This document shows positions 1-64,000 of a stretch of DNA of 64,000 bases, piece after piece. Every line of letters begins with the position of its first letter. Within the stretch, counting starts at the first letter, position 1. Made by a program: the position numbers and the translations under genes. The notes beneath the pieces were generated by a model. The model saw nothing but the letters and a program-made list of their open reading frames with translations. It was not told where the DNA came from and did no database searches. This DNA comes from Catellatospora methionotrophica (GTDB lineage: Bacteria; Actinomycetota; Actinomycetes; Mycobacteriales; Micromonosporaceae), in the NCBI RefSeq assembly GCF_011297335.1, contig NZ_JAAOTJ010000022.1:62001-126000 (forward strand), given 5' to 3'.

Positions 1-180
1 GCGCAGGACCCGCGCCTGCACCGCTTCGACGGGCGGCCCGACGTGGTCGCCGCAGCCCGCATGTTCACCCTCGCGCCGGGCGCGGGCTACCAGGGCGCGC
101 TGACCGTGCTCGGCACCCCGTCGGCCGTCACCGAGCACGACGGGTCAGCGCTGCTGCGTCACCAGGCCGAGGGCTTGTAG
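1..180 (+). CDS. 3' end of an unrecognised protein (partial)
   Basis: An open frame enters from the left edge and stops at TAG 178-180, giving a 59-residue C-terminus that contains RLHRFDGRPDVVAAARMF and ends HQAEGL. Codon use is strongly GC-third, as in neighbouring genes, and no stop interrupts it. It converges on the SDR gene and overlaps its 3' end by 22 bp. I do not recognise the family; the visible part has no catalytic motif, signal or membrane segment. The start lies outside the window. Confidence 0.45.
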   Translation, partial: AQDPRLHRFDGRPDVVAAARMFTLAPGAGYQGALTVLGTPSAVTEHDGSALLRHQAEGL

Positions 181-1610
181 TCCTTCAGGAAGCAGCCGTA
201 CAGGTCCTCGCCGAGCTCGCCGCGCACGATCGGGTCGTACACCCGGGCGGCGCCGTCGACCAGGTCCAGCGGGGCGTGGAAACCCGCGTCCGCGAGGCGG
301 ATCTTGGTCGGGTGCGGGCGCTCGTCGGTGATCCAGCCGGTGTCCACGGCGGTCATCAGGATGCCGTCGTCGAGCATCTCCCCGGCGCTGGTGCGGGTCA
401 GCATGTTCAGCGCGGCCTTGGCCATGTTCGTGTGCGGGTGCCCCGGCCCCTTGTACTTGCGGCTGAACTGGCCCTCCATCGCCGACACGTTCACCACGTA
501 CTTGCGGCGCGCCGGGGATGCGGCCATCGCCGCCCGCAACCGGGCGACCAGCACGAACGGGGCGGTCACGTTGCACAGCTGCACTTCGAGCAGCTCGATC
601 GGGTCGACCTCCTGGACGACCTGCACCCAGCTGTTGGTGGCGTCGAGGTCGGGCACCAGGCCGCCCGCGTCGATCGCCGAACCGTCGGCGATCCGGGCCA
701 GGCTCGCCCCGCCCGTGGTCAGCGCCAGCGAGGTGACCAGCTCCGGGCTCAGCTGCTGGTGCGGCATCGCCTGGATGGCCGCCGCGGCCGGGCTCGACCC
801 GGTGTAGTGGCCGAAGCTGATCAGCTCGGGCAGCGGCCCGTCCGGCAGCGGAGCCGACTCGGCCGCCAGCAGCTGCGCGTACGCCTGCGGAGACCGGCGG
901 ACCGTCTGCGCCGCGTTGTTGATCAGGATGTCGAGCGGGCCCTGCGCGGCGACGGAGTCCGCCAGCGCGACGACCTGGGCCGGGTCGCGCAGGTCGATGC
1001 CGACGATACGCAGCCGGTGCAGCCAGTCGCCGCTGTCCGGCATCGCCTGGAAACGGCGTACCGCGTCGGCGGGGAAGCGGGTGGTGATCGTGGTGTGCGC
1101 GCCGTCGCGCAGCAGCCGCAGCGCGATGTACATGCCGATCTTGGCGCGGCCGCCGGTGAGCAGCGCGCGGCGGCCGGTCAGGTCGGTGCGGGCGTCGCGG
1201 CGGGCGTGGTTCAGCTCCGCGCACGGCGGGCACAGCTGGTGGTAGAAGGCGTCCACCTGCGTGTACCGGTCCTTGCAGGTGTAGCAGGCGCGGGCCTGGC
1301 GCAGGTGGCCCGCGATGTCGCCCTTGGTGGGCGAGGTCAGGCCGAACACGCCCGCGGTCTCGTCGTCGATGCGTCCCGGCGCGCCCGTGGCGGTCGCCGC
1401 GGTCACGGCCTCGTCCGCGGCGAGGATCTCCTCGCGCTTGTCCCGGCGGCGCTGCAGCTTGACGCTCTTGAACAGCCGACCCACCGCCCGGCGCACCGCC
1501 ACGGCGTCCGGGTGCTCGGTCGGCAGGTCCTCGACCTCGGCCAGCACGCTCAGGCACACCTCAAGGCGCGCAGCATCGATCCCGGTGCGCTCCTGCTCGC
1601 TGATCGTCAT
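159..1610 (-). CDS. atypical SDR-family protein with a Cys4 site
   Basis: A 483-residue protein. Residues about 145-440 form a Rossmann fold of the short-chain dehydrogenase type, with the nucleotide-loop motif TGGRAKIG (152-159), the NNAA motif and a VVNVSAMEG strand-4/5 region. The N-terminal 140 residues are helical and carry CYTC (C109, C112) and CPPC (C127, C130), a likely zinc site not usual in SDRs. The catalytic YxxxK reads TNMAK here, so the catalytic tyrosine is replaced by threonine, and the second glycine of TGxxxGxG is lysine. Ordinary SDR redox chemistry is therefore doubtful and the substrate is unknown. The ATG at 1610 is the natural start. Convergent with the partial gene at the left edge. 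Confidence 0.8.
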   Translation of the reverse strand: MTISEQERTGIDAARLEVCLSVLAEVEDLPTEHPDAVAVRRAVGRLFKSVKLQRRRDKREEILAADEAVTAATATGAPGRIDDETAGVFGLTSPTKGDIAGHLRQARACYTCKDRYTQVDAFYHQLCPPCAELNHARRDARTDLTGRRALLTGGRAKIGMYIALRLLRDGAHTTITTRFPADAVRRFQAMPDSGDWLHRLRIVGIDLRDPAQVVALADSVAAQGPLDILINNAAQTVRRSPQAYAQLLAAESAPLPDGPLPELISFGHYTGSSPAAAAIQAMPHQQLSPELVTSLALTTGGASLARIADGSAIDAGGLVPDLDATNSWVQVVQEVDPIELLEVQLCNVTAPFVLVARLRAAMAASPARRKYVVNVSAMEGQFSRKYKGPGHPHTNMAKAALNMLTRTSAGEMLDDGILMTAVDTGWITDERPHPTKIRLADAGFHAPLDLVDGAARVYDPIVRGELGEDLYGCFLKDYKPSAW

Positions 1611-1781
1611 CCCGCTGCCCGTTCCGTGCTAGCCCACTACCTCGCCCGGAAACTGTACGCAAACGAACCCACGATGACCGCACCAGCCACCGAACCCGCC
1701 CCACCACTGTCGCCCATCTCACCCACCCCACCGCCTCCGAGTCCGGCCGCCGCCCCGGCCCACCCACCCGCACTTTCGATC

Positions 1782-1840
1782 GACGCTGGCCTATTACATC
1801 GAGTTTGATCTCGAAATACTCGATGTAATAGGCCAGCGTC
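1782..1840 (+). repeat. palindromic repeat family A, copy 1
   Basis: Perfect 22-bp inverted arms: 1782-1803, beginning GACGCTGGCC, and 1819-1840. The outer flanks are C-rich plus TTT on the left and AAAA plus G-rich on the right. Measured from the shared CATCGA/TCGATG boundaries, the centre is 17 nt, the same length as in the other three copies, and reads GTTTGATCT then CGAAATAC. The element lies 47 bp beyond the stop of the minus-strand ferredoxin gene, so it may act as a transcript 3' end. It is AT-rich compared with its surroundings. Confidence 0.9.
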
Positions 1841-1886
1841 TATGAAAATCGGGGTGGCGGGGCGCGGGCGGGTCGGTGTGGGTGGG

Positions 1887-2111
1887 TCAGAGGGGGGCGA
1901 GGGTGGTGCCGGTGGTGGGGTCGGTGATGAGGATGGCTTCGACGGGGCAGCAGTCGGCGGCGTCGGTGACCGCCTCGTCGGGGTCGACCAGGGGGTGCAG
2001 GGGCGTGGACTTCTTGTCGACCAGGGCGAAGTGGGCGGGGGCGGTGCCCGCGCACAGGCCCGAGCCGATGCAGCGGTCGCGGTCGACCGCCACCTGCCAC
2101 TGGCCGCTCAC
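1887..2111 (-). CDS. [3Fe-4S]-type ferredoxin, P450 redox partner
   Basis: A 74-residue acidic ferredoxin with the pattern CIGSGLC (C14, C20) and CCPVEAI (C54/C55). The missing second cysteine of a classical CxxCxxC motif is the signature of the short actinobacterial ferredoxins (Fer4_13/Fer4_15 type) that pass electrons to cytochrome P450s. Its start overlaps the stop of the upstream P450 gene (ATGA), so the two are translationally coupled, and it is probably the dedicated electron donor. No ferredoxin reductase gene is adjacent. Confidence 0.9.
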   Translation of the reverse strand: MSGQWQVAVDRDRCIGSGLCAGTAPAHFALVDKKSTPLHPLVDPDEAVTDAADCCPVEAILITDPTTGTTLAPL

Positions 2112-3316
2112 CAGCGCACCGGCAGTTCCTTGAGACCCCGCACCAGCATGCCCTTCTTCCAGGGAAGCTCCTCCTCGGCTACGGCCAGTTGGAGGTTCGG
2201 GAAGCGGGTGACCAGGGTCTGCAGGGCGACCTGGAGTTCCATCCGGGCGAGCTGGGCGCCGACGCAGTGGTGCGGGCCGTGGCCGAAGCCGATGTGCGGG
2301 TTGCTCTCGCGGTGGAAGTCCAGCTCGTCGGGGTGGTCGAAGACCTTGTCGTCACGGTTGGCCGAGGCGAGCGCGCCGAGCACCGGCTCACCGGCGCGGA
2401 CCAGCACGTCGCCGAGCATGACGTCCTCGGTGGCGTAGCGGGCGAACGCGGCGGCCGTGCCCAGCGGCACGTACCGCATCAGCTCGTCGACGGCGGCGGG
2501 GACCAGCGACGGGTCGGCGCGCAGTTCGGCGAACCGGTCGGGGTTGGTGAGCAGCACGTACACGAAGTTGGGGAGCTGGGTGACCGTGGTCTCGTGACCG
2601 GCGGCCAGCAGCCCGGCGGACAGCTGCACGAGCTCGGTCTCGGTGAGCCGGTCGTTGTCCTCGTCGCGGGCCTTGACCATGGCGCCGAGCAGGTCGTCGG
2701 TCTCGCGCTCGCGGCGCTGGGCGATCAGCCCGGCGATGTACGCGTGCAGGTTGCCGAGGTACTCCATGATCTGCTGCGGGGTGAGCGAGGTGGTCGAGAT
2801 GATCGCCTCGGACCACAGCTGGAACCGGTCGCGGTCGGCGAAGGGCACGCCGAGCAGCTCGCAGATGACCGTCACCGGCAGCGGGGTGGCGAAGTGCTCG
2901 ACCAGGTCGGCGGGGGAGCCGTGCCGCTCCATGTCGTCGAGGAGCTGGTTGGCGATCTCCTGGGTGCGCGGGCGCAGGGTCTCGACGCGGCGGGCGGTGA
3001 AGGCCTTCGCGATGAGCTTGCGCAGCCGGCTGTGCTCGGGCGGGTCCATCGCGAGCATGCCGGAGTCGCCCTGGTGCGGGTGGGTGCGTGGCTCGTCGCG
3101 CCCGACGCTGGCGGCGCGGCTGAAGCGGGCGTCGCCGAGGACCGTGCGCACGTCGTCGTAGCGGGTGGCGAGCCAGGCCTCCTCGCCGTACGGCAGGCGC
3201 ACCCGGGTCAGCGGTTCGGTGCGGCGTAACTGCTCGTAGATCGGGTTCAGGTTGAGCCGGTCGGGGTCGCCGAACGGGTAGGTGCGGGCAGGCTTGAGCT
3301 CGCTGTCGGTCGACAT
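2108..3316 (-). CDS. cytochrome P450
   Basis: A 402-residue soluble bacterial P450 resembling CYP107/CYP105 proteins. Visible motifs: the I-helix oxygen-activating AGHETT, the K-helix ELMR (ExxR), and the haem loop FGHGPHHCVG with the thiolate Cys near residue 351. The start is set at ATG 3316 because GAGGGGG lies just upstream; an in-frame start 10 codons earlier has no ribosome-binding site. Expected role: NADPH/ferredoxin-driven hydroxylation of a small molecule, substrate unknown. Operon with the ferredoxin gene that follows. Divergent from the serine hydrolase at 3451, with a shared promoter region of about 130 bp. Confidence 0.93.
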   Translation of the reverse strand: MSTDSELKPARTYPFGDPDRLNLNPIYEQLRRTEPLTRVRLPYGEEAWLATRYDDVRTVLGDARFSRAASVGRDEPRTHPHQGDSGMLAMDPPEHSRLRKLIAKAFTARRVETLRPRTQEIANQLLDDMERHGSPADLVEHFATPLPVTVICELLGVPFADRDRFQLWSEAIISTTSLTPQQIMEYLGNLHAYIAGLIAQRRERETDDLLGAMVKARDEDNDRLTETELVQLSAGLLAAGHETTVTQLPNFVYVLLTNPDRFAELRADPSLVPAAVDELMRYVPLGTAAAFARYATEDVMLGDVLVRAGEPVLGALASANRDDKVFDHPDELDFHRESNPHIGFGHGPHHCVGAQLARMELQVALQTLVTRFPNLQLAVAEEELPWKKGMLVRGLKELPVRW

Positions 3317-3450
3317 CGTCGCCCCCTCGTGTGCGTACGAATTCAACTCTATGGATGCTAGTGTGAACTGGTCACGAAGTCGATGCCCATTCTAGGAAAT
3401 AGTCGGATATTCGAGACAGTTCCGGCAACCGTGGCTTGACTGGAAACGTG

Positions 3451-5070
3451 ATGATCTCTCGCCGCCGCCGGATGCCGGTGGTGGCCGTGCTCTCCGCACT
3501 CCTGGCGGTGGCCGCGCCGCAGCCGGTGGCGGTCCAGCCGACGCCCGCGCCCTCTCCAGCGCCCGCGCCGAGCCCGCCCCTGCTGGCCGGGCCGCTCCCG
3601 CAGCAGCCGCCCCTGCTCGACCAGGCTGACGTCGACAAGGCGCTGGCCGCGCTCGACGGTCTGGTGCAGGACGCGATGAAGCAGACCGGTGTGCCCGGAG
3701 TCGCCGTCGGCGTGGTCTACGGCGACAAGGTCGTCTTCGCGAAAGGGTATGGCGTCCGCAAGGTCGGCGAGCCCGGCGCGGTCGGGGCCGACACGGTCTT
3801 CCAGCTCGCGTCGCTGTCCAAGCCGGTGGCGTCGACCGTGGTGGCGGGCGTCGTCGGCGACGGCAAGGTGGCCTGGGACGACCCGGTGGTCAAGCACGAT
3901 CCCGGGTTCGCGCTGAAGGACCCCTGGGTGACCCGCGACGTCACCGTGGCTGACCTGTTCGCGCACCGCAGCGGCCTGCCCGACCATGCCGGGGACCTGC
4001 TGGAGGACCTCGGCTACGACCGCGCGTACATCCTGTCGCACCTGCGGTTGGAGCCGCTGGCCCCGTTCCGGGCGAGCTACTTCTACACCAACTTCGGGCT
4101 GACCGCCGCCGCGCTGGCCGTGGCGAAGGCGGCCGGGACCAGCTGGGAGCAGCTGTCGGCGCAGACGCTGTACAGGCCGCTGGGCATGTCGCACACCAGC
4201 TCTGACTTCGCCGACTACGAGAAGAACCCGGACCGGGCCGTCGGGCACGTCAAGGTCGGCGACGCCTGGCAGGCGAAGTACGTGCGGGACCCGCAGGCGC
4301 AGAGCCCGGCGGGCGGGGTCAGCTCGACCGTGGACGACATGGTCAAGTGGATGCGGTTGCAGCTCGGCGGCGGCAAGTACGACGGCAGGCAGGTCGTGGA
4401 CGCGATGGCGTTGCAGCAGACGCACGAGCCGCACAACACGGCCTCGCCGCCGCGCGCGCCCGACGGGGTGCCGGGGTTCTACGGGCTGGGCTTCAACGTG
4501 GGCTACGACCAGTCCGGGCGGCTGCGGCTGGGTCACTCGGGGGCGTTCGACCTGGGTGCGGCCACGAACGTGGCGATGATCCCCGGCGAGGGGCTGGGCA
4601 TCGTGGTGCTGACCAACGCGCAGCCGATCGGCGTCGCGGAGTCGATCGCGTACAACTTCCTCGACATCGCCTCCTACGGCAGGCAGACGACCGACTGGCT
4701 GCCGTTCCTGCTCGGCGTGTTCGCCAAGATCGACAGTGAGGGCACGTCGAAGACCGACTACGCCAAGCCGCCCGCGAACCCGGCCGCGGCCCGGCCGTCA
4801 GCGGCGTACACCGGCACCTACGCCAACGCCTACTACGGTCCGCTGACCGTCGCCGAGCGGGACGGCAAGCTGGTCATGACGCTCGGGCCGCAGGGGCAGG
4901 CGTTCCCGCTGACCCACTTCGACGCGGACACCTTCAGCTACCGGACCACCGGCGAGAACGCGGTCGGCCTGGACGGGGTGACGTTCACGGTCGACGGCGC
5001 GGGCCCGGCCGGGCAGGTGCGGGTGGCGCACCTGGACGCCAACGGCCTGGGCACGTTCACGCGCGGCTGA
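3451..5070 (+). CDS. secreted serine hydrolase, beta-lactamase/class C PBP fold
   Basis: About 539 residues. After a signal sequence (basic SRRRR, then a hydrophobic stretch) comes a Pro/Ala-rich spacer to about residue 55, then a class C beta-lactamase domain (PF00144). The nucleophile motif SLSK, a second-site YTN and a later LGHSGA (HxG-type) motif are visible. The last 90 residues form a beta-rich extension with a conserved TGTYANAYYGPL stretch, typical of esterase/D-aminopeptidase-like members. Likely an extracellular peptidase or esterase rather than a true beta-lactamase. ATG 3451 is preferred; a TTG five codons upstream is possible. Its 3' end overlaps the convergent hydrolase gene by 14 bp. 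Confidence 0.85.
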   Translation: MISRRRRMPVVAVLSALLAVAAPQPVAVQPTPAPSPAPAPSPPLLAGPLPQQPPLLDQADVDKALAALDGLVQDAMKQTGVPGVAVGVVYGDKVVFAKGYGVRKVGEPGAVGADTVFQLASLSKPVASTVVAGVVGDGKVAWDDPVVKHDPGFALKDPWVTRDVTVADLFAHRSGLPDHAGDLLEDLGYDRAYILSHLRLEPLAPFRASYFYTNFGLTAAALAVAKAAGTSWEQLSAQTLYRPLGMSHTSSDFADYEKNPDRAVGHVKVGDAWQAKYVRDPQAQSPAGGVSSTVDDMVKWMRLQLGGGKYDGRQVVDAMALQQTHEPHNTASPPRAPDGVPGFYGLGFNVGYDQSGRLRLGHSGAFDLGAATNVAMIPGEGLGIVVLTNAQPIGVAESIAYNFLDIASYGRQTTDWLPFLLGVFAKIDSEGTSKTDYAKPPANPAAARPSAAYTGTYANAYYGPLTVAERDGKLVMTLGPQGQAFPLTHFDADTFSYRTTGENAVGLDGVTFTVDGAGPAGQVRVAHLDANGLGTFTRG

Positions 5071-6166
5071 CCTGCCCGTCGCGTACGCCAGAGATGATCA
5101 TCTCGCGGAGCTGCTCCATCGGGTCGCCGTCGCCGACCGCGAGGGCGTTCTTGGTCGCGGCCACGGTGAGGCCGAGTTCCGGCAGCGCCCCGGCCAGGCT
5201 GCCGCCGATGCCACCGACGTCGATCATGGGGCCGTCGGCCGCGTAGCCGAGCGTCCACCGGGCGGGCATGCCGAACGTCCACTCCGGACCCCGGGTGACC
5301 GGCCTGCTCACCTCGCGCAGCCGGTCCGGCGAGATGAGGCGTACGCCGTCGACCTCGCCGAGCAGCGCCGCGAACATCCGGGCCGCCGCGCGGGCGGTGA
5401 TGGTGCCCACCGCGGGCACGTCCGCGCGCAGGAAGGCCCTGTCGTTGCCCAGGTCGGCGTCGGGTCGCGCGCCGTGCGGCACCGCCCGGTCGAAGTTCGG
5501 CAGGTTCGCGCTGAGCTGCTTGAGCGCGTCCGACCAGCTCCGGTCGTGCAGCTCGGCCAGCCCGTCGAGATCCTTTTCGGGTACGCCGAGCAGCAGTTCG
5601 CCGGGCACGCCCAGCGGTGCGGCCACGTCCTGCGCGAGCACCCGCGACAGCGTGCGCCCGGTGGCCCGGCGGACCGTCTCGCCGACCAGCCAGCCGTACG
5701 TCCACACGTGGTAGCCGTGCGCCGTGCCCGGCTCCCACAGCGGTCTCGCGTCGGCCATGATCGCGCACATGCGGTGCCAGTCGGTGAAGTCGGCCGTGGT
5801 CACGTCGGGCGGCAGCGCGGGCAGGCCCGCCGTGTGCGTGAGCACGTGGCGCAGCGTGATCCCGGACTTGCCGTGCCGGGCGAACTCCGGCCACACGTCG
5901 GCCAGGCGCAGGTCGTAATCGATCCGGCCCTGCTCGGCCAGCACGTGTACCACGGTCGAGGTGAGCGCCTTGCCGGTCGAGTAGCTGAAGAACGGGGTGC
6001 CCGCGGTGACCGGCCGCTCGGTCGCCGGGTCGGCCAGCCCGGCCGCCACGTCGACGATCTTCACGCCGTGCAGGTACGCGGCGACCTGCACGCCGGTCTC
6101 CTGCCCTGAGCCGACCAGGTCGTCGACGCGCTGCTGTACACGCTGCTGCAGGTGGTGCCAGTTCAT
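5057..6166 (-). CDS. cytoplasmic serine hydrolase, beta-lactamase family
   Basis: A 369-residue PF00144 protein without a signal peptide. The active-site motif is STGK (SxxK, about residue 64), and HGYHVWTYG occupies the Tyr region. It resembles the EstB/LACTB-like esterase group common beside regulators in actinomycetes. ATG 6166 overlaps the stop of the TetR gene (ATGA), so regulator and hydrolase form one transcript. A longer in-frame extension to 6259 is only the TetR gene read in another frame. The substrate is unknown; TetR coupling suggests induction by a small hydrophobic ester. Confidence 0.88.
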   Translation of the reverse strand: MNWHHLQQRVQQRVDDLVGSGQETGVQVAAYLHGVKIVDVAAGLADPATERPVTAGTPFFSYSTGKALTSTVVHVLAEQGRIDYDLRLADVWPEFARHGKSGITLRHVLTHTAGLPALPPDVTTADFTDWHRMCAIMADARPLWEPGTAHGYHVWTYGWLVGETVRRATGRTLSRVLAQDVAAPLGVPGELLLGVPEKDLDGLAELHDRSWSDALKQLSANLPNFDRAVPHGARPDADLGNDRAFLRADVPAVGTITARAAARMFAALLGEVDGVRLISPDRLREVSRPVTRGPEWTFGMPARWTLGYAADGPMIDVGGIGGSLAGALPELGLTVAATKNALAVGDGDPMEQLREMIISGVRDGQVSRA

Positions 6167-6768
6167 GGTGCGGGGGTGTCCTCTCGGGGGGTGCCGCCGC
6201 CGGTCGCGGCGGGCCAGTGTGCGAGCAGCACGTGCAGCGCCTCGACGGACCGCCGCCACGACTGCTCGACGTCGCGGGGGTGGCCGAAACCGCCGGTCGC
6301 CTGCAGGCTCACGAACCCGTGGAACGTGCTGCGCAGCAGGCGCACCGCGTCGGTCAGGTCGGGTTCGGACAGGCCGTAGCCGCGCAGCATGCCGTAGGTC
6401 AGCTCGTAGGTGCGCCGGAACGCGGCCGGGTCGACCAGCTCCGGGGGCAGCGGGAGCTGTGAGGCGGCATACCGGCCGGGGTGGGCCAGGGCGTAGGCCC
6501 GGTAGGCGTCGGCGAACGCGATCAGCGCGTCGCGGCCGGAGCGGCCCGCCACGGCCGCGCCGATCCGCTCGACGAGTTCGCCGCCCGCCAGCAGCGCGAT
6601 GCGGTGCCGCAGGTCCTGCAGGCTGCGGACATGGGAGTAGAGGCTGGCGTCCTTGACGCCGAAGCCGCGCGCGACGGCGGAGATGGTGACGTGGTCGAGC
6701 CCGGCGGAGTCCGCCAGGTCGGCCGCCGCCAGCGTCACCCGCTGCGCCGAGAGCCCTGCCCGTGCCAT
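6163..6768 (-). CDS. TetR/AcrR-family transcriptional regulator
   Basis: A 201-residue regulator. The N-terminal helix-turn-helix covers about residues 8-55, with VTISAVARGFGVKDASLYSH as the recognition region. The C-terminal half is the TetR_C_33 (WHG) ligand domain. ATG 6768 is chosen because it gives the normal TetR N-terminus. It is transcribed with the serine hydrolase behind it and probably represses that transcript through the palindromic site just upstream of its own start. Confidence 0.92.
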   Translation of the reverse strand: MARAGLSAQRVTLAAADLADSAGLDHVTISAVARGFGVKDASLYSHVRSLQDLRHRIALLAGGELVERIGAAVAGRSGRDALIAFADAYRAYALAHPGRYAASQLPLPPELVDPAAFRRTYELTYGMLRGYGLSEPDLTDAVRLLRSTFHGFVSLQATGGFGHPRDVEQSWRRSVEALHVLLAHWPAATGGGTPREDTPAP

Positions 6769-6780
6769 GAACCTAAGGAT

Positions 6781-6798
6781 ACTAGGTAACTGCCTAGG
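6781..6798. promoter_or_regulatory. probable operator of the TetR regulator
   Basis: CTAGG (6782-6786) and CCTAG (6793-6797) form a perfect inverted repeat with a 6-nt centre. Related CCTAAG and CTAGG half-sites lie on either side. The site sits 13 bp upstream of the TetR start, where autorepression is expected. Assignment to this TetR protein is inference. Confidence 0.5.
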
Positions 6799-6802
6799 AT
6801 GG

Positions 6803-7090
6803 CTAGGCGAGTTCGACGTACGGGCGGACCAGGCCCGGCGCGGGCAGGTAGGGCTCCCAGTAGACGATCTGCCAGGCCGCCCGGAGCGCGTCCTCACACG
6901 GGTAGGTGTGCCCGCACCGGTCGCAGATGCCCTGCACCTGCATGTGGTGCTCGCTCCAGCGCTGACGGCCCTCGGCGACCAGCGCCAGGGCGCGGCTCTG
7001 GATGGCCGTACGGCCGACGTAGGTGGTGCCGTGGGCGTTGTCGCGCCGGCGATCGCCGGCGAACCTGGGTCGTGGCTGGGGCTTTGACAT
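6803..7090 (-). CDS. conserved small protein with a Cys3 motif
   Basis: A 95-residue basic protein of unknown function. It contains CDRCGHTYPC (C56, C59, C65), a possible metal-binding knuckle, followed by an Asp/Glu-Trp-rich tail. No signal peptide or membrane segment. It lies 34 bp upstream of the TetR start on the same strand, so it could be cotranscribed, although the TetR operator lies between them. Coding character matches the neighbours; I do not recognise a named family. Confidence 0.65.
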   Translation of the reverse strand: MSKPQPRPRFAGDRRRDNAHGTTYVGRTAIQSRALALVAEGRQRWSEHHMQVQGICDRCGHTYPCEDALRAAWQIVYWEPYLPAPGLVRPYVELA

Positions 7091-7195
7091 ACGTCTTCTC
7101 CTGCCGTCATCCGGCTTAACGCCGGATGCCCGCAGAAGGTGCCGAGCTGTCGTAAACCCGTTGCTGCGGCGGGTGCCCTGCGGTCAACTCATCGG

Positions 7196-7957
7196 GTGAG
7201 ATCGTTTGAAGAGTTGCTGGCAGAAGGCGCGAACGCGCCCGTGGACGGGTGGGATTTCGGCTGGTTCGCCGGACGCGCCACCGAACAGCGGCCCGCCTGG
7301 GGGTACGCGCGAATGCTGGCCGAACGGGTCGGCGTGGCCGACGCCGTGCTCGACGTGCAGACCGGCGGCGGGGAGGTGTACGCCGAAGTGCTGCGACGGG
7401 CCGCGCGCCGTCCGTCGGTGGCCGCCGCGACGGAGTCCTGGGCGCCGAACCTGGCGCTGGCCCGCGACAACCTTGCCCCGATGGGCGTGACCGTGGCCGA
7501 ATCCGCTGACGGGGCGGCGCTGCCGTTCCCGGACGCGGCGTTCGACCTGGTGGCGAGTCGGCATCCGACGGTCACCGACTGGGCTGAGACGGCTCGGGTG
7601 CTGGCGCCGGGCGGGGTCTACCTGTCGCAGCAGATCGGGGCGGGGTCGATGCGGGAGCTGAGCGAGTTCTTCCTCGGGCCGGTCGATCCGGGCACGGGGC
7701 GGCTGCCGGAGACGCTGGCGGCTGGGGCGCGGGGCGCGGGGCTGGTGGTGACCGAGGTGCGGACGCAGGCGCTGCGTACCGAGTTCTACGACGTCGCGGC
7801 GGTGATCGTATTTCTGCGCAAGGTGATCTGGACGGTGCCGGGGTTCGATGTGGACAGGTTCCGCGAGCGGCTGGCGGCGATGGATGCGCTGATCCGCGCG
7901 GAGGGGCCGTTCGTGGCTCACTCCCAGCGGTTCCTCCTCGCGGCCCGGCGGCCCTGA
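7196..7957 (+). CDS. class I SAM-dependent methyltransferase
   Basis: A 253-residue Methyltransf_11-like protein. Motif I reads VLDVQTGGGE (near residue 53) and the post-motif region AALPFPDAAFDLVASR is typical of SAM-binding folds. The predicted GTG start at 7196 gives the usual RSFEELLAEG N-terminus; the open frame continues upstream to 7139 without support. No substrate can be read from the sequence. Convergent with the XRE-cupin gene, with a family B palindrome between them that may terminate both. Confidence 0.82.
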   Translation: MRSFEELLAEGANAPVDGWDFGWFAGRATEQRPAWGYARMLAERVGVADAVLDVQTGGGEVYAEVLRRAARRPSVAAATESWAPNLALARDNLAPMGVTVAESADGAALPFPDAAFDLVASRHPTVTDWAETARVLAPGGVYLSQQIGAGSMRELSEFFLGPVDPGTGRLPETLAAGARGAGLVVTEVRTQALRTEFYDVAAVIVFLRKVIWTVPGFDVDRFRERLAAMDALIRAEGPFVAHSQRFLLAARRP

Positions 7958-7980
7958 CCGCCGCCGCCCGGCACCGGCCC

Positions 7981-8014
7981 GGCTTCGGCTGGTTCCGGCT
8001 GGTTCCGGCTGGTC
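7981..8014. repeat. short tandem repeat
   Basis: Three adjacent 10-bp units (GGCTTCGGCT, then GGTTCCGGCT twice) run directly into the left arm of the family B palindrome. This may be debris from element insertion or slippage. Confidence 0.6.
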
Positions 8015-8016
8015 AT

Positions 8017-8077
8017 GATCGCCGTTTCGTGTCGAGAAGTGCAGTGGGACCAGAGGTTTCGACACGAAACGGCGATC
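8017..8077. repeat. palindromic repeat family B, copy 1
   Basis: Perfect 19-bp arms, 8017-8035 (GATCGCCGTTTCGTGTCGA) and 8059-8077, with a 23-nt centre. It lies between convergent genes ending at 7957 and 8079. The extended right end (to 8080) overlaps the TGA stop of the XRE-cupin gene. It shares arms and spacing with the copies at 44.2 and 47.9 kb. A bidirectional terminator is one possible role. Confidence 0.88.
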
Positions 8078-8078
8078 T

Positions 8079-8660
8079 TCACCGGGGCGTGGGGGGCTGG
8101 GGGTAGCGGATGAGGAGGCTGGCGTGGACGGGGATGTCGCCGATCGCCTCGTAGAGGTGGGGGACGTCGGAGGGCCAGGAGATGTGGTCGCCGGGGTGGG
8201 CGGTGAGGGGGGCGTCGGCGGGGCCCGCGCGAAGGACGCCGTCGAAGACGGTGATGTGCTCGGTGACGCCGGTGTGGTGGGCGGGGGAGGACTGGGTGGC
8301 GCCCGGCGGGACGACCATCCGGTACAGCTCGTAGGTGACTTCGGCGTCGTCGAAGACCTGCAGGAGGGTGGCCTCGACCGCGGTGCCCCGTACCGTTCCG
8401 GCCTGCGCTCCGGCCAGTAGTGCGGTGATCGGGACGCCGAGGGCGGCGGTCACCGACCACAGGGTGTCCAGGGTCGGGTTGCGGGTGCCGTTCTCCAGGC
8501 CGGACAGGGTGGCCTTGCCGACGCCGGCCCGTCGGGCCAGCTCGGACAGCGAGATCCCGGCCTGCTCCCGCAACTGGCGCAGCCGTACGCCGACGTGCTC
8601 GGCGCCCGTCTCCAGGGCCGGGGGCGGGCTGCTGCGGGCGGTTGCCGGACGCGCGCTCAT
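8079..8660 (-). CDS. XRE-family regulator with C-terminal cupin domain
   Basis: About 193 residues. The N-terminal lambda-repressor-like helix-turn-helix contains LRQLREQAGISLSELARRAG, followed by SGLENGTRNPTLDTLW. The C-terminal half is a small cupin (RmlC-like) ligand domain with PGATQSSPAHHTGVTEH. Such two-domain regulators often control divergently encoded transporters, here the BenE-type gene at 8879. ATG 8660 is taken; an upstream GTG at 8678 would add six residues. The stop codon touches the family B palindrome. Confidence 0.9.
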   Translation of the reverse strand: MSARPATARSSPPPALETGAEHVGVRLRQLREQAGISLSELARRAGVGKATLSGLENGTRNPTLDTLWSVTAALGVPITALLAGAQAGTVRGTAVEATLLQVFDDAEVTYELYRMVVPPGATQSSPAHHTGVTEHITVFDGVLRAGPADAPLTAHPGDHISWPSDVPHLYEAIGDIPVHASLLIRYPQPPTPR

Positions 8661-8754
8661 GGGGCTATCGTGCACCACGAGCCACCGTTCCGTTTGCGGA
8701 ACGGCGCGACCTGAACACGTGCCGGATCGGCGGGGCGCGGATCACCCCGTTTGC

Positions 8755-8821
8755 CATAGACGCTGGCCTATCTCATCGAAAATATGTAGATCGATTTCGA
8801 TGTAATAGGCCGGCGTCTATG
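8755..8821 (-). repeat. palindromic repeat family A, copy 2
   Basis: Arms start CATAGACGCTGGCC at 8755 and end at 8821, with three mismatches and the constant 17-nt centre, here in reverse orientation relative to copies 1 and 3. C4-GTTT on the left and AAAAAACGGG on the right extend the symmetry. Unlike the other copies it lies in the divergent promoter region between the XRE-cupin and BenE genes, so it could affect regulation. Its right edge creates an in-frame ATG (8819) ahead of the BenE frame. Confidence 0.9.
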
Positions 8822-8878
8822 AAAAAACGGGTGGGGTGGCCGGGGCGGTCGTGCGGTCGGTGGGGTGGAGGGGTGGGC

Positions 8879-10120
8879 GTGGGGCGGGGCGTTTTGCAGC
8901 CGGTGATGGCTGGGGTGGTCACCGCCGTGGTCGGGTTCGCGAGCACGTTCGCGGTGGTGCTGGCGGGGTTGCGGGCCGTCGGGGCGGATTCGCGGCAGGC
9001 CGCGTCAGGGCTGCTGGCGGTATGCGTGGCCGCCGGTGCGACGGCGATCGTGCTGGGGTTGCGGCACCGGATACCGATCAGCATCGCCTGGTCCACGCCG
9101 GGCGCGGCACTGCTGGCCGCCACCGGGGCGGTCGACGGCGGGTTCGCGGCGGCGGTGGGCGCGTTCGCGGTGACCGGGGCGCTGATCGTCGCGGCGGGGC
9201 TGTTCCCGGCGCTGGGGCGGGCCATCGCGGCGATCCCGCGGCCGATCGCGGCGGCGATGCTCGCGGGTGTGCTGCTCGACCTGTGCATCGCCCCGGTCCG
9301 CGCGCTGGTCGACGTACCGCTGCTGGCCGCGCCGGTCGTGGGCGTGTGGCTGGTGCTGAACAGGTTCGCGCGGGCGTGGGCGGTGCCCGCGGCGCTGGCC
9401 GTGGCCGTGCTGGTGATCGTGCTGGACTCCCCGGCCGCGCTGCGCGGGGCCGCCGTCGCGCCGGAGGTCGTGCTCACCGCGCCGATGTTCACCTGGCAGG
9501 CGCTGGTCAGCCTCGCGGTGCCGCTGTTCCTGGTCACGATGGCCTCGCAGAACGTGCCGGGCATGGCGGTGCTGCAGGGGTACGGCTACACCCCGCCGCT
9601 GCGCGGCGTGCTGCTGGGCACCGGGGCGGCCACGGCGCTGGCCGCGCCGTTCGGCTCGCACGCGGTGAACCTGGCCGCGATCACCGCCGCGCTGGCCGCT
9701 GGCCCGGACGCGCACCCCGATCCACGGCGGCGCTGGATCGCTTCGGTGACCGCGGGCGTCGGCATGATCACGCTCGGGCTGGGCGCGAGCGCGGCGACGG
9801 CGTTCGTGCTGAACGCGCCGCCGTTGCTGATCGAGGCCGTGGCGGGCCTGGCCCTGCTCGGCGCGCTCGGCGCGGCGATCGCGTCGGCCACGGCCGAGGC
9901 GCGGGGCCGGGAGGCTGCGGTGGTGACCTTCGTGGTGACCGCGTCGGGCGTGGCGCTGCTCGGCGTCGGTGCGGCCTTCTGGGGCCTGCTGGCCGGGGGT
10001 CTCATGATGCTGCTGCGGCCCCGCTCAGAAACGCCTCCACCGTCGCCGCGAACGTCCGCGGATCGTCCACCCACGGAAAGTGACCCGACCCCGGCTGCAC
10101 CGTCAGCCGTGCCGAGCTGA
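8879..10120 (+). CDS. benE: BenE-family inner-membrane transporter
   Basis: About 413 residues with some eleven or twelve hydrophobic helices. The sequence from VLQPVMAGVV to TFAVVLAGLRAVGA, then SRQAASGL and PISIAWSTPGAALL, is characteristic of the benzoate/proton symporter BenE family (PF03594). GTG 8879 is chosen because GGAGGGG precedes it at good distance; the ATG at 8819 lies inside a palindromic repeat. The last 40 residues are a Pro/Thr/Ser-rich tail encoded antisense to the convergent hydrolase gene (119-bp overlap). Benzoate itself is not proven as substrate, since no benzoate catabolic genes are nearby. Confidence 0.87.
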   Translation: MGRGVLQPVMAGVVTAVVGFASTFAVVLAGLRAVGADSRQAASGLLAVCVAAGATAIVLGLRHRIPISIAWSTPGAALLAATGAVDGGFAAAVGAFAVTGALIVAAGLFPALGRAIAAIPRPIAAAMLAGVLLDLCIAPVRALVDVPLLAAPVVGVWLVLNRFARAWAVPAALAVAVLVIVLDSPAALRGAAVAPEVVLTAPMFTWQALVSLAVPLFLVTMASQNVPGMAVLQGYGYTPPLRGVLLGTGAATALAAPFGSHAVNLAAITAALAAGPDAHPDPRRRWIASVTAGVGMITLGLGASAATAFVLNAPPLLIEAVAGLALLGALGAAIASATAEARGREAAVVTFVVTASGVALLGVGAAFWGLLAGGLMMLLRPRSETPPPSPRTSADRPPTESDPTPAAPSAVPS

Positions 10121-10856
10121 TCCGCTCGGCGAGCGCGCGTACGGCGTGGCGGGTGGGCCAGATGTCGTGCTCGCCGACCACGAACAGGGTCGGCACGGCG
10201 AGCGCGGCCAGCCGGTCAGGCAGGGCCGGGTCGGGCTCGTAACCGGCGTAGAAGCCGTCGGTGGCGGGCTTGGCGAACTCGGCCGGCTCGGCGGCGGCCT
10301 GCGCCTTGGCGGCGTCGTTCCACTGCCCGTAGAGGAGCGGGGCCGACAGCCGGCGCAGGCGTTCGAGGTCCGCGGCGTCGGCGGCGTCGGCGGTGAGCGC
10401 GGCTGCGGCCTCGTCGAGCCACGGTTCGTGCGAGCGCTCGGCCAGCACCCCGGCGACGTCCAGGTCGGACGGCAGCCCGAGCACGCGCAGCGACGGGTCG
10501 ACGATGACCAGGCGGCGCAGCCGCTGCGGATGGGCGTCGGCGTACAGGAAGCACACGCCGCCGCTGGCCGAGTGGCCGAACAGGTCCATGGTGGGCAGGC
10601 CCAGGTGGGCGCGCAGCGCCTCGACGTCGTCGGCGATCCGGTCGACGCGGTACGTCGCCGGGTCGGCGGGCACCGCCGAGTCCCCGGTGCCCCGATTGTC
10701 GAGCAGGATCAGCGTGCGCGTGGCCGACAGCCCGCCCAGCTCCCCGAGGTACCGCACCGCCTGCCCCGGCCCACCCGGCACGCACACCAGCGGCGGCCCC
10801 TTACCGGTGACCCGGTAGGCGAGCCTGGTCCCATCCCATGATCGAAACCTGTCCAC
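10002..10856 (-). CDS. alpha/beta hydrolase
   Basis: A 284-residue alpha/beta-hydrolase. The oxyanion-hole region is GGPG, the nucleophile elbow GHSASGG, the acid lies in GEHDIWPT and the catalytic histidine in GSGHFPW. The GGPGQ and DNRGTGDS motifs point towards the proline iminopeptidase-like group, but many such proteins are esterases. GTG 10856 is chosen for its AGGA site and normal N-terminus; the frame could start at a TTG 18 codons earlier. Convergent overlap with the BenE gene. Confidence 0.88.
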   Translation of the reverse strand: MDRFRSWDGTRLAYRVTGKGPPLVCVPGGPGQAVRYLGELGGLSATRTLILLDNRGTGDSAVPADPATYRVDRIADDVEALRAHLGLPTMDLFGHSASGGVCFLYADAHPQRLRRLVIVDPSLRVLGLPSDLDVAGVLAERSHEPWLDEAAAALTADAADAADLERLRRLSAPLLYGQWNDAAKAQAAAEPAEFAKPATDGFYAGYEPDPALPDRLAALAVPTLFVVGEHDIWPTRHAVRALAERISSARLTVQPGSGHFPWVDDPRTFAATVEAFLSGAAAAS

Positions 10857-10903
10857 CGTCCCATCCTGCCAGCCCCACCCCCCCGGGCCGCCCGGCTCCC
10901 CGC

Positions 10904-10970
10904 GCCGCAACTCTTAGGGACTTGCGCCATCCGTGCGCCACCTTGGGCGCGACTCTTTAAGAGTTGCGCC
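10904..10970. repeat. pair of related hairpins
   Basis: Two 25-bp imperfect palindromes sit side by side: 10904-10928 (contains GCAACTCTTAGGGACTTGCG) and 10946-10970 (contains GACTCTTTAAGAGTTGCG). Both share the core CTCTTA/TAAGAG and GCGCC ends. They fill the gap between the hydrolase start and the ABC permease stop, both minus strand, so they may be terminators of the ABC operon or a third repeat type. Confidence 0.65.
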
Positions 10971-11015
10971 AGAGGGCGGGGCGGGGGCGGGGCGGCGGGG
11001 CGCAGGGTGGGTGGG

Positions 11016-11699
11016 TTAGGTGCGGGTGTGGCGGAGGTGGGAGTAGAGCCAGGTGGTGAGGGCGGTCCAGGTTAGGGCTTGGGCGGTGAGGAGGGTGGCG
11101 GCGAGGGGGGTGCCGCCGGAGGTGGCGAGGCGGGTGGTGGCCATGAGGGGCGGGACCAGCCAGGGGACGGGGGAGCCTTGGAGGCCGAGGACGATGGCCA
11201 GGACCGCGCCGGTGACCAGGACCGCCGCGCCCATGCCCGCGGAGCGGGTGACCGCGCGGCAGGACAGGGCGCCGAGCGCGACGGCAGGGCCCAGGGCCAG
11301 CAGGTGTACGCCGAGTCCGGTCAGGATGCTGCCGGCGGTCTCTGTGGCGGTGCCGGTCTTGACGCCGCCGACCAGCCACGGCACGACCAGCGCGACGGCG
11401 ATGACGGCGAGCCCCGCGACGGCGGCCGCGAGCAGCCCGGCGGCGATCTCGCGGCGGGCCGAGCCGAGGGCGACCCGGGCCAGGCGGCGCTGCACGTCGG
11501 GCTCGACGTCCAGCAGGATCTTCGTCTGCCAGGCCAGGACGGGGAAGGCGACCAGCGCGGAGACGCCGTACGCCTCGACGGCCTCGGCCTGTCCGCCGCC
11601 GTAGAGGATCGACAGGACGGCGAGGGCGGCGATCAGGGGCGCGACGGCGCGGCCGGTGCGTACGAAGGCGTGCAGCCGCATCCTCGTCAACGCGATCAC
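11016..11699 (-). CDS. ABC exporter membrane subunit
   Basis: A 227-residue polytopic protein with about six hydrophobic segments. It starts MIALTRMRLHAFVRTGR (GTG start), a cytoplasmic lead-in typical of ABC-2-like permeases. The GTG at 11699 overlaps the stop of the ATPase gene (GTGA), so permease and ATPase are coupled and likely form one transporter. No family motif reveals the substrate. Confidence 0.8.
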   Translation of the reverse strand: MIALTRMRLHAFVRTGRAVAPLIAALAVLSILYGGGQAEAVEAYGVSALVAFPVLAWQTKILLDVEPDVQRRLARVALGSARREIAAGLLAAAVAGLAVIAVALVVPWLVGGVKTGTATETAGSILTGLGVHLLALGPAVALGALSCRAVTRSAGMGAAVLVTGAVLAIVLGLQGSPVPWLVPPLMATTRLATSGGTPLAATLLTAQALTWTALTTWLYSHLRHTRT

Positions 11700-12433
11700 G
11701 AGCCGACCTCCTCGCGTACCCGCAGCACGTGGTGGCCCTGTTCGCGCAGGCGCGCGACGGCGCCCGCCAGGTCCGCGGCCTCGACCGCCACCTCGACGAC
11801 GCAGCGCTGCCCGCTGTCGGGGGCGGCAGTGGTCAGCGTGCCGTCGGCGACGGTCCAGGTGGCCGCGCCGGGTAGCCGTACGGTCTCGCCCCGGTGGTCG
11901 CTGACCAGCACCGAGCCGCCGCGCGCGACGACCTCCAGGACGATCCCGGGGACCAGGTCGCGGGTAGCGGCGTCCAGGCCCTCCCACGGCTCGTCGAGGA
12001 TCAGCAGGTCGGGCGGGGCGAGCAGGGCCTGCGCCAGGCCGACCTTCTGCGCGGTGCCCTTGGACAGCTCGGGCAGCTTGACGTCGCGGAAGGCGTCGAG
12101 TCCGAGCCGCTGCACCCACGCGTCGACGGCGCGGGCCGCGGCGGCGGGGCGGAGCCCGCGTACGGCGGCCATGGCGCGCAGGTAGCCGGTGACGGTGCCG
12201 GCCTGGTCGGCGGGGAAGCGTTCCGGGACCCAGCCGACGACGGCGGGGCGGTCGCTCACCCGGCCCCGGGTGGGGCGCAGTACTCCGGCGATGAGCTGGA
12301 GCAACGTGGACTTGCCCGCGCCGTTGCGGCCGAGGACGACCACGATGTCGCCGGGCTCCACGCGGGCGTTGACGGCCTGCAGGACCCACGGGGTGCCGCG
12401 GTGGTAGCGCAGCCACACGTCGTCGAGATGCAC
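11696..12433 (-). CDS. ABC transporter ATP-binding protein
   Basis: A 245-residue ATPase. Walker A is GRNGAGKST, the signature LSKGTAQKV and Walker B LLILDEPWEG. The domain ends near residue 190 and a 50-residue ACT-like or degradation-type tail follows (CVVEVAVEAADLAGAVARL). GTG 12433 gives a start directly before the first beta strand. Partner of the membrane protein encoded just downstream. Confidence 0.92.
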   Translation of the reverse strand: MHLDDVWLRYHRGTPWVLQAVNARVEPGDIVVVLGRNGAGKSTLLQLIAGVLRPTRGRVSDRPAVVGWVPERFPADQAGTVTGYLRAMAAVRGLRPAAAARAVDAWVQRLGLDAFRDVKLPELSKGTAQKVGLAQALLAPPDLLILDEPWEGLDAATRDLVPGIVLEVVARGGSVLVSDHRGETVRLPGAATWTVADGTLTTAAPDSGQRCVVEVAVEAADLAGAVARLREQGHHVLRVREEVGS

Positions 12434-12506
12434 CGGGCGATTGTGCCACCGGTTCCGGGAAGCGGTACAGGCGTTGCCAACCGCCTCGGCGAGCACGTGG
12501 TGCGCG

Positions 12507-13163
12507 TCAGGCGGCGGTGAGCCCTAGCAGGGGCGGCACCTGCGCCATCGCGGTGACCACGTGCGCGGCCCCGGCCGTGCGCAGGGTGTCGGCCGAGGCC
12601 AGTGCGGCGTAGCCGAGCACGGTCATGCCCGCGGCCCGGCCGCCGCGCACCCCGAACGGGCTGTCCTCGATCAGCGCGCAGTCCGCCGGGTCGATCCCGA
12701 TCCGGTCGGCGGCCAGCAGGAACAGGTCGGGTTCGGGCTTGCCGCGGGCCACCATCGAGGCGCTGTAGCAGTGCTCGCCGAAGTACGCGGCCAGCCCGGT
12801 CACCCGCAGCCGGAACGCGATCTCCGGCGGCGTGCCGCTGGACGCCACACACACCGGCATTGCCGCGTCGCGCAGCACTTCCAGCAGGTCGCGTACGCCG
12901 TCGACGGCCTTGAGCTCGTCGCGCTGGCGGGCCAGGACCTCGTGCTCGTAGACCGTGGGCAGGTCGAAGCCGACGGGGCGGCCCAGCTCGCGCTCCACGT
13001 CGGCGACGCACTCGGTGGTGGAGCGGCCCATGTAGCGCTCGATGCTCTGCTCCAGGGTGGTGGGCAGCCCGGCGCGAGTGACCAGCTCCGCGAAGACCGC
13101 GTTGTTGATGATCTCCGAGTCCACCAGTACACCGTCGCAGTCGAACACCACCGCTTTGATCAT
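12507..13163 (-). CDS. HAD-superfamily phosphatase
   Basis: A 218-residue HAD hydrolase of the phosphoglycolate phosphatase/beta-phosphoglucomutase type. Motif I is DCDGVLVDSE (nucleophile Asp and general acid Asp), motif II lies in VCVASSG, the motif III lysine in GKPEPD, and motif IV is EDSPFG. A helical cap lies between about residues 15 and 85. The substrate is a small phosphate ester that cannot be named from sequence. ATG 13163; divergent from the HIT gene. Confidence 0.92.
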   Translation of the reverse strand: MIKAVVFDCDGVLVDSEIINNAVFAELVTRAGLPTTLEQSIERYMGRSTTECVADVERELGRPVGFDLPTVYEHEVLARQRDELKAVDGVRDLLEVLRDAAMPVCVASSGTPPEIAFRLRVTGLAAYFGEHCYSASMVARGKPEPDLFLLAADRIGIDPADCALIEDSPFGVRGGRAAGMTVLGYAALASADTLRTAGAAHVVTAMAQVPPLLGLTAA

Positions 13164-13220
13164 TGGTACAGGCTGCCATGCCGCTGCTTGCGCGTGCTGC
13201 CCGTGCCGCACAATGGCGGG

Positions 13221-13688
13221 ATGTCGACGGGTTCCGATGCCAGTGGGGCGCAGGACGGGGGCTGCCTGCTGTGCCGGGTCGCCGACGCGGACGCGTTCTT
13301 CCAGCGCCGCCGGGTGTGGGAGGACGGGCACTGGCGGCTGTCGGTGGTGCTGCGCGGCGCGGTCGCGGGGTTCGCGCACCTGGAGCCGCACCGGCACATC
13401 CCGTACATCACCGACCTGGCCGGGCCGGAGGCCGTCACCCTCGGCCCGGTGCTGGCCAGGGCCACGGCGGCGCTGCGCGCGGCGACCGGCGCGGACAAGG
13501 TGTACGTGTCCGTCTTCGGTGACCGGGTGCCTCACCTGCACTTCAATCTGGCGCCGTTTCATCCGGGCGGGCCGCTGGTCGGGGGCGCGGGCCAGGTGCG
13601 CGCCGACGCGGGCTCGGCCGAGCTGGTGGCGCACGAGGCGGCGGCTTCGGCCGTTCGGCGGGCGCTGGCCCGGGGCGGGACCGCCTGA
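13221..13688 (+). CDS. HIT-like protein
   Basis: A 155-residue histidine-triad-fold protein. An N-terminal CLLC pair (about residues 15-18) suggests a zinc site. HLEPHRHIPYITDL and VPHLHFNLAPF align with the HIT core. The triad reads HLHFN rather than HxHxH, so the usual nucleotidyl hydrolase chemistry may be altered. Starts at ATG 13221. Function probably in nucleotide-adduct hydrolysis or sugar-nucleotide handling; substrate not inferable. Confidence 0.85.
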   Translation: MSTGSDASGAQDGGCLLCRVADADAFFQRRRVWEDGHWRLSVVLRGAVAGFAHLEPHRHIPYITDLAGPEAVTLGPVLARATAALRAATGADKVYVSVFGDRVPHLHFNLAPFHPGGPLVGGAGQVRADAGSAELVAHEAAASAVRRALARGGTA

Positions 13689-13718
13689 GCCTCGGCAGGA
13701 GGTTTGTCGCGCGGGAAA

Positions 13719-13754
13719 GGGCGTCCCGAAACGTGTCCTGGGCGTCCCGAAACG
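13719..13754 (+). repeat. two direct copies of a 15-mer
   Basis: GGGCGTCCCGAAACG occurs at 13719-13733 and 13740-13754 with 21-bp period, about two helical turns. Its core recurs inverted at 35590-35603. All three are intergenic, consistent with either a regulator-binding site or a small dispersed repeat. Confidence 0.7.
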
Positions 13755-13912
13755 GTCGCGGGCGCGCGAGGTGGTCCTGCTGGCCGTGGTTGGTACGACC
13801 GGCTGGTGGGTAATGGGGCTTTTGGAGCAATCTACGAATTGTTGTCCGGTTTGATGGGAATCTCGGTAGCGTCGGGGCACGAAGGTTCATCCCCGAGCAG
13901 TGGAGAGAATCC

Positions 13913-14800
13913 ATGCGCCGCCCAGTGCGACGTGGTCTCTTGTTGCTGACCACGGCTACCGTCCTCGTCCTCGGCTGGCCCGCCGCCAGCGCGCAGGCCG
14001 CCGCCTACCTGAGTCACCGCACGACAGTCGACATCTTCCGCGACGCCGGGATCTCGACCTGGTCCAGCGGCAATTGCTCCAACCGCAACAACGCGAACTG
14101 CACCTCGTTCGAGCGCGTCCGGCGGTCCACCGTCGACGGGCTGCTGACCCTGCGCAAGGCCAGCAAGTGCGACCTGCGGGTCACCGGCGGCACCGAGACC
14201 GGCCACGGCTCCGGCACGTACACCCACTGGAACGGGTGGAAGCTCGACATCAGCAAGTACGACTGCATCGGCCGCTACATCAAGCGGTACTTCCGCTACG
14301 TCGGCTACATCAAGGGCTGGGGATACCAGTACAAGGCCCCGTCGGGCAACATCTACACCGACGAGGGCAACCACTGGGACATCCTGTACTACAGCTGCGG
14401 CGGCTGCTCCGGCGACGACGACGATCAAGCACTGAGCCCGTCGCCGTCTCCCTCGGCGGAGCCGTCGCCGAGCCCGTCGGCGGCTCCCTCCGCGAGCGCC
14501 AGCCCGTCGGCGGCCGACCCGTCGGCGTCCACGACGCCGTCGGCCGGACCGCCGGACCTGGTGAACCCGTCACCGTCGATGAGCCCGTCCGCAGCCGGGA
14601 GCCCGTCCCCGTCGACCTCGGCGGAACCGTCGGCGGAGCCTACGGCCGGACCGTCCGGCGATCCGTCGGTGATGCTGCCGCCGCCACCCGTGGGCGAGCC
14701 GGTGCCGCCGCCGACGAAGCTGCTGCGCTCGGTGGACCCGGAGCCGGTGACGCCGCCGGCGACGATGGACCCGGCCCGGGTCGGCGCACCCATCGGCTGA
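13913..14800 (+). CDS. secreted M15-peptidase-like protein with Ser/Pro-rich tail
   Basis: A 295-residue exported protein. The signal peptide ends near SAQAAA. Residues about 32-168 form a compact domain with four or more cysteines and conserved TGGTETGHGSGTYTHW, then LDI and DEGNHWDILYY. The His/Asp placement resembles the zinc site of VanY/M15-like peptidoglycan peptidases. From about residue 175 a low-complexity tail of Ser, Pro, Ala and Glu follows to the end, perhaps spanning the cell wall. GGAGAG lies upstream of ATG 13913. Peptidase activity is an inference; the domain is common in Streptomyces and relatives as a hypothetical protein. Confidence 0.8.
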   Translation: MRRPVRRGLLLLTTATVLVLGWPAASAQAAAYLSHRTTVDIFRDAGISTWSSGNCSNRNNANCTSFERVRRSTVDGLLTLRKASKCDLRVTGGTETGHGSGTYTHWNGWKLDISKYDCIGRYIKRYFRYVGYIKGWGYQYKAPSGNIYTDEGNHWDILYYSCGGCSGDDDDQALSPSPSPSAEPSPSPSAAPSASASPSAADPSASTTPSAGPPDLVNPSPSMSPSAAGSPSPSTSAEPSAEPTAGPSGDPSVMLPPPPVGEPVPPPTKLLRSVDPEPVTPPATMDPARVGAPIG

Positions 14801-14863
14801 CCCGGCAGACGGTCCGCGCGCCGGTCCCGTGGCCCGGGGACCGGCGCGCGGAGTCGGGGTCCG

Positions 14864-15988
14864 TCAGGCGGTGAAGCCCGCGAACAGGATGGACGCCAGG
14901 CCCAGGCCGATGGCGAGGTTGGCGATCGTCGCGCCGCCGAACACGGCGACCGGCCGCCAGCCCGCCTCGCGCAGGGCGCTGACGCGCAGCTGCAGGCCGA
15001 TGCTGACGAAGGCCAGGATCAGGAACCAGGTGCGCAGGTCGTTGATGACGGCGATGTGGGCCTTGCCCTCGGCGGCGCTGACCGTACCGACGTACCAGGT
15101 GCCGATCGCGGACGCGGCGATGAAGCCGAGCACGAACTTCGGGAAGCGGTCCCAGAGCTGGCGCAGGCCGGGGCGCGGGGCGTCGGCGTTCTTCTCGACC
15201 TTGAACGCGAACCAGGCGGTCAGGGCGACCGCGACGATGCCGATCAGCGCGTTCTGGGTGGCCTTGACGATGGTGGCGATCTGCAGGGTCTGCTCGCCGG
15301 CGATGGCACCGGCGGCGGTGACCGCGGCGGTGGTGTCGATGTTGCCGCCGATCCAGGCTCCGGCGACGGCGGGGCTGAGCCCGAGCAGGTCGGCGAGCCA
15401 CGGCAGCAGGAAGATCGAGGGCAGGGCGAAGATGATGACCAGGCTGGCGGCGTACGCCAGCTGCTCGCGCTTGGCCCGCACGGCTCCGGCGGCGGCGATG
15501 GCGGCGCTCACGCCGCAGATCGACACGGCGGCCGACAGCAGGGCGCGCAGTTTCTCGTCGAGGCCGAGCAGGCCGCCGAGGTACCAGGTGATCAGGAAGA
15601 CGCTGCTGATCAGCAGCACGGCCTGCGCGATGGCGGGGCCGGCGGCCTTGACGATCAGGCTGAGGTTGATCGACGCGCCGAGCAGCACCAGGCCGGTCTT
15701 GATGAAGAACTCGGTGAACACCGCGTCGGCGATGCGCTCGCGCAGCCCGGTGACGTAGACGACGACGTTGCCGATCAGGCCGAGCGCGATCGCGTAGATC
15801 GGGTACTCGACGGCGGCGGCGAACTTCTCCAGGCTGGTGCCCTTGGCCAGGGCCGGGACGGTGTCCTCCAGGTAGCGGGCCACCGAACCGAGGACGAGCA
15901 CGATGAGCACGCCGAGGACGATCCACGGCCAGGTGCGAACGGGCTGCTCGGCGGGTGGCGCCGCGAGGTCCTCGTCGGTGGCGACCAT
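14864..15988 (-). CDS. YeiH/UPF0324-family membrane transporter
   Basis: A 374-residue polytopic membrane protein of the Cons_hypoth698 (YeiH) family, annotated elsewhere as a putative sulfate exporter. Typical sequences are VLLGASINL, SAAVSICGVSAAIA, WIGGNIDTTAAV and ATQNALIG. About ten hydrophobic helices. Its ATG overlaps the stop of a small membrane protein gene (ATGA), so the two are coupled. The actual substrate of this family is still poorly established. Confidence 0.9.
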   Translation of the reverse strand: MVATDEDLAAPPAEQPVRTWPWIVLGVLIVLVLGSVARYLEDTVPALAKGTSLEKFAAAVEYPIYAIALGLIGNVVVYVTGLRERIADAVFTEFFIKTGLVLLGASINLSLIVKAAGPAIAQAVLLISSVFLITWYLGGLLGLDEKLRALLSAAVSICGVSAAIAAAGAVRAKREQLAYAASLVIIFALPSIFLLPWLADLLGLSPAVAGAWIGGNIDTTAAVTAAGAIAGEQTLQIATIVKATQNALIGIVAVALTAWFAFKVEKNADAPRPGLRQLWDRFPKFVLGFIAASAIGTWYVGTVSAAEGKAHIAVINDLRTWFLILAFVSIGLQLRVSALREAGWRPVAVFGGATIANLAIGLGLASILFAGFTA

Positions 15989-16146
15989 CAGGGCACCAGG
16001 CCCGTCGGGATGACGCCGGTCAGCACGAGGGCGACCAGGAGCAGGCCGACGGCGGTGGCCAGCCAGTCCTCGTTGAGGGCGGCGCGCACGACGCGGGCGA
16101 CGGCGTTGGTGTCGGCGGCGGTCTGCGGCGGGGTCAGATCACTCAT
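15988..16146 (-). CDS. small single-span membrane protein
   Basis: A 52-residue protein starting MSDLTPPQ, with one hydrophobic helix, LATAVGLLLVALVLTGVI, near the C-terminus. Translationally coupled to the YeiH-type gene through ATGA at 15985-15988. GAAAGGCG upstream of ATG 16146 is a weak ribosome-binding site. Likely an accessory subunit of the transporter; no family recognised. Confidence 0.75.
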   Translation of the reverse strand: MSDLTPPQTAADTNAVARVVRAALNEDWLATAVGLLLVALVLTGVIPTGLVP

Positions 16147-16239
16147 GGCGTACGCCTTTCGGGCGGAGGTGGTGGCGTCGTCGATTCTATACAAGGCCGG
16201 TAGGATTAGTCGAGAATAGATTTGTTGCCTGGTGACAGG

Positions 16240-16275
16240 GCTGCGCCCCTGCTGTTGTAGCAGCAGGGGCGCAGC
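16240..16275 (-). terminator. strong hairpin terminator
   Basis: Perfect 15-bp stem, GCTGCGCCCCTGCTG (16240-16254) with the complement at 16261-16275, and a 6-nt loop. It lies 24 bp beyond the stop of the 16300-19674 gene and before the small membrane protein transcript. No long U-tract follows, as is common in actinobacterial terminators. Confidence 0.8.
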
Positions 16276-16299
16276 TTTCGTCCTATTTGTGAGTCGTGG

Positions 16300-19200
16300 C
16301 TAGAGCGGTTCGATCCACATGTTGCGGAATCGCGGGTTCGCGCCCGCGTCCCCGTGGTCCTGCAGCCGGATCTGGCCGGGCGACAGGCCTTCCGGCGCAC
16401 CGGCCCCGGTCGGCCCGTTGATCGTGATGTCGTTGTGCACCACGAACCCGTTCCACACGATGGTGACCCGGGCGTCGGCCGTCTTGTTGCCCGAGCCGTC
16501 GAAGCGGGCCGCCTTGAACACCACGTCGTACGACTGCCAGGTCTCCGGAGCGCCCGCCGCGTTCACACTGGCGGCCGCCTTGGTGTAGATCGAGCCCGCC
16601 TCGGTGTTGTCCAGCGAGGCGTCACCGTAGGAGTCCAGCACCTGAAGCTCGTACCGGTCCTGCAGGTAGATGCCGCTGTTGCCGCGCTGCTGGCCGGTGA
16701 CGTTGGCGGGGTAGAGCGGCTCGTACCACTCCACGTGCAGCTTGAAGTCGCCGAACGCCTGCCGGGAGCGGATGTCGCCGCCCAGCGACTCCAGCGAGCC
16801 GCCGGATAACGGCCACGTCGCCGCGCCGCCGCTGGAGTTCTGCCACGAGGCCACGTCGTCGCCGTCGAACAGCTGGATGCGCTGCCCGCTGCCGGAGATC
16901 GCCCAGCGCTGGCTGAGCACCCCGGCGGCCTGCCAGATGTGCAGCTGGGTGCCGTCGGCGGAGCTGCCGCTCAGTGCGTCGAGCACCTTGCCCGACTGCG
17001 GGTTGAGGACCGTGCCGTCCGGCTGCGGCTGCCAGACCTGCGAGGCGGTGCCGTTGCAGGTCCACAGCTGCACCTTGGTGCCGTTGGCGGTGCCCGCGTT
17101 GTCGACGTCGAGGCACTTGCCCAGCGCCTGCAGGGTGCCGCCGACCCGGCTCCAGCGCTGCGCGGCCGAGCCGTTGCAGGTGTACAGCTGGATCTTCGTG
17201 CCGTTGGCGGTGCCCGCGTTGTCGACGTCGACGCACTTGCCGCCGATGCCGACGATCGCCCCGGCCCCGCCGGTCAGCGTCAGGGCGTCCAGGTTGACGT
17301 GCCCCGTGTCGCCGCTGTCGTACTTGACCGCGACGGTGTTGGCCCCCGCGTTCAGCGCGACGCTCTCGGTGATCGTCGACCAGGTGTCCCAGTTGCCGGT
17401 GTTGCCCATGGTCACCTGGCGCTGCTTGACGCCGTTGACGTACAGGCTGACCGTCTTCGGGCCGACGAACGGGTTCGGGCCGTTGCTGAAGCGCAGCGCT
17501 GCCTGGTAGGTCCCGGCGCTGCCCGCCGTCACGGTGAACGTGGTGCTCGCGCCGAGCGTGCCGTACCCGGCGACGAAACCGCTGCCGGTGTAGCCGGTGT
17601 GGTCGGTGGCGACCGTCGCGCCGCCGGCCCGGGCCGCCGACTCCGCCTGGTAGATCCCGTCCGAAGGGGGCGTGACCTGGCCGGGGATGGCGTTGAGGGT
17701 GTACCAGGCCTCGGTGCTCCACAGTGAGGCGCCGGTGCTGGAGCTGAACGGGCGCGGCGAGCGGATGTGCACCACGCGCCCGGCCAGCCGGCCGTCGACC
17801 GCCAGCGTGACCTTCTTGCCGTCCGCGGACAGCGTGGCCGAGGTGACGGTCAGGTTCTGCTCGTCGATCTTCGGGCCGCCGTAGCCGGCCGTGGGCTGGT
17901 AGCGCCACTGCTTGAGCTTGTACGCCGAGGCCAGGCTCGCCGCGGTCGCCGCCGACAGGGGCTGGGTGTACTCGATCTCGAACCCGGCGCCGGTGGCCCG
18001 CACGGCCAGGATGTCGAACACCGACGTGCCGTTCGGGGTCAGCTTCTGCAGGCCGTAGGTCAGCTTGCCGGACTGGCCCCAGTTGCCGCCCGCGCCGAGC
18101 CCGCCGAGGTAGATCGCCCCGTCCGGCCCGATGTTGACCTCGGAGACACCCGCCTCCAGGCCCTGCGTCATGCGGAACAGCGCGCCCTGGTACTCCCCGT
18201 TGACCTTCTCCACGAACGCCCGCTGCAGACCGCCGTAGGTCACGTCACCGATCACGAACTGCCCCGCGTACACGCCGCTGGGCAGCAGCATCGGGGTGCT
18301 CGGCGAGTTGGCGATCTCGTTCTGCGGCATCCACAGCACCGGCGGGGTCACCGGCGCGGTGTCGAACTGCCCGGCCGGGGTGTTGTAGTGGTTGAAGAAG
18401 CGGCCCTGCTTGATGTGCACCAGCTTCGAGGCGGGCAGCCAGCCGCCCTGGTTGTCGGTGACGAAGACGCCGTTCTCCGGACCCCAGCCGATGCCGTGCG
18501 GCGTACGCAGGCCACCGGCGATGTAGGACACCGCGCCGGTCGCCTTGTTCACCTTGATCGCGGTGCCGCGGCCGGCCACGGGCTGCGGGACGGTGCTCGC
18601 GCCGCCGTAGTCGATCGGCACCGACAGGCTCAGGTAGAAGAAGCCGTCGGCGTACAGCAGCCCGAACGCGAACTCGTGGAAGCCGCCGCCCCAGGGCCAG
18701 GTCGCGATCACGTTGTACTGGTCGGCGACGTCGTCGCCGTTGGTGTCGAGCAGCTGCGTCAGCCGCTGCTTCTCGGAGACGTAGACGACCCCGTCGACGA
18801 CCTTCAGACCCATAGGCTCCTTGAGGTTGCCGGCGATCTTCTTCGTGGTCACGTTGCCGGGGCTGGTCGCGCCACCGGTGTTGGCCAGCACGTAGACCTC
18901 ACCGGCCTGCGAGGTGCCGGACTGGTCGGTGCCGCCCCAGGTGCAGATCACCAGGCGGCCGTCGGGCAGCCAGTCCATGCCGGTGACCTTCGGCTGGAAC
19001 GAGCCCGGCCGCAGGTTGGTCAGCGAGAAGCCGGGGTGCACGCTGGTCAGCGGCAGCCCGTCGCCGGGGGAGTCGGCCACGCCCTCGCACTCCTTGCGGC
19101 CCGGCGCGGTCACCCGCACCACGCCCGCGTCGGTGCTCAGCGCCGAGTTCGGCACCAGCGTGAACGACGACGATCCGGGCGTACGCCACTCGAGGGTGAG

Positions 19201-19674
19201 CTGCTGGCCACCGGTGCGCTCGAAGTAGTCCAGGCGCAGCGCGTGGTAGCCGGTGGTCAGGTTGACCGTGCCCTCCAGGGCGGTCGCCCCGTGCAGGCCG
19301 TCGTGGTTGACCACCATCGCGCCGTCGATCCGCAGCTCGGAGCCGTCGTCACTGGTGAGGCGGAAGGTGTACGACCCGGCGGTGGTGATGTTGATGTTGC
19401 CCAGCGCCTGGGCGATGAACAGGTCCTCGAACCCGAAGTCGGCGGCCGTGCTCCAGTTGATCGTCGGCATCAGCTTGTCGACGTTGGGCGTCTGCCCGGT
19501 CTTGAGCACGCAGAGCTCGTTGAGCGGCACCTGGAGGTCGAACACGCGCAGGGTGACGCCGGGTTCCTGGGCGGGCACCGCGGCGGCGGGCGCGGCCCAC
19601 ACCCCGCCCGCGAGGGCGAGTGCCAGCGATACCAGCACGGGACCGCGAATTCGGCGTAGCAGTCGTCTGCCCAT
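16300..19674 (-). CDS. large secreted multidomain sugar-active protein (PA14, propeller, CBM6-like, ricin, DUF1080)
   Basis: A 1124-residue exported protein. Order: signal peptide (1-33); PA14 domain (about 40-190, with SDDGSELRIDG); a PQQ-dehydrogenase/glucose-sorbosone-type beta-propeller (about 210-560, with WLPDGRLVICTWGG and TPHGIGWGPENGVFVTDNQG); a linker; CBM6/35-like domain (about 675-800); ricin-type beta-trefoil with QxW repeats (AAQRWS, ASQVW, SQRWA; about 805-935); and a C-terminal DUF1080 3-keto-disaccharide hydrolase-like lectin fold (about 940-1124). It probably binds and modifies plant or microbial polysaccharides outside the cell. Upstream, CTTTCGATCG and CTTTCAATCG repeats may be regulator sites. 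The hairpin at 16240 ends the transcript. Confidence 0.88.
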   Translation of the reverse strand: MGRRLLRRIRGPVLVSLALALAGGVWAAPAAAVPAQEPGVTLRVFDLQVPLNELCVLKTGQTPNVDKLMPTINWSTAADFGFEDLFIAQALGNINITTAGSYTFRLTSDDGSELRIDGAMVVNHDGLHGATALEGTVNLTTGYHALRLDYFERTGGQQLTLEWRTPGSSSFTLVPNSALSTDAGVVRVTAPGRKECEGVADSPGDGLPLTSVHPGFSLTNLRPGSFQPKVTGMDWLPDGRLVICTWGGTDQSGTSQAGEVYVLANTGGATSPGNVTTKKIAGNLKEPMGLKVVDGVVYVSEKQRLTQLLDTNGDDVADQYNVIATWPWGGGFHEFAFGLLYADGFFYLSLSVPIDYGGASTVPQPVAGRGTAIKVNKATGAVSYIAGGLRTPHGIGWGPENGVFVTDNQGGWLPASKLVHIKQGRFFNHYNTPAGQFDTAPVTPPVLWMPQNEIANSPSTPMLLPSGVYAGQFVIGDVTYGGLQRAFVEKVNGEYQGALFRMTQGLEAGVSEVNIGPDGAIYLGGLGAGGNWGQSGKLTYGLQKLTPNGTSVFDILAVRATGAGFEIEYTQPLSAATAASLASAYKLKQWRYQPTAGYGGPKIDEQNLTVTSATLSADGKKVTLAVDGRLAGRVVHIRSPRPFSSSTGASLWSTEAWYTLNAIPGQVTPPSDGIYQAESAARAGGATVATDHTGYTGSGFVAGYGTLGASTTFTVTAGSAGTYQAALRFSNGPNPFVGPKTVSLYVNGVKQRQVTMGNTGNWDTWSTITESVALNAGANTVAVKYDSGDTGHVNLDALTLTGGAGAIVGIGGKCVDVDNAGTANGTKIQLYTCNGSAAQRWSRVGGTLQALGKCLDVDNAGTANGTKVQLWTCNGTASQVWQPQPDGTVLNPQSGKVLDALSGSSADGTQLHIWQAAGVLSQRWAISGSGQRIQLFDGDDVASWQNSSGGAATWPLSGGSLESLGGDIRSRQAFGDFKLHVEWYEPLYPANVTGQQRGNSGIYLQDRYELQVLDSYGDASLDNTEAGSIYTKAAASVNAAGAPETWQSYDVVFKAARFDGSGNKTADARVTIVWNGFVVHNDITINGPTGAGAPEGLSPGQIRLQDHGDAGANPRFRNMWIEPL
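17041..17280 (-). repeat. tandem 120-bp duplication in the ricin domain
   Basis: The two 120-bp halves (17041-17160 and 17161-17280) are partly near-identical. GTGCCGTTGGCGGTGCCCGC occurs in both at exactly 120-bp spacing, as does the following GTTGTCGACGTCGA. They encode two 40-residue beta-trefoil repeats with DNAGTANGTK in each. The nucleotide identity beyond protein need suggests recent duplication or gene conversion. Confidence 0.75.
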
Positions 19675-19776
19675 CGTTACTCCTGGGGAGATGCGGGGGT
19701 GGCCGTGCCCGGGCGGTCATCGACGCCGACGATTAACACACCAGAAACATCGGAGGGTGAAGCGAGACATTAGACG

Positions 19777-19810
19777 CTTTCGATCGCGCTGTCTATATCT
19801 TTCAATCGAT
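19777..19810 (-). promoter_or_regulatory. possible operator/promoter region
   Basis: Two related sites, CTTTCGATCG (19777-19786) and CTTTCAATCGAT (19799-19810), are spaced 22 bp apart within an AT-rich stretch about 100-135 bp upstream of the large secreted protein start. Direct half-site repetition suggests binding by a LacI- or GntR-type regulator; none is encoded nearby. Confidence 0.35.
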
Positions 19811-19832
19811 ACAGCAAAAGTTCTTGCTGTCT

Positions 19833-20618
19833 CTACGAAAGTCGCCGGGCGCGGTACCGCAGCGCGGCCTCCACAGTGGCCGCGTGGACCGCTCTGGCCA
19901 GCCGCGATCCCCACGCCGAACGCGGTCCGGCGAAGCGCTCCTGCTCGCCCGCCGCCCGGGCGGCGACGCACACGGCGTCGGTCGGCGTGCCCGAGGCGTC
20001 GAACCCCGCGTCGCGCAGCGCCTGCACCTTCGCCTCGGTGGCGGTGGCCACCGCGTTCACCAGCGCGGCGGGCGACAGCGCCACGGGCACGGCCACCATG
20101 ATGTTGATCGTGCCGGGGACGAAAGCGGCGCCGCCGGGGTTCTGGGCGTCGGCACCCGGATCGGCCAGCCGCACGGCCACGTCGGCACCCGTATCGGGAG
20201 ACCGCAAGAGCGCGTGGGCACCCAGACCGGCGGGCCGCGCGGCCGCGTCGGGGGGCTGCGCGGCCCAGCCGGATACGCCGATGCCTGCCGTGACAAGGGC
20301 TTCGGCGCCGCCGTCGGTGGCGAAGCCGGCTTCGGTTACGCGGGCGGCGGTCATCAGGCCGACGCCGGGGCCGGTCAGGCCGTGCCGCTGGGCGATCTCG
20401 GCGAGGTGCCGCTCCGGGTCGAGCCGGGTGTAGCCGTGGCCGACCTGGGCGTTGAGCACCCAGGCGCGTGGACCCATGCCGCCGCCGAGTACCGCGCTGG
20501 AGATCATCTGCCAGTCGTCACCGGCCTGCCATACCAGGGCGGGCCAGGCTCCCGACTCGTCCTCGTGTGGGACGAGCAGGGCGCGTAGCAGCACGGCATC
20601 GGGGTTCGGCATCGGCAC
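19833..20618 (-). CDS. cbiZ: adenosylcobinamide amidohydrolase
   Basis: A 261-residue CbiZ-family protein (PF01955). Matching stretches are SSAVLGGGMGPRAWVLNAQV, GPGVGLMTAA, PGTINIMVAVPVAL and ALVNAVATATEAKVQAL followed by GTPTDAVCVAA. The enzyme cleaves the aminopropanol linkage of adenosylcobinamide to give cobyric acid, so that salvaged corrinoids can be rebuilt into the cell's own B12. No other cobalamin gene or riboswitch is visible here. ATG 20618 with AAGG upstream. A B12-binding-type MerR regulator is encoded at 55.2 kb, but no link between them is shown. Confidence 0.92.
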   Translation of the reverse strand: MPMPNPDAVLLRALLVPHEDESGAWPALVWQAGDDWQMISSAVLGGGMGPRAWVLNAQVGHGYTRLDPERHLAEIAQRHGLTGPGVGLMTAARVTEAGFATDGGAEALVTAGIGVSGWAAQPPDAAARPAGLGAHALLRSPDTGADVAVRLADPGADAQNPGGAAFVPGTINIMVAVPVALSPAALVNAVATATEAKVQALRDAGFDASGTPTDAVCVAARAAGEQERFAGPRSAWGSRLARAVHAATVEAALRYRARRLS

Positions 20619-20665
20619 ACGGAACCTTAACGTGGCCGCTCGCGCGGGCCGGAGTCCCCTTTGAG

Positions 20666-20732
20666 CATAGACGCTGGCCTATTACATCGAATTTGATGCA
20701 CGAATAATCGATGTAATAGGCCAGTGTCTATG
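20666..20732 (+). repeat. palindromic repeat family A, copy 3
   Basis: 25-bp arms (20666-20690 and 20708-20732) with one mismatch, around the constant 17-nt centre ATTTGATGCACGAATAA. The right edge lies in the MMPL gene: its TAG stop (20728-20730 on the plus strand reads CTA) is part of the arm. It therefore sits exactly at the 3' end of that gene and before cbiZ on the same strand. Confidence 0.93.
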
Positions 20733-22977
20733 AGGAGCGGGGTGTGCGCGCGGGCGCGGCAGGGGTGGCGGGCGCGACCGGGGTGGAGGTGGTGGCGGAG
20801 GCGGAGGGGGTGGTTGAGGTGGTGGGCTTGGTGGGGCGGGTTCGGCGGGGTTGCGGGACGGTCGGTGCGGATGGGGTGGGTAGGGCGGGGGTGCGGGTGG
20901 GCCACCAGTTGGCGCGGCCGAGCAGGGACATCGCGGCGGGTAGGAGCAGGCCGCGTACGACGGTGACGTCGAGGAGGACGGCGACGGCCATGCCGACGCC
21001 GATCTCCTTGACGGCGATCAGCTCGCCCAGCGCGAAGCCGAGGAAGACGATGCCGATCGACACCGCGGCGGCGGTGACCACGGGGCCGGTGGCGGTGATC
21101 CCGGCCAGTACGGCCCGGTCGTTGGCGGCGCGGTCGTCGCCGGTGCGGCGGGCCCACTCCTCGCGGATCCGGGCCAGCAGGAACACCTCGTAGTCCATGG
21201 ACAGGCCGAACACGAAGACGAACAGCAGCAGCGGCGTGGTCAGGTCCAGCGCGCCCCACGGCGTGAAGCCGAGCAGGCCCGAGCCCCAGCCCCACTGGAA
21301 CACCGCGACCAGCACGCCGAGCGTGGCCAGCATGGTCAGCAGGTTCATCAGCAGCGCCTTGACGGGCACCACCAGTGAGCCGGTGAGCAGGAACAGCAGC
21401 AGCGCCGTCGCGACGATGACGACGCCGAGCGCGATCGGCAGCCGGTCGCCGGTGGCCTCCTTCGCGTCGATGAGCTGCGCGGCCGGGCCCGCCACCAGCA
21501 CGGGCACCGTCGTGTCCAGAGCACGCACGTCGCGTACGAGCTGCTGGGTCTGCTCTCCCGCCGCCAGGCCGGGCCGCTCCACCTCGGCGACGACGACCTG
21601 CGGCGGCATGTTCTCGCGCAGGTCCACGTCGGTCACGCCGGGCAGGGCGCGGATGCGTGCGAGCAGGCTCTGCACCGCGAGGTCGGTGGCGGCGCCCTCG
21701 ATGACCACGGGGACGGGCTCGGGATACTTCGCGGCGAAGTGGTGCTCGTAGGCCTCGTACGCCTGGCGGGCCTCGCTGCTCGCGGGCAGGGAGCGGGCGT
21801 CGGAGTCGGCCAGGTTCACGTGCAGCAGCGGCACGCCCAGGGTGAGCAGCGCGGCGGTCACCGCCAGCGCCACCGCCACGGGCCGGCGCTGCGCGAACGC
21901 CGCCGACCGGGCCAGCAGTCCCGGGCCGCGCCGCGCCGGACGCCGCCACACCCACGTCCTGGTGCCCGGCGCGGGGATGTGCCGGTGCGCGATCGTGATC
22001 AGCGCGGGCACCAGGGTCAGCCCGGCCACCGTGGCCAGCAGGACGACCAGCGCGCCGCCGAGCGCCATCGCGGCCAGCAGCGGATCGGCGAAGACGAACA
22101 GGCCGGACAGCGCGGCCCCGACGGCCAGCCCCGACACCAGCACGGCCCGCCCGGCCGTGGCGACCGTACGCGACAGCAGCTCCGGCAGCGGCGCGCGCGG
22201 ATCGGCGGCCCGTTCCTCCCGGAAGCGGGCCACGATCAGCAGGCTGTAGTCGACGGCCAGGCCCAGGCCGAGCAGGGTGACCACGTTGACGGTGTAGTCG
22301 CTGACGCCGGTGACCCCGGCCAGGCCGGTCAGCGCCAGCAGCGTCCCCGCGACGGTGGCCAGCGCCGCGCCGATCGGCAGGCTGCCCGCGGCCAGCCCGC
22401 CCAGCATGACGATCAGCGCCCCGCAGAGCACGACCAGCGCGACCGACTCCCCGAGCGCGGCGTCGGCGATCGCCTGGTCGCCGAAGTCGCGCTCGGCCAG
22501 CAGCTTCCCGCCGACCAGCACCTGCGGCACGTCGATGCGGTGCAGCGCCGCGCTGACCTTGTCGGCCACTGCCAGCGCCTCGTCGTCGCTCAGCTGGGGC
22601 GACAGCTCGACGACGACCAGGGAGCTCTCGCTGTCGGCGGAGATCTGTGACGAGCCGGCGGTGTACGCGTCGGTGACCTTGACGACGCCCGGGATCGCCC
22701 GGATCTCGAACATGATCTGGGTGGCCTGGTTGACGAGGTCGGTCGCGAAGAAGTTCCGCCCCGACAGCACCGCGACCAGCTGCTCGCCGGTCGGGGTCAG
22801 CGCGTCGAGCCGCGCCTGCGCGACCGTCGACTCGGCGTCGGGGCGCAGGTCGTCCAGCGGTTCGGTCCTGTCGTACACCGAGCCGCCGAACACCGCCCCG
22901 CACAAAGCGATCGCGGCCCACCCCGCGATCACCGCGTACCGCCCCCGGGCGGCGATCCGACCGAGCCGTGCGAGCAT
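20728..22977 (-). CDS. MMPL-family (RND superfamily) transporter
   Basis: A 749-residue integral membrane protein of the MMPL group. An N-terminal helix is followed by a large extracytoplasmic loop (about 40-180), a six-helix block, a second loop and a second block, the RND duplication. Motifs include VVTLLGLGLAVDYSLLIVARF and LFVFVFGLSMDYEVFLLARI, with the GxxxDYxxF-type signature that carries the proton-relay aspartates. The tail after about residue 700 is Pro/Thr/Arg-rich and ends in a stop codon within a family A repeat. GGAGGACGCG precedes ATG 22977. Expected to export lipids or hydrophobic metabolites; substrate unknown. Confidence 0.92.
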   Translation of the reverse strand: MLARLGRIAARGRYAVIAGWAAIALCGAVFGGSVYDRTEPLDDLRPDAESTVAQARLDALTPTGEQLVAVLSGRNFFATDLVNQATQIMFEIRAIPGVVKVTDAYTAGSSQISADSESSLVVVELSPQLSDDEALAVADKVSAALHRIDVPQVLVGGKLLAERDFGDQAIADAALGESVALVVLCGALIVMLGGLAAGSLPIGAALATVAGTLLALTGLAGVTGVSDYTVNVVTLLGLGLAVDYSLLIVARFREERAADPRAPLPELLSRTVATAGRAVLVSGLAVGAALSGLFVFADPLLAAMALGGALVVLLATVAGLTLVPALITIAHRHIPAPGTRTWVWRRPARRGPGLLARSAAFAQRRPVAVALAVTAALLTLGVPLLHVNLADSDARSLPASSEARQAYEAYEHHFAAKYPEPVPVVIEGAATDLAVQSLLARIRALPGVTDVDLRENMPPQVVVAEVERPGLAAGEQTQQLVRDVRALDTTVPVLVAGPAAQLIDAKEATGDRLPIALGVVIVATALLLFLLTGSLVVPVKALLMNLLTMLATLGVLVAVFQWGWGSGLLGFTPWGALDLTTPLLLFVFVFGLSMDYEVFLLARIREEWARRTGDDRAANDRAVLAGITATGPVVTAAAVSIGIVFLGFALGELIAVKEIGVGMAVAVLLDVTVVRGLLLPAAMSLLGRANWWPTRTPALPTPSAPTVPQPRRTRPTKPTTSTTPSASATTSTPVAPATPAAPARTPRSS

Positions 22978-23142
22978 CGCGTCCTCCAGGATGGCCGTGC
23001 CGCGATCCGGTGATCGCCGACGCCATGAAATACCGCCGACCGTCCGAACGCAACAGCGCGGTGCTGACCAAGCGGTAGCCGTACATCCCGGCCACCGCGC
23101 CCGGTCCCGGCCGACCCGGGGCGGCTGACGGCAATCCGATCG

Positions 23143-23190
23143 GATCTGGATGAGCTGTGGTCGTTCCGGCGACCACCACTCATCCAGATC
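23143..23190. repeat. 48-bp palindrome, possible terminator
   Basis: A hairpin with 12-bp outer arms (GATCTGGATGAG, 23143-23154; complement 23179-23190) and 7-bp inner arms (GTGGTCG/CGACCAC) around TTCCGG. It starts 6 bp beyond the stop of the LuxR gene, so a terminator role is likely. The form resembles a further dispersed palindrome family, but only one copy is in the window. Confidence 0.8.
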
Positions 23191-23196
23191 GTCAGG

Positions 23197-24687
23197 TCAT
23201 GCGCCTAGGCGGAGGGTGGAGGTGGTGGCGGCGAGTTCGGTGCGGTTGCGGACGCCGAGTTTGCGGAAGATGTTGCCGAGGTGGAACTCGACGGTCTTGG
23301 CGGAGACGCCCAGCAGCTCGGCGGCCTCCCGGTTGCTGAGCCCGCCCGAGACGGCCTGGGCGACGCGCGTCTCGGCCTCGGTCAGCCGCTGTCCGTCGGG
23401 CACGGACCCGCGCGCGGCGTGCGTCTGGGCTGGTGAGGGCGCGGACGGCGAGGTGACGGGCAGGCCGTCCTCCAGACCGGGGACGGGGCGCCGGGGCCTG
23501 GGCACGGTGACCGTGCGGCCGCCCGGTGCGCTGAGGTGTTGCAGGTCGGCCATTACCCGGGTGAGCAGCCCGGCCGCGCCGATCGCGGCGTAGCCGGTGC
23601 AGGCGGCCTCCAGCAGCCGGGTCGCGTCGGCCCGTCGTCCGAGCCGGGCGTGCTGCGCGCCGAGCAGCCAGGCCATCCGGGGCCGGGACAGCCGCTCCAC
23701 GGGGCGGTTCAGCCCGGCCAGGGACGTCTCGAACCGGGCCATCGCGGCGGGGTCGGCGGGCTCGCTGATCCAGGCCCGCCAGGCGGGCAGGGCCGGTGCG
23801 CCGGGCCAGCCCAGCGGCGGGTCGGGCATGGCCGCGAGCAGCGCCGCGGCGGCGTCGGCGCGGTCGTGCAGGGCGTAGTGGGTGGCCAGTTCCCAGCGGT
23901 GCTCGAAGATGAGGCCGGAGTTGGCCCCGACGACGGTGCCGACCAGGAACTCCAGGATGCCGAGCCAGGCGTCGGTGTCGCCCGAGGCCAGGTGCAGCAC
24001 GGACGCGCATTCGGCGATGTGGGCCGCGACCCAGCGCGAGCCGGACCGTGCCGCGAGGTCGCGGGCCTGGGCCAGGCAGGCCGCTGAGGCGGCCAGGTCC
24101 CCGCACATGGCCTCGACCTTGACCAGCCACGAGGTGGCCTCGGCCTCGATGTCGAGCCGCTGCGCCGCCCGGGCGAGCCGCCGCGCCTCGTGCAGTTCGG
24201 CCCGGCCGCGCAGCAGGTCGCCGCTCCAGGCGTCGCCGAGCCCGAGCATGGACACCAGCCGGGCGCGCCGGGCGGGATCGGTGTCGGCCTGGGCCACCAG
24301 GTGCGCGTACCGCGGGCGGGTCTCCTGCGGGCGCATCAGGGTGAGGCTGCCCAGCAGCGCGCACTCCAGGTAGAGCGGGTCGCTGTGCAGGCCGTGCGTC
24401 TCGATGAGCCGCTGCGCGGTCTCCAGGTGCCGGGTGGCGTGCGCTTTCCTGGTGCGTACGCCGACGACCCCGGCCACCGTGTGGAACAGTGCCTCGATCT
24501 GCGGCCGCGCCGGGTCGGAGCGCAGCGCCGACAGCCGGTCGGCGAGCGGGGCCAGGGCGGCCGGGTCGGCGGTGCGGGACACGTGGAAGAACGCCTCGGC
24601 GGTGAGCCGGGCGGCGGCCACCGGCTCGGTGGTGCGCCGCGCGGCGGCCAGCAGCCGATCGGCCTCGACATCGAAAAACACGCGCAC
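23197..24687 (-). CDS. LuxR-family transcriptional regulator with long sensory N-terminus
   Basis: About 496 residues. The N-terminal 400 residues are alpha-helical, TPR-like repeats (for example WVAAHIAECASVLHLASGDT) as in the large LuxR regulators. The C-terminal helix-turn-helix contains LTEAETRVAQAVSGGLSNRE, then LLGVSAKTVEFHLGNIFRKL. No Walker A motif is visible, so it is not a full LAL ATPase. The start is uncertain: GTG 24687 leaves room for a divergent promoter, while the frame remains open to an ATG at 24765. The target is unknown; it lies upstream of the MMPL gene on the same strand. Confidence 0.85.
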   Translation of the reverse strand: MRVFFDVEADRLLAAARRTTEPVAAARLTAEAFFHVSRTADPAALAPLADRLSALRSDPARPQIEALFHTVAGVVGVRTRKAHATRHLETAQRLIETHGLHSDPLYLECALLGSLTLMRPQETRPRYAHLVAQADTDPARRARLVSMLGLGDAWSGDLLRGRAELHEARRLARAAQRLDIEAEATSWLVKVEAMCGDLAASAACLAQARDLAARSGSRWVAAHIAECASVLHLASGDTDAWLGILEFLVGTVVGANSGLIFEHRWELATHYALHDRADAAAALLAAMPDPPLGWPGAPALPAWRAWISEPADPAAMARFETSLAGLNRPVERLSRPRMAWLLGAQHARLGRRADATRLLEAACTGYAAIGAAGLLTRVMADLQHLSAPGGRTVTVPRPRRPVPGLEDGLPVTSPSAPSPAQTHAARGSVPDGQRLTEAETRVAQAVSGGLSNREAAELLGVSAKTVEFHLGNIFRKLGVRNRTELAATTSTLRLGA

Positions 24688-24794
24688 AGAGTAGTGGGGC
24701 CGCACCAGGGATATCCCCAGGTGATTCCGGGGTTCCAGTGGCGGGAAGGCGACACCTGGCGGCATCCGGGGCGGGCCGGTGCGACCGTCGCGCC

Positions 24795-26015
24795 ATGCAT
24801 CGAAGATATTTCAGTATCGGCTCGGCGATCGCCGTGTCGGCGGCGTTCGTCCTCGGCGGCGGGGTGCCCGCGGCGGCGGCCGAGGAGCCGCGCCGGGAGC
24901 AGCGTGTGCTGCGCCTGTGCGACCCGACCGCCTGTTACGTCGCGTGGCGGGCGTACGACTCCGATCGCGACGGGGTGTGCGACGTCGACGAGGCCGCCGC
25001 GGGCACCGACCCGCACGACCCGGCCAGCCGCCCGCCGCTGCGGCGCCTCGCCGAGCTGGCCGCGGGCCGGGTGCTGCCGACGTTCGAGCACGGCGTCGGC
25101 GGGTTCGCGGTGTTCCCGGCCGAGGTGCTGGCGGCGCGGCAGCGGCTCGGCATCGACCCGCTCGGCGCGTTCGAGCTGCCCGCCCGCGCGGACACGCTGA
25201 CCCGGCTCGGCATCTCCGCGCAGACGCTGGAGACGTACGGGATCTCGCTGGAGCGGGACGGCTTCTCGCTGGGCCTGGCCGGGGCGACCGCGCAGCCGGG
25301 CCTGCCGGCCGGGGTCAAGCTCGGACGCTTCGACGCGAGCCTGGTCAGCGCGGGCGGGTCCAGCACCCACTTCGCGCACGGCGGCTGGGCCGGGGCGGAG
25401 GCCGTCGGCGGCGCCATGGTCAACCGTTACCGCGACGGCAGCTCGGAGGAGGTGACCCGGGCCGACGGCAGCGTACAGATCGTGTACCGCGATGCGGCGA
25501 ACACGACCACCGGAACCTGGAAGGGTCACGAGGACACCAGGGTGGACGGCGCGGCGGCGGTGGCCGAGATGCGCGGGCAGCTCTACCAGCCCGACGGCCA
25601 GCCGGAGTCGACCTACGAGGGCACGTCCCACGACGATGTCGACGGCACCGACGACGGCTACTCCGGCGTGACGGGGCCGGCCGACGGCGACGGCGGGTAC
25701 GTCGACCCGGACCAGGCGTACGGCGGCATCGTCACCCAGGAACTGGTAGACGGGGTGCTGAAGCTGCGCGGCGCGGCGGCCAGCGTGGTCCAGGGCTGGC
25801 ACGCTCCCGGCACCGACGGGACGCCGGACGACATCCGCGACCCGAGCACGATCATGCTGGTGGACGACACGGCGGGAAGCCTGTACGTGCTGGTCGAGCC
25901 GACCCGGCTGGCCACCGCACCGGGGCCGGAGTTCCGTCCCGATCTGCCGAACCCGCTGGACCGCATCCCGGTAGGACCGCCGGGCACGGGCGGCGGATGC
26001 AACGGTCTCTGCTGA
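24795..26015 (+). CDS. secreted protein with calcium-binding (TSP3-like) motif
   Basis: A 406-residue exported protein of unknown function. A signal peptide ends near PAAAAEEP. Residues about 54-76 contain DSDRDGVCDVDEAAAGTDP, a thrombospondin type-3-like calcium loop. The remainder includes a region with repeated Gly/Asp-rich segments and ends PPGTGGGCNGLC. Cysteines are few and could form a C-terminal disulphide. ATG 24795 lies in the divergent promoter region shared with the LuxR gene. I do not recognise a named family. Confidence 0.78.
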   Translation: MHRRYFSIGSAIAVSAAFVLGGGVPAAAAEEPRREQRVLRLCDPTACYVAWRAYDSDRDGVCDVDEAAAGTDPHDPASRPPLRRLAELAAGRVLPTFEHGVGGFAVFPAEVLAARQRLGIDPLGAFELPARADTLTRLGISAQTLETYGISLERDGFSLGLAGATAQPGLPAGVKLGRFDASLVSAGGSSTHFAHGGWAGAEAVGGAMVNRYRDGSSEEVTRADGSVQIVYRDAANTTTGTWKGHEDTRVDGAAAVAEMRGQLYQPDGQPESTYEGTSHDDVDGTDDGYSGVTGPADGDGGYVDPDQAYGGIVTQELVDGVLKLRGAAASVVQGWHAPGTDGTPDDIRDPSTIMLVDDTAGSLYVLVEPTRLATAPGPEFRPDLPNPLDRIPVGPPGTGGGCNGLC

Positions 26016-26073
26016 CCTGGGGGACCGGGTGGCGGTGATCGGCCGCCACCCGGCCCGGCAGGAGCAAGCTGAA

Positions 26074-26104
26074 CCGTGCCGGGACCCTGCCCGCCCCGGC
26101 ACGG
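26074..26104. terminator. bidirectional hairpin terminator
   Basis: CCGTGCCGG (26074-26082) pairs with CCGGCACGG (26096-26104) around a 13-nt loop. It lies between the convergent genes ending at 26015 and 26110. Confidence 0.75.
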
Positions 26105-26109
26105 TGGCG

Positions 26110-28761
26110 TCAGGCCGGGGTGCAGGTCGCCGTCGGGGGTGTCGGCGGGCCGGTGCCGATGACCCCGGCGACCGCTGTCGCTCCCGGCGCGAGGGCGCTG
26201 TTCCAGTCCAGGCCGGACAGGGTCGGCGTCGGGCCGCTGCCGCCGAGGACCGCGTTCCAGACCTGGCTGAGCCGCTGGCCCTGGCCGTAGGCGAGGGAGA
26301 CCCGCCAGCCGGTGAGGGCAAGGGTGCCGGAGTTGCGCACGGTCACCTCGGCCTGGAAGCCGCCGTCCCACGGGCTGACCACGGTGTACGCGGCCGTGCA
26401 GCGCGCGCCGGGCGGCGCGCTCGGCGACGGTTGCGTCGAGGCTGACGGGCTGGGCCGTGGACTCGGTGACATGCTCGGCTGCGGGGACGGGTCCGGTCCA
26501 GGCCCGGGGATCGCGGGCGGGGTGACCGACAGGTAGTCCAGTTCCGCGAAGCCCTCACCCTTGGCCAGGCGTACCCGGTGCCGTCCCTGGGGCAGTGGCA
26601 CGGTGACCTCGGCGCGGCGCAGGACCGCGTCCTGGCGCGGGCCGGTCAGCCACGCGCCGGTGGTCGGGTACGCGACCACGCCGCGCTCGACGCCGTCGAC
26701 GAGCACCCGGTGGGTCGCCGTGCCGGGCAGGCCGTTGCCGTAGCCGACGGTCAGCCGGTAGGACCCGGCGACCGGGGCGTCCACGGTGAACTCGACCGCC
26801 GACTCCGGCTGGTCGATGCCGCCGACCAGGTCCGGGAACTCGTTGTAGCCGTAGTGCGAGATCCGCGCGGCGGTGACGACGGCGAGCTCGGCCTCGTACC
26901 GGTGGGTGTCGGGGCGTACGTCGATGAAGTCGAGCTCGGCGTGGCCGGTGCCGCGGCTGAGGCGGATCTCGTTGCGGCCCGCCGCCAGCGCGACCCGTTT
27001 CGGGGCGCTGGCCAGGGCGGAGTTCGCCCAGCCGTCGGTGGCGGGGTAGTCGGCCACACCTTGCGCGGTGCCGTTGACGGTGACGGTGTGGCTCGCGGCC
27101 GCGCCGGTGCCGTTGGCGTAGCGCACGCGCATCACGTACATGCCCGCGGCGGGCGCGTCGACGGTGAAGGTGACCGCGCTGTCGGCGAAGTCGAGGCCGC
27201 CGACGTAGGCGTCGCCGGAGGCCAGGGCGCGGCCGTCGGCGCCGTCGTGCACGACCACGTGCTGGCGGGCGGCGTTCTCGGCCTCGTACTTGGTGGGGTA
27301 GGCGGCGGGCGCGGCGGCGGGGGAGATGACGACGCGGTAGCCGTCGTGGCGGCGCATGGTGCGGATCGGCACCGTGAGGCGGCCGGACGCGTCGACCGTC
27401 ATCGCCTTGTCGAACAGGCTGTACCCGCCGGTGACCGGGTCGCCGCCGCGTTCGGGGCGCGGGTCGGTGTCGGTGGGCTCCTTGTCCCAGGGCACGGTCT
27501 CCAGGCGTACCCGCACGGTGCCGGTCAGGCCGCGGGCGGCCAGGCCGGTCACCGCCACGTCGACGTCGCCGTCCTCGCCCCCGGCCAGCAGCGTGATCGT
27601 GCGCGAGGCCGCGTCCCAGCTCGCGACGCCGTCGCTGGCCTGGTAGCGGCGGGTGTCCCAGCGGCTGACGTCGAGCCGGTCGCCGCGCAGCGACTTGTAC
27701 CAGCTCATCATGTGCCAGCCCGCGTTCGGCGCGAGCGTGCCCGCGACTGTCCGGCGCAGGGTGTTCCCGAGCAGGCCGGGATTGGTGTAGATGCCCATCG
27801 CGGCGTAGTCGACGCCGTAGCGCTCGAACTCGGCCCAGTGCTTGACCATGGTGCCGGGCACGCCCTCGAACTCGCCGTTGCCGGGGCCGTACTCCTCGAT
27901 GACCACGGGCAGCGGGCGGCCGGGCACGCCGAGCTGGTTCTCCAGCGGCCGGTAGTAGCGCGACAGGCTCTCGGGCACGTCGCCGGGGCTCGCGCCGAGG
28001 CTGTGCCAGCCGATCATGTTCGGCACGGTGCCGGTGGCCACGGCGTTGGCCAGGAAGCCGCGCATGCGCTCCTGCAGCGCGGGTTCCCAGCCGCGGTAGT
28101 GCTCGAAGTTGGGGCCCATGATGGGCACGGTCGCGTCGATCGCGCGGATGCGGCGGAAGGTCTGCGTCCACAACCAGAAGAACTTCTGGTCGTACGTCGC
28201 CCCGGGCACGCCCGCGTCCTGGGCGAAGCCGCCCTGCAGCTTGTTGTCCGGCTCGTTGAACGGGGCCACGGCCAGCAGCACGTCCTTGTAGGCCTGGATG
28301 CCCCGGGTGGCGCTGTCGACCTTGGCGTACCAGTCGGCGGTGCCCTTCCACTGGTAGGGCCAGCCGCCCATGAGGTCGTTGTAGCGGCCGATCATCTTGA
28401 TGCCCGCGGCCCGCGTCTTGGCGGCCACGGCCTCGGTCGAGGTCGGGTAGGACGCGTCGCCCTGGGCGCTCTGGTGCTGGCTGAGGTACAGCTGCGACCC
28501 TGCGGCCAGGTTCGCGGGCGTGTCGGGGGTGGACGCGACGCCGAACAGGGTGCCCAGTCCGGCCTTCTTCAGCGGGCCGCCGGGGCGGTCGGCGTACACG
28601 GTGATGACGGACTCGACGGTGGCCGCGTGGGCGGGGGCGTCCGGCTGGCCGGGCAGCAGGCCGGAGCCGAGCGCGAGGGCTGCGGCCAGTGCTGTGGCGG
28701 CGGCCACGGTGAGATGTGCGGCACGCCTTCCGGGCGGTCGCCGCCTTCGGGACAGGGACAC
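26110..28761 (-). CDS. secreted clan GH-A glycosidase with two CBM6-like domains and CBM2
   Basis: A 883-residue exported enzyme. After a signal peptide (to about residue 47) comes a TIM-barrel catalytic domain with acid/base FNEPD (near 168) and nucleophile IEEYGP (near 288), the clan GH-A arrangement seen in GH39/GH5-type enzymes. A beta-sandwich domain follows, then two CBM6/35-like domains (about 490-617 and 619-747), a Pro/Ser linker, and a C-terminal CBM2 cellulose-binding module (from CTAAYTV to ATCTPA, with SQVWNAV). GTG 28761 is preceded by AAAGGA. The CebR-type operator upstream predicts induction by cello-oligosaccharides. The exact substrate (xylan, arabinan or glucan) cannot be told. 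Confidence 0.87.
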   Translation of the reverse strand: MSLSRRRRPPGRRAAHLTVAAATALAAALALGSGLLPGQPDAPAHAATVESVITVYADRPGGPLKKAGLGTLFGVASTPDTPANLAAGSQLYLSQHQSAQGDASYPTSTEAVAAKTRAAGIKMIGRYNDLMGGWPYQWKGTADWYAKVDSATRGIQAYKDVLLAVAPFNEPDNKLQGGFAQDAGVPGATYDQKFFWLWTQTFRRIRAIDATVPIMGPNFEHYRGWEPALQERMRGFLANAVATGTVPNMIGWHSLGASPGDVPESLSRYYRPLENQLGVPGRPLPVVIEEYGPGNGEFEGVPGTMVKHWAEFERYGVDYAAMGIYTNPGLLGNTLRRTVAGTLAPNAGWHMMSWYKSLRGDRLDVSRWDTRRYQASDGVASWDAASRTITLLAGGEDGDVDVAVTGLAARGLTGTVRVRLETVPWDKEPTDTDPRPERGGDPVTGGYSLFDKAMTVDASGRLTVPIRTMRRHDGYRVVISPAAAPAAYPTKYEAENAARQHVVVHDGADGRALASGDAYVGGLDFADSAVTFTVDAPAAGMYVMRVRYANGTGAAASHTVTVNGTAQGVADYPATDGWANSALASAPKRVALAAGRNEIRLSRGTGHAELDFIDVRPDTHRYEAELAVVTAARISHYGYNEFPDLVGGIDQPESAVEFTVDAPVAGSYRLTVGYGNGLPGTATHRVLVDGVERGVVAYPTTGAWLTGPRQDAVLRRAEVTVPLPQGRHRVRLAKGEGFAELDYLSVTPPAIPGPGPDPSPQPSMSPSPRPSPSASTQPSPSAPPGARCTAAYTVVSPWDGGFQAEVTVRNSGTLALTGWRVSLAYGQGQRLSQVWNAVLGGSGPTPTLSGLDWNSALAPGATAVAGVIGTGPPTPPTATCTPA

Positions 28762-28784
28762 GGGAATCCTTTCCGGGACGGAAG

Positions 28785-28798
28785 TGGGAGCGCTTCCA
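28785..28798. promoter_or_regulatory. CebR/LacI-type operator
   Basis: TGGGAGCGCTTCCA is one base from the perfect palindrome TGGGAGCGCTCCCA, the known binding site of the cellobiose repressor CebR in Streptomyces. It lies 24 bp upstream of the glycosidase start, within its promoter region. The regulator itself is not in the window. Confidence 0.8.
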
Positions 28799-28982
28799 AG
28801 GCCCCAGGATTCAGTGGTGACCGGCAATCGCATAGACGTTTCGAAATGGCTTGTGGTCCGGCGCGAGCCGGACGGTGACGTACGAGCGTGACACAGCTCG
28901 CATTGGGGGGAGACGGCGTCATTCAGCTCATATACAGGGAGCACGCTGCTGCCAGTAGCCTCGCACAGGCAGGAGTCCCGGC

Positions 28983-30386
28983 ATGGACGTGACGGATCTG
29001 GCCCGCTGGCAGTTCGGTGTCACCACCGTCTACCACTTCCTTTTCGTGCCCCTCACCATCGGCTTGGTGTTCATGGTCGCCGCTTTCGAGACGGCCTGGG
29101 TGCGCACCGGCAACGAGAAGTGGCTCAAGCTCACCAAGTTCTACGGCAAGCTGTTCCTGATCAATTTCGCGATGGGTCTCGTCACGGGCATCGTGCAGGA
29201 GTTCCAGTTCGGCATGAACTGGAGCGAGTACTCGCGCTTCGTCGGCGACGTGTTCGGCGCGCCGCTGGCCATGGAGGCGCTGGTCGCCTTCTTCCTCGAA
29301 TCGACGTTCCTCGGCCTGTGGATCTTCGGCTGGGACAGGCTGCCGAAGAAGGTCCACGCGGCCTGCATCTGGGTCGTCGCGGTCGGCACCGTGCTCAGCG
29401 CGTACTTCATCCTGGCCGCGAACTCGTGGATGCAGAACCCTGTCGGTTACCGCATCAACCCCGACACCGGCCGGGCTGAGCTGACCGACATCGTCGCCGT
29501 GCTGACCAACAAGGTGGCGCTGATCACCGTGCCGCACACCGTCGCCGGGTGTTTCCTGGTCGCGGGCGGGCTGGTCACCGCGGTCGCGGTCTGGCACCTG
29601 GTGCGGCGTCCGGGGCAGGACGCCGGCACGTACCGCAGCGCGGTGAAGATCGGCGCGTGGACGACCCTGGTCGCGATGGGCGCGATGCTGCTCACCGGCG
29701 ACATCCAGGGCAAGATCATGACCGAGGTGCAGCCGATGAAGATGGCGGCCGCCGAGGCGCTGTACTCCTCCGAGCAGCCCGCCCCGTTCTCGGTGTTCAC
29801 CGTCGGCACGCTCGACGGCAGCCGGCCGGTCTGGTCGGTGGAGATCCCCGGCCTGCTGTCGTTCCTGGGCACGGGCAGCTTCGACGGCCGGGTCGAGGGC
29901 ATCAACGACCTGCAGGCCGAGTACGAGCAGCAGTACGGCGCGGGGGACTACTCGCCGAACATCCCGCTGACCTACTGGACGTTCCGCTTCATGATCGGCT
30001 TGGGTGCGGCGGCGGCGCTGCTGGCGCTGTGGGCCCTCTGGTCGATCCGCCGCGGGCGGACGCCGACGAGCCGGTGGCTGGTGCGCGCGCTCCCGCTGCT
30101 GCCACTGCTGCCGCTGGCGGCCAACTCCACCGGCTGGATCTTCACCGAGATGGGCCGCCAGCCGTGGGTGGTGTTCGGCGAGCTGAAGACCGCCGCCGCC
30201 AACTCGCCCAACGTCGGCCCCGCCGAGCTGATCACCTCCCTGGCCGTCTTCACCCTGGTGTATGGGGTGCTCGCGTTCATCGAGGTGCGGCTGCTGCTCA
30301 AGTACGCCCGCGCCGGGCTGCCCGACGTCACGCCGCCTCCGCAGGACGAGTCCGAGCAGGACCGCCCGCTGGCCTTCGCGTACTAG
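28983..30386 (+). CDS. cydA: cytochrome bd oxidase subunit I
   Basis: A 467-residue membrane protein with about nine helices. Haem ligands H18, H185 and M390 and proton-channel acids E98 and E106 are in place (MEALVAFFLEST, VPHTVAGC, EMGRQPW). It reduces oxygen with electrons from quinol using haems b558, b595 and d. The Q-loop is of the short type. ATG 28983. Followed after 12 bp by cydB; cydC/cydD assembly genes are not present here. Divergent from the glycosidase. Confidence 0.97.
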   Translation: MDVTDLARWQFGVTTVYHFLFVPLTIGLVFMVAAFETAWVRTGNEKWLKLTKFYGKLFLINFAMGLVTGIVQEFQFGMNWSEYSRFVGDVFGAPLAMEALVAFFLESTFLGLWIFGWDRLPKKVHAACIWVVAVGTVLSAYFILAANSWMQNPVGYRINPDTGRAELTDIVAVLTNKVALITVPHTVAGCFLVAGGLVTAVAVWHLVRRPGQDAGTYRSAVKIGAWTTLVAMGAMLLTGDIQGKIMTEVQPMKMAAAEALYSSEQPAPFSVFTVGTLDGSRPVWSVEIPGLLSFLGTGSFDGRVEGINDLQAEYEQQYGAGDYSPNIPLTYWTFRFMIGLGAAAALLALWALWSIRRGRTPTSRWLVRALPLLPLLPLAANSTGWIFTEMGRQPWVVFGELKTAAANSPNVGPAELITSLAVFTLVYGVLAFIEVRLLLKYARAGLPDVTPPPQDESEQDRPLAFAY

Positions 30387-30398
30387 GAGAGGTGCGCC

Positions 30399-31421
30399 AT
30401 GGAACTGACCACCCTGTGGTTCCTGCTGATCGCGGGACTGTTCGTCGGCTACTTCGTGCTGGAGGGCTTCGACTTCGGCGTGGGCATGCTGGTGCCCGTG
30501 CTCGGCCGTGACGACCGGGAGCGCCGCGTCGTCATCAACACCATCGGCCCGCTGTGGGACGGCAACGAGGTCTGGCTGATCACCGCGGGCGGGGCGATGT
30601 TCGCCGCGTTCCCCGAGTGGTACGCGACGCTGTTCTCCGGGTTCTACCTGCCGCTGCTGCTGATCCTGCTGGCGCTGATCCTGCGCGGGGTCGCGTTCGA
30701 CTTCCGCGGCAAGCGGCCGGAGGCGGCCTGGCGGCGGCGCTGGGACGCGTGCATCGTGTTCGGGTCGGTGGTGCCCGCGTTCGTGTGGGGCGTCGTGTTC
30801 GCCAACGTGGTACGCGGCATCCCGCTCGACGGCGGGCACAACCACGTGGGCGGCCTGCTCGACCTGCTGAACCCGTACGCGCTGCTGGGCGGGGTCACCA
30901 TGACGGCGCTGTTCGTCACGCACGGGGCGATCTTCATCGCGCTGAAGACCACCGGGGACATCCGGCGGCGGGCGAACCGGGTGGCGGGCCAGGCCGGGCT
31001 CGGGGCGGCGGTGCTGGCGGTGCTGTTCCTGGGGCTGACGCTGGCCCACCGGGGCGGCACGGCCGCGGTGGTGCTGTCCGCGCTGGCGGCGGTGTGCCTG
31101 GTCGGCGGGCTGGTGGCCAACCGGGTGCGCTCGCGCACCGATGCGGAGGGCCGCCGCGAGGGCTGGGCGTTCGCGGGCACGGCGGCGGCCATCGCGCTGG
31201 CGGTCGCGTCGCTGTTCGCAGGGCTGCACCCCTATGTGCTGCCGTCGACCGTCGAGCCGGCGGTCAACAGCCTTACCGTGCTGAACGCGGCGTCGTCCGC
31301 GTACACCCTGAAGATCATGTCCTGGGTGGCCGTGGTGTTCGCGCCGATCGTGGTGCTCTACCAGGGCTGGACGTACTGGGTGTTCCGTAAGCGCATCGGT
31401 ACTCAGAACATTCCGGACTGA
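30399..31421 (+). CDS. cydB: cytochrome bd oxidase subunit II
   Basis: A 340-residue membrane protein of eight to nine helices with the start MELTTLWFLLIAGLFVGYF, the conserved GFDFGVGML and GNEVWLITAGGAMFAAFPEWYA. Partner of CydA in the quinol oxidase. AGGAG precedes ATG 30399. The pair supports respiration at low oxygen or under nitric oxide or cyanide stress. Confidence 0.97.
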   Translation: MELTTLWFLLIAGLFVGYFVLEGFDFGVGMLVPVLGRDDRERRVVINTIGPLWDGNEVWLITAGGAMFAAFPEWYATLFSGFYLPLLLILLALILRGVAFDFRGKRPEAAWRRRWDACIVFGSVVPAFVWGVVFANVVRGIPLDGGHNHVGGLLDLLNPYALLGGVTMTALFVTHGAIFIALKTTGDIRRRANRVAGQAGLGAAVLAVLFLGLTLAHRGGTAAVVLSALAAVCLVGGLVANRVRSRTDAEGRREGWAFAGTAAAIALAVASLFAGLHPYVLPSTVEPAVNSLTVLNAASSAYTLKIMSWVAVVFAPIVVLYQGWTYWVFRKRIGTQNIPD

Positions 31422-31464
31422 CCGGATGGGTCGAATGTGTTACGGGTCCGGCCGCAAGCGCGCG

Positions 31465-31556
31465 TGAGTATGTCACACATGAATCTCCATACTCAAGTCT
31501 TTCTATGTAAGGGGGTAACAGGGTATCCATAGGGTGCTCGTGGCTACCGCCACGAG
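31465..31556 (+). promoter_or_regulatory. promoter and leader structures of the M4 protease
   Basis: TGAGTATG (31465-31472) and CATACTCA (31488-31495) form a perfect 8-bp inverted repeat with a 15-nt centre, a likely regulator site. Further on, CTCGTGGC (31537-31544) and GCCACGAG (31549-31556) form a hairpin with TACC loop in the probable 5' leader. GGGGAGGA follows directly before the GTG start. Confidence 0.5.
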
Positions 31557-31583
31557 AACTTTGTGGAGAGTCGGGGAGGACTC

Positions 31584-33812
31584 GTGAGGAAGATCCTCGC
31601 CACTGCCGGCGTGGCCGTCACCGCGGTCGCGTTCGTGGCAGTGTCAGCAACCTCGGGCGCGGCAGCGCCCGATACGGCCGCGGCGCGTGCCGCGGCCGTC
31701 GGCGCCAACGCGGCGGACATCCGCTCGTCGGCCTCGGACGGTTACACCGTCGACCGCGTCCGCAAGGACGCCAACGGCGCCACCCACACCAAGTACACCC
31801 GGACCTACCAGGGTCTGCGCGTGTACGGCGGTGACTTCGTGGTGCACACCAAGGCGGGCGGCGCCTACGCGGGCGTCTCCAACGGCCTGATCGCGCCCAT
31901 CGCCGTGGCGACCACCCCGAAGGTCACCGCGGCCAAGGCGCTGGAGACGGCCAAGGCCAACTTCGCCGGCACCATCACCCAGTCGGTGGGCTCGGAGCTG
32001 TTCGTCGACGCCAGCACCGGCTCGGCCCGCCTGGCGTGGGAGACCACGCTGCACGGCTGGCTGGCCGACGGCCAGACCCCGTCGAAGCTGCACGTCATCA
32101 CCGACGCGCAGACCGGCGCCCTGATCGGCTCGTTCGACGAGATCGAGACGGTCACCGGCACGGGCAACGGCATCTACACGGGCAACGTCAGCATCGACAC
32201 GACGCTGTCCGGCTCGACGTACCAGCTCATCGACCCGGTTCGCGGCAACGGCCGCACCTGTGACATGAACAACGGCACGTCGACCTGTACGACGTTCACC
32301 GACGCGGACAACGCGTGGGGCACCGGGGCCAACTCCAACCGGCAGTCCGCCGGTGTGGACGCGCACTTCGGCGCGGCCAAGACGTTCGACTACTTCAAGA
32401 ACGTGCACGGCCGCAACGGCATCTTCGGCAACGGCTCGGGCGTGCCCAGCCGCGTCCACTACGGCAACGCGTACGTCAACGCGTTCTGGGACGGCGCGCA
32501 GATGACCTACGGCGACGGCTCGGGCAACAGCCGCCCGCTCGTCTCCATCGACGTCGCCGGCCACGAGATGAGCCACGGCGTCACCGAGGCCCTGGCGGGT
32601 CTGGTCTACTCGGGTGAGTCCGGCGGTCTGAACGAGGCCACCTCGGACATCTTCGGCAACATGGTCGAGTTCTACGCGGCCGCGCCGTCCGACCCGGGTG
32701 ACTACCAGGTCGGCGAGAAGATCAACATCAACGGCAACGGGACCCCGCTGCGCTACATGTACAACCCGACCCTGGACGGCGCGTCGCACGGCTGCTGGTC
32801 GACCAGCACCAACAGCGTCGACGTGCACTACAGCTCAGGCCCGGGCAACCACTTCTTCTTCAACCTGGCCGAGGGCACCGGCGCCACGTCGTTCGGCACC
32901 AGCCCGGTCTGCGGTTCGGCTCCGGCCGTGACCGGCATCGGCCGCGCCAAGGCTGAGAAGATCTGGTACCGCGCGCTGGACGTGTACTTCACCTCCAGCA
33001 CCCGCTACGTGCTGACCAGCAACCCGGCCAACACCGCCCGCGCCTACACCCTGCGGGCTGCCACGGACCTCTACGGCACCTGCTCGGTCGAGTACAAGAC
33101 CGTCCAGGCCGCCTGGACCGCGGTCAACGTGGCCGGCAGCGACACCGCCTGCCCGACCGGCAACGACTTCTCCCTCGCCGCGTCGCCGGCGTCGGGCTCG
33201 GTCAACCCGGGCAGCTCGGTCACCAGCACCATCGGTGCCACGCTGACCAACGGCAGCGCGCAGACCGTGAGCCTGTCGGCCAGCGGCCTGCCGAGCGGCG
33301 CGACCGCGTCGTTCAGCCCGGCGTCGATCTCCTCGGCCGGCGGTTCCTCCACGCTGACCATCGCCACCAGCGCGTCGACCCCCTCGGGCACGTACGCGGT
33401 GACGGTGACCGGCACGGGCGCCAGCTCGACCCGGACCACCACGTACAGCCTGACCGTGAACGGCGCGCCGGGCTGCTCGGGCACCAACCCGACCGACGTG
33501 ACGATCCCGGACAACACGACGGTGACCAGCACGATCGCCATCTCGGGCTGTGCCCGCAACGCGTCGGCCACCAGCGCGGTCGCGGTCAACATCATCCACA
33601 CCTACAAGGGTGACCTGGTCGTCGACCTCGTCGCGCCGGACGGTTCGGTGTACAACCTGCACAACCGGACCGGCGGCAGCGCCGACAACATCAGCCAGAC
33701 CTACACCGTGAACCTGTCCACCGAGGCTGCGAACGGCACCTGGACCCTGCGGGTCCGCGACGCCGCGAGCGCCGACACCGGGCGTATCGACACATGGTCG
33801 CTGACCCTCTGA
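31584..33812 (+). CDS. secreted M4 metalloprotease (thermolysin family) with P-domain
   Basis: A 742-residue pre-pro-enzyme. Signal peptide to about residue 30; FTP/PepSY-type propeptide (about 40-190); M4 catalytic domain (about 200-520) with zinc site H327-E-x-x-H331 (HEMSH) and E351 in GGLNEATSD, the exact 20-residue spacing of thermolysin; an Ig-like beta-sandwich rich in Thr/Ser (about 535-630); and a C-terminal proprotein-convertase P-domain (about 640-742, with HTYKGDLVVDLVAPDG and WTLRVRD). Extracellular neutral protease. The GTG start is preceded by GGGGAGGA. A hairpin at 33838 ends the transcript. Confidence 0.95.
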   Translation: MRKILATAGVAVTAVAFVAVSATSGAAAPDTAAARAAAVGANAADIRSSASDGYTVDRVRKDANGATHTKYTRTYQGLRVYGGDFVVHTKAGGAYAGVSNGLIAPIAVATTPKVTAAKALETAKANFAGTITQSVGSELFVDASTGSARLAWETTLHGWLADGQTPSKLHVITDAQTGALIGSFDEIETVTGTGNGIYTGNVSIDTTLSGSTYQLIDPVRGNGRTCDMNNGTSTCTTFTDADNAWGTGANSNRQSAGVDAHFGAAKTFDYFKNVHGRNGIFGNGSGVPSRVHYGNAYVNAFWDGAQMTYGDGSGNSRPLVSIDVAGHEMSHGVTEALAGLVYSGESGGLNEATSDIFGNMVEFYAAAPSDPGDYQVGEKININGNGTPLRYMYNPTLDGASHGCWSTSTNSVDVHYSSGPGNHFFFNLAEGTGATSFGTSPVCGSAPAVTGIGRAKAEKIWYRALDVYFTSSTRYVLTSNPANTARAYTLRAATDLYGTCSVEYKTVQAAWTAVNVAGSDTACPTGNDFSLAASPASGSVNPGSSVTSTIGATLTNGSAQTVSLSASGLPSGATASFSPASISSAGGSSTLTIATSASTPSGTYAVTVTGTGASSTRTTTYSLTVNGAPGCSGTNPTDVTIPDNTTVTSTIAISGCARNASATSAVAVNIIHTYKGDLVVDLVAPDGSVYNLHNRTGGSADNISQTYTVNLSTEAANGTWTLRVRDAASADTGRIDTWSLTL

Positions 33813-33837
33813 CCTGATCCTCCCCAGAAGAAATGAC

Positions 33838-33871
33838 GGAGGCGCCACCCGCACCCATGGGTGGCGCCTCC
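33838..33871. terminator. hairpin terminator between convergent genes
   Basis: A 13-bp perfect stem, GGAGGCGCCACCC (33838-33850) with its complement at 33859-33871, and an 8-nt loop. It sits 25 bp after the M4 protease stop and just before the 3' end of the minus-strand SDR gene; it can serve both. Confidence 0.85.
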
Positions 33872-33887
33872 GCCCACGTCCGGGCGG

Positions 33888-35474
33888 TCAGGGGCCGGAC
33901 GGGGCGGCCTCGGCGCGAACCCGGGTGGACGACAGCGCCCGGACCGGCGGCGGCGTCGGCTCGGCGGGCGAGGCGGCCCGCTCGGCGGCGCGGGCGATGT
34001 TGCGGGCCATGCCGCCGAAGATGAAGTGGTGGAACGGCGAGATGCACTGCCAGTACAGATGACCCGGCAGCCCGCGCGGGATGAACACGGCCCGCTGGTC
34101 GTAGCGGCACACATGCTCCGGGCTCAGCAGGTCGTGGTCGACCCGCAGTTCCAGCCAGGCCCGGCCGGGCAGCAGCATCTCGGCCCGCAGCCGCAGCAGC
34201 CGCCCGTGCTCGATCTCCTCGACCCGCCAGAAGTCCAGCGCCTCCCCGACGTAGATCTCCACCGGGTCGCGCCGTCCCCGGCGCAGTCCGACGCCGCCGA
34301 TGACCCGGTCCAGCCAGCCCCGCATGATCCAGGCCAGCGGTGAGGAGTACCAGCCGGTCTCGCCGCCGATGCGGATGATGACGTTCCAGAGCGCGTCCGG
34401 CGGCGCGTGCACCCGGCGCGTCTTGTGATCGACGTAGACGCTGCCGCCCGACCAGTCCGGGTCGGTGGGCAGCGGATCGGCCGGTGCGCCCGTCCAGGTC
34501 GCGTTCGACCAGCGGGTCTCCACGTCGGCGTCGCGGATCTTGACCAGGGCCAGTTCCACCGCCTCGTCGAAGTCCTTCAGCCCTTCCGGCGGGTCGGGCA
34601 CGAACCGCGCGATGTCGTGCTCGCGGCACACCGCCTCATGGATCAGGCTGGCGACCAGCGGTTTGGCGATGGCGCCGGGCACCGGTGTGACCAGGTTGAC
34701 CCACTGCGAGCTGAGCCACGGCGTGAGCACCCCGACCGGCACGATGACCCGCGGGCGCAGCCCGGCGATGCGGGCATACCGGTCCATCATCTGGCGGTAC
34801 GTCAGCACGTCGGGGCCGCCGATGTCGAACGACCGGCTCACCCGCTCCGGCACGCTCGCCCACTCCACGAGGTAGTGCAGCACGTCGCGGACCGCGATCG
34901 GCTGGATGCGGGTGCCCACCCAGCGGGGCGTGACCATGATCGGCAGCCGCTCGGTCAGGTAACGCAGCATCTCGAACGACGCCGACCCGGAGCCGATGAT
35001 GACGGCCGCCCGCAGCGTCACCGTCGGCACCCCGGAGGCGGCCAGCAGGGTAGCCACCTCATCGCGGGAACGAAGGTGGGCCGAGGGCGGCTCACCGCCC
35101 GCCGTCGGATGCGGCTCCGGGCCGCCGAGGTAGACGATGCGCTTGACCCCGGCCAGGCGTGCCGCCTCGGCGAACGTGTGCGCGGCGCGCCGGTCGACGT
35201 CCTCGAAGTGTGGCGAGCCGAGCGAGTGGACCAGGTAGTAGGCCGTGTCGATGCCGTCCAGGGCCTCGCGGGTGGCGTCCAGGTCGAGCACGTCCGCCTC
35301 GACGATCTCCGCCCCGCTCGCCCAGGGCACGTCCCGCAGCCGCCCCGCCGACCGGGTCAGACACCGGACCTGATGCCCGGCCTCGATCAGGCGCGGCGCG
35401 AGCCGCCCGCCGATGTAGCCGGTCGCCCCGGTCACCAGAACCCGTGCCCGCCGCTCCGCCGCTCGCCGTGACAT
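33888..35474 (-). CDS. NAD(P)-binding atypical SDR with DUF2867 domain
   Basis: A 528-residue fusion. The N-terminal half is an atypical SDR with VLVTGATGYIGGRLAPRL as the dinucleotide loop, related to NmrA/complex I NDUFA9-like proteins. The C-terminal part (about 340-500) is DUF2867, containing GGSVYVDHKTRRVHAPPDAL and FIPRGLPGHLYWQ. This fusion is common in actinobacteria and cyanobacteria and is thought to act on quinones or lipids, without firm evidence. ATG 35474. Confidence 0.9.
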   Translation of the reverse strand: MSRRAAERRARVLVTGATGYIGGRLAPRLIEAGHQVRCLTRSAGRLRDVPWASGAEIVEADVLDLDATREALDGIDTAYYLVHSLGSPHFEDVDRRAAHTFAEAARLAGVKRIVYLGGPEPHPTAGGEPPSAHLRSRDEVATLLAASGVPTVTLRAAVIIGSGSASFEMLRYLTERLPIMVTPRWVGTRIQPIAVRDVLHYLVEWASVPERVSRSFDIGGPDVLTYRQMMDRYARIAGLRPRVIVPVGVLTPWLSSQWVNLVTPVPGAIAKPLVASLIHEAVCREHDIARFVPDPPEGLKDFDEAVELALVKIRDADVETRWSNATWTGAPADPLPTDPDWSGGSVYVDHKTRRVHAPPDALWNVIIRIGGETGWYSSPLAWIMRGWLDRVIGGVGLRRGRRDPVEIYVGEALDFWRVEEIEHGRLLRLRAEMLLPGRAWLELRVDHDLLSPEHVCRYDQRAVFIPRGLPGHLYWQCISPFHHFIFGGMARNIARAAERAASPAEPTPPPVRALSSTRVRAEAAPSGP

Positions 35475-35589
35475 GCCTGAATTCTACGTTTTTGCGCCAC
35501 TGGGCGGACCTCTGCGACGGATGCCGCGTCGAATTCGTCCCGCATTCCGGGCACGGGCACCGCGCAGTGGACATCGGTGACCGCGTGCC

Positions 35590-35603
35590 CGTTTCGGGAC
35601 GCC
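35590..35603 (-). repeat. inverted third copy of the 14-mer
   Basis: CGTTTCGGGACGCC is the reverse complement of the core of the 15-mer pair at 13719 and 13740. It lies 5 bp beyond the stop of the minus-strand membrane protein gene. Confidence 0.5.
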
Positions 35604-35607
35604 GAAG

Positions 35608-36297
35608 TCAGGTCTGCGGGAGGGGCTGCCGGCTCGGCTGAGGCGGTGACGTCCAGGCGGTGGGCCCGGCCGCGCGGTACACCGTGGCGACGACCGCGAG
35701 CTGGAGCAGCAGTTCACCGACGTTGCCGAGCCAGAAGTGGGCGGCCCCGGCCCCGGCGGCGGCGAACATGGCGATCGCGCCGAGCAGCAGCCAGGGGAAT
35801 CGGGCCGACCGCCAGACCAGGATGCCGATCATGACGAGCACGAGCATGGTGACGATCGCGGGGATCGGTGGCCCGGCGGTGGCGGCGTTGCCGTAGCGCA
35901 GGGTGTCGGCGTACTCCCGGGGTTCCAGGCGCAGGCCGACGATGTCGGACCCGACGCCCAGCGCGATCAGGGCGGTGACCAGCACACCTCCGGCGATGCG
36001 TACGGGCTGCCGGGCGAGCGCGGCGACGCCGAGCCGGGCGGCCAGCGCCGCGCCCGCGACGATCAGCAGCGGCGTGAACAGGGCGTGGATCCAGTAGCGC
36101 GGCGCGTTCACGGCTTCCAGGGCCGGGCCGAAGCCGATCAGCCGTCCGATCGCGACGGCGCCGCTGTCGTAGGCGAGGCCCGCGCAGATCACCGCGACGA
36201 GCACCGCGGCGGGTCCGGCGGCGGCTCGGCGGCGCAGTGCGAGCCCGGACAGGATCAGCATGCATACCGCGATCGACGCCATCAACACAGAGATCAT
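35608..36297 (-). CDS. polytopic membrane protein of unknown function
   Basis: A 229-residue protein with about seven hydrophobic helices (for example LMASIAVCMLILSGLAL and IPAIVTMLVLVMIGILVW) and a short Pro/Gln-rich tail. ATG 36297 is taken because the first helix starts there; the frame continues upstream only as unlikely sequence. No motif assigns a function. Divergent from the surface-protein operon. Confidence 0.72.
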   Translation of the reverse strand: MISVLMASIAVCMLILSGLALRRRAAAGPAAVLVAVICAGLAYDSGAVAIGRLIGFGPALEAVNAPRYWIHALFTPLLIVAGAALAARLGVAALARQPVRIAGGVLVTALIALGVGSDIVGLRLEPREYADTLRYGNAATAGPPIPAIVTMLVLVMIGILVWRSARFPWLLLGAIAMFAAAGAGAAHFWLGNVGELLLQLAVVATVYRAAGPTAWTSPPQPSRQPLPQT

Positions 36298-36508
36298 CTG
36301 GGCCGCCCTGGTGTTTCGTAGATGGGAACACCGTTTCGTCAGTGGGAAAGCTAAACCTCCCCGCCCTGATGGCGCAAGGGTTTCCCAAGCCCGCCCGGAA
36401 ACAGCTCCGGTCGGACGGTTGACAAGCCGGGTAACCGCTGACTTCATTGACGTATCGCTGGCGAGAACGTCGTTTCGTCTAGCGAAACAGAGGGAGAAGG
36501 GAGGTTCC

Positions 36509-38164
36509 ATGCGAAGTAAGTGGGCGGTCGTCACCAGCAGTATCGCTGTCGTCGCCGCGCTGGGTCTGATCGAGGCCCCGGCACAGGCGTACGGACCGGC
36601 GGCGAACTCGCTGGGCTGCCGGCTCTACTTCGGCGACACGGGCACCGGCTCGTCACCGACCACCTGGAGCGACACGTTCGGGCTGACCCTGTCACCGGCC
36701 ACGCCGGCACCGGGCCAGACCGTCACCGTGACGCTCACGGCCGCCGCCGGACCGCTCAACGGGCCCGCCCCGTTGTCCGCCGGTGACGTCCCGGTGGTCG
36801 CCACGGTGGCGCTCGGCGGCTCGCAGTCGGGCACGGTCACGCTGAACCTGGCGCCGTACCCGACGTCGGCCAAGGATCCGTACACGGCGCTCGGCGCGAT
36901 CTCGGCGACAGGCACCTTCGTCGCCGGAACCGCCGGTGCGGCCACCGCCACGGTGACCCGGGTGAAGTTCGCCAACACCACCGCGGCGACGTACTGCTCC
37001 AACGCCGGGGACCGCGACCACAAGGCCGCACCCCAGGCCAGCACCATCGTCGAGGCGTTCAGCGTGTTCGACGGCTCGGCGACGGTCACCGCGGTGACCG
37101 GGCAGACCGTCACCACGCACGCCCGCGCGGGCAACACCGCCACCTTCGCGGTGACGGGCCTGGCACCCGGCGCGACGCTCACCGCCTCCCTGCGGGACGG
37201 CGCGGGCGCGGGCACGGGCGAAGGCTCCGGCACGGGCAGCACCAACGGGTCGGGAGCCGGAACGGGCACCATCGCCGTACCGGCGGGCGCCACCACCGGG
37301 GTCCGCAGCATCGCGGTCTCCGACGGCGTCAACACCGTCCTCGCGCCGATCACCATCCTGGGCACGCCCACCGTCTCCATCAACCCCGGTGGCGGCGGAG
37401 CGGGCACCTCGACGGCGGTGACCGGCACGAACTGGAACCCGGGCAGCACGGTGGCCATCCGCGGCTACCAGGCGCTGGCCGGACCCCCGCCGCCGAACCC
37501 GACCGGGGACGCACCCGTGAACATCACGGCCTCGGCCTCCGGCGGCATCAGCACCACCTACACCGTCAACGACCCCGCGACCGCGTACCTCGGCGCGTCG
37601 TCGGGGGTCGGCCCCGGCACACTCTTCGCCATCGCGAACTGGGCGGCCTCGGCCGACGCCTGCGTCGCGAAGACCGGCGCGGCGACGACCGGGACCTGCT
37701 CGCTGACGTACAACCTGTCGCAGACCGTCACCGCGGGCAACCTCGCGATGGCCCGCGCGGCGGGCAGCGGAAACATCACGCTGCCGGGCGTCACGCTCGA
37801 CGGCACGGTCCACACCAGCACCGGAACGCTGCCGGTCATCACGGTGACGGACTACCGCGGCAGCACCTTCGGCTGGAGCCTGGTCGGCACGCTCACCGAC
37901 TTCACCGGCACCCCCGGCGGCACCATCCCGAAGGCGAACCTGTCCTGGACCCCCGCCTGCGCCGGCACCGCCGGGGCGACCAACGCCGCCACCGCGGCCG
38001 CGGGCACGGCGGGACCGGTGGACGGCGCCACGCTGTGCTCGGCTCCGGCCGACGCGGCGGGCACCGGCGGCAGCTTCGACGCCTCCGCGGCGCTCGCCCT
38101 GACCGTGCCCGCGTACCAGCAGGCCGGTTCGTACACCGCGACGCTCACGATCACGCTGAGCTGA
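36509..38164 (+). CDS. secreted WxL-domain-like surface protein
   Basis: A 551-residue exported protein. A signal peptide ends near APAQAYG. It consists of beta-rich segments of Thr/Ala/Gly-rich sequence: an N-terminal domain to about 190, an Ig-like region with ITILGTPTVSINPGGGG, and a C-terminal domain from about 420 that ends YTATLTITLS, with FGWSLVGTLTDF, as in the actinobacterial WxL-like cell-wall-binding domain. GGGAGG precedes ATG 36509. It heads a seven-gene operon whose second gene is a DUF916 protein, the usual WxL partner, which supports the assignment. Expected to bind peptidoglycan or teichoic structures non-covalently. Confidence 0.75.
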   Translation: MRSKWAVVTSSIAVVAALGLIEAPAQAYGPAANSLGCRLYFGDTGTGSSPTTWSDTFGLTLSPATPAPGQTVTVTLTAAAGPLNGPAPLSAGDVPVVATVALGGSQSGTVTLNLAPYPTSAKDPYTALGAISATGTFVAGTAGAATATVTRVKFANTTAATYCSNAGDRDHKAAPQASTIVEAFSVFDGSATVTAVTGQTVTTHARAGNTATFAVTGLAPGATLTASLRDGAGAGTGEGSGTGSTNGSGAGTGTIAVPAGATTGVRSIAVSDGVNTVLAPITILGTPTVSINPGGGGAGTSTAVTGTNWNPGSTVAIRGYQALAGPPPPNPTGDAPVNITASASGGISTTYTVNDPATAYLGASSGVGPGTLFAIANWAASADACVAKTGAATTGTCSLTYNLSQTVTAGNLAMARAAGSGNITLPGVTLDGTVHTSTGTLPVITVTDYRGSTFGWSLVGTLTDFTGTPGGTIPKANLSWTPACAGTAGATNAATAAAGTAGPVDGATLCSAPADAAGTGGSFDASAALALTVPAYQQAGSYTATLTITLS

Positions 38165-38236
38165 GCGGGAACCGGTGGGGGCGGGCGCTATCCGTCCCCA
38201 CCGGCCCCCTGTATCCCACCACCCGGGGAGAGGCTG

Positions 38237-39181
38237 ATGGCCAACTGGTCGCGTACGGCCGCGGTCGTGCTCGCCGCCGCGCTGCTCGCCGTCACGGCAC
38301 CGGTCCCGGCCCACGCCGCGGGCAACGGCCGCTGGGCGGTCGTGCCGACGCCGCCCGACAAGCCCGGCCCCGCCCCCCGCCAGTACTTCTTCCTGGAGTC
38401 GCCGCCCGGCCGCACCGTCATCGACACGGTGCGCGTGGCGAACCTGACCGACCGCCCGATGACCCTGCGCCTGTACGGCGCGGACGCCTTCAACACCAGC
38501 GCCGACGGCGGGTTCGGGCTGCGCCCGCAGGCCGAGCGGCAGCAGGGCATCGGCGCGTGGACACAGCTGGGCCTGGCCGAGATCGTCGTGCCCGCCAAGC
38601 GCCAGACCGACATCCCGTTCACCATCACCGTCCCGCCGAACGCGTCACCCGGCGACCACGTCGGCGGCGTCGTCGCGGCCGAGGCCACGCCCAGCGGGCA
38701 GCTCGCCGAGGGCGGCCTGACGGTCGGCGTCACCCACGCCGTGGCGGCGCGCGTCTACCTGCGGGTCAGCGGCCCGACCGTGCCCGGCCTGGCCGTGCAG
38801 GACGTCGACGCCGACGCCGGGGAGCTGACCTACACGCTGGCCAACACCGGCAACATCCACCTGGTGCCCGCCCTCACGGTGACCTCGTCCGGCCTGTTCG
38901 GACACACCGTCACCGCGACCGGACCCGGCTCGCAGCCCGACCTGGTGCCCGGCGCGCGCACCCGCCTGCGGGCGGCGCTGCGCGGCACGTGGCCCGTCGA
39001 CGTCGTCACCACCACGGTCACCGCCACCGCCGAGGGCGGCGTCACCGCCACCGGCTCGACGACCACGGTCACCGGCGTCTGGCCCGCGCTCGGCGTGCTC
39101 GCCCTGCTCGCCGCCGTCGCGTTCCTGCTGCTCCGCCGCCGCCGACGGGCCCGCCGCCCGCGCCCGCGAGGCCTGGCATGA
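38237..39181 (+). CDS. DUF916-type WxL-partner membrane-anchored protein
   Basis: A 314-residue protein. A signal peptide (ends near AHAAG) is followed by a DUF916 (WxL peptidoglycan-binding) domain with RPMTLRLYGADAFNT and ITVPPNASPGDHVGGVVAAE, a beta-sandwich, one C-terminal membrane helix (ALGVLALLAAVAFLLL) and a highly basic tail (RRRRRARRPRPRG). Extracytoplasmic and membrane-anchored. In Firmicutes such proteins work together with WxL proteins at the cell wall. Its stop overlaps the next start (ATGA). Confidence 0.85.
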   Translation: MANWSRTAAVVLAAALLAVTAPVPAHAAGNGRWAVVPTPPDKPGPAPRQYFFLESPPGRTVIDTVRVANLTDRPMTLRLYGADAFNTSADGGFGLRPQAERQQGIGAWTQLGLAEIVVPAKRQTDIPFTITVPPNASPGDHVGGVVAAEATPSGQLAEGGLTVGVTHAVAARVYLRVSGPTVPGLAVQDVDADAGELTYTLANTGNIHLVPALTVTSSGLFGHTVTATGPGSQPDLVPGARTRLRAALRGTWPVDVVTTTVTATAEGGVTATGSTTTVTGVWPALGVLALLAAVAFLLLRRRRRARRPRPRGLA

Positions 39182-40236
39182 AGCGCGTGGCCGCCGCCCT
39201 GATCGCGCTGCTGGCCGTGCTCGCGGTGCCGATTCCGGCGCGGGCCGACGGCTGGAGCGTGACGCTGTCCGCGCCCAAGGCCCGGCCCGGGGACACCGTG
39301 CGGGTGACGGGTGCCAACTGGCCCGCCGGGCGGCTGGTGCAGCTGGTCACGTGCGGGGAGCTGGCGCTGGGCGGGTCGGCGTCGTGCGACATGCGCGGCG
39401 CGCTGGCCACCGCCGTGAAGCCGGACGGCACGTTCTCCGTCGTGCTCACCGTCGGCGAGCCGCCCCGGCCCTGCCCGTGCGTGGTACATGCCGCGGCGGT
39501 GGGCAGCGGCGAGAGCGGGCACGTGGACACCCCGCTGGAGGTGTCCGGGCACCCGACGGGACCAGTGCCGGCGGCTCCGCGTACCCAGGCCCGGGTCGAG
39601 GTGGTCGAGGCGCGGCTGAGCGGGGGCGGGTCGGTGTCGGCCTGGTTCGGCGGGCCGCAGCACCGCACCCTGGTCTACACGGTGCGCAACGCCGGGGCGT
39701 CGACGCTGACCGGTGCCCCGCTGACGGTGCGTGTCGGCAACGGGCTCGACGCCGTGCCCACCCCGGCCAGCGGCGAGCTGCGGCCCGGCGAGACCCGCAC
39801 GTACGAGGTCGCGGTCACGATCCCGTTCGCGGCGTTCGGGGCGTACCCCGTGACCGCCGAGCTGGGCGGGCTGGGGCAGGCGAAGGCGGTGCACCAGGCG
39901 TACCCGTGGGGGCTGGTGCTGCTCAACGTCGTCGGCGTCGCGCTGATCGTGTTCGGGGTGCTGCGGCTGGTCCGCCGCCGACGGCTGCGTGCCGCCGGGC
40001 CGGTGCTGGCCGTGGACGGGCCGATGCTGCTGCCCGCCGTGGTGCGGGTGCCGGAGCTGGGGGCGTACCTCGTCTTCGACGACGCGCCCGGCGCGGGCCG
40101 CATGCGCCGCCTCGCGGGTGGGCAGCTCGCCCCCGACGAGGTACGCCGCCTGCTGGAACGCGAGCCGCAGCAGCCGGACGCGGTCGTCGACCTGGCAGCG
40201 CTCGACGCCTACCTTGCCGTTCGCGAAAGAGGGTGA
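39178..40236 (+). CDS. membrane-anchored neocarzinostatin-fold protein
   Basis: A 352-residue protein. The signal peptide ends near PARADG. Residues about 23-115 resemble the neocarzinostatin/macromomycin Ig-like fold (KARPGDTVRVTGANWPAG, paired cysteines CGE...CDM and CPC). A second beta domain follows (about 140-240), then one membrane helix (WGLVLLNVVGVALIVFGVL) and a cytoplasmic part of about 90 residues. The cytoplasmic domain makes signalling or contact with the ABC ATPases possible. Coupled to the DUF916 gene by ATGA and three bp from the solute-binding protein gene. Confidence 0.78.
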   Translation: MKRVAAALIALLAVLAVPIPARADGWSVTLSAPKARPGDTVRVTGANWPAGRLVQLVTCGELALGGSASCDMRGALATAVKPDGTFSVVLTVGEPPRPCPCVVHAAAVGSGESGHVDTPLEVSGHPTGPVPAAPRTQARVEVVEARLSGGGSVSAWFGGPQHRTLVYTVRNAGASTLTGAPLTVRVGNGLDAVPTPASGELRPGETRTYEVAVTIPFAAFGAYPVTAELGGLGQAKAVHQAYPWGLVLLNVVGVALIVFGVLRLVRRRRLRAAGPVLAVDGPMLLPAVVRVPELGAYLVFDDAPGAGRMRRLAGGQLAPDEVRRLLEREPQQPDAVVDLAALDAYLAVRERG

Positions 40237-40239
40237 CCC

Positions 40240-41574
40240 GTGGACAGATCTACGGCGCTGCGCGCCGTGGCCGCGACGGTGGTGGCGGCGGTGGCGTTCA
40301 CCGGCTGCTCGGCCGTCATGCCGGGCGCGCTGGACCAGGGGCCGCCGGTGGCGCTGACCGGCACCGGGCCCGGCGTCACCGACAGCACCGTGAAGGTCGT
40401 CTTCGTCGGCGTCGACCTGGGCACCACCGGTAGCACCCTGGGTTTCCGCACCGCCGACGCGGGCGACCTCCCGGCACAGGTCAAAGCCCTGGAGGAGCAC
40501 GTCAACGCCAACGGCGGCATCGCCGGGCGGCGCATGCAGGCGGTGTTCCGCTCGTACGAGGCCAGCAACGACTCCCCGGCCGCCGAGGAGAAGCTGTGCA
40601 ACCAGATCACCCAGGACGACAAGGCGTTCGCCGTGGTGCTGACCGGGCAGTTCCAGTCCAACGCGCGCCCCTGCTACGCCTCGCGCGGCACGCTGATGCT
40701 CGACGCGACCCTGGTCCCCAACGACGACGCCACGTACGCGCGGCTGTCGCCGTACCTGTGGTCGGCCAGCTATCCCGGCTACGACGAGTTCGTCAGGGCG
40801 CTGCTGGCCTCGCTGGACGGCGAGGGCTTCTTCACCGGCGTCGACGCGGCGGGCGTGGTCGCCGCCGACACCCCGGTCAACCATGCCGTCTACGAGCGGC
40901 TGGCCGAGCCGGAGCTGCGCAGGCTCGGCGTCGCACCGGCCGTCTCCTGGGTCGACACCACCGACCTCGGCACCCTGAACGCCGGGCTCAACCAGGCCGT
41001 CGTCGACTTCCGCAGCCGTGGCATCAGCCGGGTGATGTTCCTCGGCGGGGCCCGGCTGGCGTCGTTCTTCCTGACCACGGCCGCCGCGCAGAGCTACACG
41101 GCCCGCTACGCGGTGTCCAGCTTCGACAACCCGGCGTTCCTGGTGAACAACCCCGGCACGATTCCGGTCGCGGCCCTGGACGGCATGGTCGGCATCGGCT
41201 TCAACCCGAGCCAGGACGTGCCCGACAGCGGGCTGCCGTTCCCCGGCGGCGACGCCGAGCGGGCCTGCCTGGACATCCTCGCCAAGGGCGGGCAGAGCTT
41301 CAAGACCAGGGAGAACGCCCGCGTCGCGGTCACCTACTGCGACGCCGCGCTGCTGCTGCACGCCGCCGCGGAGGACCTCGGCGCGAACCTCAACGCGGCC
41401 GCGTTCGCGCGGGCGGCCGCCGCGCTCGGGGACCGGTTCACTCCGGCGGCGGGCATGCGCGGGCTGCTCGGCGGGGACCGGCGGGCGGCGGGCGGCGGTT
41501 ACCGGGTGCTGGCGTACGACACCGGGTGTTCGTGTTTCGCCTATCGCGGTGAGGAGAAGCGCTTTGCCGGCTGA
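40240..41574 (+). CDS. LivK-like solute-binding lipoprotein
   Basis: A 444-residue periplasmic-binding-protein type I (Peripla_BP_6) protein. The lipobox reads VAFTGC, giving a lipid-anchored Cys near residue 23. VKALEEHVNANGGIAGRRMQ is the classic start of branched-chain-type binding proteins. Binding residues cannot be matched to an amino-acid ligand with confidence, and the surface-protein context suggests a different ligand. GTG 40240 follows the previous stop by 3 bp. Confidence 0.88.
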   Translation: MDRSTALRAVAATVVAAVAFTGCSAVMPGALDQGPPVALTGTGPGVTDSTVKVVFVGVDLGTTGSTLGFRTADAGDLPAQVKALEEHVNANGGIAGRRMQAVFRSYEASNDSPAAEEKLCNQITQDDKAFAVVLTGQFQSNARPCYASRGTLMLDATLVPNDDATYARLSPYLWSASYPGYDEFVRALLASLDGEGFFTGVDAAGVVAADTPVNHAVYERLAEPELRRLGVAPAVSWVDTTDLGTLNAGLNQAVVDFRSRGISRVMFLGGARLASFFLTTAAAQSYTARYAVSSFDNPAFLVNNPGTIPVAALDGMVGIGFNPSQDVPDSGLPFPGGDAERACLDILAKGGQSFKTRENARVAVTYCDAALLLHAAAEDLGANLNAAAFARAAAALGDRFTPAAGMRGLLGGDRRAAGGGYRVLAYDTGCSCFAYRGEEKRFAG

Positions 41575-42283
41575 CGCGCTCTCGGCGACCGGGATCGACT
41601 GCTCGTACGGTCCGGTGCAGGTGCTGTTCGGGGTCGGCCTGCGGGTCGGGCCCGGCGAGATGGTGGGCCTGTGCGGCCCGAACGGGGTCGGCAAGTCCAC
41701 GCTGCTGCGGGTGCTGTCCGGCCTGCACCGGCCCACGGCGGGCCGGGTCGAGCTGGGCGGCGCGGACGTCACCGGGGTCTCGGCGGTGCGCCGGGTGCGG
41801 CTGGGCCTGTCCACCGTCGTGGGCCAGGCCGCGTTCGGCTCGCTGTCCGTGCTGGACAACCTGCGCCTGCACGGGTACGCCATGCCGCCCGCCCAGGTCC
41901 GCGACGCCGTCGACGCCGCCCTGGCCGTGTTCCCGCGCCTGGCGCAGCGCGCGCACCAGCCCGCCTCGGCGCTGTCCGGCGGCGAGCGGCAGATGCTGGT
42001 GCTCGCCAAGACCCTGATCCAGCGCCCGCGCGTGCTGCTCGTCGACGAGCTGTCGCTCGGCCTGGCCCCGATCGTCGTCGGCGGCCTGCTGGAGCTGCTG
42101 CGGCGGCTCAACGCGACGGGCGTGGCGATCCTGGTCGTCGAGCAGTCGGTGAACGTGGCGCTGTCGCTGGTCGACCGGATCTGCTTCATGGAACGGGGCA
42201 TGATCGCCGCCGAGCACCGCCCCGAGGACCTGCGCGCGCAGCCCGAGCTGGTGCGCTCGCTGATGCTGGGCGGTCACGCATGA
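41564..42283 (+). CDS. LivF-type ABC ATPase
   Basis: A 239-residue ATPase of the branched-chain amino-acid class. Walker A GPNGVGKST, Q-loop region VVGQAAFGSL, signature LSGGERQML, Walker B VLLVDELSLGLAP (Glu after Asp present) and the H-loop position occupied by VVEQS. GAGGAG lies 6 nt before TTG 41564, which fits a coupled start inside the previous gene's last codons; a GTG at 41549 is the alternative. ATGA overlap with the LivHMG gene. Confidence 0.9.
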   Translation: MPADALSATGIDCSYGPVQVLFGVGLRVGPGEMVGLCGPNGVGKSTLLRVLSGLHRPTAGRVELGGADVTGVSAVRRVRLGLSTVVGQAAFGSLSVLDNLRLHGYAMPPAQVRDAVDAALAVFPRLAQRAHQPASALSGGERQMLVLAKTLIQRPRVLLVDELSLGLAPIVVGGLLELLRRLNATGVAILVVEQSVNVALSLVDRICFMERGMIAAEHRPEDLRAQPELVRSLMLGGHA

Positions 42284-45153
42284 TCGACCCGATCGTCCTG
42301 GGCCTGTTCACCGGCCTCACGTACGGCCTGCTGGCGGTGGGCCTGGTGCTGGTGTACCGGTCGAGCCGCTTCCTCAACTTCGCCCACGGCTCGGTCGGCG
42401 TCTTCGGCGCGGCCGTGCTCAGCCAGCTGGTCACCGGTGCCGCGGTGCCGTACTGGGTGGCGTTCCCACTGGCCATGACGGTCTCGGCGGGCGTCTCCGC
42501 GCTGATCGAGGTCGCCGTCGTACGCCGCCTGCGCGGGCGGCCCGGGGTCACCGGGATGATCGCCACGCTGGGGCTGTCGCAGTTCGTGCTGGTCCTCGCG
42601 CTGCTGGTGAGCAGTCAGGGGCTGAACGGGCTGACCTTCCCGAAGCCGCCGGGCATGCCGTCGTTCACGCTCGGGCGCACCCCGGTCGGGCCCGCGTTCA
42701 CGGCCATGGCGCTGCTGGCCCCGCTGCTGCTGGGCGGCCTGGCGCTGTTCCTGCGGCGCAGCCGGTTCGGCCTGGCGGTCCGCGCCGGGGCCGACGCGCC
42801 GGACACCGCACAGCTCAACGGCATCCCGGCGGCGCGCATGACGACGCTGGCCTGGGCGATGGCCGGTGCCGTCGCGGCGTTCTCGGCGATCCTGGTGACG
42901 CCCACCCAGGGCGCGCAGTCGATCGACACCCTCGGGCCCGAACTGCTGCTGCGCGGCCTGGCCGGGGCGGTGGCGGCGCGGATGGCCTCGCTGCCGGTCG
43001 CGTTCGCGGCCTGCCTCGGTGTCGGCGTCGGCGAGCAGGTGCTGTTGTCGATGGGCGCGGGCCGGGGCGGGGTGTCGCTGGCGCTGGCGCTGTTCATCCT
43101 GGTGGCGCTGCTGGTCCAGCCGCAGCTCGGCCGCCGCGACGGCGGGCAGGCCCGCTGGCCGCGCGCCGTGCCCGCACCCGCGTCCCTGGCCGGACGGGTC
43201 CTGGCGGGGCTCGCCCTGCTGGCGGCGGCCGGGGCGGCCTACCTGGTCACCAACGAGACCGCGTCGGCGCTGACCACCGTGGCCGGGTTCGCGGTCGTCG
43301 GCCTGTCCGTGCTGCTGGTGACCGGCCTTGCCGGGGAGCTGTCGCTCGGGCAGTTCGCGTTCGCGGGCATCGGCGCGGCGGTGTCGCTGCACGTGGCCGG
43401 ATCCACCGGGAACTTCTTCACCGGCGCGGTCGCCGGATGCGCTGCCGCTGCCGGGGCGGCCGTGCTGGTGGGGCTGCCCGCGCTGCGGCTGCGGGGTATC
43501 GCGCTGGCGGCCACCACGCTGGCGTTCGCGCTGGCCGCCGAGGCGTGGCTGCTGCGACTGCCGTGGCTGCTCGGCGACGGGATCAGCGCGCCCAAGCCGG
43601 TGTGGACCGGGTACGCGCTGGTGCTGGCCAAGGACTACTACCTGTTCGCGCTGCTGATGCTGGTGCTCGCGCTCTGGCTGGCGCACCGGCTGCGGGCCGG
43701 TGGCTTCGGCCGGGTGGTGCTGGCGCTGCGCGACAACGAGGACGCGGCCCGCGCGCTGGGCGTGCCCGCGCCGCGCCGCAAACTCCAGCTGTACGCGGCG
43801 GCAGGCGCGCTGGCCGGGCTCGGCGGCGTCGTCATCGGGCACGGTCAGACGCAGGTCACCGTGAACAGCTTCCCGGCGGCGGCCGGGATCGACGTGGTCG
43901 CGCTGACCGTGGTCGGCGGCCTCGGCCTGCTCGGCGGCTCGATCCTCGGCGCGCTGCTCCTGGTCGGCCTGCCCGGCCTCGTGGAACTCGGCATCTTCGG
44001 CCAGGCCGCGCTGACCCTGGGCTGGCTACTGGTCATCGTGACCATGCCAGGCGGCCTCGGCGAACCCCTGGCCCGCCTGGTCGGCCGGCTACCCGGCAGG
44101 CAGCGGTCACGCGTCGAGTCGCCTGGCGGGCGGCGCGGGTGGCGCTCACGCGTGGCCCGGCTGCTGCCCGGCGGACGGTGGCCCTTGGACGACGATGATC
44201 GCCGCTTGAGGTCGAAACCTGCGGTCTCACCTGAGGTTTTGACCCGAGACGGCGATCTTCCGGGTGGGGCCTCGGCGGGCGGTAGCTCGACGGGTGCGGG
44301 CGGTGGTGCGGGCGCGGTGAGGGCGGTGCGGTTGCCGCGGCGGGCGGTGCCGGTCGTGGTCGGGGCGGGGGCGCTGTTGGAGGCGCGGGGGGTTGCGCGG
44401 GCGTTCGGTGGGGTGCGGGCCGTTGGCGGGGTCGATCTCGCGGTGGGGGCCGGGGAGGTCGTGGGGATCATCGGGCCGAATGGGGCGGGCAAGACGACGC
44501 TGTTCGAGATCCTGGCCGGGTTCACGCGGCCGGATCAGGGGCGGGTGGCGTTCGCGGGGCGGGACGTGACCGGGTGGAGTCCGCAGCGGCGGGCCGGGCT
44601 GGGGCTGGTGCGGTCGTTCCAGGACGCGCGGCTGTTTCCGACGCTGACGGTGCGGGAGTCGCTGCTGGTCGCGGGGGAGCGGCTCGCGCCGACCGGGTTG
44701 CTGACCGCCGCGCTCGGCGGGCGTGGGCCGCAGCGGCGGCAGGAGGCGCTGGCCGGGGACCTGGTCGACCTGTTCGGGCTCGCGGCGTACGCGCAGAGGC
44801 AGGTGGGGGAGCTGTCCACCGGGACGCGCCGCACGGTCGAGCTGGCCTGCCTGCTGGCGCTGGAGCCGTCGCTGCTGCTGCTCGACGAACCGTCGTCGGG
44901 GGTGTCGCAGGCCGACGGGGTGGCGCTGGCCGACCTGCTGACCAGGGTGAACCAGGAGCTCGGCGTGGCGCTGCTGGTCATCGAGCACGATCTGCCGCTG
45001 CTGTCGCGGCTCGCGACCCGGATGGTCGCCATGGACTCCGGCCGGGTCATCGCCGACGGCACACCCGACCAGGTACGCACCCATCCCGCCGTGGTCGCCG
45101 CGTACCTCGGCGCCGATACCGCCGCGGTGCACCGATCAGGTGCCCCCGTCTGA
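42280..45153 (+). CDS. LivH-LivM-LivG fusion: two permease domains and an ATPase in one chain
   Basis: A 957-residue protein. Residues about 1-285 are LivH-like (IVLGLFTGLTYGLLAVGLVL at the start, eight helices). Residues about 300-610 are LivM-like (with GLAGELSLGQFAFAGIGA). After a linker of about 80 residues comes a LivG-type ATPase (about 697-950; Walker A GPNGAGKTT, signature LSTGTRR, Walker B LLLLDEPSSG). Separate genes are the rule, and M-G fusions are known. Part of the linker (about residues 640-660) is encoded by a family B palindrome. ATG 42280 overlaps the livF stop. With the LivF protein the transporter has a full Liv set. Confidence 0.9.
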   Translation: MIDPIVLGLFTGLTYGLLAVGLVLVYRSSRFLNFAHGSVGVFGAAVLSQLVTGAAVPYWVAFPLAMTVSAGVSALIEVAVVRRLRGRPGVTGMIATLGLSQFVLVLALLVSSQGLNGLTFPKPPGMPSFTLGRTPVGPAFTAMALLAPLLLGGLALFLRRSRFGLAVRAGADAPDTAQLNGIPAARMTTLAWAMAGAVAAFSAILVTPTQGAQSIDTLGPELLLRGLAGAVAARMASLPVAFAACLGVGVGEQVLLSMGAGRGGVSLALALFILVALLVQPQLGRRDGGQARWPRAVPAPASLAGRVLAGLALLAAAGAAYLVTNETASALTTVAGFAVVGLSVLLVTGLAGELSLGQFAFAGIGAAVSLHVAGSTGNFFTGAVAGCAAAAGAAVLVGLPALRLRGIALAATTLAFALAAEAWLLRLPWLLGDGISAPKPVWTGYALVLAKDYYLFALLMLVLALWLAHRLRAGGFGRVVLALRDNEDAARALGVPAPRRKLQLYAAAGALAGLGGVVIGHGQTQVTVNSFPAAAGIDVVALTVVGGLGLLGGSILGALLLVGLPGLVELGIFGQAALTLGWLLVIVTMPGGLGEPLARLVGRLPGRQRSRVESPGGRRGWRSRVARLLPGGRWPLDDDDRRLRSKPAVSPEVLTRDGDLPGGASAGGSSTGAGGGAGAVRAVRLPRRAVPVVVGAGALLEARGVARAFGGVRAVGGVDLAVGAGEVVGIIGPNGAGKTTLFEILAGFTRPDQGRVAFAGRDVTGWSPQRRAGLGLVRSFQDARLFPTLTVRESLLVAGERLAPTGLLTAALGGRGPQRRQEALAGDLVDLFGLAAYAQRQVGELSTGTRRTVELACLLALEPSLLLLDEPSSGVSQADGVALADLLTRVNQELGVALLVIEHDLPLLSRLATRMVAMDSGRVIADGTPDQVRTHPAVVAAYLGADTAAVHRSGAPV
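44197..44257. repeat. palindromic repeat family B, copy 2, inside a coding sequence
   Basis: 24-bp arms, 44197-44220 (begins GATCGCCGCTTGAGG) and 44234-44257, with five mismatches. Same arm ends and spacing as copies 1 and 3. It lies in frame in the LivM-LivG linker and encodes DDRRLRSKPAVSPEVLTRDG. The arms have decayed more than those of intergenic copies, as expected for an older insertion under protein constraint. Confidence 0.85.
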
Positions 45154-45164
45154 AGGAGGTTCCC

Positions 45165-45749
45165 ATGTGGAGAGCACGTGCGGTCGCGGTCGTCGCCGTC
45201 CTGGCGGTGTCCGTGCCGATGATCGCGTCACCGGCCGCCGCGAAACCGGTGCTGACGCTGAGCAAGGCGACCGGGCTCAGCGACGGTACGTCGATCACGG
45301 TCAACGGTTCGGGGTTCACCGCGAACCTCAAGCAGATCGCGATCGGGCAGTGCATCGCCGAGGTGAAGGGCCCGACCGACTGCAATCTCGCGGGCGGGGC
45401 GCAGTTCGTCAACGCCGACGCCAGCGGGAAGATCCCCTCGGTGACGTTGCGGGTGGCGAAGAAGTTCGGCTCGTTCGACTGCACCACGCGCCAATGCGTC
45501 ATCGCGGCGCAGATCCTGCCGTCGTCGGCCTCGGACGACATCGTCAAGGCCAACGCCACCAGCACGAAGATCTCTTTCGGGAGTACGGGCGGCAGTTCGC
45601 CCGCGCCGCAGTCGCCGGGCGGCACGCTGGCCAAGACCGGGCCGGGCGACGAGCACTGGGTGATCGTGCTGGCGGGCACCGCGCTGCTGCTGCCCGGCAT
45701 CGGGTTCCTGCTGCTCATGCCGCGCCGCAGGCGAGCGGTCACCGGCTGA
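45165..45749 (+). CDS. neocarzinostatin-fold cell-wall protein with LAxTG sortase signal
   Basis: A 194-residue protein. Signal peptide to about residue 27 (ends ASPAAAKP). A neocarzinostatin-like domain follows (SKATGLSDGTSITVNGSGFTAN) with disulphide cysteines, then LAKTG (class E sortase type, LAxTG), a hydrophobic helix and RRRR. It is therefore probably linked covalently to peptidoglycan. AAGGAGG lies ideally before ATG 45165. Last gene of the operon, 11 bp after the LivHMG stop. No sortase gene is in the window. Confidence 0.88.
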   Translation: MWRARAVAVVAVLAVSVPMIASPAAAKPVLTLSKATGLSDGTSITVNGSGFTANLKQIAIGQCIAEVKGPTDCNLAGGAQFVNADASGKIPSVTLRVAKKFGSFDCTTRQCVIAAQILPSSASDDIVKANATSTKISFGSTGGSSPAPQSPGGTLAKTGPGDEHWVIVLAGTALLLPGIGFLLLMPRRRRAVTG

Positions 45750-45795
45750 CAGGAAAGCGGGAGCCGTCAGGTCGACGGCTCCCGCTCGGACGTTG

Positions 45796-47385
45796 TCAGC
45801 TGGCGTAGGTCTCGAACTCGGCGACCTTCGGCGTGGCCGACGAGCTGGTGATGCGCAGGGTGACCTTCGTCGTCGAGGTGGCGGTGAAGGTGATCGTGCC
45901 CGCGCCGCTGCCCGACTTCAGGACCGCGCCGTTGGCCCCGTTGAGCAGCTGCCACGACCCGATGGCACCGGTGGAGCCGGACGCCTCGCGGATGATGACC
46001 CGCGACACCGACTTGGCGGAACTCCACTTGACCGAGATGTCACCGGTCGCGCCGGAAGGCGACCAGAACGTGGTCAGGCTGCCGTCCTTCACGTTGCCGT
46101 AGCTGGTGCCGCTGGCCTTGCTGGAGCCGTCGGCACCGGCGTCGGAGGCGAGGCTGAGGTTGGTGCCGCTCGGCGGCTGCGGGCTGCTGCTCGGCGAGGC
46201 CGACGGCTGCGCCGACGGGCTGGTGCTCGCCGACGGGCGCGGGGTGGGGCTGCTGGTCGGGCCCGCGCTCGGCGAGACCGGGGTGCAGCTGCCGTTGGAC
46301 ACCTGCAGGCCCTTGTTGGCACCCGCCGTCGCGGCGACGACGCTGGGCACGCAGCTCGCCGCGTCCAGGGTGTACGCGTACGGGATGCTGACGGTCGTGT
46401 TGGACACCACGTTCGGACCGGCGGGCCGGTTGTCGGTGCCGGGCGAGGACCAGGTCACGTTGTCGAAGATGTTGCCGGAGACCTGCCACGAGCCCAGCTC
46501 GCTGGTGTAGAACGTGCCGAGCACGTCCTTGGAGTCCTTGAAGTAGTTGTTGTCCACCTTGGCCTTCGCGCCGGCCCGGGAGTTGATGCCCGACTCGTGC
46601 AGGTTCACGTAGTGGTTGTTGTACATGTGCGCGATACCGCCGCGCAGCAGCGGCGTACGCGAGTCGATGTTGCTGTACAGGTTGTGGTGGAACGTGATGA
46701 AGCCGTTGCCGGTGTCGCTCTCGCTGGAGCCGATCAGGCCGCCGCGGCCGGAGTTGCGCAGGATGGCGTAGGACAGCGTCACGTACTGGACGTCGTCCTT
46801 CATGTCGAACAGGCCGTCGTAGCCCTCCGACTCGCCGCCGGAGGCCTCCAGCGTGACGTGGTCGACCCAGACCCGGCGCACGCTGCTCTCCATGCCGATG
46901 GCGTCGCCGCCGTTGGACAGGGGCGAGCCCGACTTCTTGACGTTCCGGACGGTCACGTTCTGGATGATGATGTTGCTGGAGTCCCGGATGTGGATGCCCA
47001 GCTGGTCGAAGATCGCGCCGCCGCCGACCCCGATGATCGTGACGTTGCTGATCTCCTTGAGCTCGATCTTGTCCGCGGCGGTGTTGCAGCTGTTGCCGGA
47101 CACCTTGGTGGTGTTGCCGTGGTTGATCGTCCCGGAGACCTGGATGATGATCGGGGTGCTGCTGCTGGCCCGGTTGCACAGGGCCGCGTGGATCGCGGTG
47201 CCGGTGGAGGCCGACACCGTCGCGCCGCCCGCGCCGCCGGTCGTGCCGCCGTTCTGGGTGGCGTAGCCGGTGACACCGCCGGTCGCGGCCACGGCCTGGG
47301 GGGCCTGCAGGGCCACGCCCACCGCGGCCACCACGGCCGTGCTGGCCAGTGCGGCCGGGAGCCGCCATCCGAGTCGTCGTTTCAT
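45796..47385 (-). CDS. secreted pectate lyase (PL1) with discoidin-like domain
   Basis: A 529-residue exported enzyme. Signal peptide to AVAAT; PL1 right-handed beta-helix (about 40-365) with GSGTINHGN-like turns, VWVDHVTLEA, the catalytic-region FHHNLYSNIDSRTPLLRGG (the Arg is in SRTP) and NNHYVNL. A Ser/Pro linker (about 375-410) and a C-terminal F5/8 type C (CBM32-like) domain with FWSPSGATGDISVKW follow. It cleaves polygalacturonate by beta-elimination with calcium. ATG 47385. The region upstream is long (575 bp) and holds an inverted repeat that may be its operator. Confidence 0.93.
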   Translation of the reverse strand: MKRRLGWRLPAALASTAVVAAVGVALQAPQAVAATGGVTGYATQNGGTTGGAGGATVSASTGTAIHAALCNRASSSTPIIIQVSGTINHGNTTKVSGNSCNTAADKIELKEISNVTIIGVGGGAIFDQLGIHIRDSSNIIIQNVTVRNVKKSGSPLSNGGDAIGMESSVRRVWVDHVTLEASGGESEGYDGLFDMKDDVQYVTLSYAILRNSGRGGLIGSSESDTGNGFITFHHNLYSNIDSRTPLLRGGIAHMYNNHYVNLHESGINSRAGAKAKVDNNYFKDSKDVLGTFYTSELGSWQVSGNIFDNVTWSSPGTDNRPAGPNVVSNTTVSIPYAYTLDAASCVPSVVAATAGANKGLQVSNGSCTPVSPSAGPTSSPTPRPSASTSPSAQPSASPSSSPQPPSGTNLSLASDAGADGSSKASGTSYGNVKDGSLTTFWSPSGATGDISVKWSSAKSVSRVIIREASGSTGAIGSWQLLNGANGAVLKSGSGAGTITFTATSTTKVTLRITSSSATPKVAEFETYAS

Positions 47386-47756
47386 CGTCGTCTCGCTTTC
47401 GTGTTCGGTCGCGGAGGTACGCCGCGGGTGATGGTCGACGCGGCGGGTCGGCGAGGCTACGGGCCTGTCGCCTGTGCCGGCGGGTCGCGGATCGACCTGG
47501 GGGAGGGGTGCTGTTGTCGCGATGGATCGGACCTCGGTGCCGTCGCGGCCAGGAATCGGGCCTTCGAGGCCGGCGGCGGCTGCGCTCGTGCCGAACCGTC
47601 GGGGTCGCGGGCTGCCGTCTCGAGCCGGAGCCGCCCGATCGGGGAACGGCCGGGCGCCGGTAGCCACGCGCCCCGGTCACGACCGGCGGGAGGCCCGTTC
47701 CGCCGGCGCTTCGGGAAAGCGCATTCCCTAACACGGTGCAGTCCGGACGAGACGAA

Positions 47757-47823
47757 GTCAATGGATCACCGTTTGCAGGATTGTTGCAGCGTCGGCCGGT
47801 TGCACGCCCCGCGATCCATTGAC
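47757..47823. promoter_or_regulatory. long-spaced inverted repeat, possible operator
   Basis: GTCAATGGATC (47757-47767) and GATCCATTGAC (47813-47823) are perfect inverted 11-mers with a 45-nt spacer that contains several TTGCA words. They could be two operator half-sites or a stem. Confidence 0.4.
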
Positions 47824-47856
47824 GATCGTCCGCAGACCCGCTGCCGGTCCCGAGGC

Positions 47857-47923
47857 GAAGATCGCCGTTTCAGGTCGAAAAGTGCGGCCAGACCTCACCT
47901 TTCGACCTGAAACGGCGATCTTC
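47857..47923. repeat. palindromic repeat family B, copy 3
   Basis: Perfect 24-bp arms, 47857-47880 (begins GAAGATCGCCGTTTCAGG) and 47900-47923, with a 19-nt centre. It lies 37 bp beyond the stop of the minus-strand P450 gene, where a terminator would be expected. Best-preserved copy of the family. Confidence 0.93.
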
Positions 47924-47960
47924 GGCCGCAGGCCGCTTCGCAGGGCGCCGGGTAGGGCGG

Positions 47961-49079
47961 TTACCAGCGGCGGTCGAGGTGGAGGGGGCCGCGGGGGCGT
48001 AGGGCGATGGCGGCGGAGGGGGTGGGGTCGCCCTCTAGCTGGGCTAGTTTGGCGTCGGACCAGGGGCGCAGGGCGGCGAGCAGCATGGCTCGGGCCAGGT
48101 GCGCGCCGAGGCAGGTGCGCCGTCCGGCGCTGAACGGCAGGAAACCCCACGCGGGACGGCCGTCGTCGAAGCGTTCCGGCCGGAACGCGTGCGGGTCGGG
48201 CCACAGCCGAGGGTCGCGGTGGGTGAGCAGGGGCGAGTACAGCACCAGGGTGTTCGCGGGCAGGTGGACGCCGCTGGCGGTGGTGTCGCGGGCGGTGACG
48301 CGGCTGCCGAGCCACCCGGCCGGGTACAGGCGCAGGATCTCGTCGAGCACCTGCCCGAGCGTGTCGGCCTGCCGCCACTCGGGCGCACCGGCCAGGTGCC
48401 ACAGCGCCCAGGCGAGGGTGTGCGCCGTGGTGTCGTATCCGGCGGCGAGCCCGACCCGGATCTCGGCGACCGCGCCGTCCATCCCGGACATGGCCTCGGC
48501 GAGGCTGCCCGGCGGCGGGTCGGCGAGGATCGCGGCGATGGCGGCGTCGAGGCGGCGGAACAGCAGCGGGCGCGGGATCATCGGGCCGGGCGCGGCGCGT
48601 TGCAGCGGGTGCAGGAAGTCGGCCAGCAGCCGATCGGGCATGGTGTTGGCGAAGAACGCGGCGTTGAGCATCCGGCGCACCACGTCGCTGGCCCAGCCCA
48701 GCGCCTCGAACCGGCCGGTGGGCAGGTCGGCACGCCCCACCAGGTCGAGGCGTTCGAGCAGGTGGTCCAGGGCGCGCGCGTGGAAGTGCGGGTTGAGTTC
48801 CTTGCGGCGCGGATCGTGCTCGGGGTTGTCCTGGTACACCACGCCCGCCGACAGGTACGGGGTGAGCCCGCTGAGGCTGCCGATACTGCGGAAGGTGTCC
48901 AGGTCGCCGAGCACGGCCCGGTTCCAGTCGGGGGTGTACCCGACCACGGCGGTGCGCCACAGCCGCAGCCGGAACACGTCACCGGTGCGCGCCCCGTCCT
49001 GCAGCAGCCGGACCGGGTTCGTGGACCAGCGCCACAGGTGGCCGAGCAGGGGCGTGCCCGCGGGGGAGGGGAGGCTCAC
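47961..49079 (-). CDS. cytochrome P450 of the carotenoid cluster
   Basis: A 372-residue P450. I-helix AAGYDTTAHT, ExxR in EILRLYP, and haem loop FSAGRRTCLG with thiolate Cys323. Its GTG start overlaps the stop of the glycosyltransferase gene (GTGA). Last gene of the minus-strand carotenoid operon. By analogy with Thermus CYP175A1, which hydroxylates beta-carotene and whose product is glycosylated and acylated, this P450 may make the hydroxyl group used by the glycosyltransferase; that is inference. Confidence 0.9.
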   Translation of the reverse strand: MSLPSPAGTPLLGHLWRWSTNPVRLLQDGARTGDVFRLRLWRTAVVGYTPDWNRAVLGDLDTFRSIGSLSGLTPYLSAGVVYQDNPEHDPRRKELNPHFHARALDHLLERLDLVGRADLPTGRFEALGWASDVVRRMLNAAFFANTMPDRLLADFLHPLQRAAPGPMIPRPLLFRRLDAAIAAILADPPPGSLAEAMSGMDGAVAEIRVGLAAGYDTTAHTLAWALWHLAGAPEWRQADTLGQVLDEILRLYPAGWLGSRVTARDTTASGVHLPANTLVLYSPLLTHRDPRLWPDPHAFRPERFDDGRPAWGFLPFSAGRRTCLGAHLARAMLLAALRPWSDAKLAQLEGDPTPSAAIALRPRGPLHLDRRW

Positions 49080-50146
49080 CGGTACTCCCGTCCCTTCCAG
49101 ACGGCGGTGCGGCGCAGCGCGGTCAGGTAGACGGGCACGGCGGCGGGCGCGGTGAACGGCACCAGCGCCGCTTCGGCGTACGCGCCGCGCCCGGTCTTCG
49201 CGTTGGACAGCACCCGTTCGGCGAGCCCGAGCAGCGCTGCGGCCCGCCAGGCTCCGCCGCGCCGCCACAGCAGCCAGGGCAGCGTGTACGCGGTCACGTT
49301 CCAGGCGAAACTGGCCGCCAGCAGCACGTCGCTGCCCCCGTGCGCGGCCCGCATGCTCTTGCCGACCCCGCGTACGGCGCTGCGGTAGCCGTCGTACATC
49401 CGGGTGCTGACCAGGTCGCCGCCGAGCGCGAGCCCCAGTTTGAGGCCCTTGCGGCGGCTGAGCCGGGCCAGCTCCAGGTCCTCGACGATCTCCCCGGCGA
49501 CGGCCGCGTGCCCGCCGACGTGCTCGTACGCGGCGCGCCGGAACGCCAGCAGCTGCCCGTTGGCCACGGCGGCGGCCCGGATCGGCAGGTCGAGCAGCTG
49601 GTGCGGCAGGAAGCCGAGCAGGTTCTCGTCGATCAGCGGGACCAGGAAGCGCTCGCCGAGGGTGCCGGTCTGCTGGCGCGGGAACACTGAGAACACGTCG
49701 GCGCGCTGGCGGCGCACCTGCGTCCAGACCGCGTCGAGCGCGCCGGGCCGCAGTGTCACGTCGGCGTCCAGGTAGACCAGCAGGTCCCCGGTCGCGGCCC
49801 GGGCGAGCTGGTGGCAGGCCCAGTTCTTGCCGATCCAGCCGTCGGGCCGGGGCGTGCCGGTGATCAGCTTCAGGCGCGGGTCGTCGAAACCCGCCACGAT
49901 CCGCGCGGTGCCGTCGGTCGAGCCGTCGTCCAGGACCAGGATCTCCTCGGCGGGCTGCGCCAGCAGGCCCGGCAGGGTGTACGGCAGCCGGGCGGCCTCG
50001 TCCCGCGCGGGCACCAGCAGCGACGTACGCGGCCGGCCGGACGTGGACTGCCCGCGCGCCAGCACCGGGAACGAGCGCGTATTGCTCACCAGCCCGGCCG
50101 TCTTGACCAGGTGGAAGCCGGTGACGGCGGTGCTCAGGAGGCCCAC
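49076..50146 (-). CDS. family 2 glycosyltransferase
   Basis: A 356-residue GT2 protein. SLLVPARDEAARLPYTLPGL starts the nucleotide-sugar fold, VLDDGSTDGT is the first acidic motif and YLDADV the DxD. A membrane-associated C-terminal half has helices (ASFAWNVTAYTLPWLLW). It resembles the carotenoid glycosyltransferases CrtQ/CruC. GTG 50146 has AGGGGG upstream and overlaps the acyltransferase stop by 13 bp. It probably transfers a hexose to a hydroxylated carotenoid. Confidence 0.88.
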   Translation of the reverse strand: MGLLSTAVTGFHLVKTAGLVSNTRSFPVLARGQSTSGRPRTSLLVPARDEAARLPYTLPGLLAQPAEEILVLDDGSTDGTARIVAGFDDPRLKLITGTPRPDGWIGKNWACHQLARAATGDLLVYLDADVTLRPGALDAVWTQVRRQRADVFSVFPRQQTGTLGERFLVPLIDENLLGFLPHQLLDLPIRAAAVANGQLLAFRRAAYEHVGGHAAVAGEIVEDLELARLSRRKGLKLGLALGGDLVSTRMYDGYRSAVRGVGKSMRAAHGGSDVLLAASFAWNVTAYTLPWLLWRRGGAWRAAALLGLAERVLSNAKTGRGAYAEAALVPFTAPAAVPVYLTALRRTAVWKGREYR

Positions 50147-50799
50147 GGCGCGGCCCCCTGCACGGCGTCGATGCGCTCGTCGGCGCTGCGCCGCCCGGTC
50201 AGCACCCGGCGGAAGCTGGCCAGCGGCCGCCGGGGCTCGGCGGCGGCGAGCTGGCTGTCCAGGGCGGACAGGTCGGCGGCGAGGGTGTCGGTGAGCAGCT
50301 CGGTGACCTGGTCGTCACGGCCGCGCCGGGTCACCTCGGTGCAGGAGACGTACGCCTCGGGCTTGGTCTGCCCGCGCAGCACCACCCGGACCGCGACCGC
50401 GTAGAGCGGTACCCGCGCCTGGCGGGCGTACCAGGCCGCGCCGGGCGACAGCGGGCCGGGCGGGCCCGCCGGGCGCAACTCGCCCTCGGGGTAGATCACC
50501 AGGGAGCGGCCGTCGGCGAGCAGCCGCAGGCCGGTGCGGGGTTCGGCGGTGCCGAACACGCCGACCCGGCGCATGAACCGGTACCGGGCCAGGTTGTCCT
50601 GCTGCATGACCAGGCACGCCTGATGCTGCGAGCGGTCCAGCACGACGGACGCCACGAACGGGTCCCACCAGCTGTGGTGGTTGGCGGCCCAGACGAACGG
50701 GCCGCGGGGCAGGCCGCCGCGCAGCCATACCCCACGCAGGTCGCGCCGGACCATGTACGTGAAGCCGCGGCGCAGGAACGCGCCCACCGGGTCAGCCAT
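50134..50799 (-). CDS. PlsC-like acyltransferase
   Basis: A 221-residue 1-acylglycerol-3-phosphate-type acyltransferase. Block I is N40-H41-HSWW-D46 (HxxxxD catalytic pair) and block III YPEGELRP. Short for the PlsC family and without clear membrane helices. Located between the glycosyltransferase and the lycopene cyclase genes, so its acceptor is more likely a carotenoid glycoside, giving an acylated pigment, than a phospholipid. Overlaps both neighbours. Confidence 0.88.
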   Translation of the reverse strand: MADPVGAFLRRGFTYMVRRDLRGVWLRGGLPRGPFVWAANHHSWWDPFVASVVLDRSQHQACLVMQQDNLARYRFMRRVGVFGTAEPRTGLRLLADGRSLVIYPEGELRPAGPPGPLSPGAAWYARQARVPLYAVAVRVVLRGQTKPEAYVSCTEVTRRGRDDQVTELLTDTLAADLSALDSQLAAAEPRRPLASFRRVLTGRRSADERIDAVQGAAPWAS

Positions 50800-51127
50800 C
50801 ACGGGCCTCGCCCTCGGCGGGCGTACGGCCGCGCTGGCGCTGCCAGAGCAGCAGGGTCAGCGTGATCAGGGCCAGGCCGAAACCGTAGTCCTCGACCGGG
50901 ATGTGCCACGGCGCGCGCAGACCGCTGATCTGCTCCTCGGCGTAGTGCACGACGGTCGCGTCGGGCCGGGTCAGCCAGCCGTCGACCGGCACCATGAACG
51001 CCAGCGAGATCGCCACGGTCACCCAGTACCGGACCGTACGCAGCAGACCGGTGCGCAGCACGGCGAGCTCCAGCCCCACCACGGCCACCGGAGCGGCGAC
51101 GGCGGCGATCGTGTACTCAGCGGCCAC
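50792..51127 (-). CDS. crtYd: lycopene cyclase subunit, CrtYd type
   Basis: A 111-residue membrane protein with three helices. Contains HIPVEDYGFG, the hallmark of CrtYd-type subunits (PxED motif). With the CrtYc-type protein it forms the heterodimeric lycopene cyclase of actinobacteria, which closes beta- or epsilon-type rings on lycopene. GTG 51127 overlaps the crtYc-type stop by 11 bp. The longer frame upstream is the crtYc gene in another frame. Confidence 0.88.
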   Translation of the reverse strand: MAAEYTIAAVAAPVAVVGLELAVLRTGLLRTVRYWVTVAISLAFMVPVDGWLTRPDATVVHYAEEQISGLRAPWHIPVEDYGFGLALITLTLLLWQRQRGRTPAEGEARDG

Positions 51128-51524
51128 GGCTGCTCCCGGTGGCGGGCAGCTGCGGCTGAGCGGGCTCCCCGTCGGTGGCGCGGCGGTGCGTCGACCGGGC
51201 CTCACGGGCGCGGCGCAGCAGCTGCGGGCCGCGGCCCAGCACCTCGAAGGTGAGCAGCGCACACAGCGGCACGACCAGGAAGAACAGCCACTCCTCCCAC
51301 GGTAGGCCCGCGAGGATCACGCCGGTGGTGTACCGCTCGGAGAACCACCAGTGGCCGCGCGCGACGGCGATCAGGTCCCAGAGCGCGAACACGGCCACGA
51401 CCGGCGCCAGCGCGAGGAGCAGCCGCCGTGGCTGCCGGTAGACGCGCGCGCCGAGGACCAGCTCCAGCGGCAGCGTCACGGCGACGCAGGCGGCCAGGAT
51501 CAACAGGTAGCGCAGTGGGTCCAT
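51117..51524 (-). CDS. crtYc: lycopene cyclase subunit, CrtYc type
   Basis: A 135-residue membrane protein with three helices. PWEEWLFFLVVPLCALLTFE is the conserved CrtYc-type motif, and FSERYTTGVILAGL precedes it. A charged 30-residue tail follows. ATG 51524 overlaps the phytoene synthase stop (ATGA). Partner of the CrtYd-type subunit. Confidence 0.9.
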   Translation of the reverse strand: MDPLRYLLILAACVAVTLPLELVLGARVYRQPRRLLLALAPVVAVFALWDLIAVARGHWWFSERYTTGVILAGLPWEEWLFFLVVPLCALLTFEVLGRGPQLLRRAREARSTHRRATDGEPAQPQLPATGSSRGR

Positions 51525-52441
51525 CAGCTCGCCCGCTCCGGCGCGCGGGGCGTCGCGATCGGGGTGCCGGCGGGGGTGAGCAGGCAGCGGGCGGCTACCT
51601 GCAACCGGCGGCGGGTGGGCACGGTCGCGCGGCGGGCGAACACGTCGAGATCGGCGCGCTCGATCTCGTCGAGGATGCCGCCGTACAGGTGGAACGCGGT
51701 GCGGATGCAGGCCTGGGAGGTCGGCGCGAGCATGGTGACGCCGGGTGCGGCGGCGGCGTAGTGCTCCCGCGCCCGGACGATCTCGTACCGGACCAGTTCG
51801 CGGATCGCCGTGGTGGCGGTGCCGCGCGCGGCGGCCTGGTACAGCTCGGCCGGGCTCACCCCGAACGTGCGCAGGTCGCGCTGGGGCAGGTAGATCCGTC
51901 CCCGCTGCAGGTCCTCGCCGATGTCGCGGAGGAAGTTGGTCAGCTGGAAGGCCAGGCCGAGCTGGCGGGCGGGTTCGCGGGCCGCGGCGGCGTTCTCCGG
52001 CTCCAGGATGGGCAGCATCATCGTGCCGATGACCGCGGCGGAGCCCTCCATGTAGTCGAGCAGGTCGTCGTAGTCGGCGTACTCGGTGACTTCGAGGTCC
52101 ATGGCCATGCTGCGCAGGAACGACGCGAAGTCGGCGCGGTCCATGTCGTAGCGCTCGATGGTGTGCAGCACCGCGGGCAGCAGCGGGTCGTCGACCCGGG
52201 CCCCGTGCAGGCCCGCCACGAAGCGGTCGGACCACTCGCGCAGCCGGGCGGCGCGCTCGGCGGGCGGCAGGTCGTCGGTGCTGTCGACGATCTCGTCGGC
52301 GTAGCGGGTGAAGCCGTACAGGGCGTGCACGTGGGGGCGCTTGGCGGCCGGGAGCAGGCGGGTGGCCAGGTAGTAGGTGCGGCCGTGGTGGCGGTGCAGC
52401 TGCCGGCAGCGCTCGTACGCCGCGGCGAGTTCAGGCTCCAC
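51524..52441 (-). CDS. crtB: phytoene synthase
   Basis: A 305-residue squalene/phytoene synthase. Asp-rich motifs YADEIVD (D49, D53) and FLRDIGED (D173, D177) bind the diphosphate-magnesium groups. It condenses two geranylgeranyl diphosphates to phytoene. GTG 52441 is preceded by GGAGAG. First gene of the minus-strand operon crtB-crtYc-crtYd-acyltransferase-glycosyltransferase-P450, divergent from crtE. Confidence 0.95.
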   Translation of the reverse strand: MEPELAAAYERCRQLHRHHGRTYYLATRLLPAAKRPHVHALYGFTRYADEIVDSTDDLPPAERAARLREWSDRFVAGLHGARVDDPLLPAVLHTIERYDMDRADFASFLRSMAMDLEVTEYADYDDLLDYMEGSAAVIGTMMLPILEPENAAAAREPARQLGLAFQLTNFLRDIGEDLQRGRIYLPQRDLRTFGVSPAELYQAAARGTATTAIRELVRYEIVRAREHYAAAAPGVTMLAPTSQACIRTAFHLYGGILDEIERADLDVFARRATVPTRRRLQVAARCLLTPAGTPIATPRAPERAS

Positions 52442-52461
52442 GGGGCTCTCCTGTCAGAAAA

Positions 52462-52484
52462 ATCGACTCAACAATCGACGCAAC
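52462..52484. promoter_or_regulatory. direct repeat in the crtB/crtE divergent promoter
   Basis: ATCGACTCAAC (52462-52472) and ATCGACGCAAC (52474-52484) are direct 11-mers at 12-bp period in the 68-bp gap between the divergent crt operons. A good candidate operator for the MerR regulator encoded at 55161, since CarH-type proteins bind tandem direct repeats. Confidence 0.55.
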
Positions 52485-52509
52485 TCCGAGTCTACGTTAA
52501 TCTTGGCCC

Positions 52510-53640
52510 GTGGCAAACGACACCTTCTCCGCGACCGCTCCTTCCTTTACCCTGCCAGCGGGCCCAGGGTCGGTAGACCACGCCGCCGACCTGCAACAAC
52601 GTGTCGAGGCCACGCTCAGCGACTTCGTTCTCGCGGAGACCGCCGCGCTGCTGGACGTCGACCACGCCCTCGAACCGCTGCTCGCCGCCACCCGCGACGC
52701 GGTGCTCGGCGGCGGCAAGCGCCTGCGGCCCCTGTTCGCCTACTGGGGCTGGCGCAGCGTGGCCGGGCCCGACGCGCCGGTGCAGCCGGTGCTGCCCGCG
52801 CTCGCCGCCCTCGAACTGCTGCACGCGTTCGCGCTCGTCCACGACGACGTGATGGACCGCTCGGCGACCCGCCGGGGCCGCCCCACCGCGCACCGGGCGC
52901 TCGCCGCCGCGCACGTGGGGCAGCGGCTGCGCGGCGACGCCGAACGCTTCGGCGACGCGGGCGCGATCCTCGTCGGCGACCTGTGCCTGGTCTGGGCAGA
53001 CCGGCTGATGGGCCGGGCCAAGGTGCACGCGGCGGCGCTGGCGGGAGCGCGGGCGGCATACGACCGGATGCGGGTCGAGGCCATCGCCGGGCAGTTCCTG
53101 GACGTGCTCGGCGACCACGTGCCCACCTGGTCCCCGGAGCGGGCGCTGCGCACCGCGCGGCTCAAGACCGCCGGCTACACCGCGACCTGGCCGCTGCACT
53201 ACGGCGCGGCACTGGCCGGAGCCCCGTCGGCGACCTTCGCGCGCGGGCCGCTCGGGCGTGCCTACACCCGCTACGGCCTGGCCGTCGGCGAGGCCTTCCA
53301 GCTGTGCGACGACCTGCTCGGCCTGTACGGCGAACCCGCCGTCACCGGCAAGCCGGTCGGCGACGACCTCGGCAAGCCGACCATGCTCCTGCTGCTCGCC
53401 CGCGCGCAGGCCAGCGCCGCCCAGTGCGACGAGCTGGATAAACTGCTGGCCGCCGAGCAGCCCGACGTGGCCCGGCTGGGCGAGCTGGTCCGCGAGACCG
53501 GGGCCGCGTCGACGCTCGGCGACATGATCGCCGAACGGGTCGCCGACGCCCACGGCGCGCTCGCCCACGCGCCCGTCGATCCCGGTGTCCAGGCCGCGCT
53601 CGGCGCACTCGCCGCCGCTGTCGCCTGGCGCGCGGCATGA
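52510..53640 (+). CDS. crtE: geranylgeranyl diphosphate synthase
   Basis: A 376-residue trans-isoprenyl diphosphate synthase. First Asp-rich motif D112-D-V-M-D116, GGKRLRP upstream, second region CDDLLGLYG, where the last Asp of DDxxD is replaced by Gly as often seen in actinobacterial members. It supplies C20 diphosphate for phytoene synthesis. GTG 52510. Coupled to crtI. Confidence 0.93.
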   Translation: MANDTFSATAPSFTLPAGPGSVDHAADLQQRVEATLSDFVLAETAALLDVDHALEPLLAATRDAVLGGGKRLRPLFAYWGWRSVAGPDAPVQPVLPALAALELLHAFALVHDDVMDRSATRRGRPTAHRALAAAHVGQRLRGDAERFGDAGAILVGDLCLVWADRLMGRAKVHAAALAGARAAYDRMRVEAIAGQFLDVLGDHVPTWSPERALRTARLKTAGYTATWPLHYGAALAGAPSATFARGPLGRAYTRYGLAVGEAFQLCDDLLGLYGEPAVTGKPVGDDLGKPTMLLLLARAQASAAQCDELDKLLAAEQPDVARLGELVRETGAASTLGDMIAERVADAHGALAHAPVDPGVQAALGALAAAVAWRAA

Positions 53641-53657
53641 CCGGAAGGAGCGCACGC

Positions 53658-55130
53658 ATGCGGACGGTTCCCGGACGTACCGACCACGTGGTCGTGGTGG
53701 GGGCAGGGCTGGGCGGGCTGGCGTGCGCGCTGCACCTGGCCGGTGCCGGTCGCCAGGTGACGGTGCTGGAACGCGAGGACGTGCCCGGCGGCCGGGCCGG
53801 GCGGCTCGACCGCGACGGCTACACGTTCGACACCGGCCCGACCGTGCTGACCATGCCGGAGCTGATCGCCGAGGCGTTCGCGGCGGTCGGCGAGGAACTG
53901 GCCGACTGGCTCACCCTCGACCCGCTCGACCCGGCATACCGGGCCTGGTTCCCGGACGGCTCGAAGCTCGACGTCATCGCCGACCCCGACCGGATGGCGG
54001 CCGAGATCGCCGAGGTCTGCGGGCCGCGCGAGGCCGACGGCTACCGGCGTTTCGTCGACTACGCCCGGCGGCTCTGGGAGCTGGAGCGCCACGACTTCAT
54101 CGAGCGCAACTTCGACACCCCGCGCGACCTGCTCACCGCCAACCTGCTGCGGCTGGTCGCGGCGGGCGCGTTCGGGCGGCTGCAGAACCGCATCGACACG
54201 TTCCTCAAGGACGAACGCACCCGGCGGGTGTTCTCGTTCCAGGCCATGTACGCGGGCCTGTCCCCGCACAAGGCCCTCGCCGTCTACACCGTCATCGCGT
54301 ACCTCGACTCCGTCGCCGGGGTCTACTTCCCGCGCGGCGGCATGCACGCCCTGCCCACTGCCATGGCCGCCGCCGCCGAGAAGCACGGCGTACGGATGCG
54401 CTACGGCACCCAGGCGCTGCGCGTGGAGACCAGCGGCGGGCGGGCCACCGCCGTCGTCACCACCGACGGCGAGCGCATCCCCGCCGACGCGGTAGTGCTC
54501 AACCCCGACACCGCCGCCGCGCACGCGCTGCTGCCCGGCTCGCACCCCCGCAAGCTGCGCTACTCGCCGTCGTGCGTGGTCATGCACATCGGCTCCAGCG
54601 CGGAGTACACCAAGGCCGGGCACCACAACATCCACTTCGGGCACCAGTGGCGGCGCACGTTCGACGAGGTGATCACCAGGGGCGAGCTGATGAGCGACCC
54701 GTCGCTGCTGGTCACGAACCCGAGCCGGACCGACCCGTCGGTCGCCCCCGCCGGGCGGCACACCTACTACGTGCTCGCGCCCGTGCCGAACCTCGTCGCC
54801 GGGCACCAGGACTGGCGCGGCGGGCTCGCCGACCGGTACGCCGACGAGCTGATCGACGTCCTCGAAGCGCGCGGCTACACGGGCTTCAAGGCGGGCGTGC
54901 AGACCCGGACCGTGATCACCCCTGTCGACTGGGCCGAGCTGGGCATGGACGCGGGCACGCCGTTCGCCGCCGCGCACACGCTGACCCAGTCGGGCCCGTT
55001 CCGGCCGCGCAACCTGCACCCGGCCCTGTCCAACGTGGTCTTCACCGGCTCCGGCACCACCCCCGGCGTGGGCGTGCCGATGGTGCTGATCTCGGGCAAG
55101 CTCGCCGCACAGCGCATCGTCGGCGGCTGA
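53658..55130 (+). CDS. crtI: phytoene desaturase
   Basis: A 490-residue FAD-dependent desaturase. Dinucleotide motif VVVGAGLGGLACALHLAGAG near the N-terminus, YTFDTGPTVLTMPEL, and the C-terminal FTGSGTTPGVGVPMVLISGK typical of CrtI. Converts phytoene to lycopene. GGAAGGAG lies ideally ahead of ATG 53658; a second ATG at 53637 overlaps the crtE stop and would add seven residues. Confidence 0.95.
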   Translation: MRTVPGRTDHVVVVGAGLGGLACALHLAGAGRQVTVLEREDVPGGRAGRLDRDGYTFDTGPTVLTMPELIAEAFAAVGEELADWLTLDPLDPAYRAWFPDGSKLDVIADPDRMAAEIAEVCGPREADGYRRFVDYARRLWELERHDFIERNFDTPRDLLTANLLRLVAAGAFGRLQNRIDTFLKDERTRRVFSFQAMYAGLSPHKALAVYTVIAYLDSVAGVYFPRGGMHALPTAMAAAAEKHGVRMRYGTQALRVETSGGRATAVVTTDGERIPADAVVLNPDTAAAHALLPGSHPRKLRYSPSCVVMHIGSSAEYTKAGHHNIHFGHQWRRTFDEVITRGELMSDPSLLVTNPSRTDPSVAPAGRHTYYVLAPVPNLVAGHQDWRGGLADRYADELIDVLEARGYTGFKAGVQTRTVITPVDWAELGMDAGTPFAAAHTLTQSGPFRPRNLHPALSNVVFTGSGTTPGVGVPMVLISGKLAAQRIVGG

Positions 55131-55160
55131 CATGTCCCGCGCCACGGGGGAGCGCCGGAC

Positions 55161-56039
55161 ATGAGCGAGTACGGGCGCAGTGTCGGAGAGGTCGCGCGGC
55201 GGCTCGGCGTCGCCGTGACCACGCTGCGCACCTGGCACCAGCGGTACGGCCTCGGCCCCAGTGAGCACGTCGCGCACCGGCACCGCCGGTACACCCCCGA
55301 CGACGTCGCCCGCCTCGAAGTCATGTGCCGCCTGACCACCGAGGGCGTGCCCGCCCACGAGGCGGCCCGGATCGCGCTGGCCGGGCTGCCCGGCGAACCC
55401 GCCCCGGCCCGCCTCGCCCCGGTCGCCGACCCGTCGGCGCGCGGGCTCACCGTCGCCGCGGTGCGCCTGGACATGCCCGCGATGCTGTCCACGATCGCGT
55501 CGGCGGTACGCGGCCGCGGCGTCGTCTACGCCTGGGACCACCTGCTCTGCCCGGTGCTGGTCGAGGTCGCCCGCCGCCAGGAGCCGGACCACCACATGAT
55601 CGAGGTTGAGCACCTGCTGTCGCGCTGCATCCTGGAGGTGCTGTGGACGGTGCCCCGGCCGTTTGGCGCGTCCGCCGCGCGTACCCTGCTCGCCTGCGCC
55701 GCCGATGAGCAGCACACCCTGCCCCTGGAGGCGCTGGCCGCCGCGCTGGCCGAGCAGGGCTGCGGCAGCCGCATGCTGGGCGCCCGCGTACCACCGCTGG
55801 CCCTGGCCGACGCGATCCGCCGTACCGGCCCCGCCGCCGTCTTCATCTGGTCCCAGTTCACCCCGACCGGCGACCCCGCCCAGCTCGAACCGGTCCTCGC
55901 CGCCCGTCCCCGCCCGGCCCTGATCGCCGCCGCCGGCCCCGGCTGGGGCGACCCCCTGCCTCCCGGCGTCTCCCGCCCCGCCGACCTGAGCGACGCCCTC
56001 CGCCTAGCCCTCCCCGTCACCACCCGCCGCGACCACTGA
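55161..56039 (+). CDS. MerR-family regulator, CarH/LitR-like with cobalamin-type domain
   Basis: A 292-residue regulator. N-terminal MerR helix-turn-helix (GEVARRLGVAVTTLRTWHQR), then a four-helix region with E150-H151 (EVEHLLSR) as in the cobalamin-cap of CarH, and a Rossmann-like part with DEQHTLPLE, where H185 fits the lower axial cobalt ligand (variant of DxHxxG). CarH/LitR proteins use adenosylcobalamin as a light sensor to control carotenoid genes; the position beside crtI supports this. The CarH Trp that lies ten residues before EH is Gln140 here, so light response may differ. ATG 55161. Confidence 0.85.
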   Translation: MSEYGRSVGEVARRLGVAVTTLRTWHQRYGLGPSEHVAHRHRRYTPDDVARLEVMCRLTTEGVPAHEAARIALAGLPGEPAPARLAPVADPSARGLTVAAVRLDMPAMLSTIASAVRGRGVVYAWDHLLCPVLVEVARRQEPDHHMIEVEHLLSRCILEVLWTVPRPFGASAARTLLACAADEQHTLPLEALAAALAEQGCGSRMLGARVPPLALADAIRRTGPAAVFIWSQFTPTGDPAQLEPVLAARPRPALIAAAGPGWGDPLPPGVSRPADLSDALRLALPVTTRRDH

Positions 56040-56092
56040 CCCCGCCCGCACAATCCGCGCCACGCCCCCGGCAACCGGCCCGCGCCACCCCG

Positions 56093-56169
56093 TTTTCCAT
56101 AGACGCTGGCCTATTACATCGATTATTTGCAGATCAAACTCGATGTAATAGGCCAGCGTCTATGGAAAA
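56093..56169 (-). repeat. palindromic repeat family A, copy 4
   Basis: Perfect 30-bp arms (56093-56122 and 56140-56169) around a 17-nt centre; the longest and cleanest copy, in reverse orientation relative to copies 1 and 3. C4-GTTTT and AAAAAAGGGG extend the ends. It lies between convergent genes, 8 bp beyond the stop of the maleate-isomerase homologue and 53 bp beyond the MerR stop. Well placed as a bidirectional terminator. Confidence 0.95.
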
Positions 56170-56177
56170 AAGGGGGG

Positions 56178-56921
56178 TCAGTGGTCGCGGAGGAGGGAGC
56201 CTGCGCCGTGGACCTTGTCGTCGATGCCGTTGTCGCGTAGGGCCATCCACCAGGTGGCGGCGTTGATGGCGATGACGGGTTTGCCGAGCCAGCGTTCGGC
56301 CTCGTCGGCGAGGCGCACCATGGACAGGTTGGTGCCGCACTGGACGATCGCGTCGACGTCGGGGCCGTCGACCTTGCGGATCGCGTCGCGCAGCTCGTCC
56401 TCGGTGACGTGGGCGATGGCCACCGCGGTGGGGCATTTCAGGCCCTCGATCGCGGTCACCTCGAACCCGATCTCGCTGAAGAACTTGACCACGTTCTGGT
56501 CGCCCACGGGCTGGTACGGCGTCACGACACCGATACGGCGCGCTCCGTAGATCTTCAGCGCCCGCTCGCAGGCCTCCGCGCCGGTCGCGACCTCCAGACC
56601 GGTGATGGCCTTGATCTGGCGTACGAACTCGCGGTTGCCCTCGACCCCGCCCCAGAACGTCTCCGCCGACATGCCCATGACCATGTAGTCGGGTTCGCAG
56701 GTCAGCACCCGCTCGCAGGCCGACCCGATCTCGTCGCGGATCTGCGTGAGCAGGTGCTCGAAGTTCGCGTCGTCGGACAGGTCCTGGTTGCGGATGTGGA
56801 TGCGGGAGAAGTGCGCGGTCACGCCCGGCACGGTCATCGAGTAGAAGTCGGGTTCGACGATGGTGTTGGTGGACGGCGCGATGACGCCGAACTTGCGCCG
56901 CCAGCCCAGTGCGTCGGTCAT
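56178..56921 (-). CDS. maleate isomerase/arylmalonate decarboxylase homologue
   Basis: A 247-residue Asp/Glu racemase-superfamily protein. FGVIAPSTNTIVEPDF and the C-terminal VHGAGSLL match maleate cis-trans isomerases. Those enzymes use two cysteines; here the second, C195 (VQCGTNLS), is kept, while the first position (MGMS85) is serine. Arylmalonate decarboxylase also works with only the second cysteine, so this could be a decarboxylase or an isomerase with changed chemistry. Last gene of the long minus-strand operon, coupled to an 18-codon frame upstream. A role in processing maleimide-type pyrrole fragments is a hypothesis from context. Confidence 0.85.
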   Translation of the reverse strand: MTDALGWRRKFGVIAPSTNTIVEPDFYSMTVPGVTAHFSRIHIRNQDLSDDANFEHLLTQIRDEIGSACERVLTCEPDYMVMGMSAETFWGGVEGNREFVRQIKAITGLEVATGAEACERALKIYGARRIGVVTPYQPVGDQNVVKFFSEIGFEVTAIEGLKCPTAVAIAHVTEDELRDAIRKVDGPDVDAIVQCGTNLSMVRLADEAERWLGKPVIAINAATWWMALRDNGIDDKVHGAGSLLRDH

Positions 56922-56974
56922 CGCCGCTCCTCGCGGTCGGCCGGGCGGACCGCCCGGGTGGTGGTCTGGCTCAT
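56918..56974 (-). CDS. 18-residue bridging micro-ORF
   Basis: Encodes MSQTTTRAVRPADREERR. Its ATG overlaps the TGA of the membrane-protein gene and its TGA overlaps the ATG of the isomerase homologue, both as ATGA. Internal GAGGAG (encoding Glu-Glu) would serve as the ribosome-binding site of the downstream gene. It may be a translated coupler, or the frame may be chance in a 48-bp gap. Confidence 0.45.
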   Translation of the reverse strand: MSQTTTRAVRPADREERR

Positions 56975-57648
56975 GCGGTCACCCTGGCCGGGTCCGCCGT
57001 CGCGGCCGGCACGGCCGACCGGCGGGCCGCGCGGACGGTGAGCAGGGCGGCGGTCAGGAAGACGGCCTGGGCGAGGGTGTTGGTGCCCTGCTCCAGCCAC
57101 TGGAAGGCGGCCGTGTCGTGCTGCGGGTGGTTGCGCAGCGGCACCAGCGAGGTGACCGCGACGATGCCGAGCACGTACAGCACGACCGCGCCCCAGGCCC
57201 GGCGGCGCCCGGCCAGCACCGCGCCGAGCACGCTGATCGCGGTGACCCCCGTCGTGGCCGCGACGAACGCGGGCTGCACGCTCGCCAGCGCGACCGCGGC
57301 CCCGGCGACCCCCACACCCACCAGGGCGTACGGCCACCACGGCGCGCGCCGCCCGCGCAAGGTCGTGTGCAGCGACCACAGCACCAGCAGCGCCCCGGTC
57401 GCCATCAGCGGGAACAGCGACTGCTCCAGCCACCGCACGTCTTCGCCGAACGCGGAAAGGATCAGCTTCCAGGTGGACTTCGCCACCCCGCCCAGCCCGA
57501 TCAGCACGGCCCCGACGCGGCCGAAAACGGCGACCCGCCGGTCGATCGCGGCGGACGCCCCGCCGAGCAGCCAGAACCCGGCCAGCGCCAGCAGCGTGGG
57601 GACGTAGTCCTCCAGCGCCATGATCACCGGGTAGTCGTTGGTGTTCAC
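56971..57648 (-). CDS. polytopic membrane protein of unknown function
   Basis: A 225-residue protein with six to seven hydrophobic helices (TLLALAGFWLLGGASAAI, AVLIGLGGVAKSTWKLIL, FLTAALLTVRAARR). GTG 57648 overlaps the SDR stop (GTGA). No family recognised. As part of the tetrapyrrole-like operon it could be an integral membrane electron carrier or transporter; no haem-ligand pattern is evident. Confidence 0.8.
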   Translation of the reverse strand: MNTNDYPVIMALEDYVPTLLALAGFWLLGGASAAIDRRVAVFGRVGAVLIGLGGVAKSTWKLILSAFGEDVRWLEQSLFPLMATGALLVLWSLHTTLRGRRAPWWPYALVGVGVAGAAVALASVQPAFVAATTGVTAISVLGAVLAGRRRAWGAVVLYVLGIVAVTSLVPLRNHPQHDTAAFQWLEQGTNTLAQAVFLTAALLTVRAARRSAVPAATADPARVTA

Positions 57649-58421
57649 GCGTCCTCCCCGAACACGTCACGCTTGCGGAACGCGGTCAGGAAGCGACCGA
57701 ACGCCTTGCCCCGGGTCAGCCACGCCACCCGGGCCCCGTTCTTGGCTCCGGCCAGCACCTTCTCGGCCAGCCACGGGGTGACGGTCTCGACCCGGTCCGC
57801 GAGGATGTTGAAGATCTTCTTCGCCTGCGCGAGTTCCTCAGGCGTGTAGTCGTGCGTGAGCAGGTCGGTGACGACCATGCCCGGCGACAGGTGGTGCACG
57901 GTGACCCCGGTGCCCTCGACCTCCTTGGCCAGGCTGTCCGTGGTGTAGGTGACGGCCCGTTTGGTCGCGCCGTACACGGTCAGGCCGGGGCGCAGCATGC
58001 CGTTGGAGCCGAAGCCCTCCATGTTCCACAGCGCGCCCGCGCCCTGGGCAGCCATTCCGGCCAGCACGACGGCGCTGGCGTGCAGCAGGCCGCGCAGGTT
58101 CAGGTCGACGGTCGCGTCCAGCGCCTCGGGGTCGAGTTCCCACAGCTTGCGCCGGGCCGGGGACATGCCCGCGTTGTTGATCCAGATGTCGACGCGCCCG
58201 TGCCGCTCGACCGCCGCGTCCCACAGCCGCCGCACGGCCTCGCGGTCGGTGACGTCGGCGACCACGCCGTACGCCTGCGGCACCTGTTCCCCGGCGCGTT
58301 TGACGGAGTCGACGGAGCGCCCGCAGTACACGACCTGTGCGCCCCGCGCGGCCAGTTCCCGGACCAGGCCGAGCCCGATGCCCCTGGTCCCACCCGTCAC
58401 CACCACGACCTTGCCGGTCAT
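57645..58421 (-). CDS. short-chain dehydrogenase/reductase
   Basis: A 258-residue classical SDR. TGGTRGIG cofactor loop, NNAG motif, catalytic YGATK. The catalytic-serine region reads NMEGFGSNG. This NMEGFGS pattern is close to plant NYC1/NOL chlorophyll b reductases, which carry NMDGAGSGG; given the neighbours this is notable but not proof. It would reduce a carbonyl with NAD(P)H. ATG 58421 overlaps the stop of a 22-codon frame; its own stop overlaps the next gene. Confidence 0.9.
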   Translation of the reverse strand: MTGKVVVVTGGTRGIGLGLVRELAARGAQVVYCGRSVDSVKRAGEQVPQAYGVVADVTDREAVRRLWDAAVERHGRVDIWINNAGMSPARRKLWELDPEALDATVDLNLRGLLHASAVVLAGMAAQGAGALWNMEGFGSNGMLRPGLTVYGATKRAVTYTTDSLAKEVEGTGVTVHHLSPGMVVTDLLTHDYTPEELAQAKKIFNILADRVETVTPWLAEKVLAGAKNGARVAWLTRGKAFGRFLTAFRKRDVFGEDA

Positions 58422-58486
58422 GCCGCCGCCTCCGGCGTCGACATGACCACCAACGGTCTCATGATTGCCTCGCCGCGCTCGGTCAT
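58418..58486 (-). CDS. 22-residue bridging micro-ORF
   Basis: Encodes MTERGEAIMRPLVVMSTPEAAA. As with the micro-ORF at 56918, the start overlaps the upstream stop and the stop overlaps the downstream start, both ATGA. Two such bridges in one operon make chance less likely, and they may maintain translational coupling. Confidence 0.45.
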   Translation of the reverse strand: MTERGEAIMRPLVVMSTPEAAA

Positions 58487-59433
58487 GCCGCGTCCTCCCA
58501 TTCCAGGAGTCCGTGCAGGACGCTGTCGAGCACGTTGCCCTGGAAGATCTCGTAGACGACCGCGAGCCGCTTGCCGGCGGTCATGCCCGGCTCGGCGTCG
58601 ATCATGAACTCGCGGTACTTCAGCTTGGTCACGTCGGTGAAGTGCAGCGAACCGAACGCGGCGCGGCCGAAGGCGACGGCGTTGCCCCAGGCGTCGGGGC
58701 CCTCGTGGAACAGGCGGTTGCCGTCGCGCCGGGCGGTGGCGGTGGCGCTGCGGGTCAGCGCGCCGGACCAGGCGAGGGTGCGGCGGGTGTGCAGCAGGTC
58801 GAGCGGTTCGAGGCCGATGCGCACGTCGACGTTGCCGCGCGGCTTCTGGTCGGCGCCCCAGAGTTCGCAGCTGCCCGCGTACGCCCCGGATTGTTTGGTG
58901 GGCATGATGTGCGGGACCGGGCCCCGGCGCGTCTCGGCGGCCAGGAAGTCGGTGACCCGCTCCCGGGTGGCGGGGTTGTCGTCGTGGTCGGTGCTGCGGG
59001 TGTAGACGCCGTTGAAGCAGCCGACGACGGCCCAGCCCTGGTAGAGCACGGAGGAGTACACCTGGGTCTGCCCGTCGGGCAGGATCTGGTTCCAGGTGTT
59101 CAGGTCGACCTGCCAGCCGGGGCCGTAGTAGTGCGAGTCGACGAACGAGCCGTAGGGCTGGCCGGTGCCGTAGAAGTCCGGCCCGGTGTACACCCGGTCG
59201 TCGTCGGCGTCCTTGACCCCGAACGCGAACGGCGCGCCGAGCCGGAACTGCCCGGCCAGCGGCCCGCCCCCGGTCAGCCCGCCGTCCATGTAGTACGTGG
59301 TCACCCCGTTGTCGAAGACCGACGAGCGCCGGATGTCCTCGTATCCGCACCACGTCCCGGTGGCGTCGAACAGCGACGGCCGCCCGTGCCACTCCCCGGT
59401 GATGCGCTTCTGCCACTCGCTGGGCTCAGCCAT
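58483..59433 (-). CDS. beta-rich protein of unknown function in tetrapyrrole-like operon
   Basis: A 316-residue soluble protein. It contains GEWHGRPSLFDATGTWCGYE, DGGLTGGGPLAGQFRLG, many aromatic residues (GPDFYGTG, DSHYYGPGW) and no membrane segment. The alternation of short polar and aromatic strands suggests a lipocalin-like barrel, which would suit a tetrapyrrole ligand, but I recognise no family. ATG 59433 overlaps the previous stop by 8 bp. Confidence 0.8.
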   Translation of the reverse strand: MAEPSEWQKRITGEWHGRPSLFDATGTWCGYEDIRRSSVFDNGVTTYYMDGGLTGGGPLAGQFRLGAPFAFGVKDADDDRVYTGPDFYGTGQPYGSFVDSHYYGPGWQVDLNTWNQILPDGQTQVYSSVLYQGWAVVGCFNGVYTRSTDHDDNPATRERVTDFLAAETRRGPVPHIMPTKQSGAYAGSCELWGADQKPRGNVDVRIGLEPLDLLHTRRTLAWSGALTRSATATARRDGNRLFHEGPDAWGNAVAFGRAAFGSLHFTDVTKLKYREFMIDAEPGMTAGKRLAVVYEIFQGNVLDSVLHGLLEWEDAA

Positions 59434-60133
59434 TGGCCACCAGCTCGGCCCGGATCGCGTCGGTGGTCGCGTCGCCGAGCAGCCGGGACACCTGCGCCCA
59501 GACCGGGTCGACGTCGCGGCTGAAGATGTTGCCCCGCACGGCGGCGTCCCGCGCGGCCAGGTCGACGCCGTCGGGGCTGGGCAGCCCCTTCTCGACCAGC
59601 GTCGACCAGTGGTCGGCGTACGCGTTCACGTGCGCGTCGATGCTCGCGAACGCCTCCTCGGTGGCCCGGTTGACCAGCATCCACGGCGACATGACGGCGC
59701 GCTGGCGCGGCCCGACCGCGGCCGCCGACAGGCCCTCGGTCGCCGACGCGGCCTCGAACACCGGGGTCAGCGGGTGGAACGCCGCGTCCAGGTAGGCCAG
59801 GTTCACGGCCAGGTCGGCGCGCGGGATCAGGTCCAGGTGGAACGCGTGGTACGAGCCGCCGTACACCGAGTCGAGGGTGAAGTGCGGGACGGCCGAGTCC
59901 TCGGGCGTGAACGCGAAGATCATGTGGCTGTCCAGGTGGATCATCGGGACCACCAGGCCGACGTACACGACCTTGGCCACGGCCTCGCCGCGGAAGATCC
60001 GCACGGAGCCGACCGGGGCGGGCGACATCGGGCTGGTCAGCTCGGCCAGCGGGGTGTCCTGCGCGACCAGGTCGGGGTGCCGGGCGAGGATACGTTGCAG
60101 GGTGCGCTCGCACAGGTCGGCGGGCAGGCTCAC
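59426..60133 (-). CDS. red chlorophyll catabolite reductase-like protein (paralogue 1)
   Basis: A 235-residue protein. The central part, PHFTLDSVYGGSYHAFHLDL followed by PRADLAVNLAYLDAAF, aligns by eye with plant RCCR (PNFVVELIQ, LILDLPHRKDLVLNPDYL). The C-terminus RDAAVRGNIFSRD then LLGDATTDAI matches RCCR RDKSFRRKSIEDD then MFGEEVSSRV. RCCR belongs to the ferredoxin-dependent bilin reductase superfamily and reduces red chlorophyll catabolite to a fluorescent catabolite. Ferredoxin-dependent reduction of a linear tetrapyrrole is therefore the best guess. Coupled to the Rieske oxygenase gene (GTGA). Confidence 0.72.
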   Translation of the reverse strand: MSLPADLCERTLQRILARHPDLVAQDTPLAELTSPMSPAPVGSVRIFRGEAVAKVVYVGLVVPMIHLDSHMIFAFTPEDSAVPHFTLDSVYGGSYHAFHLDLIPRADLAVNLAYLDAAFHPLTPVFEAASATEGLSAAAVGPRQRAVMSPWMLVNRATEEAFASIDAHVNAYADHWSTLVEKGLPSPDGVDLAARDAAVRGNIFSRDVDPVWAQVSRLLGDATTDAIRAELVANG

Positions 60134-61338
60134 GGTCGCTCCTCAGGGGTGGATTCGGACTCGGCCGCCGCGGCGGCGTCCCAGGCGGCCTGGACGGTCG
60201 GGTGCTCGCCCCGGGCCTTGTGCACCCAGGCGCGGGCCAGCTCGGGGTTCTCCCGGCGGGCCGGGGACGCGATCACGGTCGCGGTGCGGCGCGGCACGTC
60301 GCCGGTGATGCTGTCCTCCTCGGACAGCAGCCAGCCCTTCTCGGCCAGCTCCTGGCGGCGGCGGCGGTAGTGCACCGCGATCAGGTCGCTCTTGATGTGC
60401 AGCTCCGCGCCCAGGTCGAAGGGCAGCAGCTCGGGCCGCACCTTGTTCACGACCTCGGCGTCCTCGTAGAAGATCTTCAAGGTGCGGCTGATCGCGTTCT
60501 TGTCGGCCCACTTGCCGGTGAAGAAGGTGCGCAGCGCGACCCACTTGACCAGCGTGGTCGTCTCGTCGATCGGGATGTTGGTGTCGTAGATGATCAGCTC
60601 GCCGATCGGCAGCCGCACGTGCAGCTTGATCATGTTGGGCAGCATCCAGCCCGCCGAGGTGCGCACCGGCGGCCGGTTGGCCAGGTCGCCCTTGTTGCGG
60701 TTCAGTGCGGCCCAGATGCCCTTCGGGCGCGGCGGGTACAGGTCGACCGTCGCGAACGCCGACCACTCGTCGGGGGTCTCCAGCTCGTACTCGGCGACCT
60801 CGGGGCGCTCCGGGTTGCCGAACGCCCCCGCGTGCACGAACGGCGCGTGCGCGATGTCGCAGCCGTTCTCCAGGATGCGCTCGTAGTTGGCCTTCCACAG
60901 GAACTCGCCGGTCACCGCCCGGAAGCGGCCGCCGTTCTCCTTCAGGTCGTCGAACTCCGGCCACACCGGGATCGGCGGGCGCTCGGACTCCGGCAGGTCG
61001 CCCATGAACACCCAGACGAAGCCGTACTTCTCGGCCACCGGGTACGAGTCGACGCGGGCCTTCTTCGGGATGGGGCGGCCGGGCAGGTTCGCCGGGATCT
61101 TCACGCACTGGCCGTCGGCGTCGTACTCCCAGCCGTGGTACGGGCAGACGATGCAGCCGTCCTTGGTGGTGCCGCCCGACAGCGCCGCGCCGCGGTGCAC
61201 GCACAGGTCGCTCAGCGCGACGGGGCGGCCCTTCGGGGTGCGGTAGAGGGCCAGGTGCTGGCCGAGCACCGTGATCCGGGCCGGCTTGGTGGTCACCCGG
61301 TCGGCGAACTCGACCGCGTACCAGAAGTTCTTCAACAT
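60130..61338 (-). CDS. Rieske non-haem iron oxygenase, pheophorbide a oxygenase-like
   Basis: A 402-residue oxygenase. Rieske ligands C46-V-H48 (CVHRGAALSGG) and C65-P-Y-H68 (CPYHGW). Mononuclear iron ligands in D161-x2-H164-x4-H169 (CDIAHAPFVHAG). Plant PaO opens the chlorin ring and passes its product directly to RCCR; here the oxygenase gene is flanked by two RCCR-like genes. The C-terminal CxxC and membrane helices of plant PaO are not seen, so other Rieske substrates remain possible. ATG 61338. Needs a ferredoxin partner, not encoded here. Confidence 0.85.
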   Translation of the reverse strand: MLKNFWYAVEFADRVTTKPARITVLGQHLALYRTPKGRPVALSDLCVHRGAALSGGTTKDGCIVCPYHGWEYDADGQCVKIPANLPGRPIPKKARVDSYPVAEKYGFVWVFMGDLPESERPPIPVWPEFDDLKENGGRFRAVTGEFLWKANYERILENGCDIAHAPFVHAGAFGNPERPEVAEYELETPDEWSAFATVDLYPPRPKGIWAALNRNKGDLANRPPVRTSAGWMLPNMIKLHVRLPIGELIIYDTNIPIDETTTLVKWVALRTFFTGKWADKNAISRTLKIFYEDAEVVNKVRPELLPFDLGAELHIKSDLIAVHYRRRRQELAEKGWLLSEEDSITGDVPRRTATVIASPARRENPELARAWVHKARGEHPTVQAAWDAAAAAESESTPEERP

Positions 61339-61341
61339 GGC

Positions 61342-62310
61342 TTACCTCCGCTGGATCGACGCGACGCCGCCGTGCTCGGCGAGTTTGTCCCATTCGGTAT
61401 ACGCCGCCTGGTCGCCGGTCAGATGCATCCGGCAGAACGTGCCGAGCAGATCGGCCAGCAGCTCGCGGTGCGCGGCCGGGTCGCCGTCGGCGGGCTGGTC
61501 GAGGAACGCGCGCGCGGCGGTGTGGTCGACCGGGTGCACGATCGCGAAGTGGTTCGCCCCGGCCAGCCGTACCAGCGCGTTGTCGCCGCCCCGGTCGGGC
61601 AGCGCCTCGTCGAACGTCCGCGTGATCGGGTCGCGGCGGGTGGCCGCGTCCTCGCCGTAGCGGTCGGCCGAGCCGTTGATCACGCCGTCGTTGGTGCCCG
61701 CGACCAGCAGCACCGGGCAGTCGGCCTGGGCCGGCAGCACGGTGCCCGCGGGCCAGCCCAGCATCGTCGCGACCATGGTGTGCGCGCCGTACGTGGCGAC
61801 CGCCTTCACCTCGGGCACGAAGCTCGCCGACTGGAGCGCGACCGTGCCGCCCGCCGAGTGCCCGATCAGGGCGACCTTGTTCAGGTCGAGCAGCCCCGCC
61901 GTCGGCCCGGTCATCGCCGCGAGGGCGTCGAGCACCGGCCGCAGCGAAGGCGTGGTGGGCCGCTTGCCGTAGCCGTCGGGCCGGGCCGCGTCGAGGTCCA
62001 CGCCCGGCGTGATGCCGTGCAGGCCGCCGAAAAGCGTGCCGACCCAGTCGTAGGTGACCGCGACGACGCCCTGCTCGGCCAGCCGCACCGCCAGCCAGCG
62101 GTACGCCTCCTGGCCCACGTTCACCCCGGACACGATCACCGCCACCGGGTACGGCGCACCGTCCGCGTCGGCCGCCATCACGCCGGACAGGCGCTCGCGG
62201 TCCGAGCCGTCCGGCCGGGCCGGGTAGTAGACGCGCAGGTGCGCGGTGTCGAACGGGGCCTCGTAGCCGGGGATCGTGGCGGCCCACCACAGCGAGCGGA
62301 TCACCTTCAC
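61342..62310 (-). CDS. alpha/beta hydrolase, chlorophyllase-like
   Basis: A 322-residue alpha/beta hydrolase of the chlorophyllase/dienelactone type. YPVAVIVSGVNVGQEAYRWL, then VVAVTYD, corresponds to the chlorophyllase segment for the oxyanion hole. The nucleophile elbow is GHSAGG, the acid probably lies in AGTNDGVINGS and the histidine in GANHFAIVHP. Chlorophyllase removes the phytol chain of chlorophyll by ester hydrolysis. GTG 62310 overlaps the preceding stop (GTGA). Esterase function is safe; the chlorophyll substrate is inference from operon context. Confidence 0.82.
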   Translation of the reverse strand: MKVIRSLWWAATIPGYEAPFDTAHLRVYYPARPDGSDRERLSGVMAADADGAPYPVAVIVSGVNVGQEAYRWLAVRLAEQGVVAVTYDWVGTLFGGLHGITPGVDLDAARPDGYGKRPTTPSLRPVLDALAAMTGPTAGLLDLNKVALIGHSAGGTVALQSASFVPEVKAVATYGAHTMVATMLGWPAGTVLPAQADCPVLLVAGTNDGVINGSADRYGEDAATRRDPITRTFDEALPDRGGDNALVRLAGANHFAIVHPVDHTAARAFLDQPADGDPAAHRELLADLLGTFCRMHLTGDQAAYTEWDKLAEHGGVASIQRR

Positions 62311-63107
62311 GGCCGGGCCAGCTTCCGGTCGCCGCCCCACAGGCCGCGGACCAGCTTGTCCGTGGTCTCCTGGCCGAAGAAGCGCACGCCCATCACGTTG
62401 GCGGGGTCGCGCTCGGCGATGTTGCGGCGCATCCGCAGGTCGGTCTCGGCCAGCGCGGCCCGCTCGTCCTCCGGCACCGGCGGGGCCTCGTCGACCCAGC
62501 GCAGCCAGCGGTCCACGTGCGCGTGGGTCAGCTTGCGGACGATGTCGATGTTGCGCTCGCTGCGGCCGAACGAGTAGCAGTACGCCGTCGGGCTCAGGCT
62601 GGCGCGGATGAAACCCGCCCGGCTGACGAAGTACTCGAACTCGGGGTCGGCGCGGTGGGCCAGCCAGTCGGCGTCGAGCGGGGCGTAGTAGCTGTCGTAG
62701 TAATCGCCGTCGGCGATCAGGTTCACCCGGGGCACGGAGTCGAGGTAGAACCAGCCCTCGGGCCATACCAGCAGGGCCAGGCCCAGGTGCGGCACCTTGA
62801 CCTGCGGGCCCAGCCACACGGTCAGGTGCAGGTTGGCGAAGCTCGCCGACGGGTTGCCCAGCCAGGAGTGCACCATCCAGTCGACCTCGGGTCCGCTGTA
62901 CGCGGCCAGCGAGCCGCCGGGGCCGTCCGGGTACTGCCCGTACGACTCCAGCTCCAGGGTGGACGGGTCGCGTTGCAGCTCGAACCGGGCGTCGATCTTC
63001 GCCTTCAGCTCGGCCAGCAGCTCCTGGTACAGGTGGAACGTCTCGTGCACGTCGACGGCGGGGGAGTTGTCCACCATGTCCTCGACGTGCCGCAGGGTCT
63101 CGGCCAC
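62307..63107 (-). CDS. red chlorophyll catabolite reductase-like protein (paralogue 2)
   Basis: A 266-residue protein and the clearer RCCR homologue. By eye: VDWMVHSWLG matches RCCR IDFVIGSWIH; VPHLGLALLV matches APNFVVELI; WFYLDSVPRVNLIADGDYYD matches LVLILDLPHRKDLVLNPDYL; FIRASLSPTAY matches FVRSAFSPTAS; and TDLRMRRNIAERD, then FFGQETTDKLV, matches RDKSFRRKSIEDD, then MFGEEVSSRVV. The order of matches runs along the whole domain. Only plants, some cyanobacteria and few other bacteria are known to me to have this family. GTG 63107, AGG upstream. Confidence 0.85.
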   Translation of the reverse strand: MAETLRHVEDMVDNSPAVDVHETFHLYQELLAELKAKIDARFELQRDPSTLELESYGQYPDGPGGSLAAYSGPEVDWMVHSWLGNPSASFANLHLTVWLGPQVKVPHLGLALLVWPEGWFYLDSVPRVNLIADGDYYDSYYAPLDADWLAHRADPEFEYFVSRAGFIRASLSPTAYCYSFGRSERNIDIVRKLTHAHVDRWLRWVDEAPPVPEDERAALAETDLRMRRNIAERDPANVMGVRFFGQETTDKLVRGLWGGDRKLARP

Positions 63108-63114
63108 TGCCGGT

Positions 63115-64000
63115 CTACCTTTCTGTGAGGGCTTGCACGAGCCGCCAGGGGCGGCCGTCGACGAGGTCGGTACGCCGCGACACCTGCCGGTTGGCGGCCT
63201 GCGCCGGGGCGACGTCAGCCCGCCCGGACACCTGTCCGGCGGGCACGGTGGTGACGACCGGATGGCTGATCCGCCCGGTGAACGGGCCCTGCCACGCGGT
63301 CCACAGGGTGAAGTCGGGCGACAGCGCGAACACCGCGCTGTCCTGCTCCAGTGGCGCGGCGGCGACCACGTTGAGGCGGTTCTCCGCCGCTCGCTCCGGC
63401 AGCCCGAGGCTCAGCTCCCACGGCTCCACCGCCGAGAACGGCACCGCCACCACATCGGCGTCGGCGAGCGCGGCCAGCCGGAACACCTCGGGGAAGATCG
63501 AGTCTGCCCCCGACACCAGGGCCAGTCGCCCCCACGGCAACTGCACCACGCGAACCGCGTCGGCGTCGGATGTGGCCGTCGCGGCGTTCCGGTCCGGCGC
63601 GGTGAAGGCCGGTGCGGCCGCACCGCCGCTCCCGGCAGGGTGCAGCAGGGGCTGGCGGGCGACCTCGCCGTTGGCGTCGACGAGGATCGGGCCGGTCGGC
63701 GTCGCGGTCACGGCGTGCGCGCTGGTGCCGTCGAGGGCGGCGGCGAGCAGCGCCGGGTCGGTCTCGGTGGTGACGATGAGGCGGGCTCCGGCCGCGGCGG
63801 CGCGGGCCGTCTCGCGGAGCACGGTCGCGCTGTCGCCGCGCACGATCGCGACGGGCAGCGTCGCCGCGCCGGGTTCGTGGCGGCGGCCCTGCGGCGGCGC
63901 GGCGATCGGGGCGTAAAGCTCGGGCCGCCGGGCGGCGAAGATGTCGGTGCCGTCGGGACGGCGCTTGTCGTCGGCCAGGGACGGGTCGATGTCGGCGACC
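63115..64000 (-). CDS. tandem-domain nitrilase-superfamily protein (5' end outside window)
   Basis: The frame continues to the right edge without a stop. At the edge it reads DIDPSLADDKRRPDGTDIFA followed by RRPELYAPI, the C-terminal signature of a carbon-nitrogen hydrolase. A second nitrilase-like half follows, with AVRVVQLPWGRLALV and FPEVFRLAALADADVVAVP. In that half the catalytic cysteine region (usually CYD..FPE) reads SGADSIFPE, so the second domain looks inactive. The first, catalytic, domain is mostly outside the window. It would hydrolyse an amide or nitrile. First visible gene of the operon, 7 bp before the RCCR-like gene. Confidence 0.8.
   Translation of the reverse strand, partial: VADIDPSLADDKRRPDGTDIFAARRPELYAPIAAPPQGRRHEPGAATLPVAIVRGDSATVLRETARAAAAGARLIVTTETDPALLAAALDGTSAHAVTATPTGPILVDANGEVARQPLLHPAGSGGAAAPAFTAPDRNAATATSDADAVRVVQLPWGRLALVSGADSIFPEVFRLAALADADVVAVPFSAVEPWELSLGLPERAAENRLNVVAAAPLEQDSAVFALSPDFTLWTAWQGPFTGRISHPVVTTVPAGQVSGRADVAPAQAANRQVSRRTDLVDGRPWRLVQALTER

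Follow-up and report, generated by a model that had tools for sequence, protein, structure and literature searches.

The plant PaO/phyllobilin pathway comprises NYC1/NOL, chlorophyllase/pheophytinase, SGR, PaO, and red chlorophyll catabolite reductase (RCCR). The actinomycete operon described here resembles it in joining an RCCR-family reductase, a Rieske oxygenase, a NOL-like SDR, and a hydrolase that is distantly chlorophyllase-like. It differs in that its Rieske enzyme comes from another subfamily, it carries two RCCR-fold paralogues, and it adds nitrilase, AMDase, and lipocalin-like proteins, together with a second cluster half holding further oxygenases and lyases.

RCCR homologues of Nostoc and Anabaena, which like the operon encode a PF06405 protein, were reported in a 2009 paper that speculates on plant symbiosis and calls the source of RCCR in cyanobacteria problematical (PMC2716323). 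In several cyanobacteria, the RCCR gene lies beside genes for a nitrilase, an aldehyde dehydrogenase, and a DUF3598-type barrel, in some also an amidohydrolase, and a DUF3598_N protein sits in a cyanobacterial RCCR cluster. The available text of the 2009 paper reports the RCCR genes, not these neighbours. Among nine fetched cyanobacterial RCCR neighbourhoods, blastp found no Rieske or RCCR2 homologue, and four have RCCR without nitrilase or aldehyde dehydrogenase.

The pre-PcyA clusters of heterotrophic bacteria are a further likeness, as they place the bilin-reductase superfamily in conserved clusters of non-photosynthetic bacteria. According to the available part of the study describing them, they contain heme oxygenase, Fe-S, V4R, and globin genes, none of which was seen among the conserved families of the operon loci, and RCCR-related sequences (Ca. 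Schekmanbacteria) served as an outgroup (PMC10151467). Literature searches for an operon of this kind in bacteria, by RCCR or by chlorophyll, yielded these two papers as the only relevant ones and found no description of a cluster such as the present one.

The operon belongs to Catellatospora methionotrophica (GCF_011297335.1, contig NZ_JAAOTJ010000022.1) and lies in the window, the 64,000-nt stretch of DNA that was analysed (forward-strand positions 62,001-126,000). The initial annotation had described an uninterrupted minus-strand operon at 56178..64000, and this observation is confirmed for nine genes (Table 1). ABH starts with a GTG codon and overlaps the RCCR1 stop. Profile search gave no family over cut-off for MEM, and the operon shows no gene for a ferredoxin or a reductase.

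Table 1. Genes of the operon, in window positions.
Gene	Product	Position	Strand	Remarks
NIT	Two-domain nitrilase-like protein, 3' part	63115..64000	-	Full 545 aa; 752 bases beyond window end
RCCR1	Red chlorophyll catabolite reductase family protein	62307..63107	-	PF06405 55.5 bits
ABH	Alpha/beta hydrolase, PETase/dienelactone-hydrolase/chlorophyllase-like	61342..62310	-	
Rieske	Rieske oxygenase, VanA_C type	60130..61338	-	
RCCR2	Second RCCR/bilin-reductase-fold protein	59426..60133	-	
LIPO	Double lipocalin-like barrel	58483..59433	-	
SDR	Chlorophyll b reductase-like SDR	57645..58421	-	adh_short 144.8 bits
MEM	Membrane protein, judged by eye from sequence	56971..57648	-	
AMD	Arylmalonate decarboxylase / maleate isomerase family	56178..56921	-	PF17645 81 bits

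RCCR1 is a PF06405 member (55.5 bits, cut-off 24.9) and is nearer RCCR than the bilin reductases, whose profile PF05996 gives 18.8 bits, under its cut-off of 31. It matches Arabidopsis RCCR in the PDB with an E-value of 5.4e-9 and, as a profile, of 3.4e-22. RCCR2 reaches 13.2 bits on PF06405, under the same cut-off, and PF05996 is not among the listed profile matches of the window protein; it has the fold of RCCR1, which is the RCCR/bilin-reductase fold. The claim that one operon encodes two such proteins thus holds at superfamily level, RCCR1 by PF06405 and RCCR2 by fold, while a match to the RCCR profile itself stands for the protein at 62307 and falls for that at 59426.

Glu154 and Asp291 of AtRCCR are taken here to be the catalytic residues; a literature search on the numbering found no paper. 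At the Glu154 place, actinobacterial RCCR1 has Ala in 57 of 58 proteins; the Asp at the Asp291 place is kept in all 58. RCCR2 has Asp88 at the Glu154 place (57/57), its alignment at the Asp291 place is unsure, and its His84, Asp88, His99, Asp101, and Asp209 are invariant in 57/57. As read off the alignment, six of ten cyanobacterial RCCR proteins have Glu at the Glu154 place.

The Rieske protein had been proposed to be of PaO type, and this is rejected. VanA_C is matched by all 22 aligned Rieske proteins, and PF08417, the PaO C-terminal domain, is found in none of the 22 and has no match in the window's own genome. Residues of the Rieske cluster and metal site are kept in 56/56. Among 14 cluster-bearing genomes, PF08417 is over cut-off in two, at three places in Nostoc T09 and at one (28.5 bits) in G793; two further genomes have it under cut-off. 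The match in G793 lies at 324 kb of contig C6, whereas the cluster record of that genome (L064) is 96 kb long, which rules the match out as the Rieske gene of the cluster. The Staygreen Mg-dechelatase profile PF12638 matched 0 of 14 cluster genomes and also 0 of 14 control genomes, so this search has no positive control.

The ABH family is weakly suggested to be a distant relative of chlorophyllase: PF07224 is matched at E<=0.1 by 21 of 24 aligned members (best 1e-7), with the window protein itself at 13.4 bits, under the cut-off of 26. Ser152, Asp208, and His254 are invariant (55/55). The proposed chlorophyllase-type hydrolase is therefore borne out as distant kinship. The SDR, put forward as resembling chlorophyll b reductase, is the top of 43 genome matches to plant NOL, at 119 bits versus 67 for the next, a lead of 52 bits obtained with a provisional NOL query sequence, and that resemblance is tentatively supported. 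Its Tyr150 and Lys154 are invariant (56/56). In one relative (G088), the SDR frame contains a single TGA, which was left as is.

These two enzymes bear on the main rival substrate, other bilins. The same kind of catabolism could serve heme-derived or phycobilin-type bilins (biliverdin, bilirubin, or urobilin-like), in which case the pigment reaching the Rieske enzyme would already be linear. This is rather unlikely, as the NOL-like SDR and the chlorophyllase-like hydrolase have no part in bilin breakdown and RCCR1 scores far higher on RCCR than on bilin reductase. Of 16 cluster genomes, 13 have a heme oxygenase, among them the window's own, where the gene lies outside the cluster; no match turned up in three genomes that carry the RCCR1-Rieske-RCCR2-LIPO core.

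The window part of NIT, which the profile scan covered, scores 15.7 bits on CN_hydrolase (cut-off 23.2). NIT is classed as nitrilase-like because it is 31% identical to a Nostoc protein scoring 104.7 bits on CN_hydrolase and conserves Glu43 (52/56, four gaps), Lys115 (54/56, two gaps), and Cys148 (56/56). Its second half lacks the Cys and has Gly415 instead (56/56). LIPO has the double-barrel fold of DUF3598 lipocalin-like proteins. At E<=1, PF12204, the DUF3598 profile, appears among the matches of none of the 29 aligned members, and profile comparison with cyanobacterial DUF3598 proteins gave a probability of 2.6; the likeness is thus one of fold, with sequence kinship unseen by profile comparison.

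AMD matches PDB 2xed with an E-value of 3.4e-13. In alignment, its Ser85 (54/54) and Cys195 (53/54) correspond to the Ser and Cys found in arylmalonate decarboxylase. Maleate cis-trans isomerase has two catalytic cysteines, a pattern that is absent here. The proposed maleate-isomerase homologue accordingly survives at family level and not as maleate isomerase proper.

Peptides from the window's RCCR1 served to find the 60 named loci, and synteny therefore presupposes the presence of RCCR1; Nostoc L077 was handled apart, and counts refer to the other 59, all actinobacterial, from gene calls plus tblastn matches of at least 100 bits. Upstream genes are undercounted, because flanks span at most 10 kb and are sometimes cut by contig ends. 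All nine genes occur in 44 of the 59 loci and at least eight in 52; RCCR1 and RCCR2 are together in 57, MEM is found in 47, and RCCR1 stands without the operon in two. Among 151 relatives, RCCR, LIPO, and the SDR orthologue occur in the same 18. The initial annotation had named, as jointly contrary, a Rieske protein grouping with steroid or aromatic-acid oxygenases and partners differing in all relatives; this holds by half, since the Rieske protein is not PaO-type and the partners are conserved. Alignment A1 covers 29 of 57 RCCR2 loci, and A2 19 actinobacterial loci and 10 cyanobacteria, both with the window, L088, and L089; A3 (26 of 56 loci), A5 (23 of 54), and A6 (19 of 55) each include the window, and A3 and A6 also L088 and L089. 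Masked stretches in L072 and L103 were kept masked. Viral contigs gave 55 pattern matches and no relatives, and plasmids gave no match.

Carotenoid genes adjoin the operon in the window and likewise in four close relatives (L020-L023). They could indicate that the cluster synthesises a modified tetrapyrrole or pigment, which is improbable: this neighbourhood is confined to 4 of the 59 loci, and what relatives add points to breakdown. Many add an IclR regulator, a flavin reductase, an acyl-CoA-dehydrogenase-like flavoprotein, an FAD monooxygenase, aldehyde dehydrogenases, and a PrpB-like lyase, genes that in the window's genome sit on another contig. Extended clusters thereby hold oxygenases, aldehyde dehydrogenases, amide-ring hydrolases, and C-C lyases, in some cases with hydantoinase-type or PrpD-type enzymes. 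For two lyases of the clusters, NCBIfam gives methylisocitrate lyase PrpB (213.6 bits) and itaconate C-C lyase RipC (158.5 bits) as top matches; both fall under the equivalog cut-offs (354.4 and 375), which makes a different substrate likely.

Such a gene set, with its Rieske enzyme, flavin monooxygenases, aldehyde dehydrogenases, hydantoinases, and IclR regulator, is typical of general aerobic catabolism, and together with the lost Glu position of RCCR1 it would suit catabolism of a non-tetrapyrrole N-heterocycle for which both RCCR-fold proteins were recruited. That origin is distinctly unlikely, as the near-universal retention of the pair, the lipocalin-like barrel, and the NOL-like SDR point to a tetrapyrrole.

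With moderate confidence, the operon is read as encoding the central part of a route by which soil actinomycetes break down chlorophyll-type tetrapyrroles. This reading is favoured by RCCR1 membership in PF06405, the RCCR2 fold, the NOL-like SDR, the weak chlorophyllase reach of the ABH family, the DUF3598 fold of LIPO, co-occurrence, synteny, the relatives' added enzymes, and the three core genomes without a heme oxygenase match. It is weakened by the Rieske enzyme outside the PaO family, Ala at the Glu154 place, the lack of a Staygreen match and of an operon ferredoxin or reductase, heme oxygenase in most cluster genomes, the provisional NOL sequence, RCCR1 loci without the operon, cyanobacterial RCCR without nitrilase or aldehyde dehydrogenase, and the commonness of most operon enzyme families in other catabolic pathways. 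Degradation of chlorophyll or another tetrapyrrole, as first proposed, is thus partly supported, by the RCCR proteins, SDR, hydrolase, and conserved partners and not by the Rieske type; the lyases and ring-amide hydrolases of extended clusters speak for possible degradation past the linear stage.

We infer every step of the chlorophyll-type pathway from gene content, families, folds, conserved catalytic residues, synteny, and co-occurrence. It would open and reduce the pigment as plants do, with a different oxygenase, and then degrade it ring by ring. ABH would remove phytol or the C13(2) methyl ester, and the SDR would act on b-type pigments, reducing the formyl group at C7. The VanA-type Rieske oxygenase, in the role of plant PaO, may open or hydroxylate the ring system. 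RCCR1 and RCCR2 would reduce the coloured linear tetrapyrrole with ferredoxin electrons, and the LIPO double barrel may hold the hydrophobic linear pigment. The FAD monooxygenase, the flavin reductase with the acyl-CoA-dehydrogenase-like flavoprotein, and two aldehyde dehydrogenases could convert it to monopyrrolic lactams or maleimides. Opening of the ring amide would fall to the nitrilase-like protein, in some relatives also to hydantoinase-type enzymes; the AMDase-like protein and PrpB/RipC/HMG-CoA-lyase-like lyases could turn the substituted acids into central metabolites.

More tentatively, and doubtful as a whole, the clusters may encode full mineralisation of chlorophyll-type tetrapyrroles, in which the pigment is opened, reduced, and split to maleimides. 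Methyl/propionate rings would yield hematinic acid, hydrolysed to methyl-homoaconitate, which a PrpD-type enzyme would hydrate and a PrpB-type lyase cleave to pyruvate and glutarate. Rings with methyl and ethyl or vinyl groups would give pyruvate and a C4 acid.

Chlorophyll turnover is put at 1 billion tons a year in the available text of one source (PMC12930011), and literature searches found no genetically described bacterial route consuming chlorophyll or its linear products. The actinomycete cluster suggests that some bacteria own a dedicated pathway consuming chlorophyll or related ring pigments. The clusters offer candidate genes for chlorophyll consumption in actinomycetes that can be cultured; deleting such genes could be used to test what becomes of phyllobilins in soil, and the clusters place the RCCR family in a bacterial context.

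The operon consists of nine minus-strand genes separated by -8 to +61 bases, which bears out the uninterrupted operon of the initial annotation. Because four neighboring pairs overlap by 4 or 8 bases, the nine genes are probably one transcript. NIT, a nitrilase-like protein of 545 aa, runs on for 752 bases beyond the window, within the 2.4 kb of the contig that remain there. Upstream of the operon, 1.8 kb beyond the window end, lies a TspO/MBR gene (PF03073, 147.4 bits), as is also the case in four close relatives (L020-L023); TspO proteins bind porphyrins. Carotenoid genes adjoin the operon (lycopene cyclase-like, phytoene synthase, polyprenyl synthase, and a phytoene-desaturase-like gene named from reading its sequence, with a Pfam match to Amino_oxidase), as does a MerR regulator that matches the B12-binding family weakly (27.4 bits, cut-off 32.1).

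RCCR1 belongs to the red chlorophyll catabolite reductase family (RCCR, PF06405), and scanning with it gave 60 named loci. One is from Nostoc; the other 59 are actinobacterial, five of them from Acidimicrobiia or Acidimicrobiaceae MAGs. The full nine-gene set is present in 44 of the 59 actinobacterial loci and at least eight genes in 52. NIT is inverted in L054 and L078, as are LIPO and the Rieske gene in L045. Two loci, L053 and L059, carry RCCR1 without a recognizable operon, and L053 may be a decayed copy, since NIT and Rieske matches below 100 bits persist beside its RCCR1. Among 151 relatives, RCCR and LIPO are confined to the same 18 genomes, which include all 11 of the genus (own genome counted). 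The SDR orthologue (at least 69%) occurs in these 18 as well; two further, weaker matches (44-45%) were obtained, one of which extends to a nineteenth genome. Across the phylum RCCR is rare, being found in 3 of 396 evenly drawn genomes, own included.

The nine genes make up one half of a larger cluster. In the operon's own genome, contig C3 encodes, in order, an IclR regulator, flavin reductase, flavoprotein, aldehyde dehydrogenase, lyase, FAD monooxygenase, and second aldehyde dehydrogenase, with 71-95% identity to the nearest relative; in L020-L023, both halves share one stretch with a few genes in between. Four Acidimicrobiia and unnamed loci (L074, L075, L088, L089) jointly add hydantoinase A/B, an allantoinase/dihydropyrimidinase-like amidohydrolase, isochorismatase, cyclase, MmgE/PrpD, CoA transferase, and CitE/RipC-like and HMG-CoA-lyase-like proteins, with the CoA transferase and unscanned L074/L075 members named by blastp to scanned relatives or sequence reading. 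The HMGL-like stretch of the flavin reductase, an unusual fusion, scores 28.6 bits (cut-off 29) in L048. Alpha/beta hydrolases whose starts resemble signal peptides by eye also lie near the clusters. They form two families, one in 14 loci and the other in six; against the PETase profile PF12740 the second scores 30.4 bits (cut-off 28), and against Chlorophyllase 18 bits. Acidimicrobiia clusters have four more conserved genes after LIPO on the opposite strand, three of which, scanned or barrel-like by eye, match no Pfam family over cut-off.

Features of the window, the cluster, and related loci (occurrence among 59 actinobacterial loci)
Feature	Position	Strand	Loci
Operon, 5' to 3': NIT, RCCR1, ABH (alpha/beta hydrolase), RIESKE (Rieske oxygenase), RCCR2 (second RCCR/bilin-reductase-fold protein), LIPO (double lipocalin-like barrel), SDR, MEM (membrane protein), AMD (arylmalonate decarboxylase/maleate isomerase family)	56178-64000	-	57, 59, 54, 57, 57, 56, 56, 47, 52, respectively
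Carotenoid genes, MerR regulator	50792-56039		
3keto-disac_hyd with ricin-type lectin, PA14, and CBM_6	16300-19674		
CBM_2/CBM_35 protein	26110-28944		
Pectate lyase	45796-47667		
TspO/MBR	L002:5799-6281 (own contig)		
IclR regulator	upstream in relatives		29
Flavin reductase with C-terminal HMGL-like stretch	upstream in relatives; L048:709-1941		29
Acyl-CoA-dehydrogenase-like flavoprotein	upstream in relatives		40
Aldehyde dehydrogenase	upstream in relatives		50 (96 copies)
PrpB-like PEP-mutase/ICL protein	upstream in relatives		23
FAD_binding_3 monooxygenase	upstream in relatives		47
Dabb protein	upstream in relatives		36
Alpha/beta hydrolases, signal-peptide-like starts	L043:7208-8188; L047:15940-16857		
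Genes after LIPO, Acidimicrobiia	L074:13661-16525	opposite to LIPO	
Genes adjoining cyanobacterial RCCR cluster	L103:8727-12183		

In plants, tetrapyrrole opening and reduction requires an oxygenase and a ferredoxin-dependent reductase, and candidates for both are encoded here. The hydrolase would suit removal of ester groups, and the SDR would suit loss of the formyl group from chlorophyll b. When linear tetrapyrroles are broken, lactams and maleimides result, and the enzyme classes required to finish such fragments would be ring-amide hydrolases, amidases, and lyases resembling PrpB, RipC, or HMG-CoA lyase. On the strength of these candidates, we lean slightly toward catabolism of chlorophyll-type tetrapyrroles by both halves. 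Three points count against it: the own genome has no plant-type pheophorbide a oxygenase (PaO); Staygreen, the plant Mg-dechelatase, matched in 0 of 14 genomes in a search without positive control; and the SDR comparison rests on a provisional sequence of the plant chlorophyll b reductase NOL. The first rival, that bilins are degraded instead, seems rather unlikely. Heme oxygenase is present in 13 of 16 cluster genomes, and the own copy is not part of the cluster. G395, G437, and G540, where no match was found, retain the RCCR1-Rieske-RCCR2-LIPO core, which argues that biliverdin is not strictly needed, though completeness is listed for only two of the three (96-97%).

RCCR occurs in 10 of 244 cyanobacterial genomes, including Nostoc T09, and the neighborhoods of the other nine were fetched for comparison. 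In addition to Nostoc T09, four of the nine carry a nitrilase gene near RCCR (L101, L103, L105, L107) and five an aldehyde dehydrogenase (the same four and L109); both are absent from the fetched neighborhoods of L102, L104, L106 (a 9.6-kb contig), and L108. L103, L105, and L107 also encode a relative of a DUF3598_N protein and an amidohydrolase with 60-65% identity to that of Acidimicrobiia. In L103, a PrpB-like PEP-mutase/ICL protein, heme oxygenase, and a rubrerythrin-domain protein, presumably AcsF, adjoin the RCCR cluster.

The plant-litter habitat proposed in the initial annotation is in line with the pectate lyase, CBM_2/CBM_35, and other carbohydrate-active proteins of the window. Bacterial Mg-dechelatase homologues have been described (PMC8531759, PMC11006732), and therefore single chlorophyll-degrading bacterial enzymes are not new. 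No description of such a cluster was found in open-licence PubMed Central literature, and a pathway-sized cluster appears to be new. A 2009 report described RCCR homologues in Nostoc and Anabaena and attributed them, speculatively, to plant symbiosis (PMC2716323). The spread of RCCR in soil actinomycetes with a conserved catabolic neighborhood suggests a role in nutrition rather than symbiosis.
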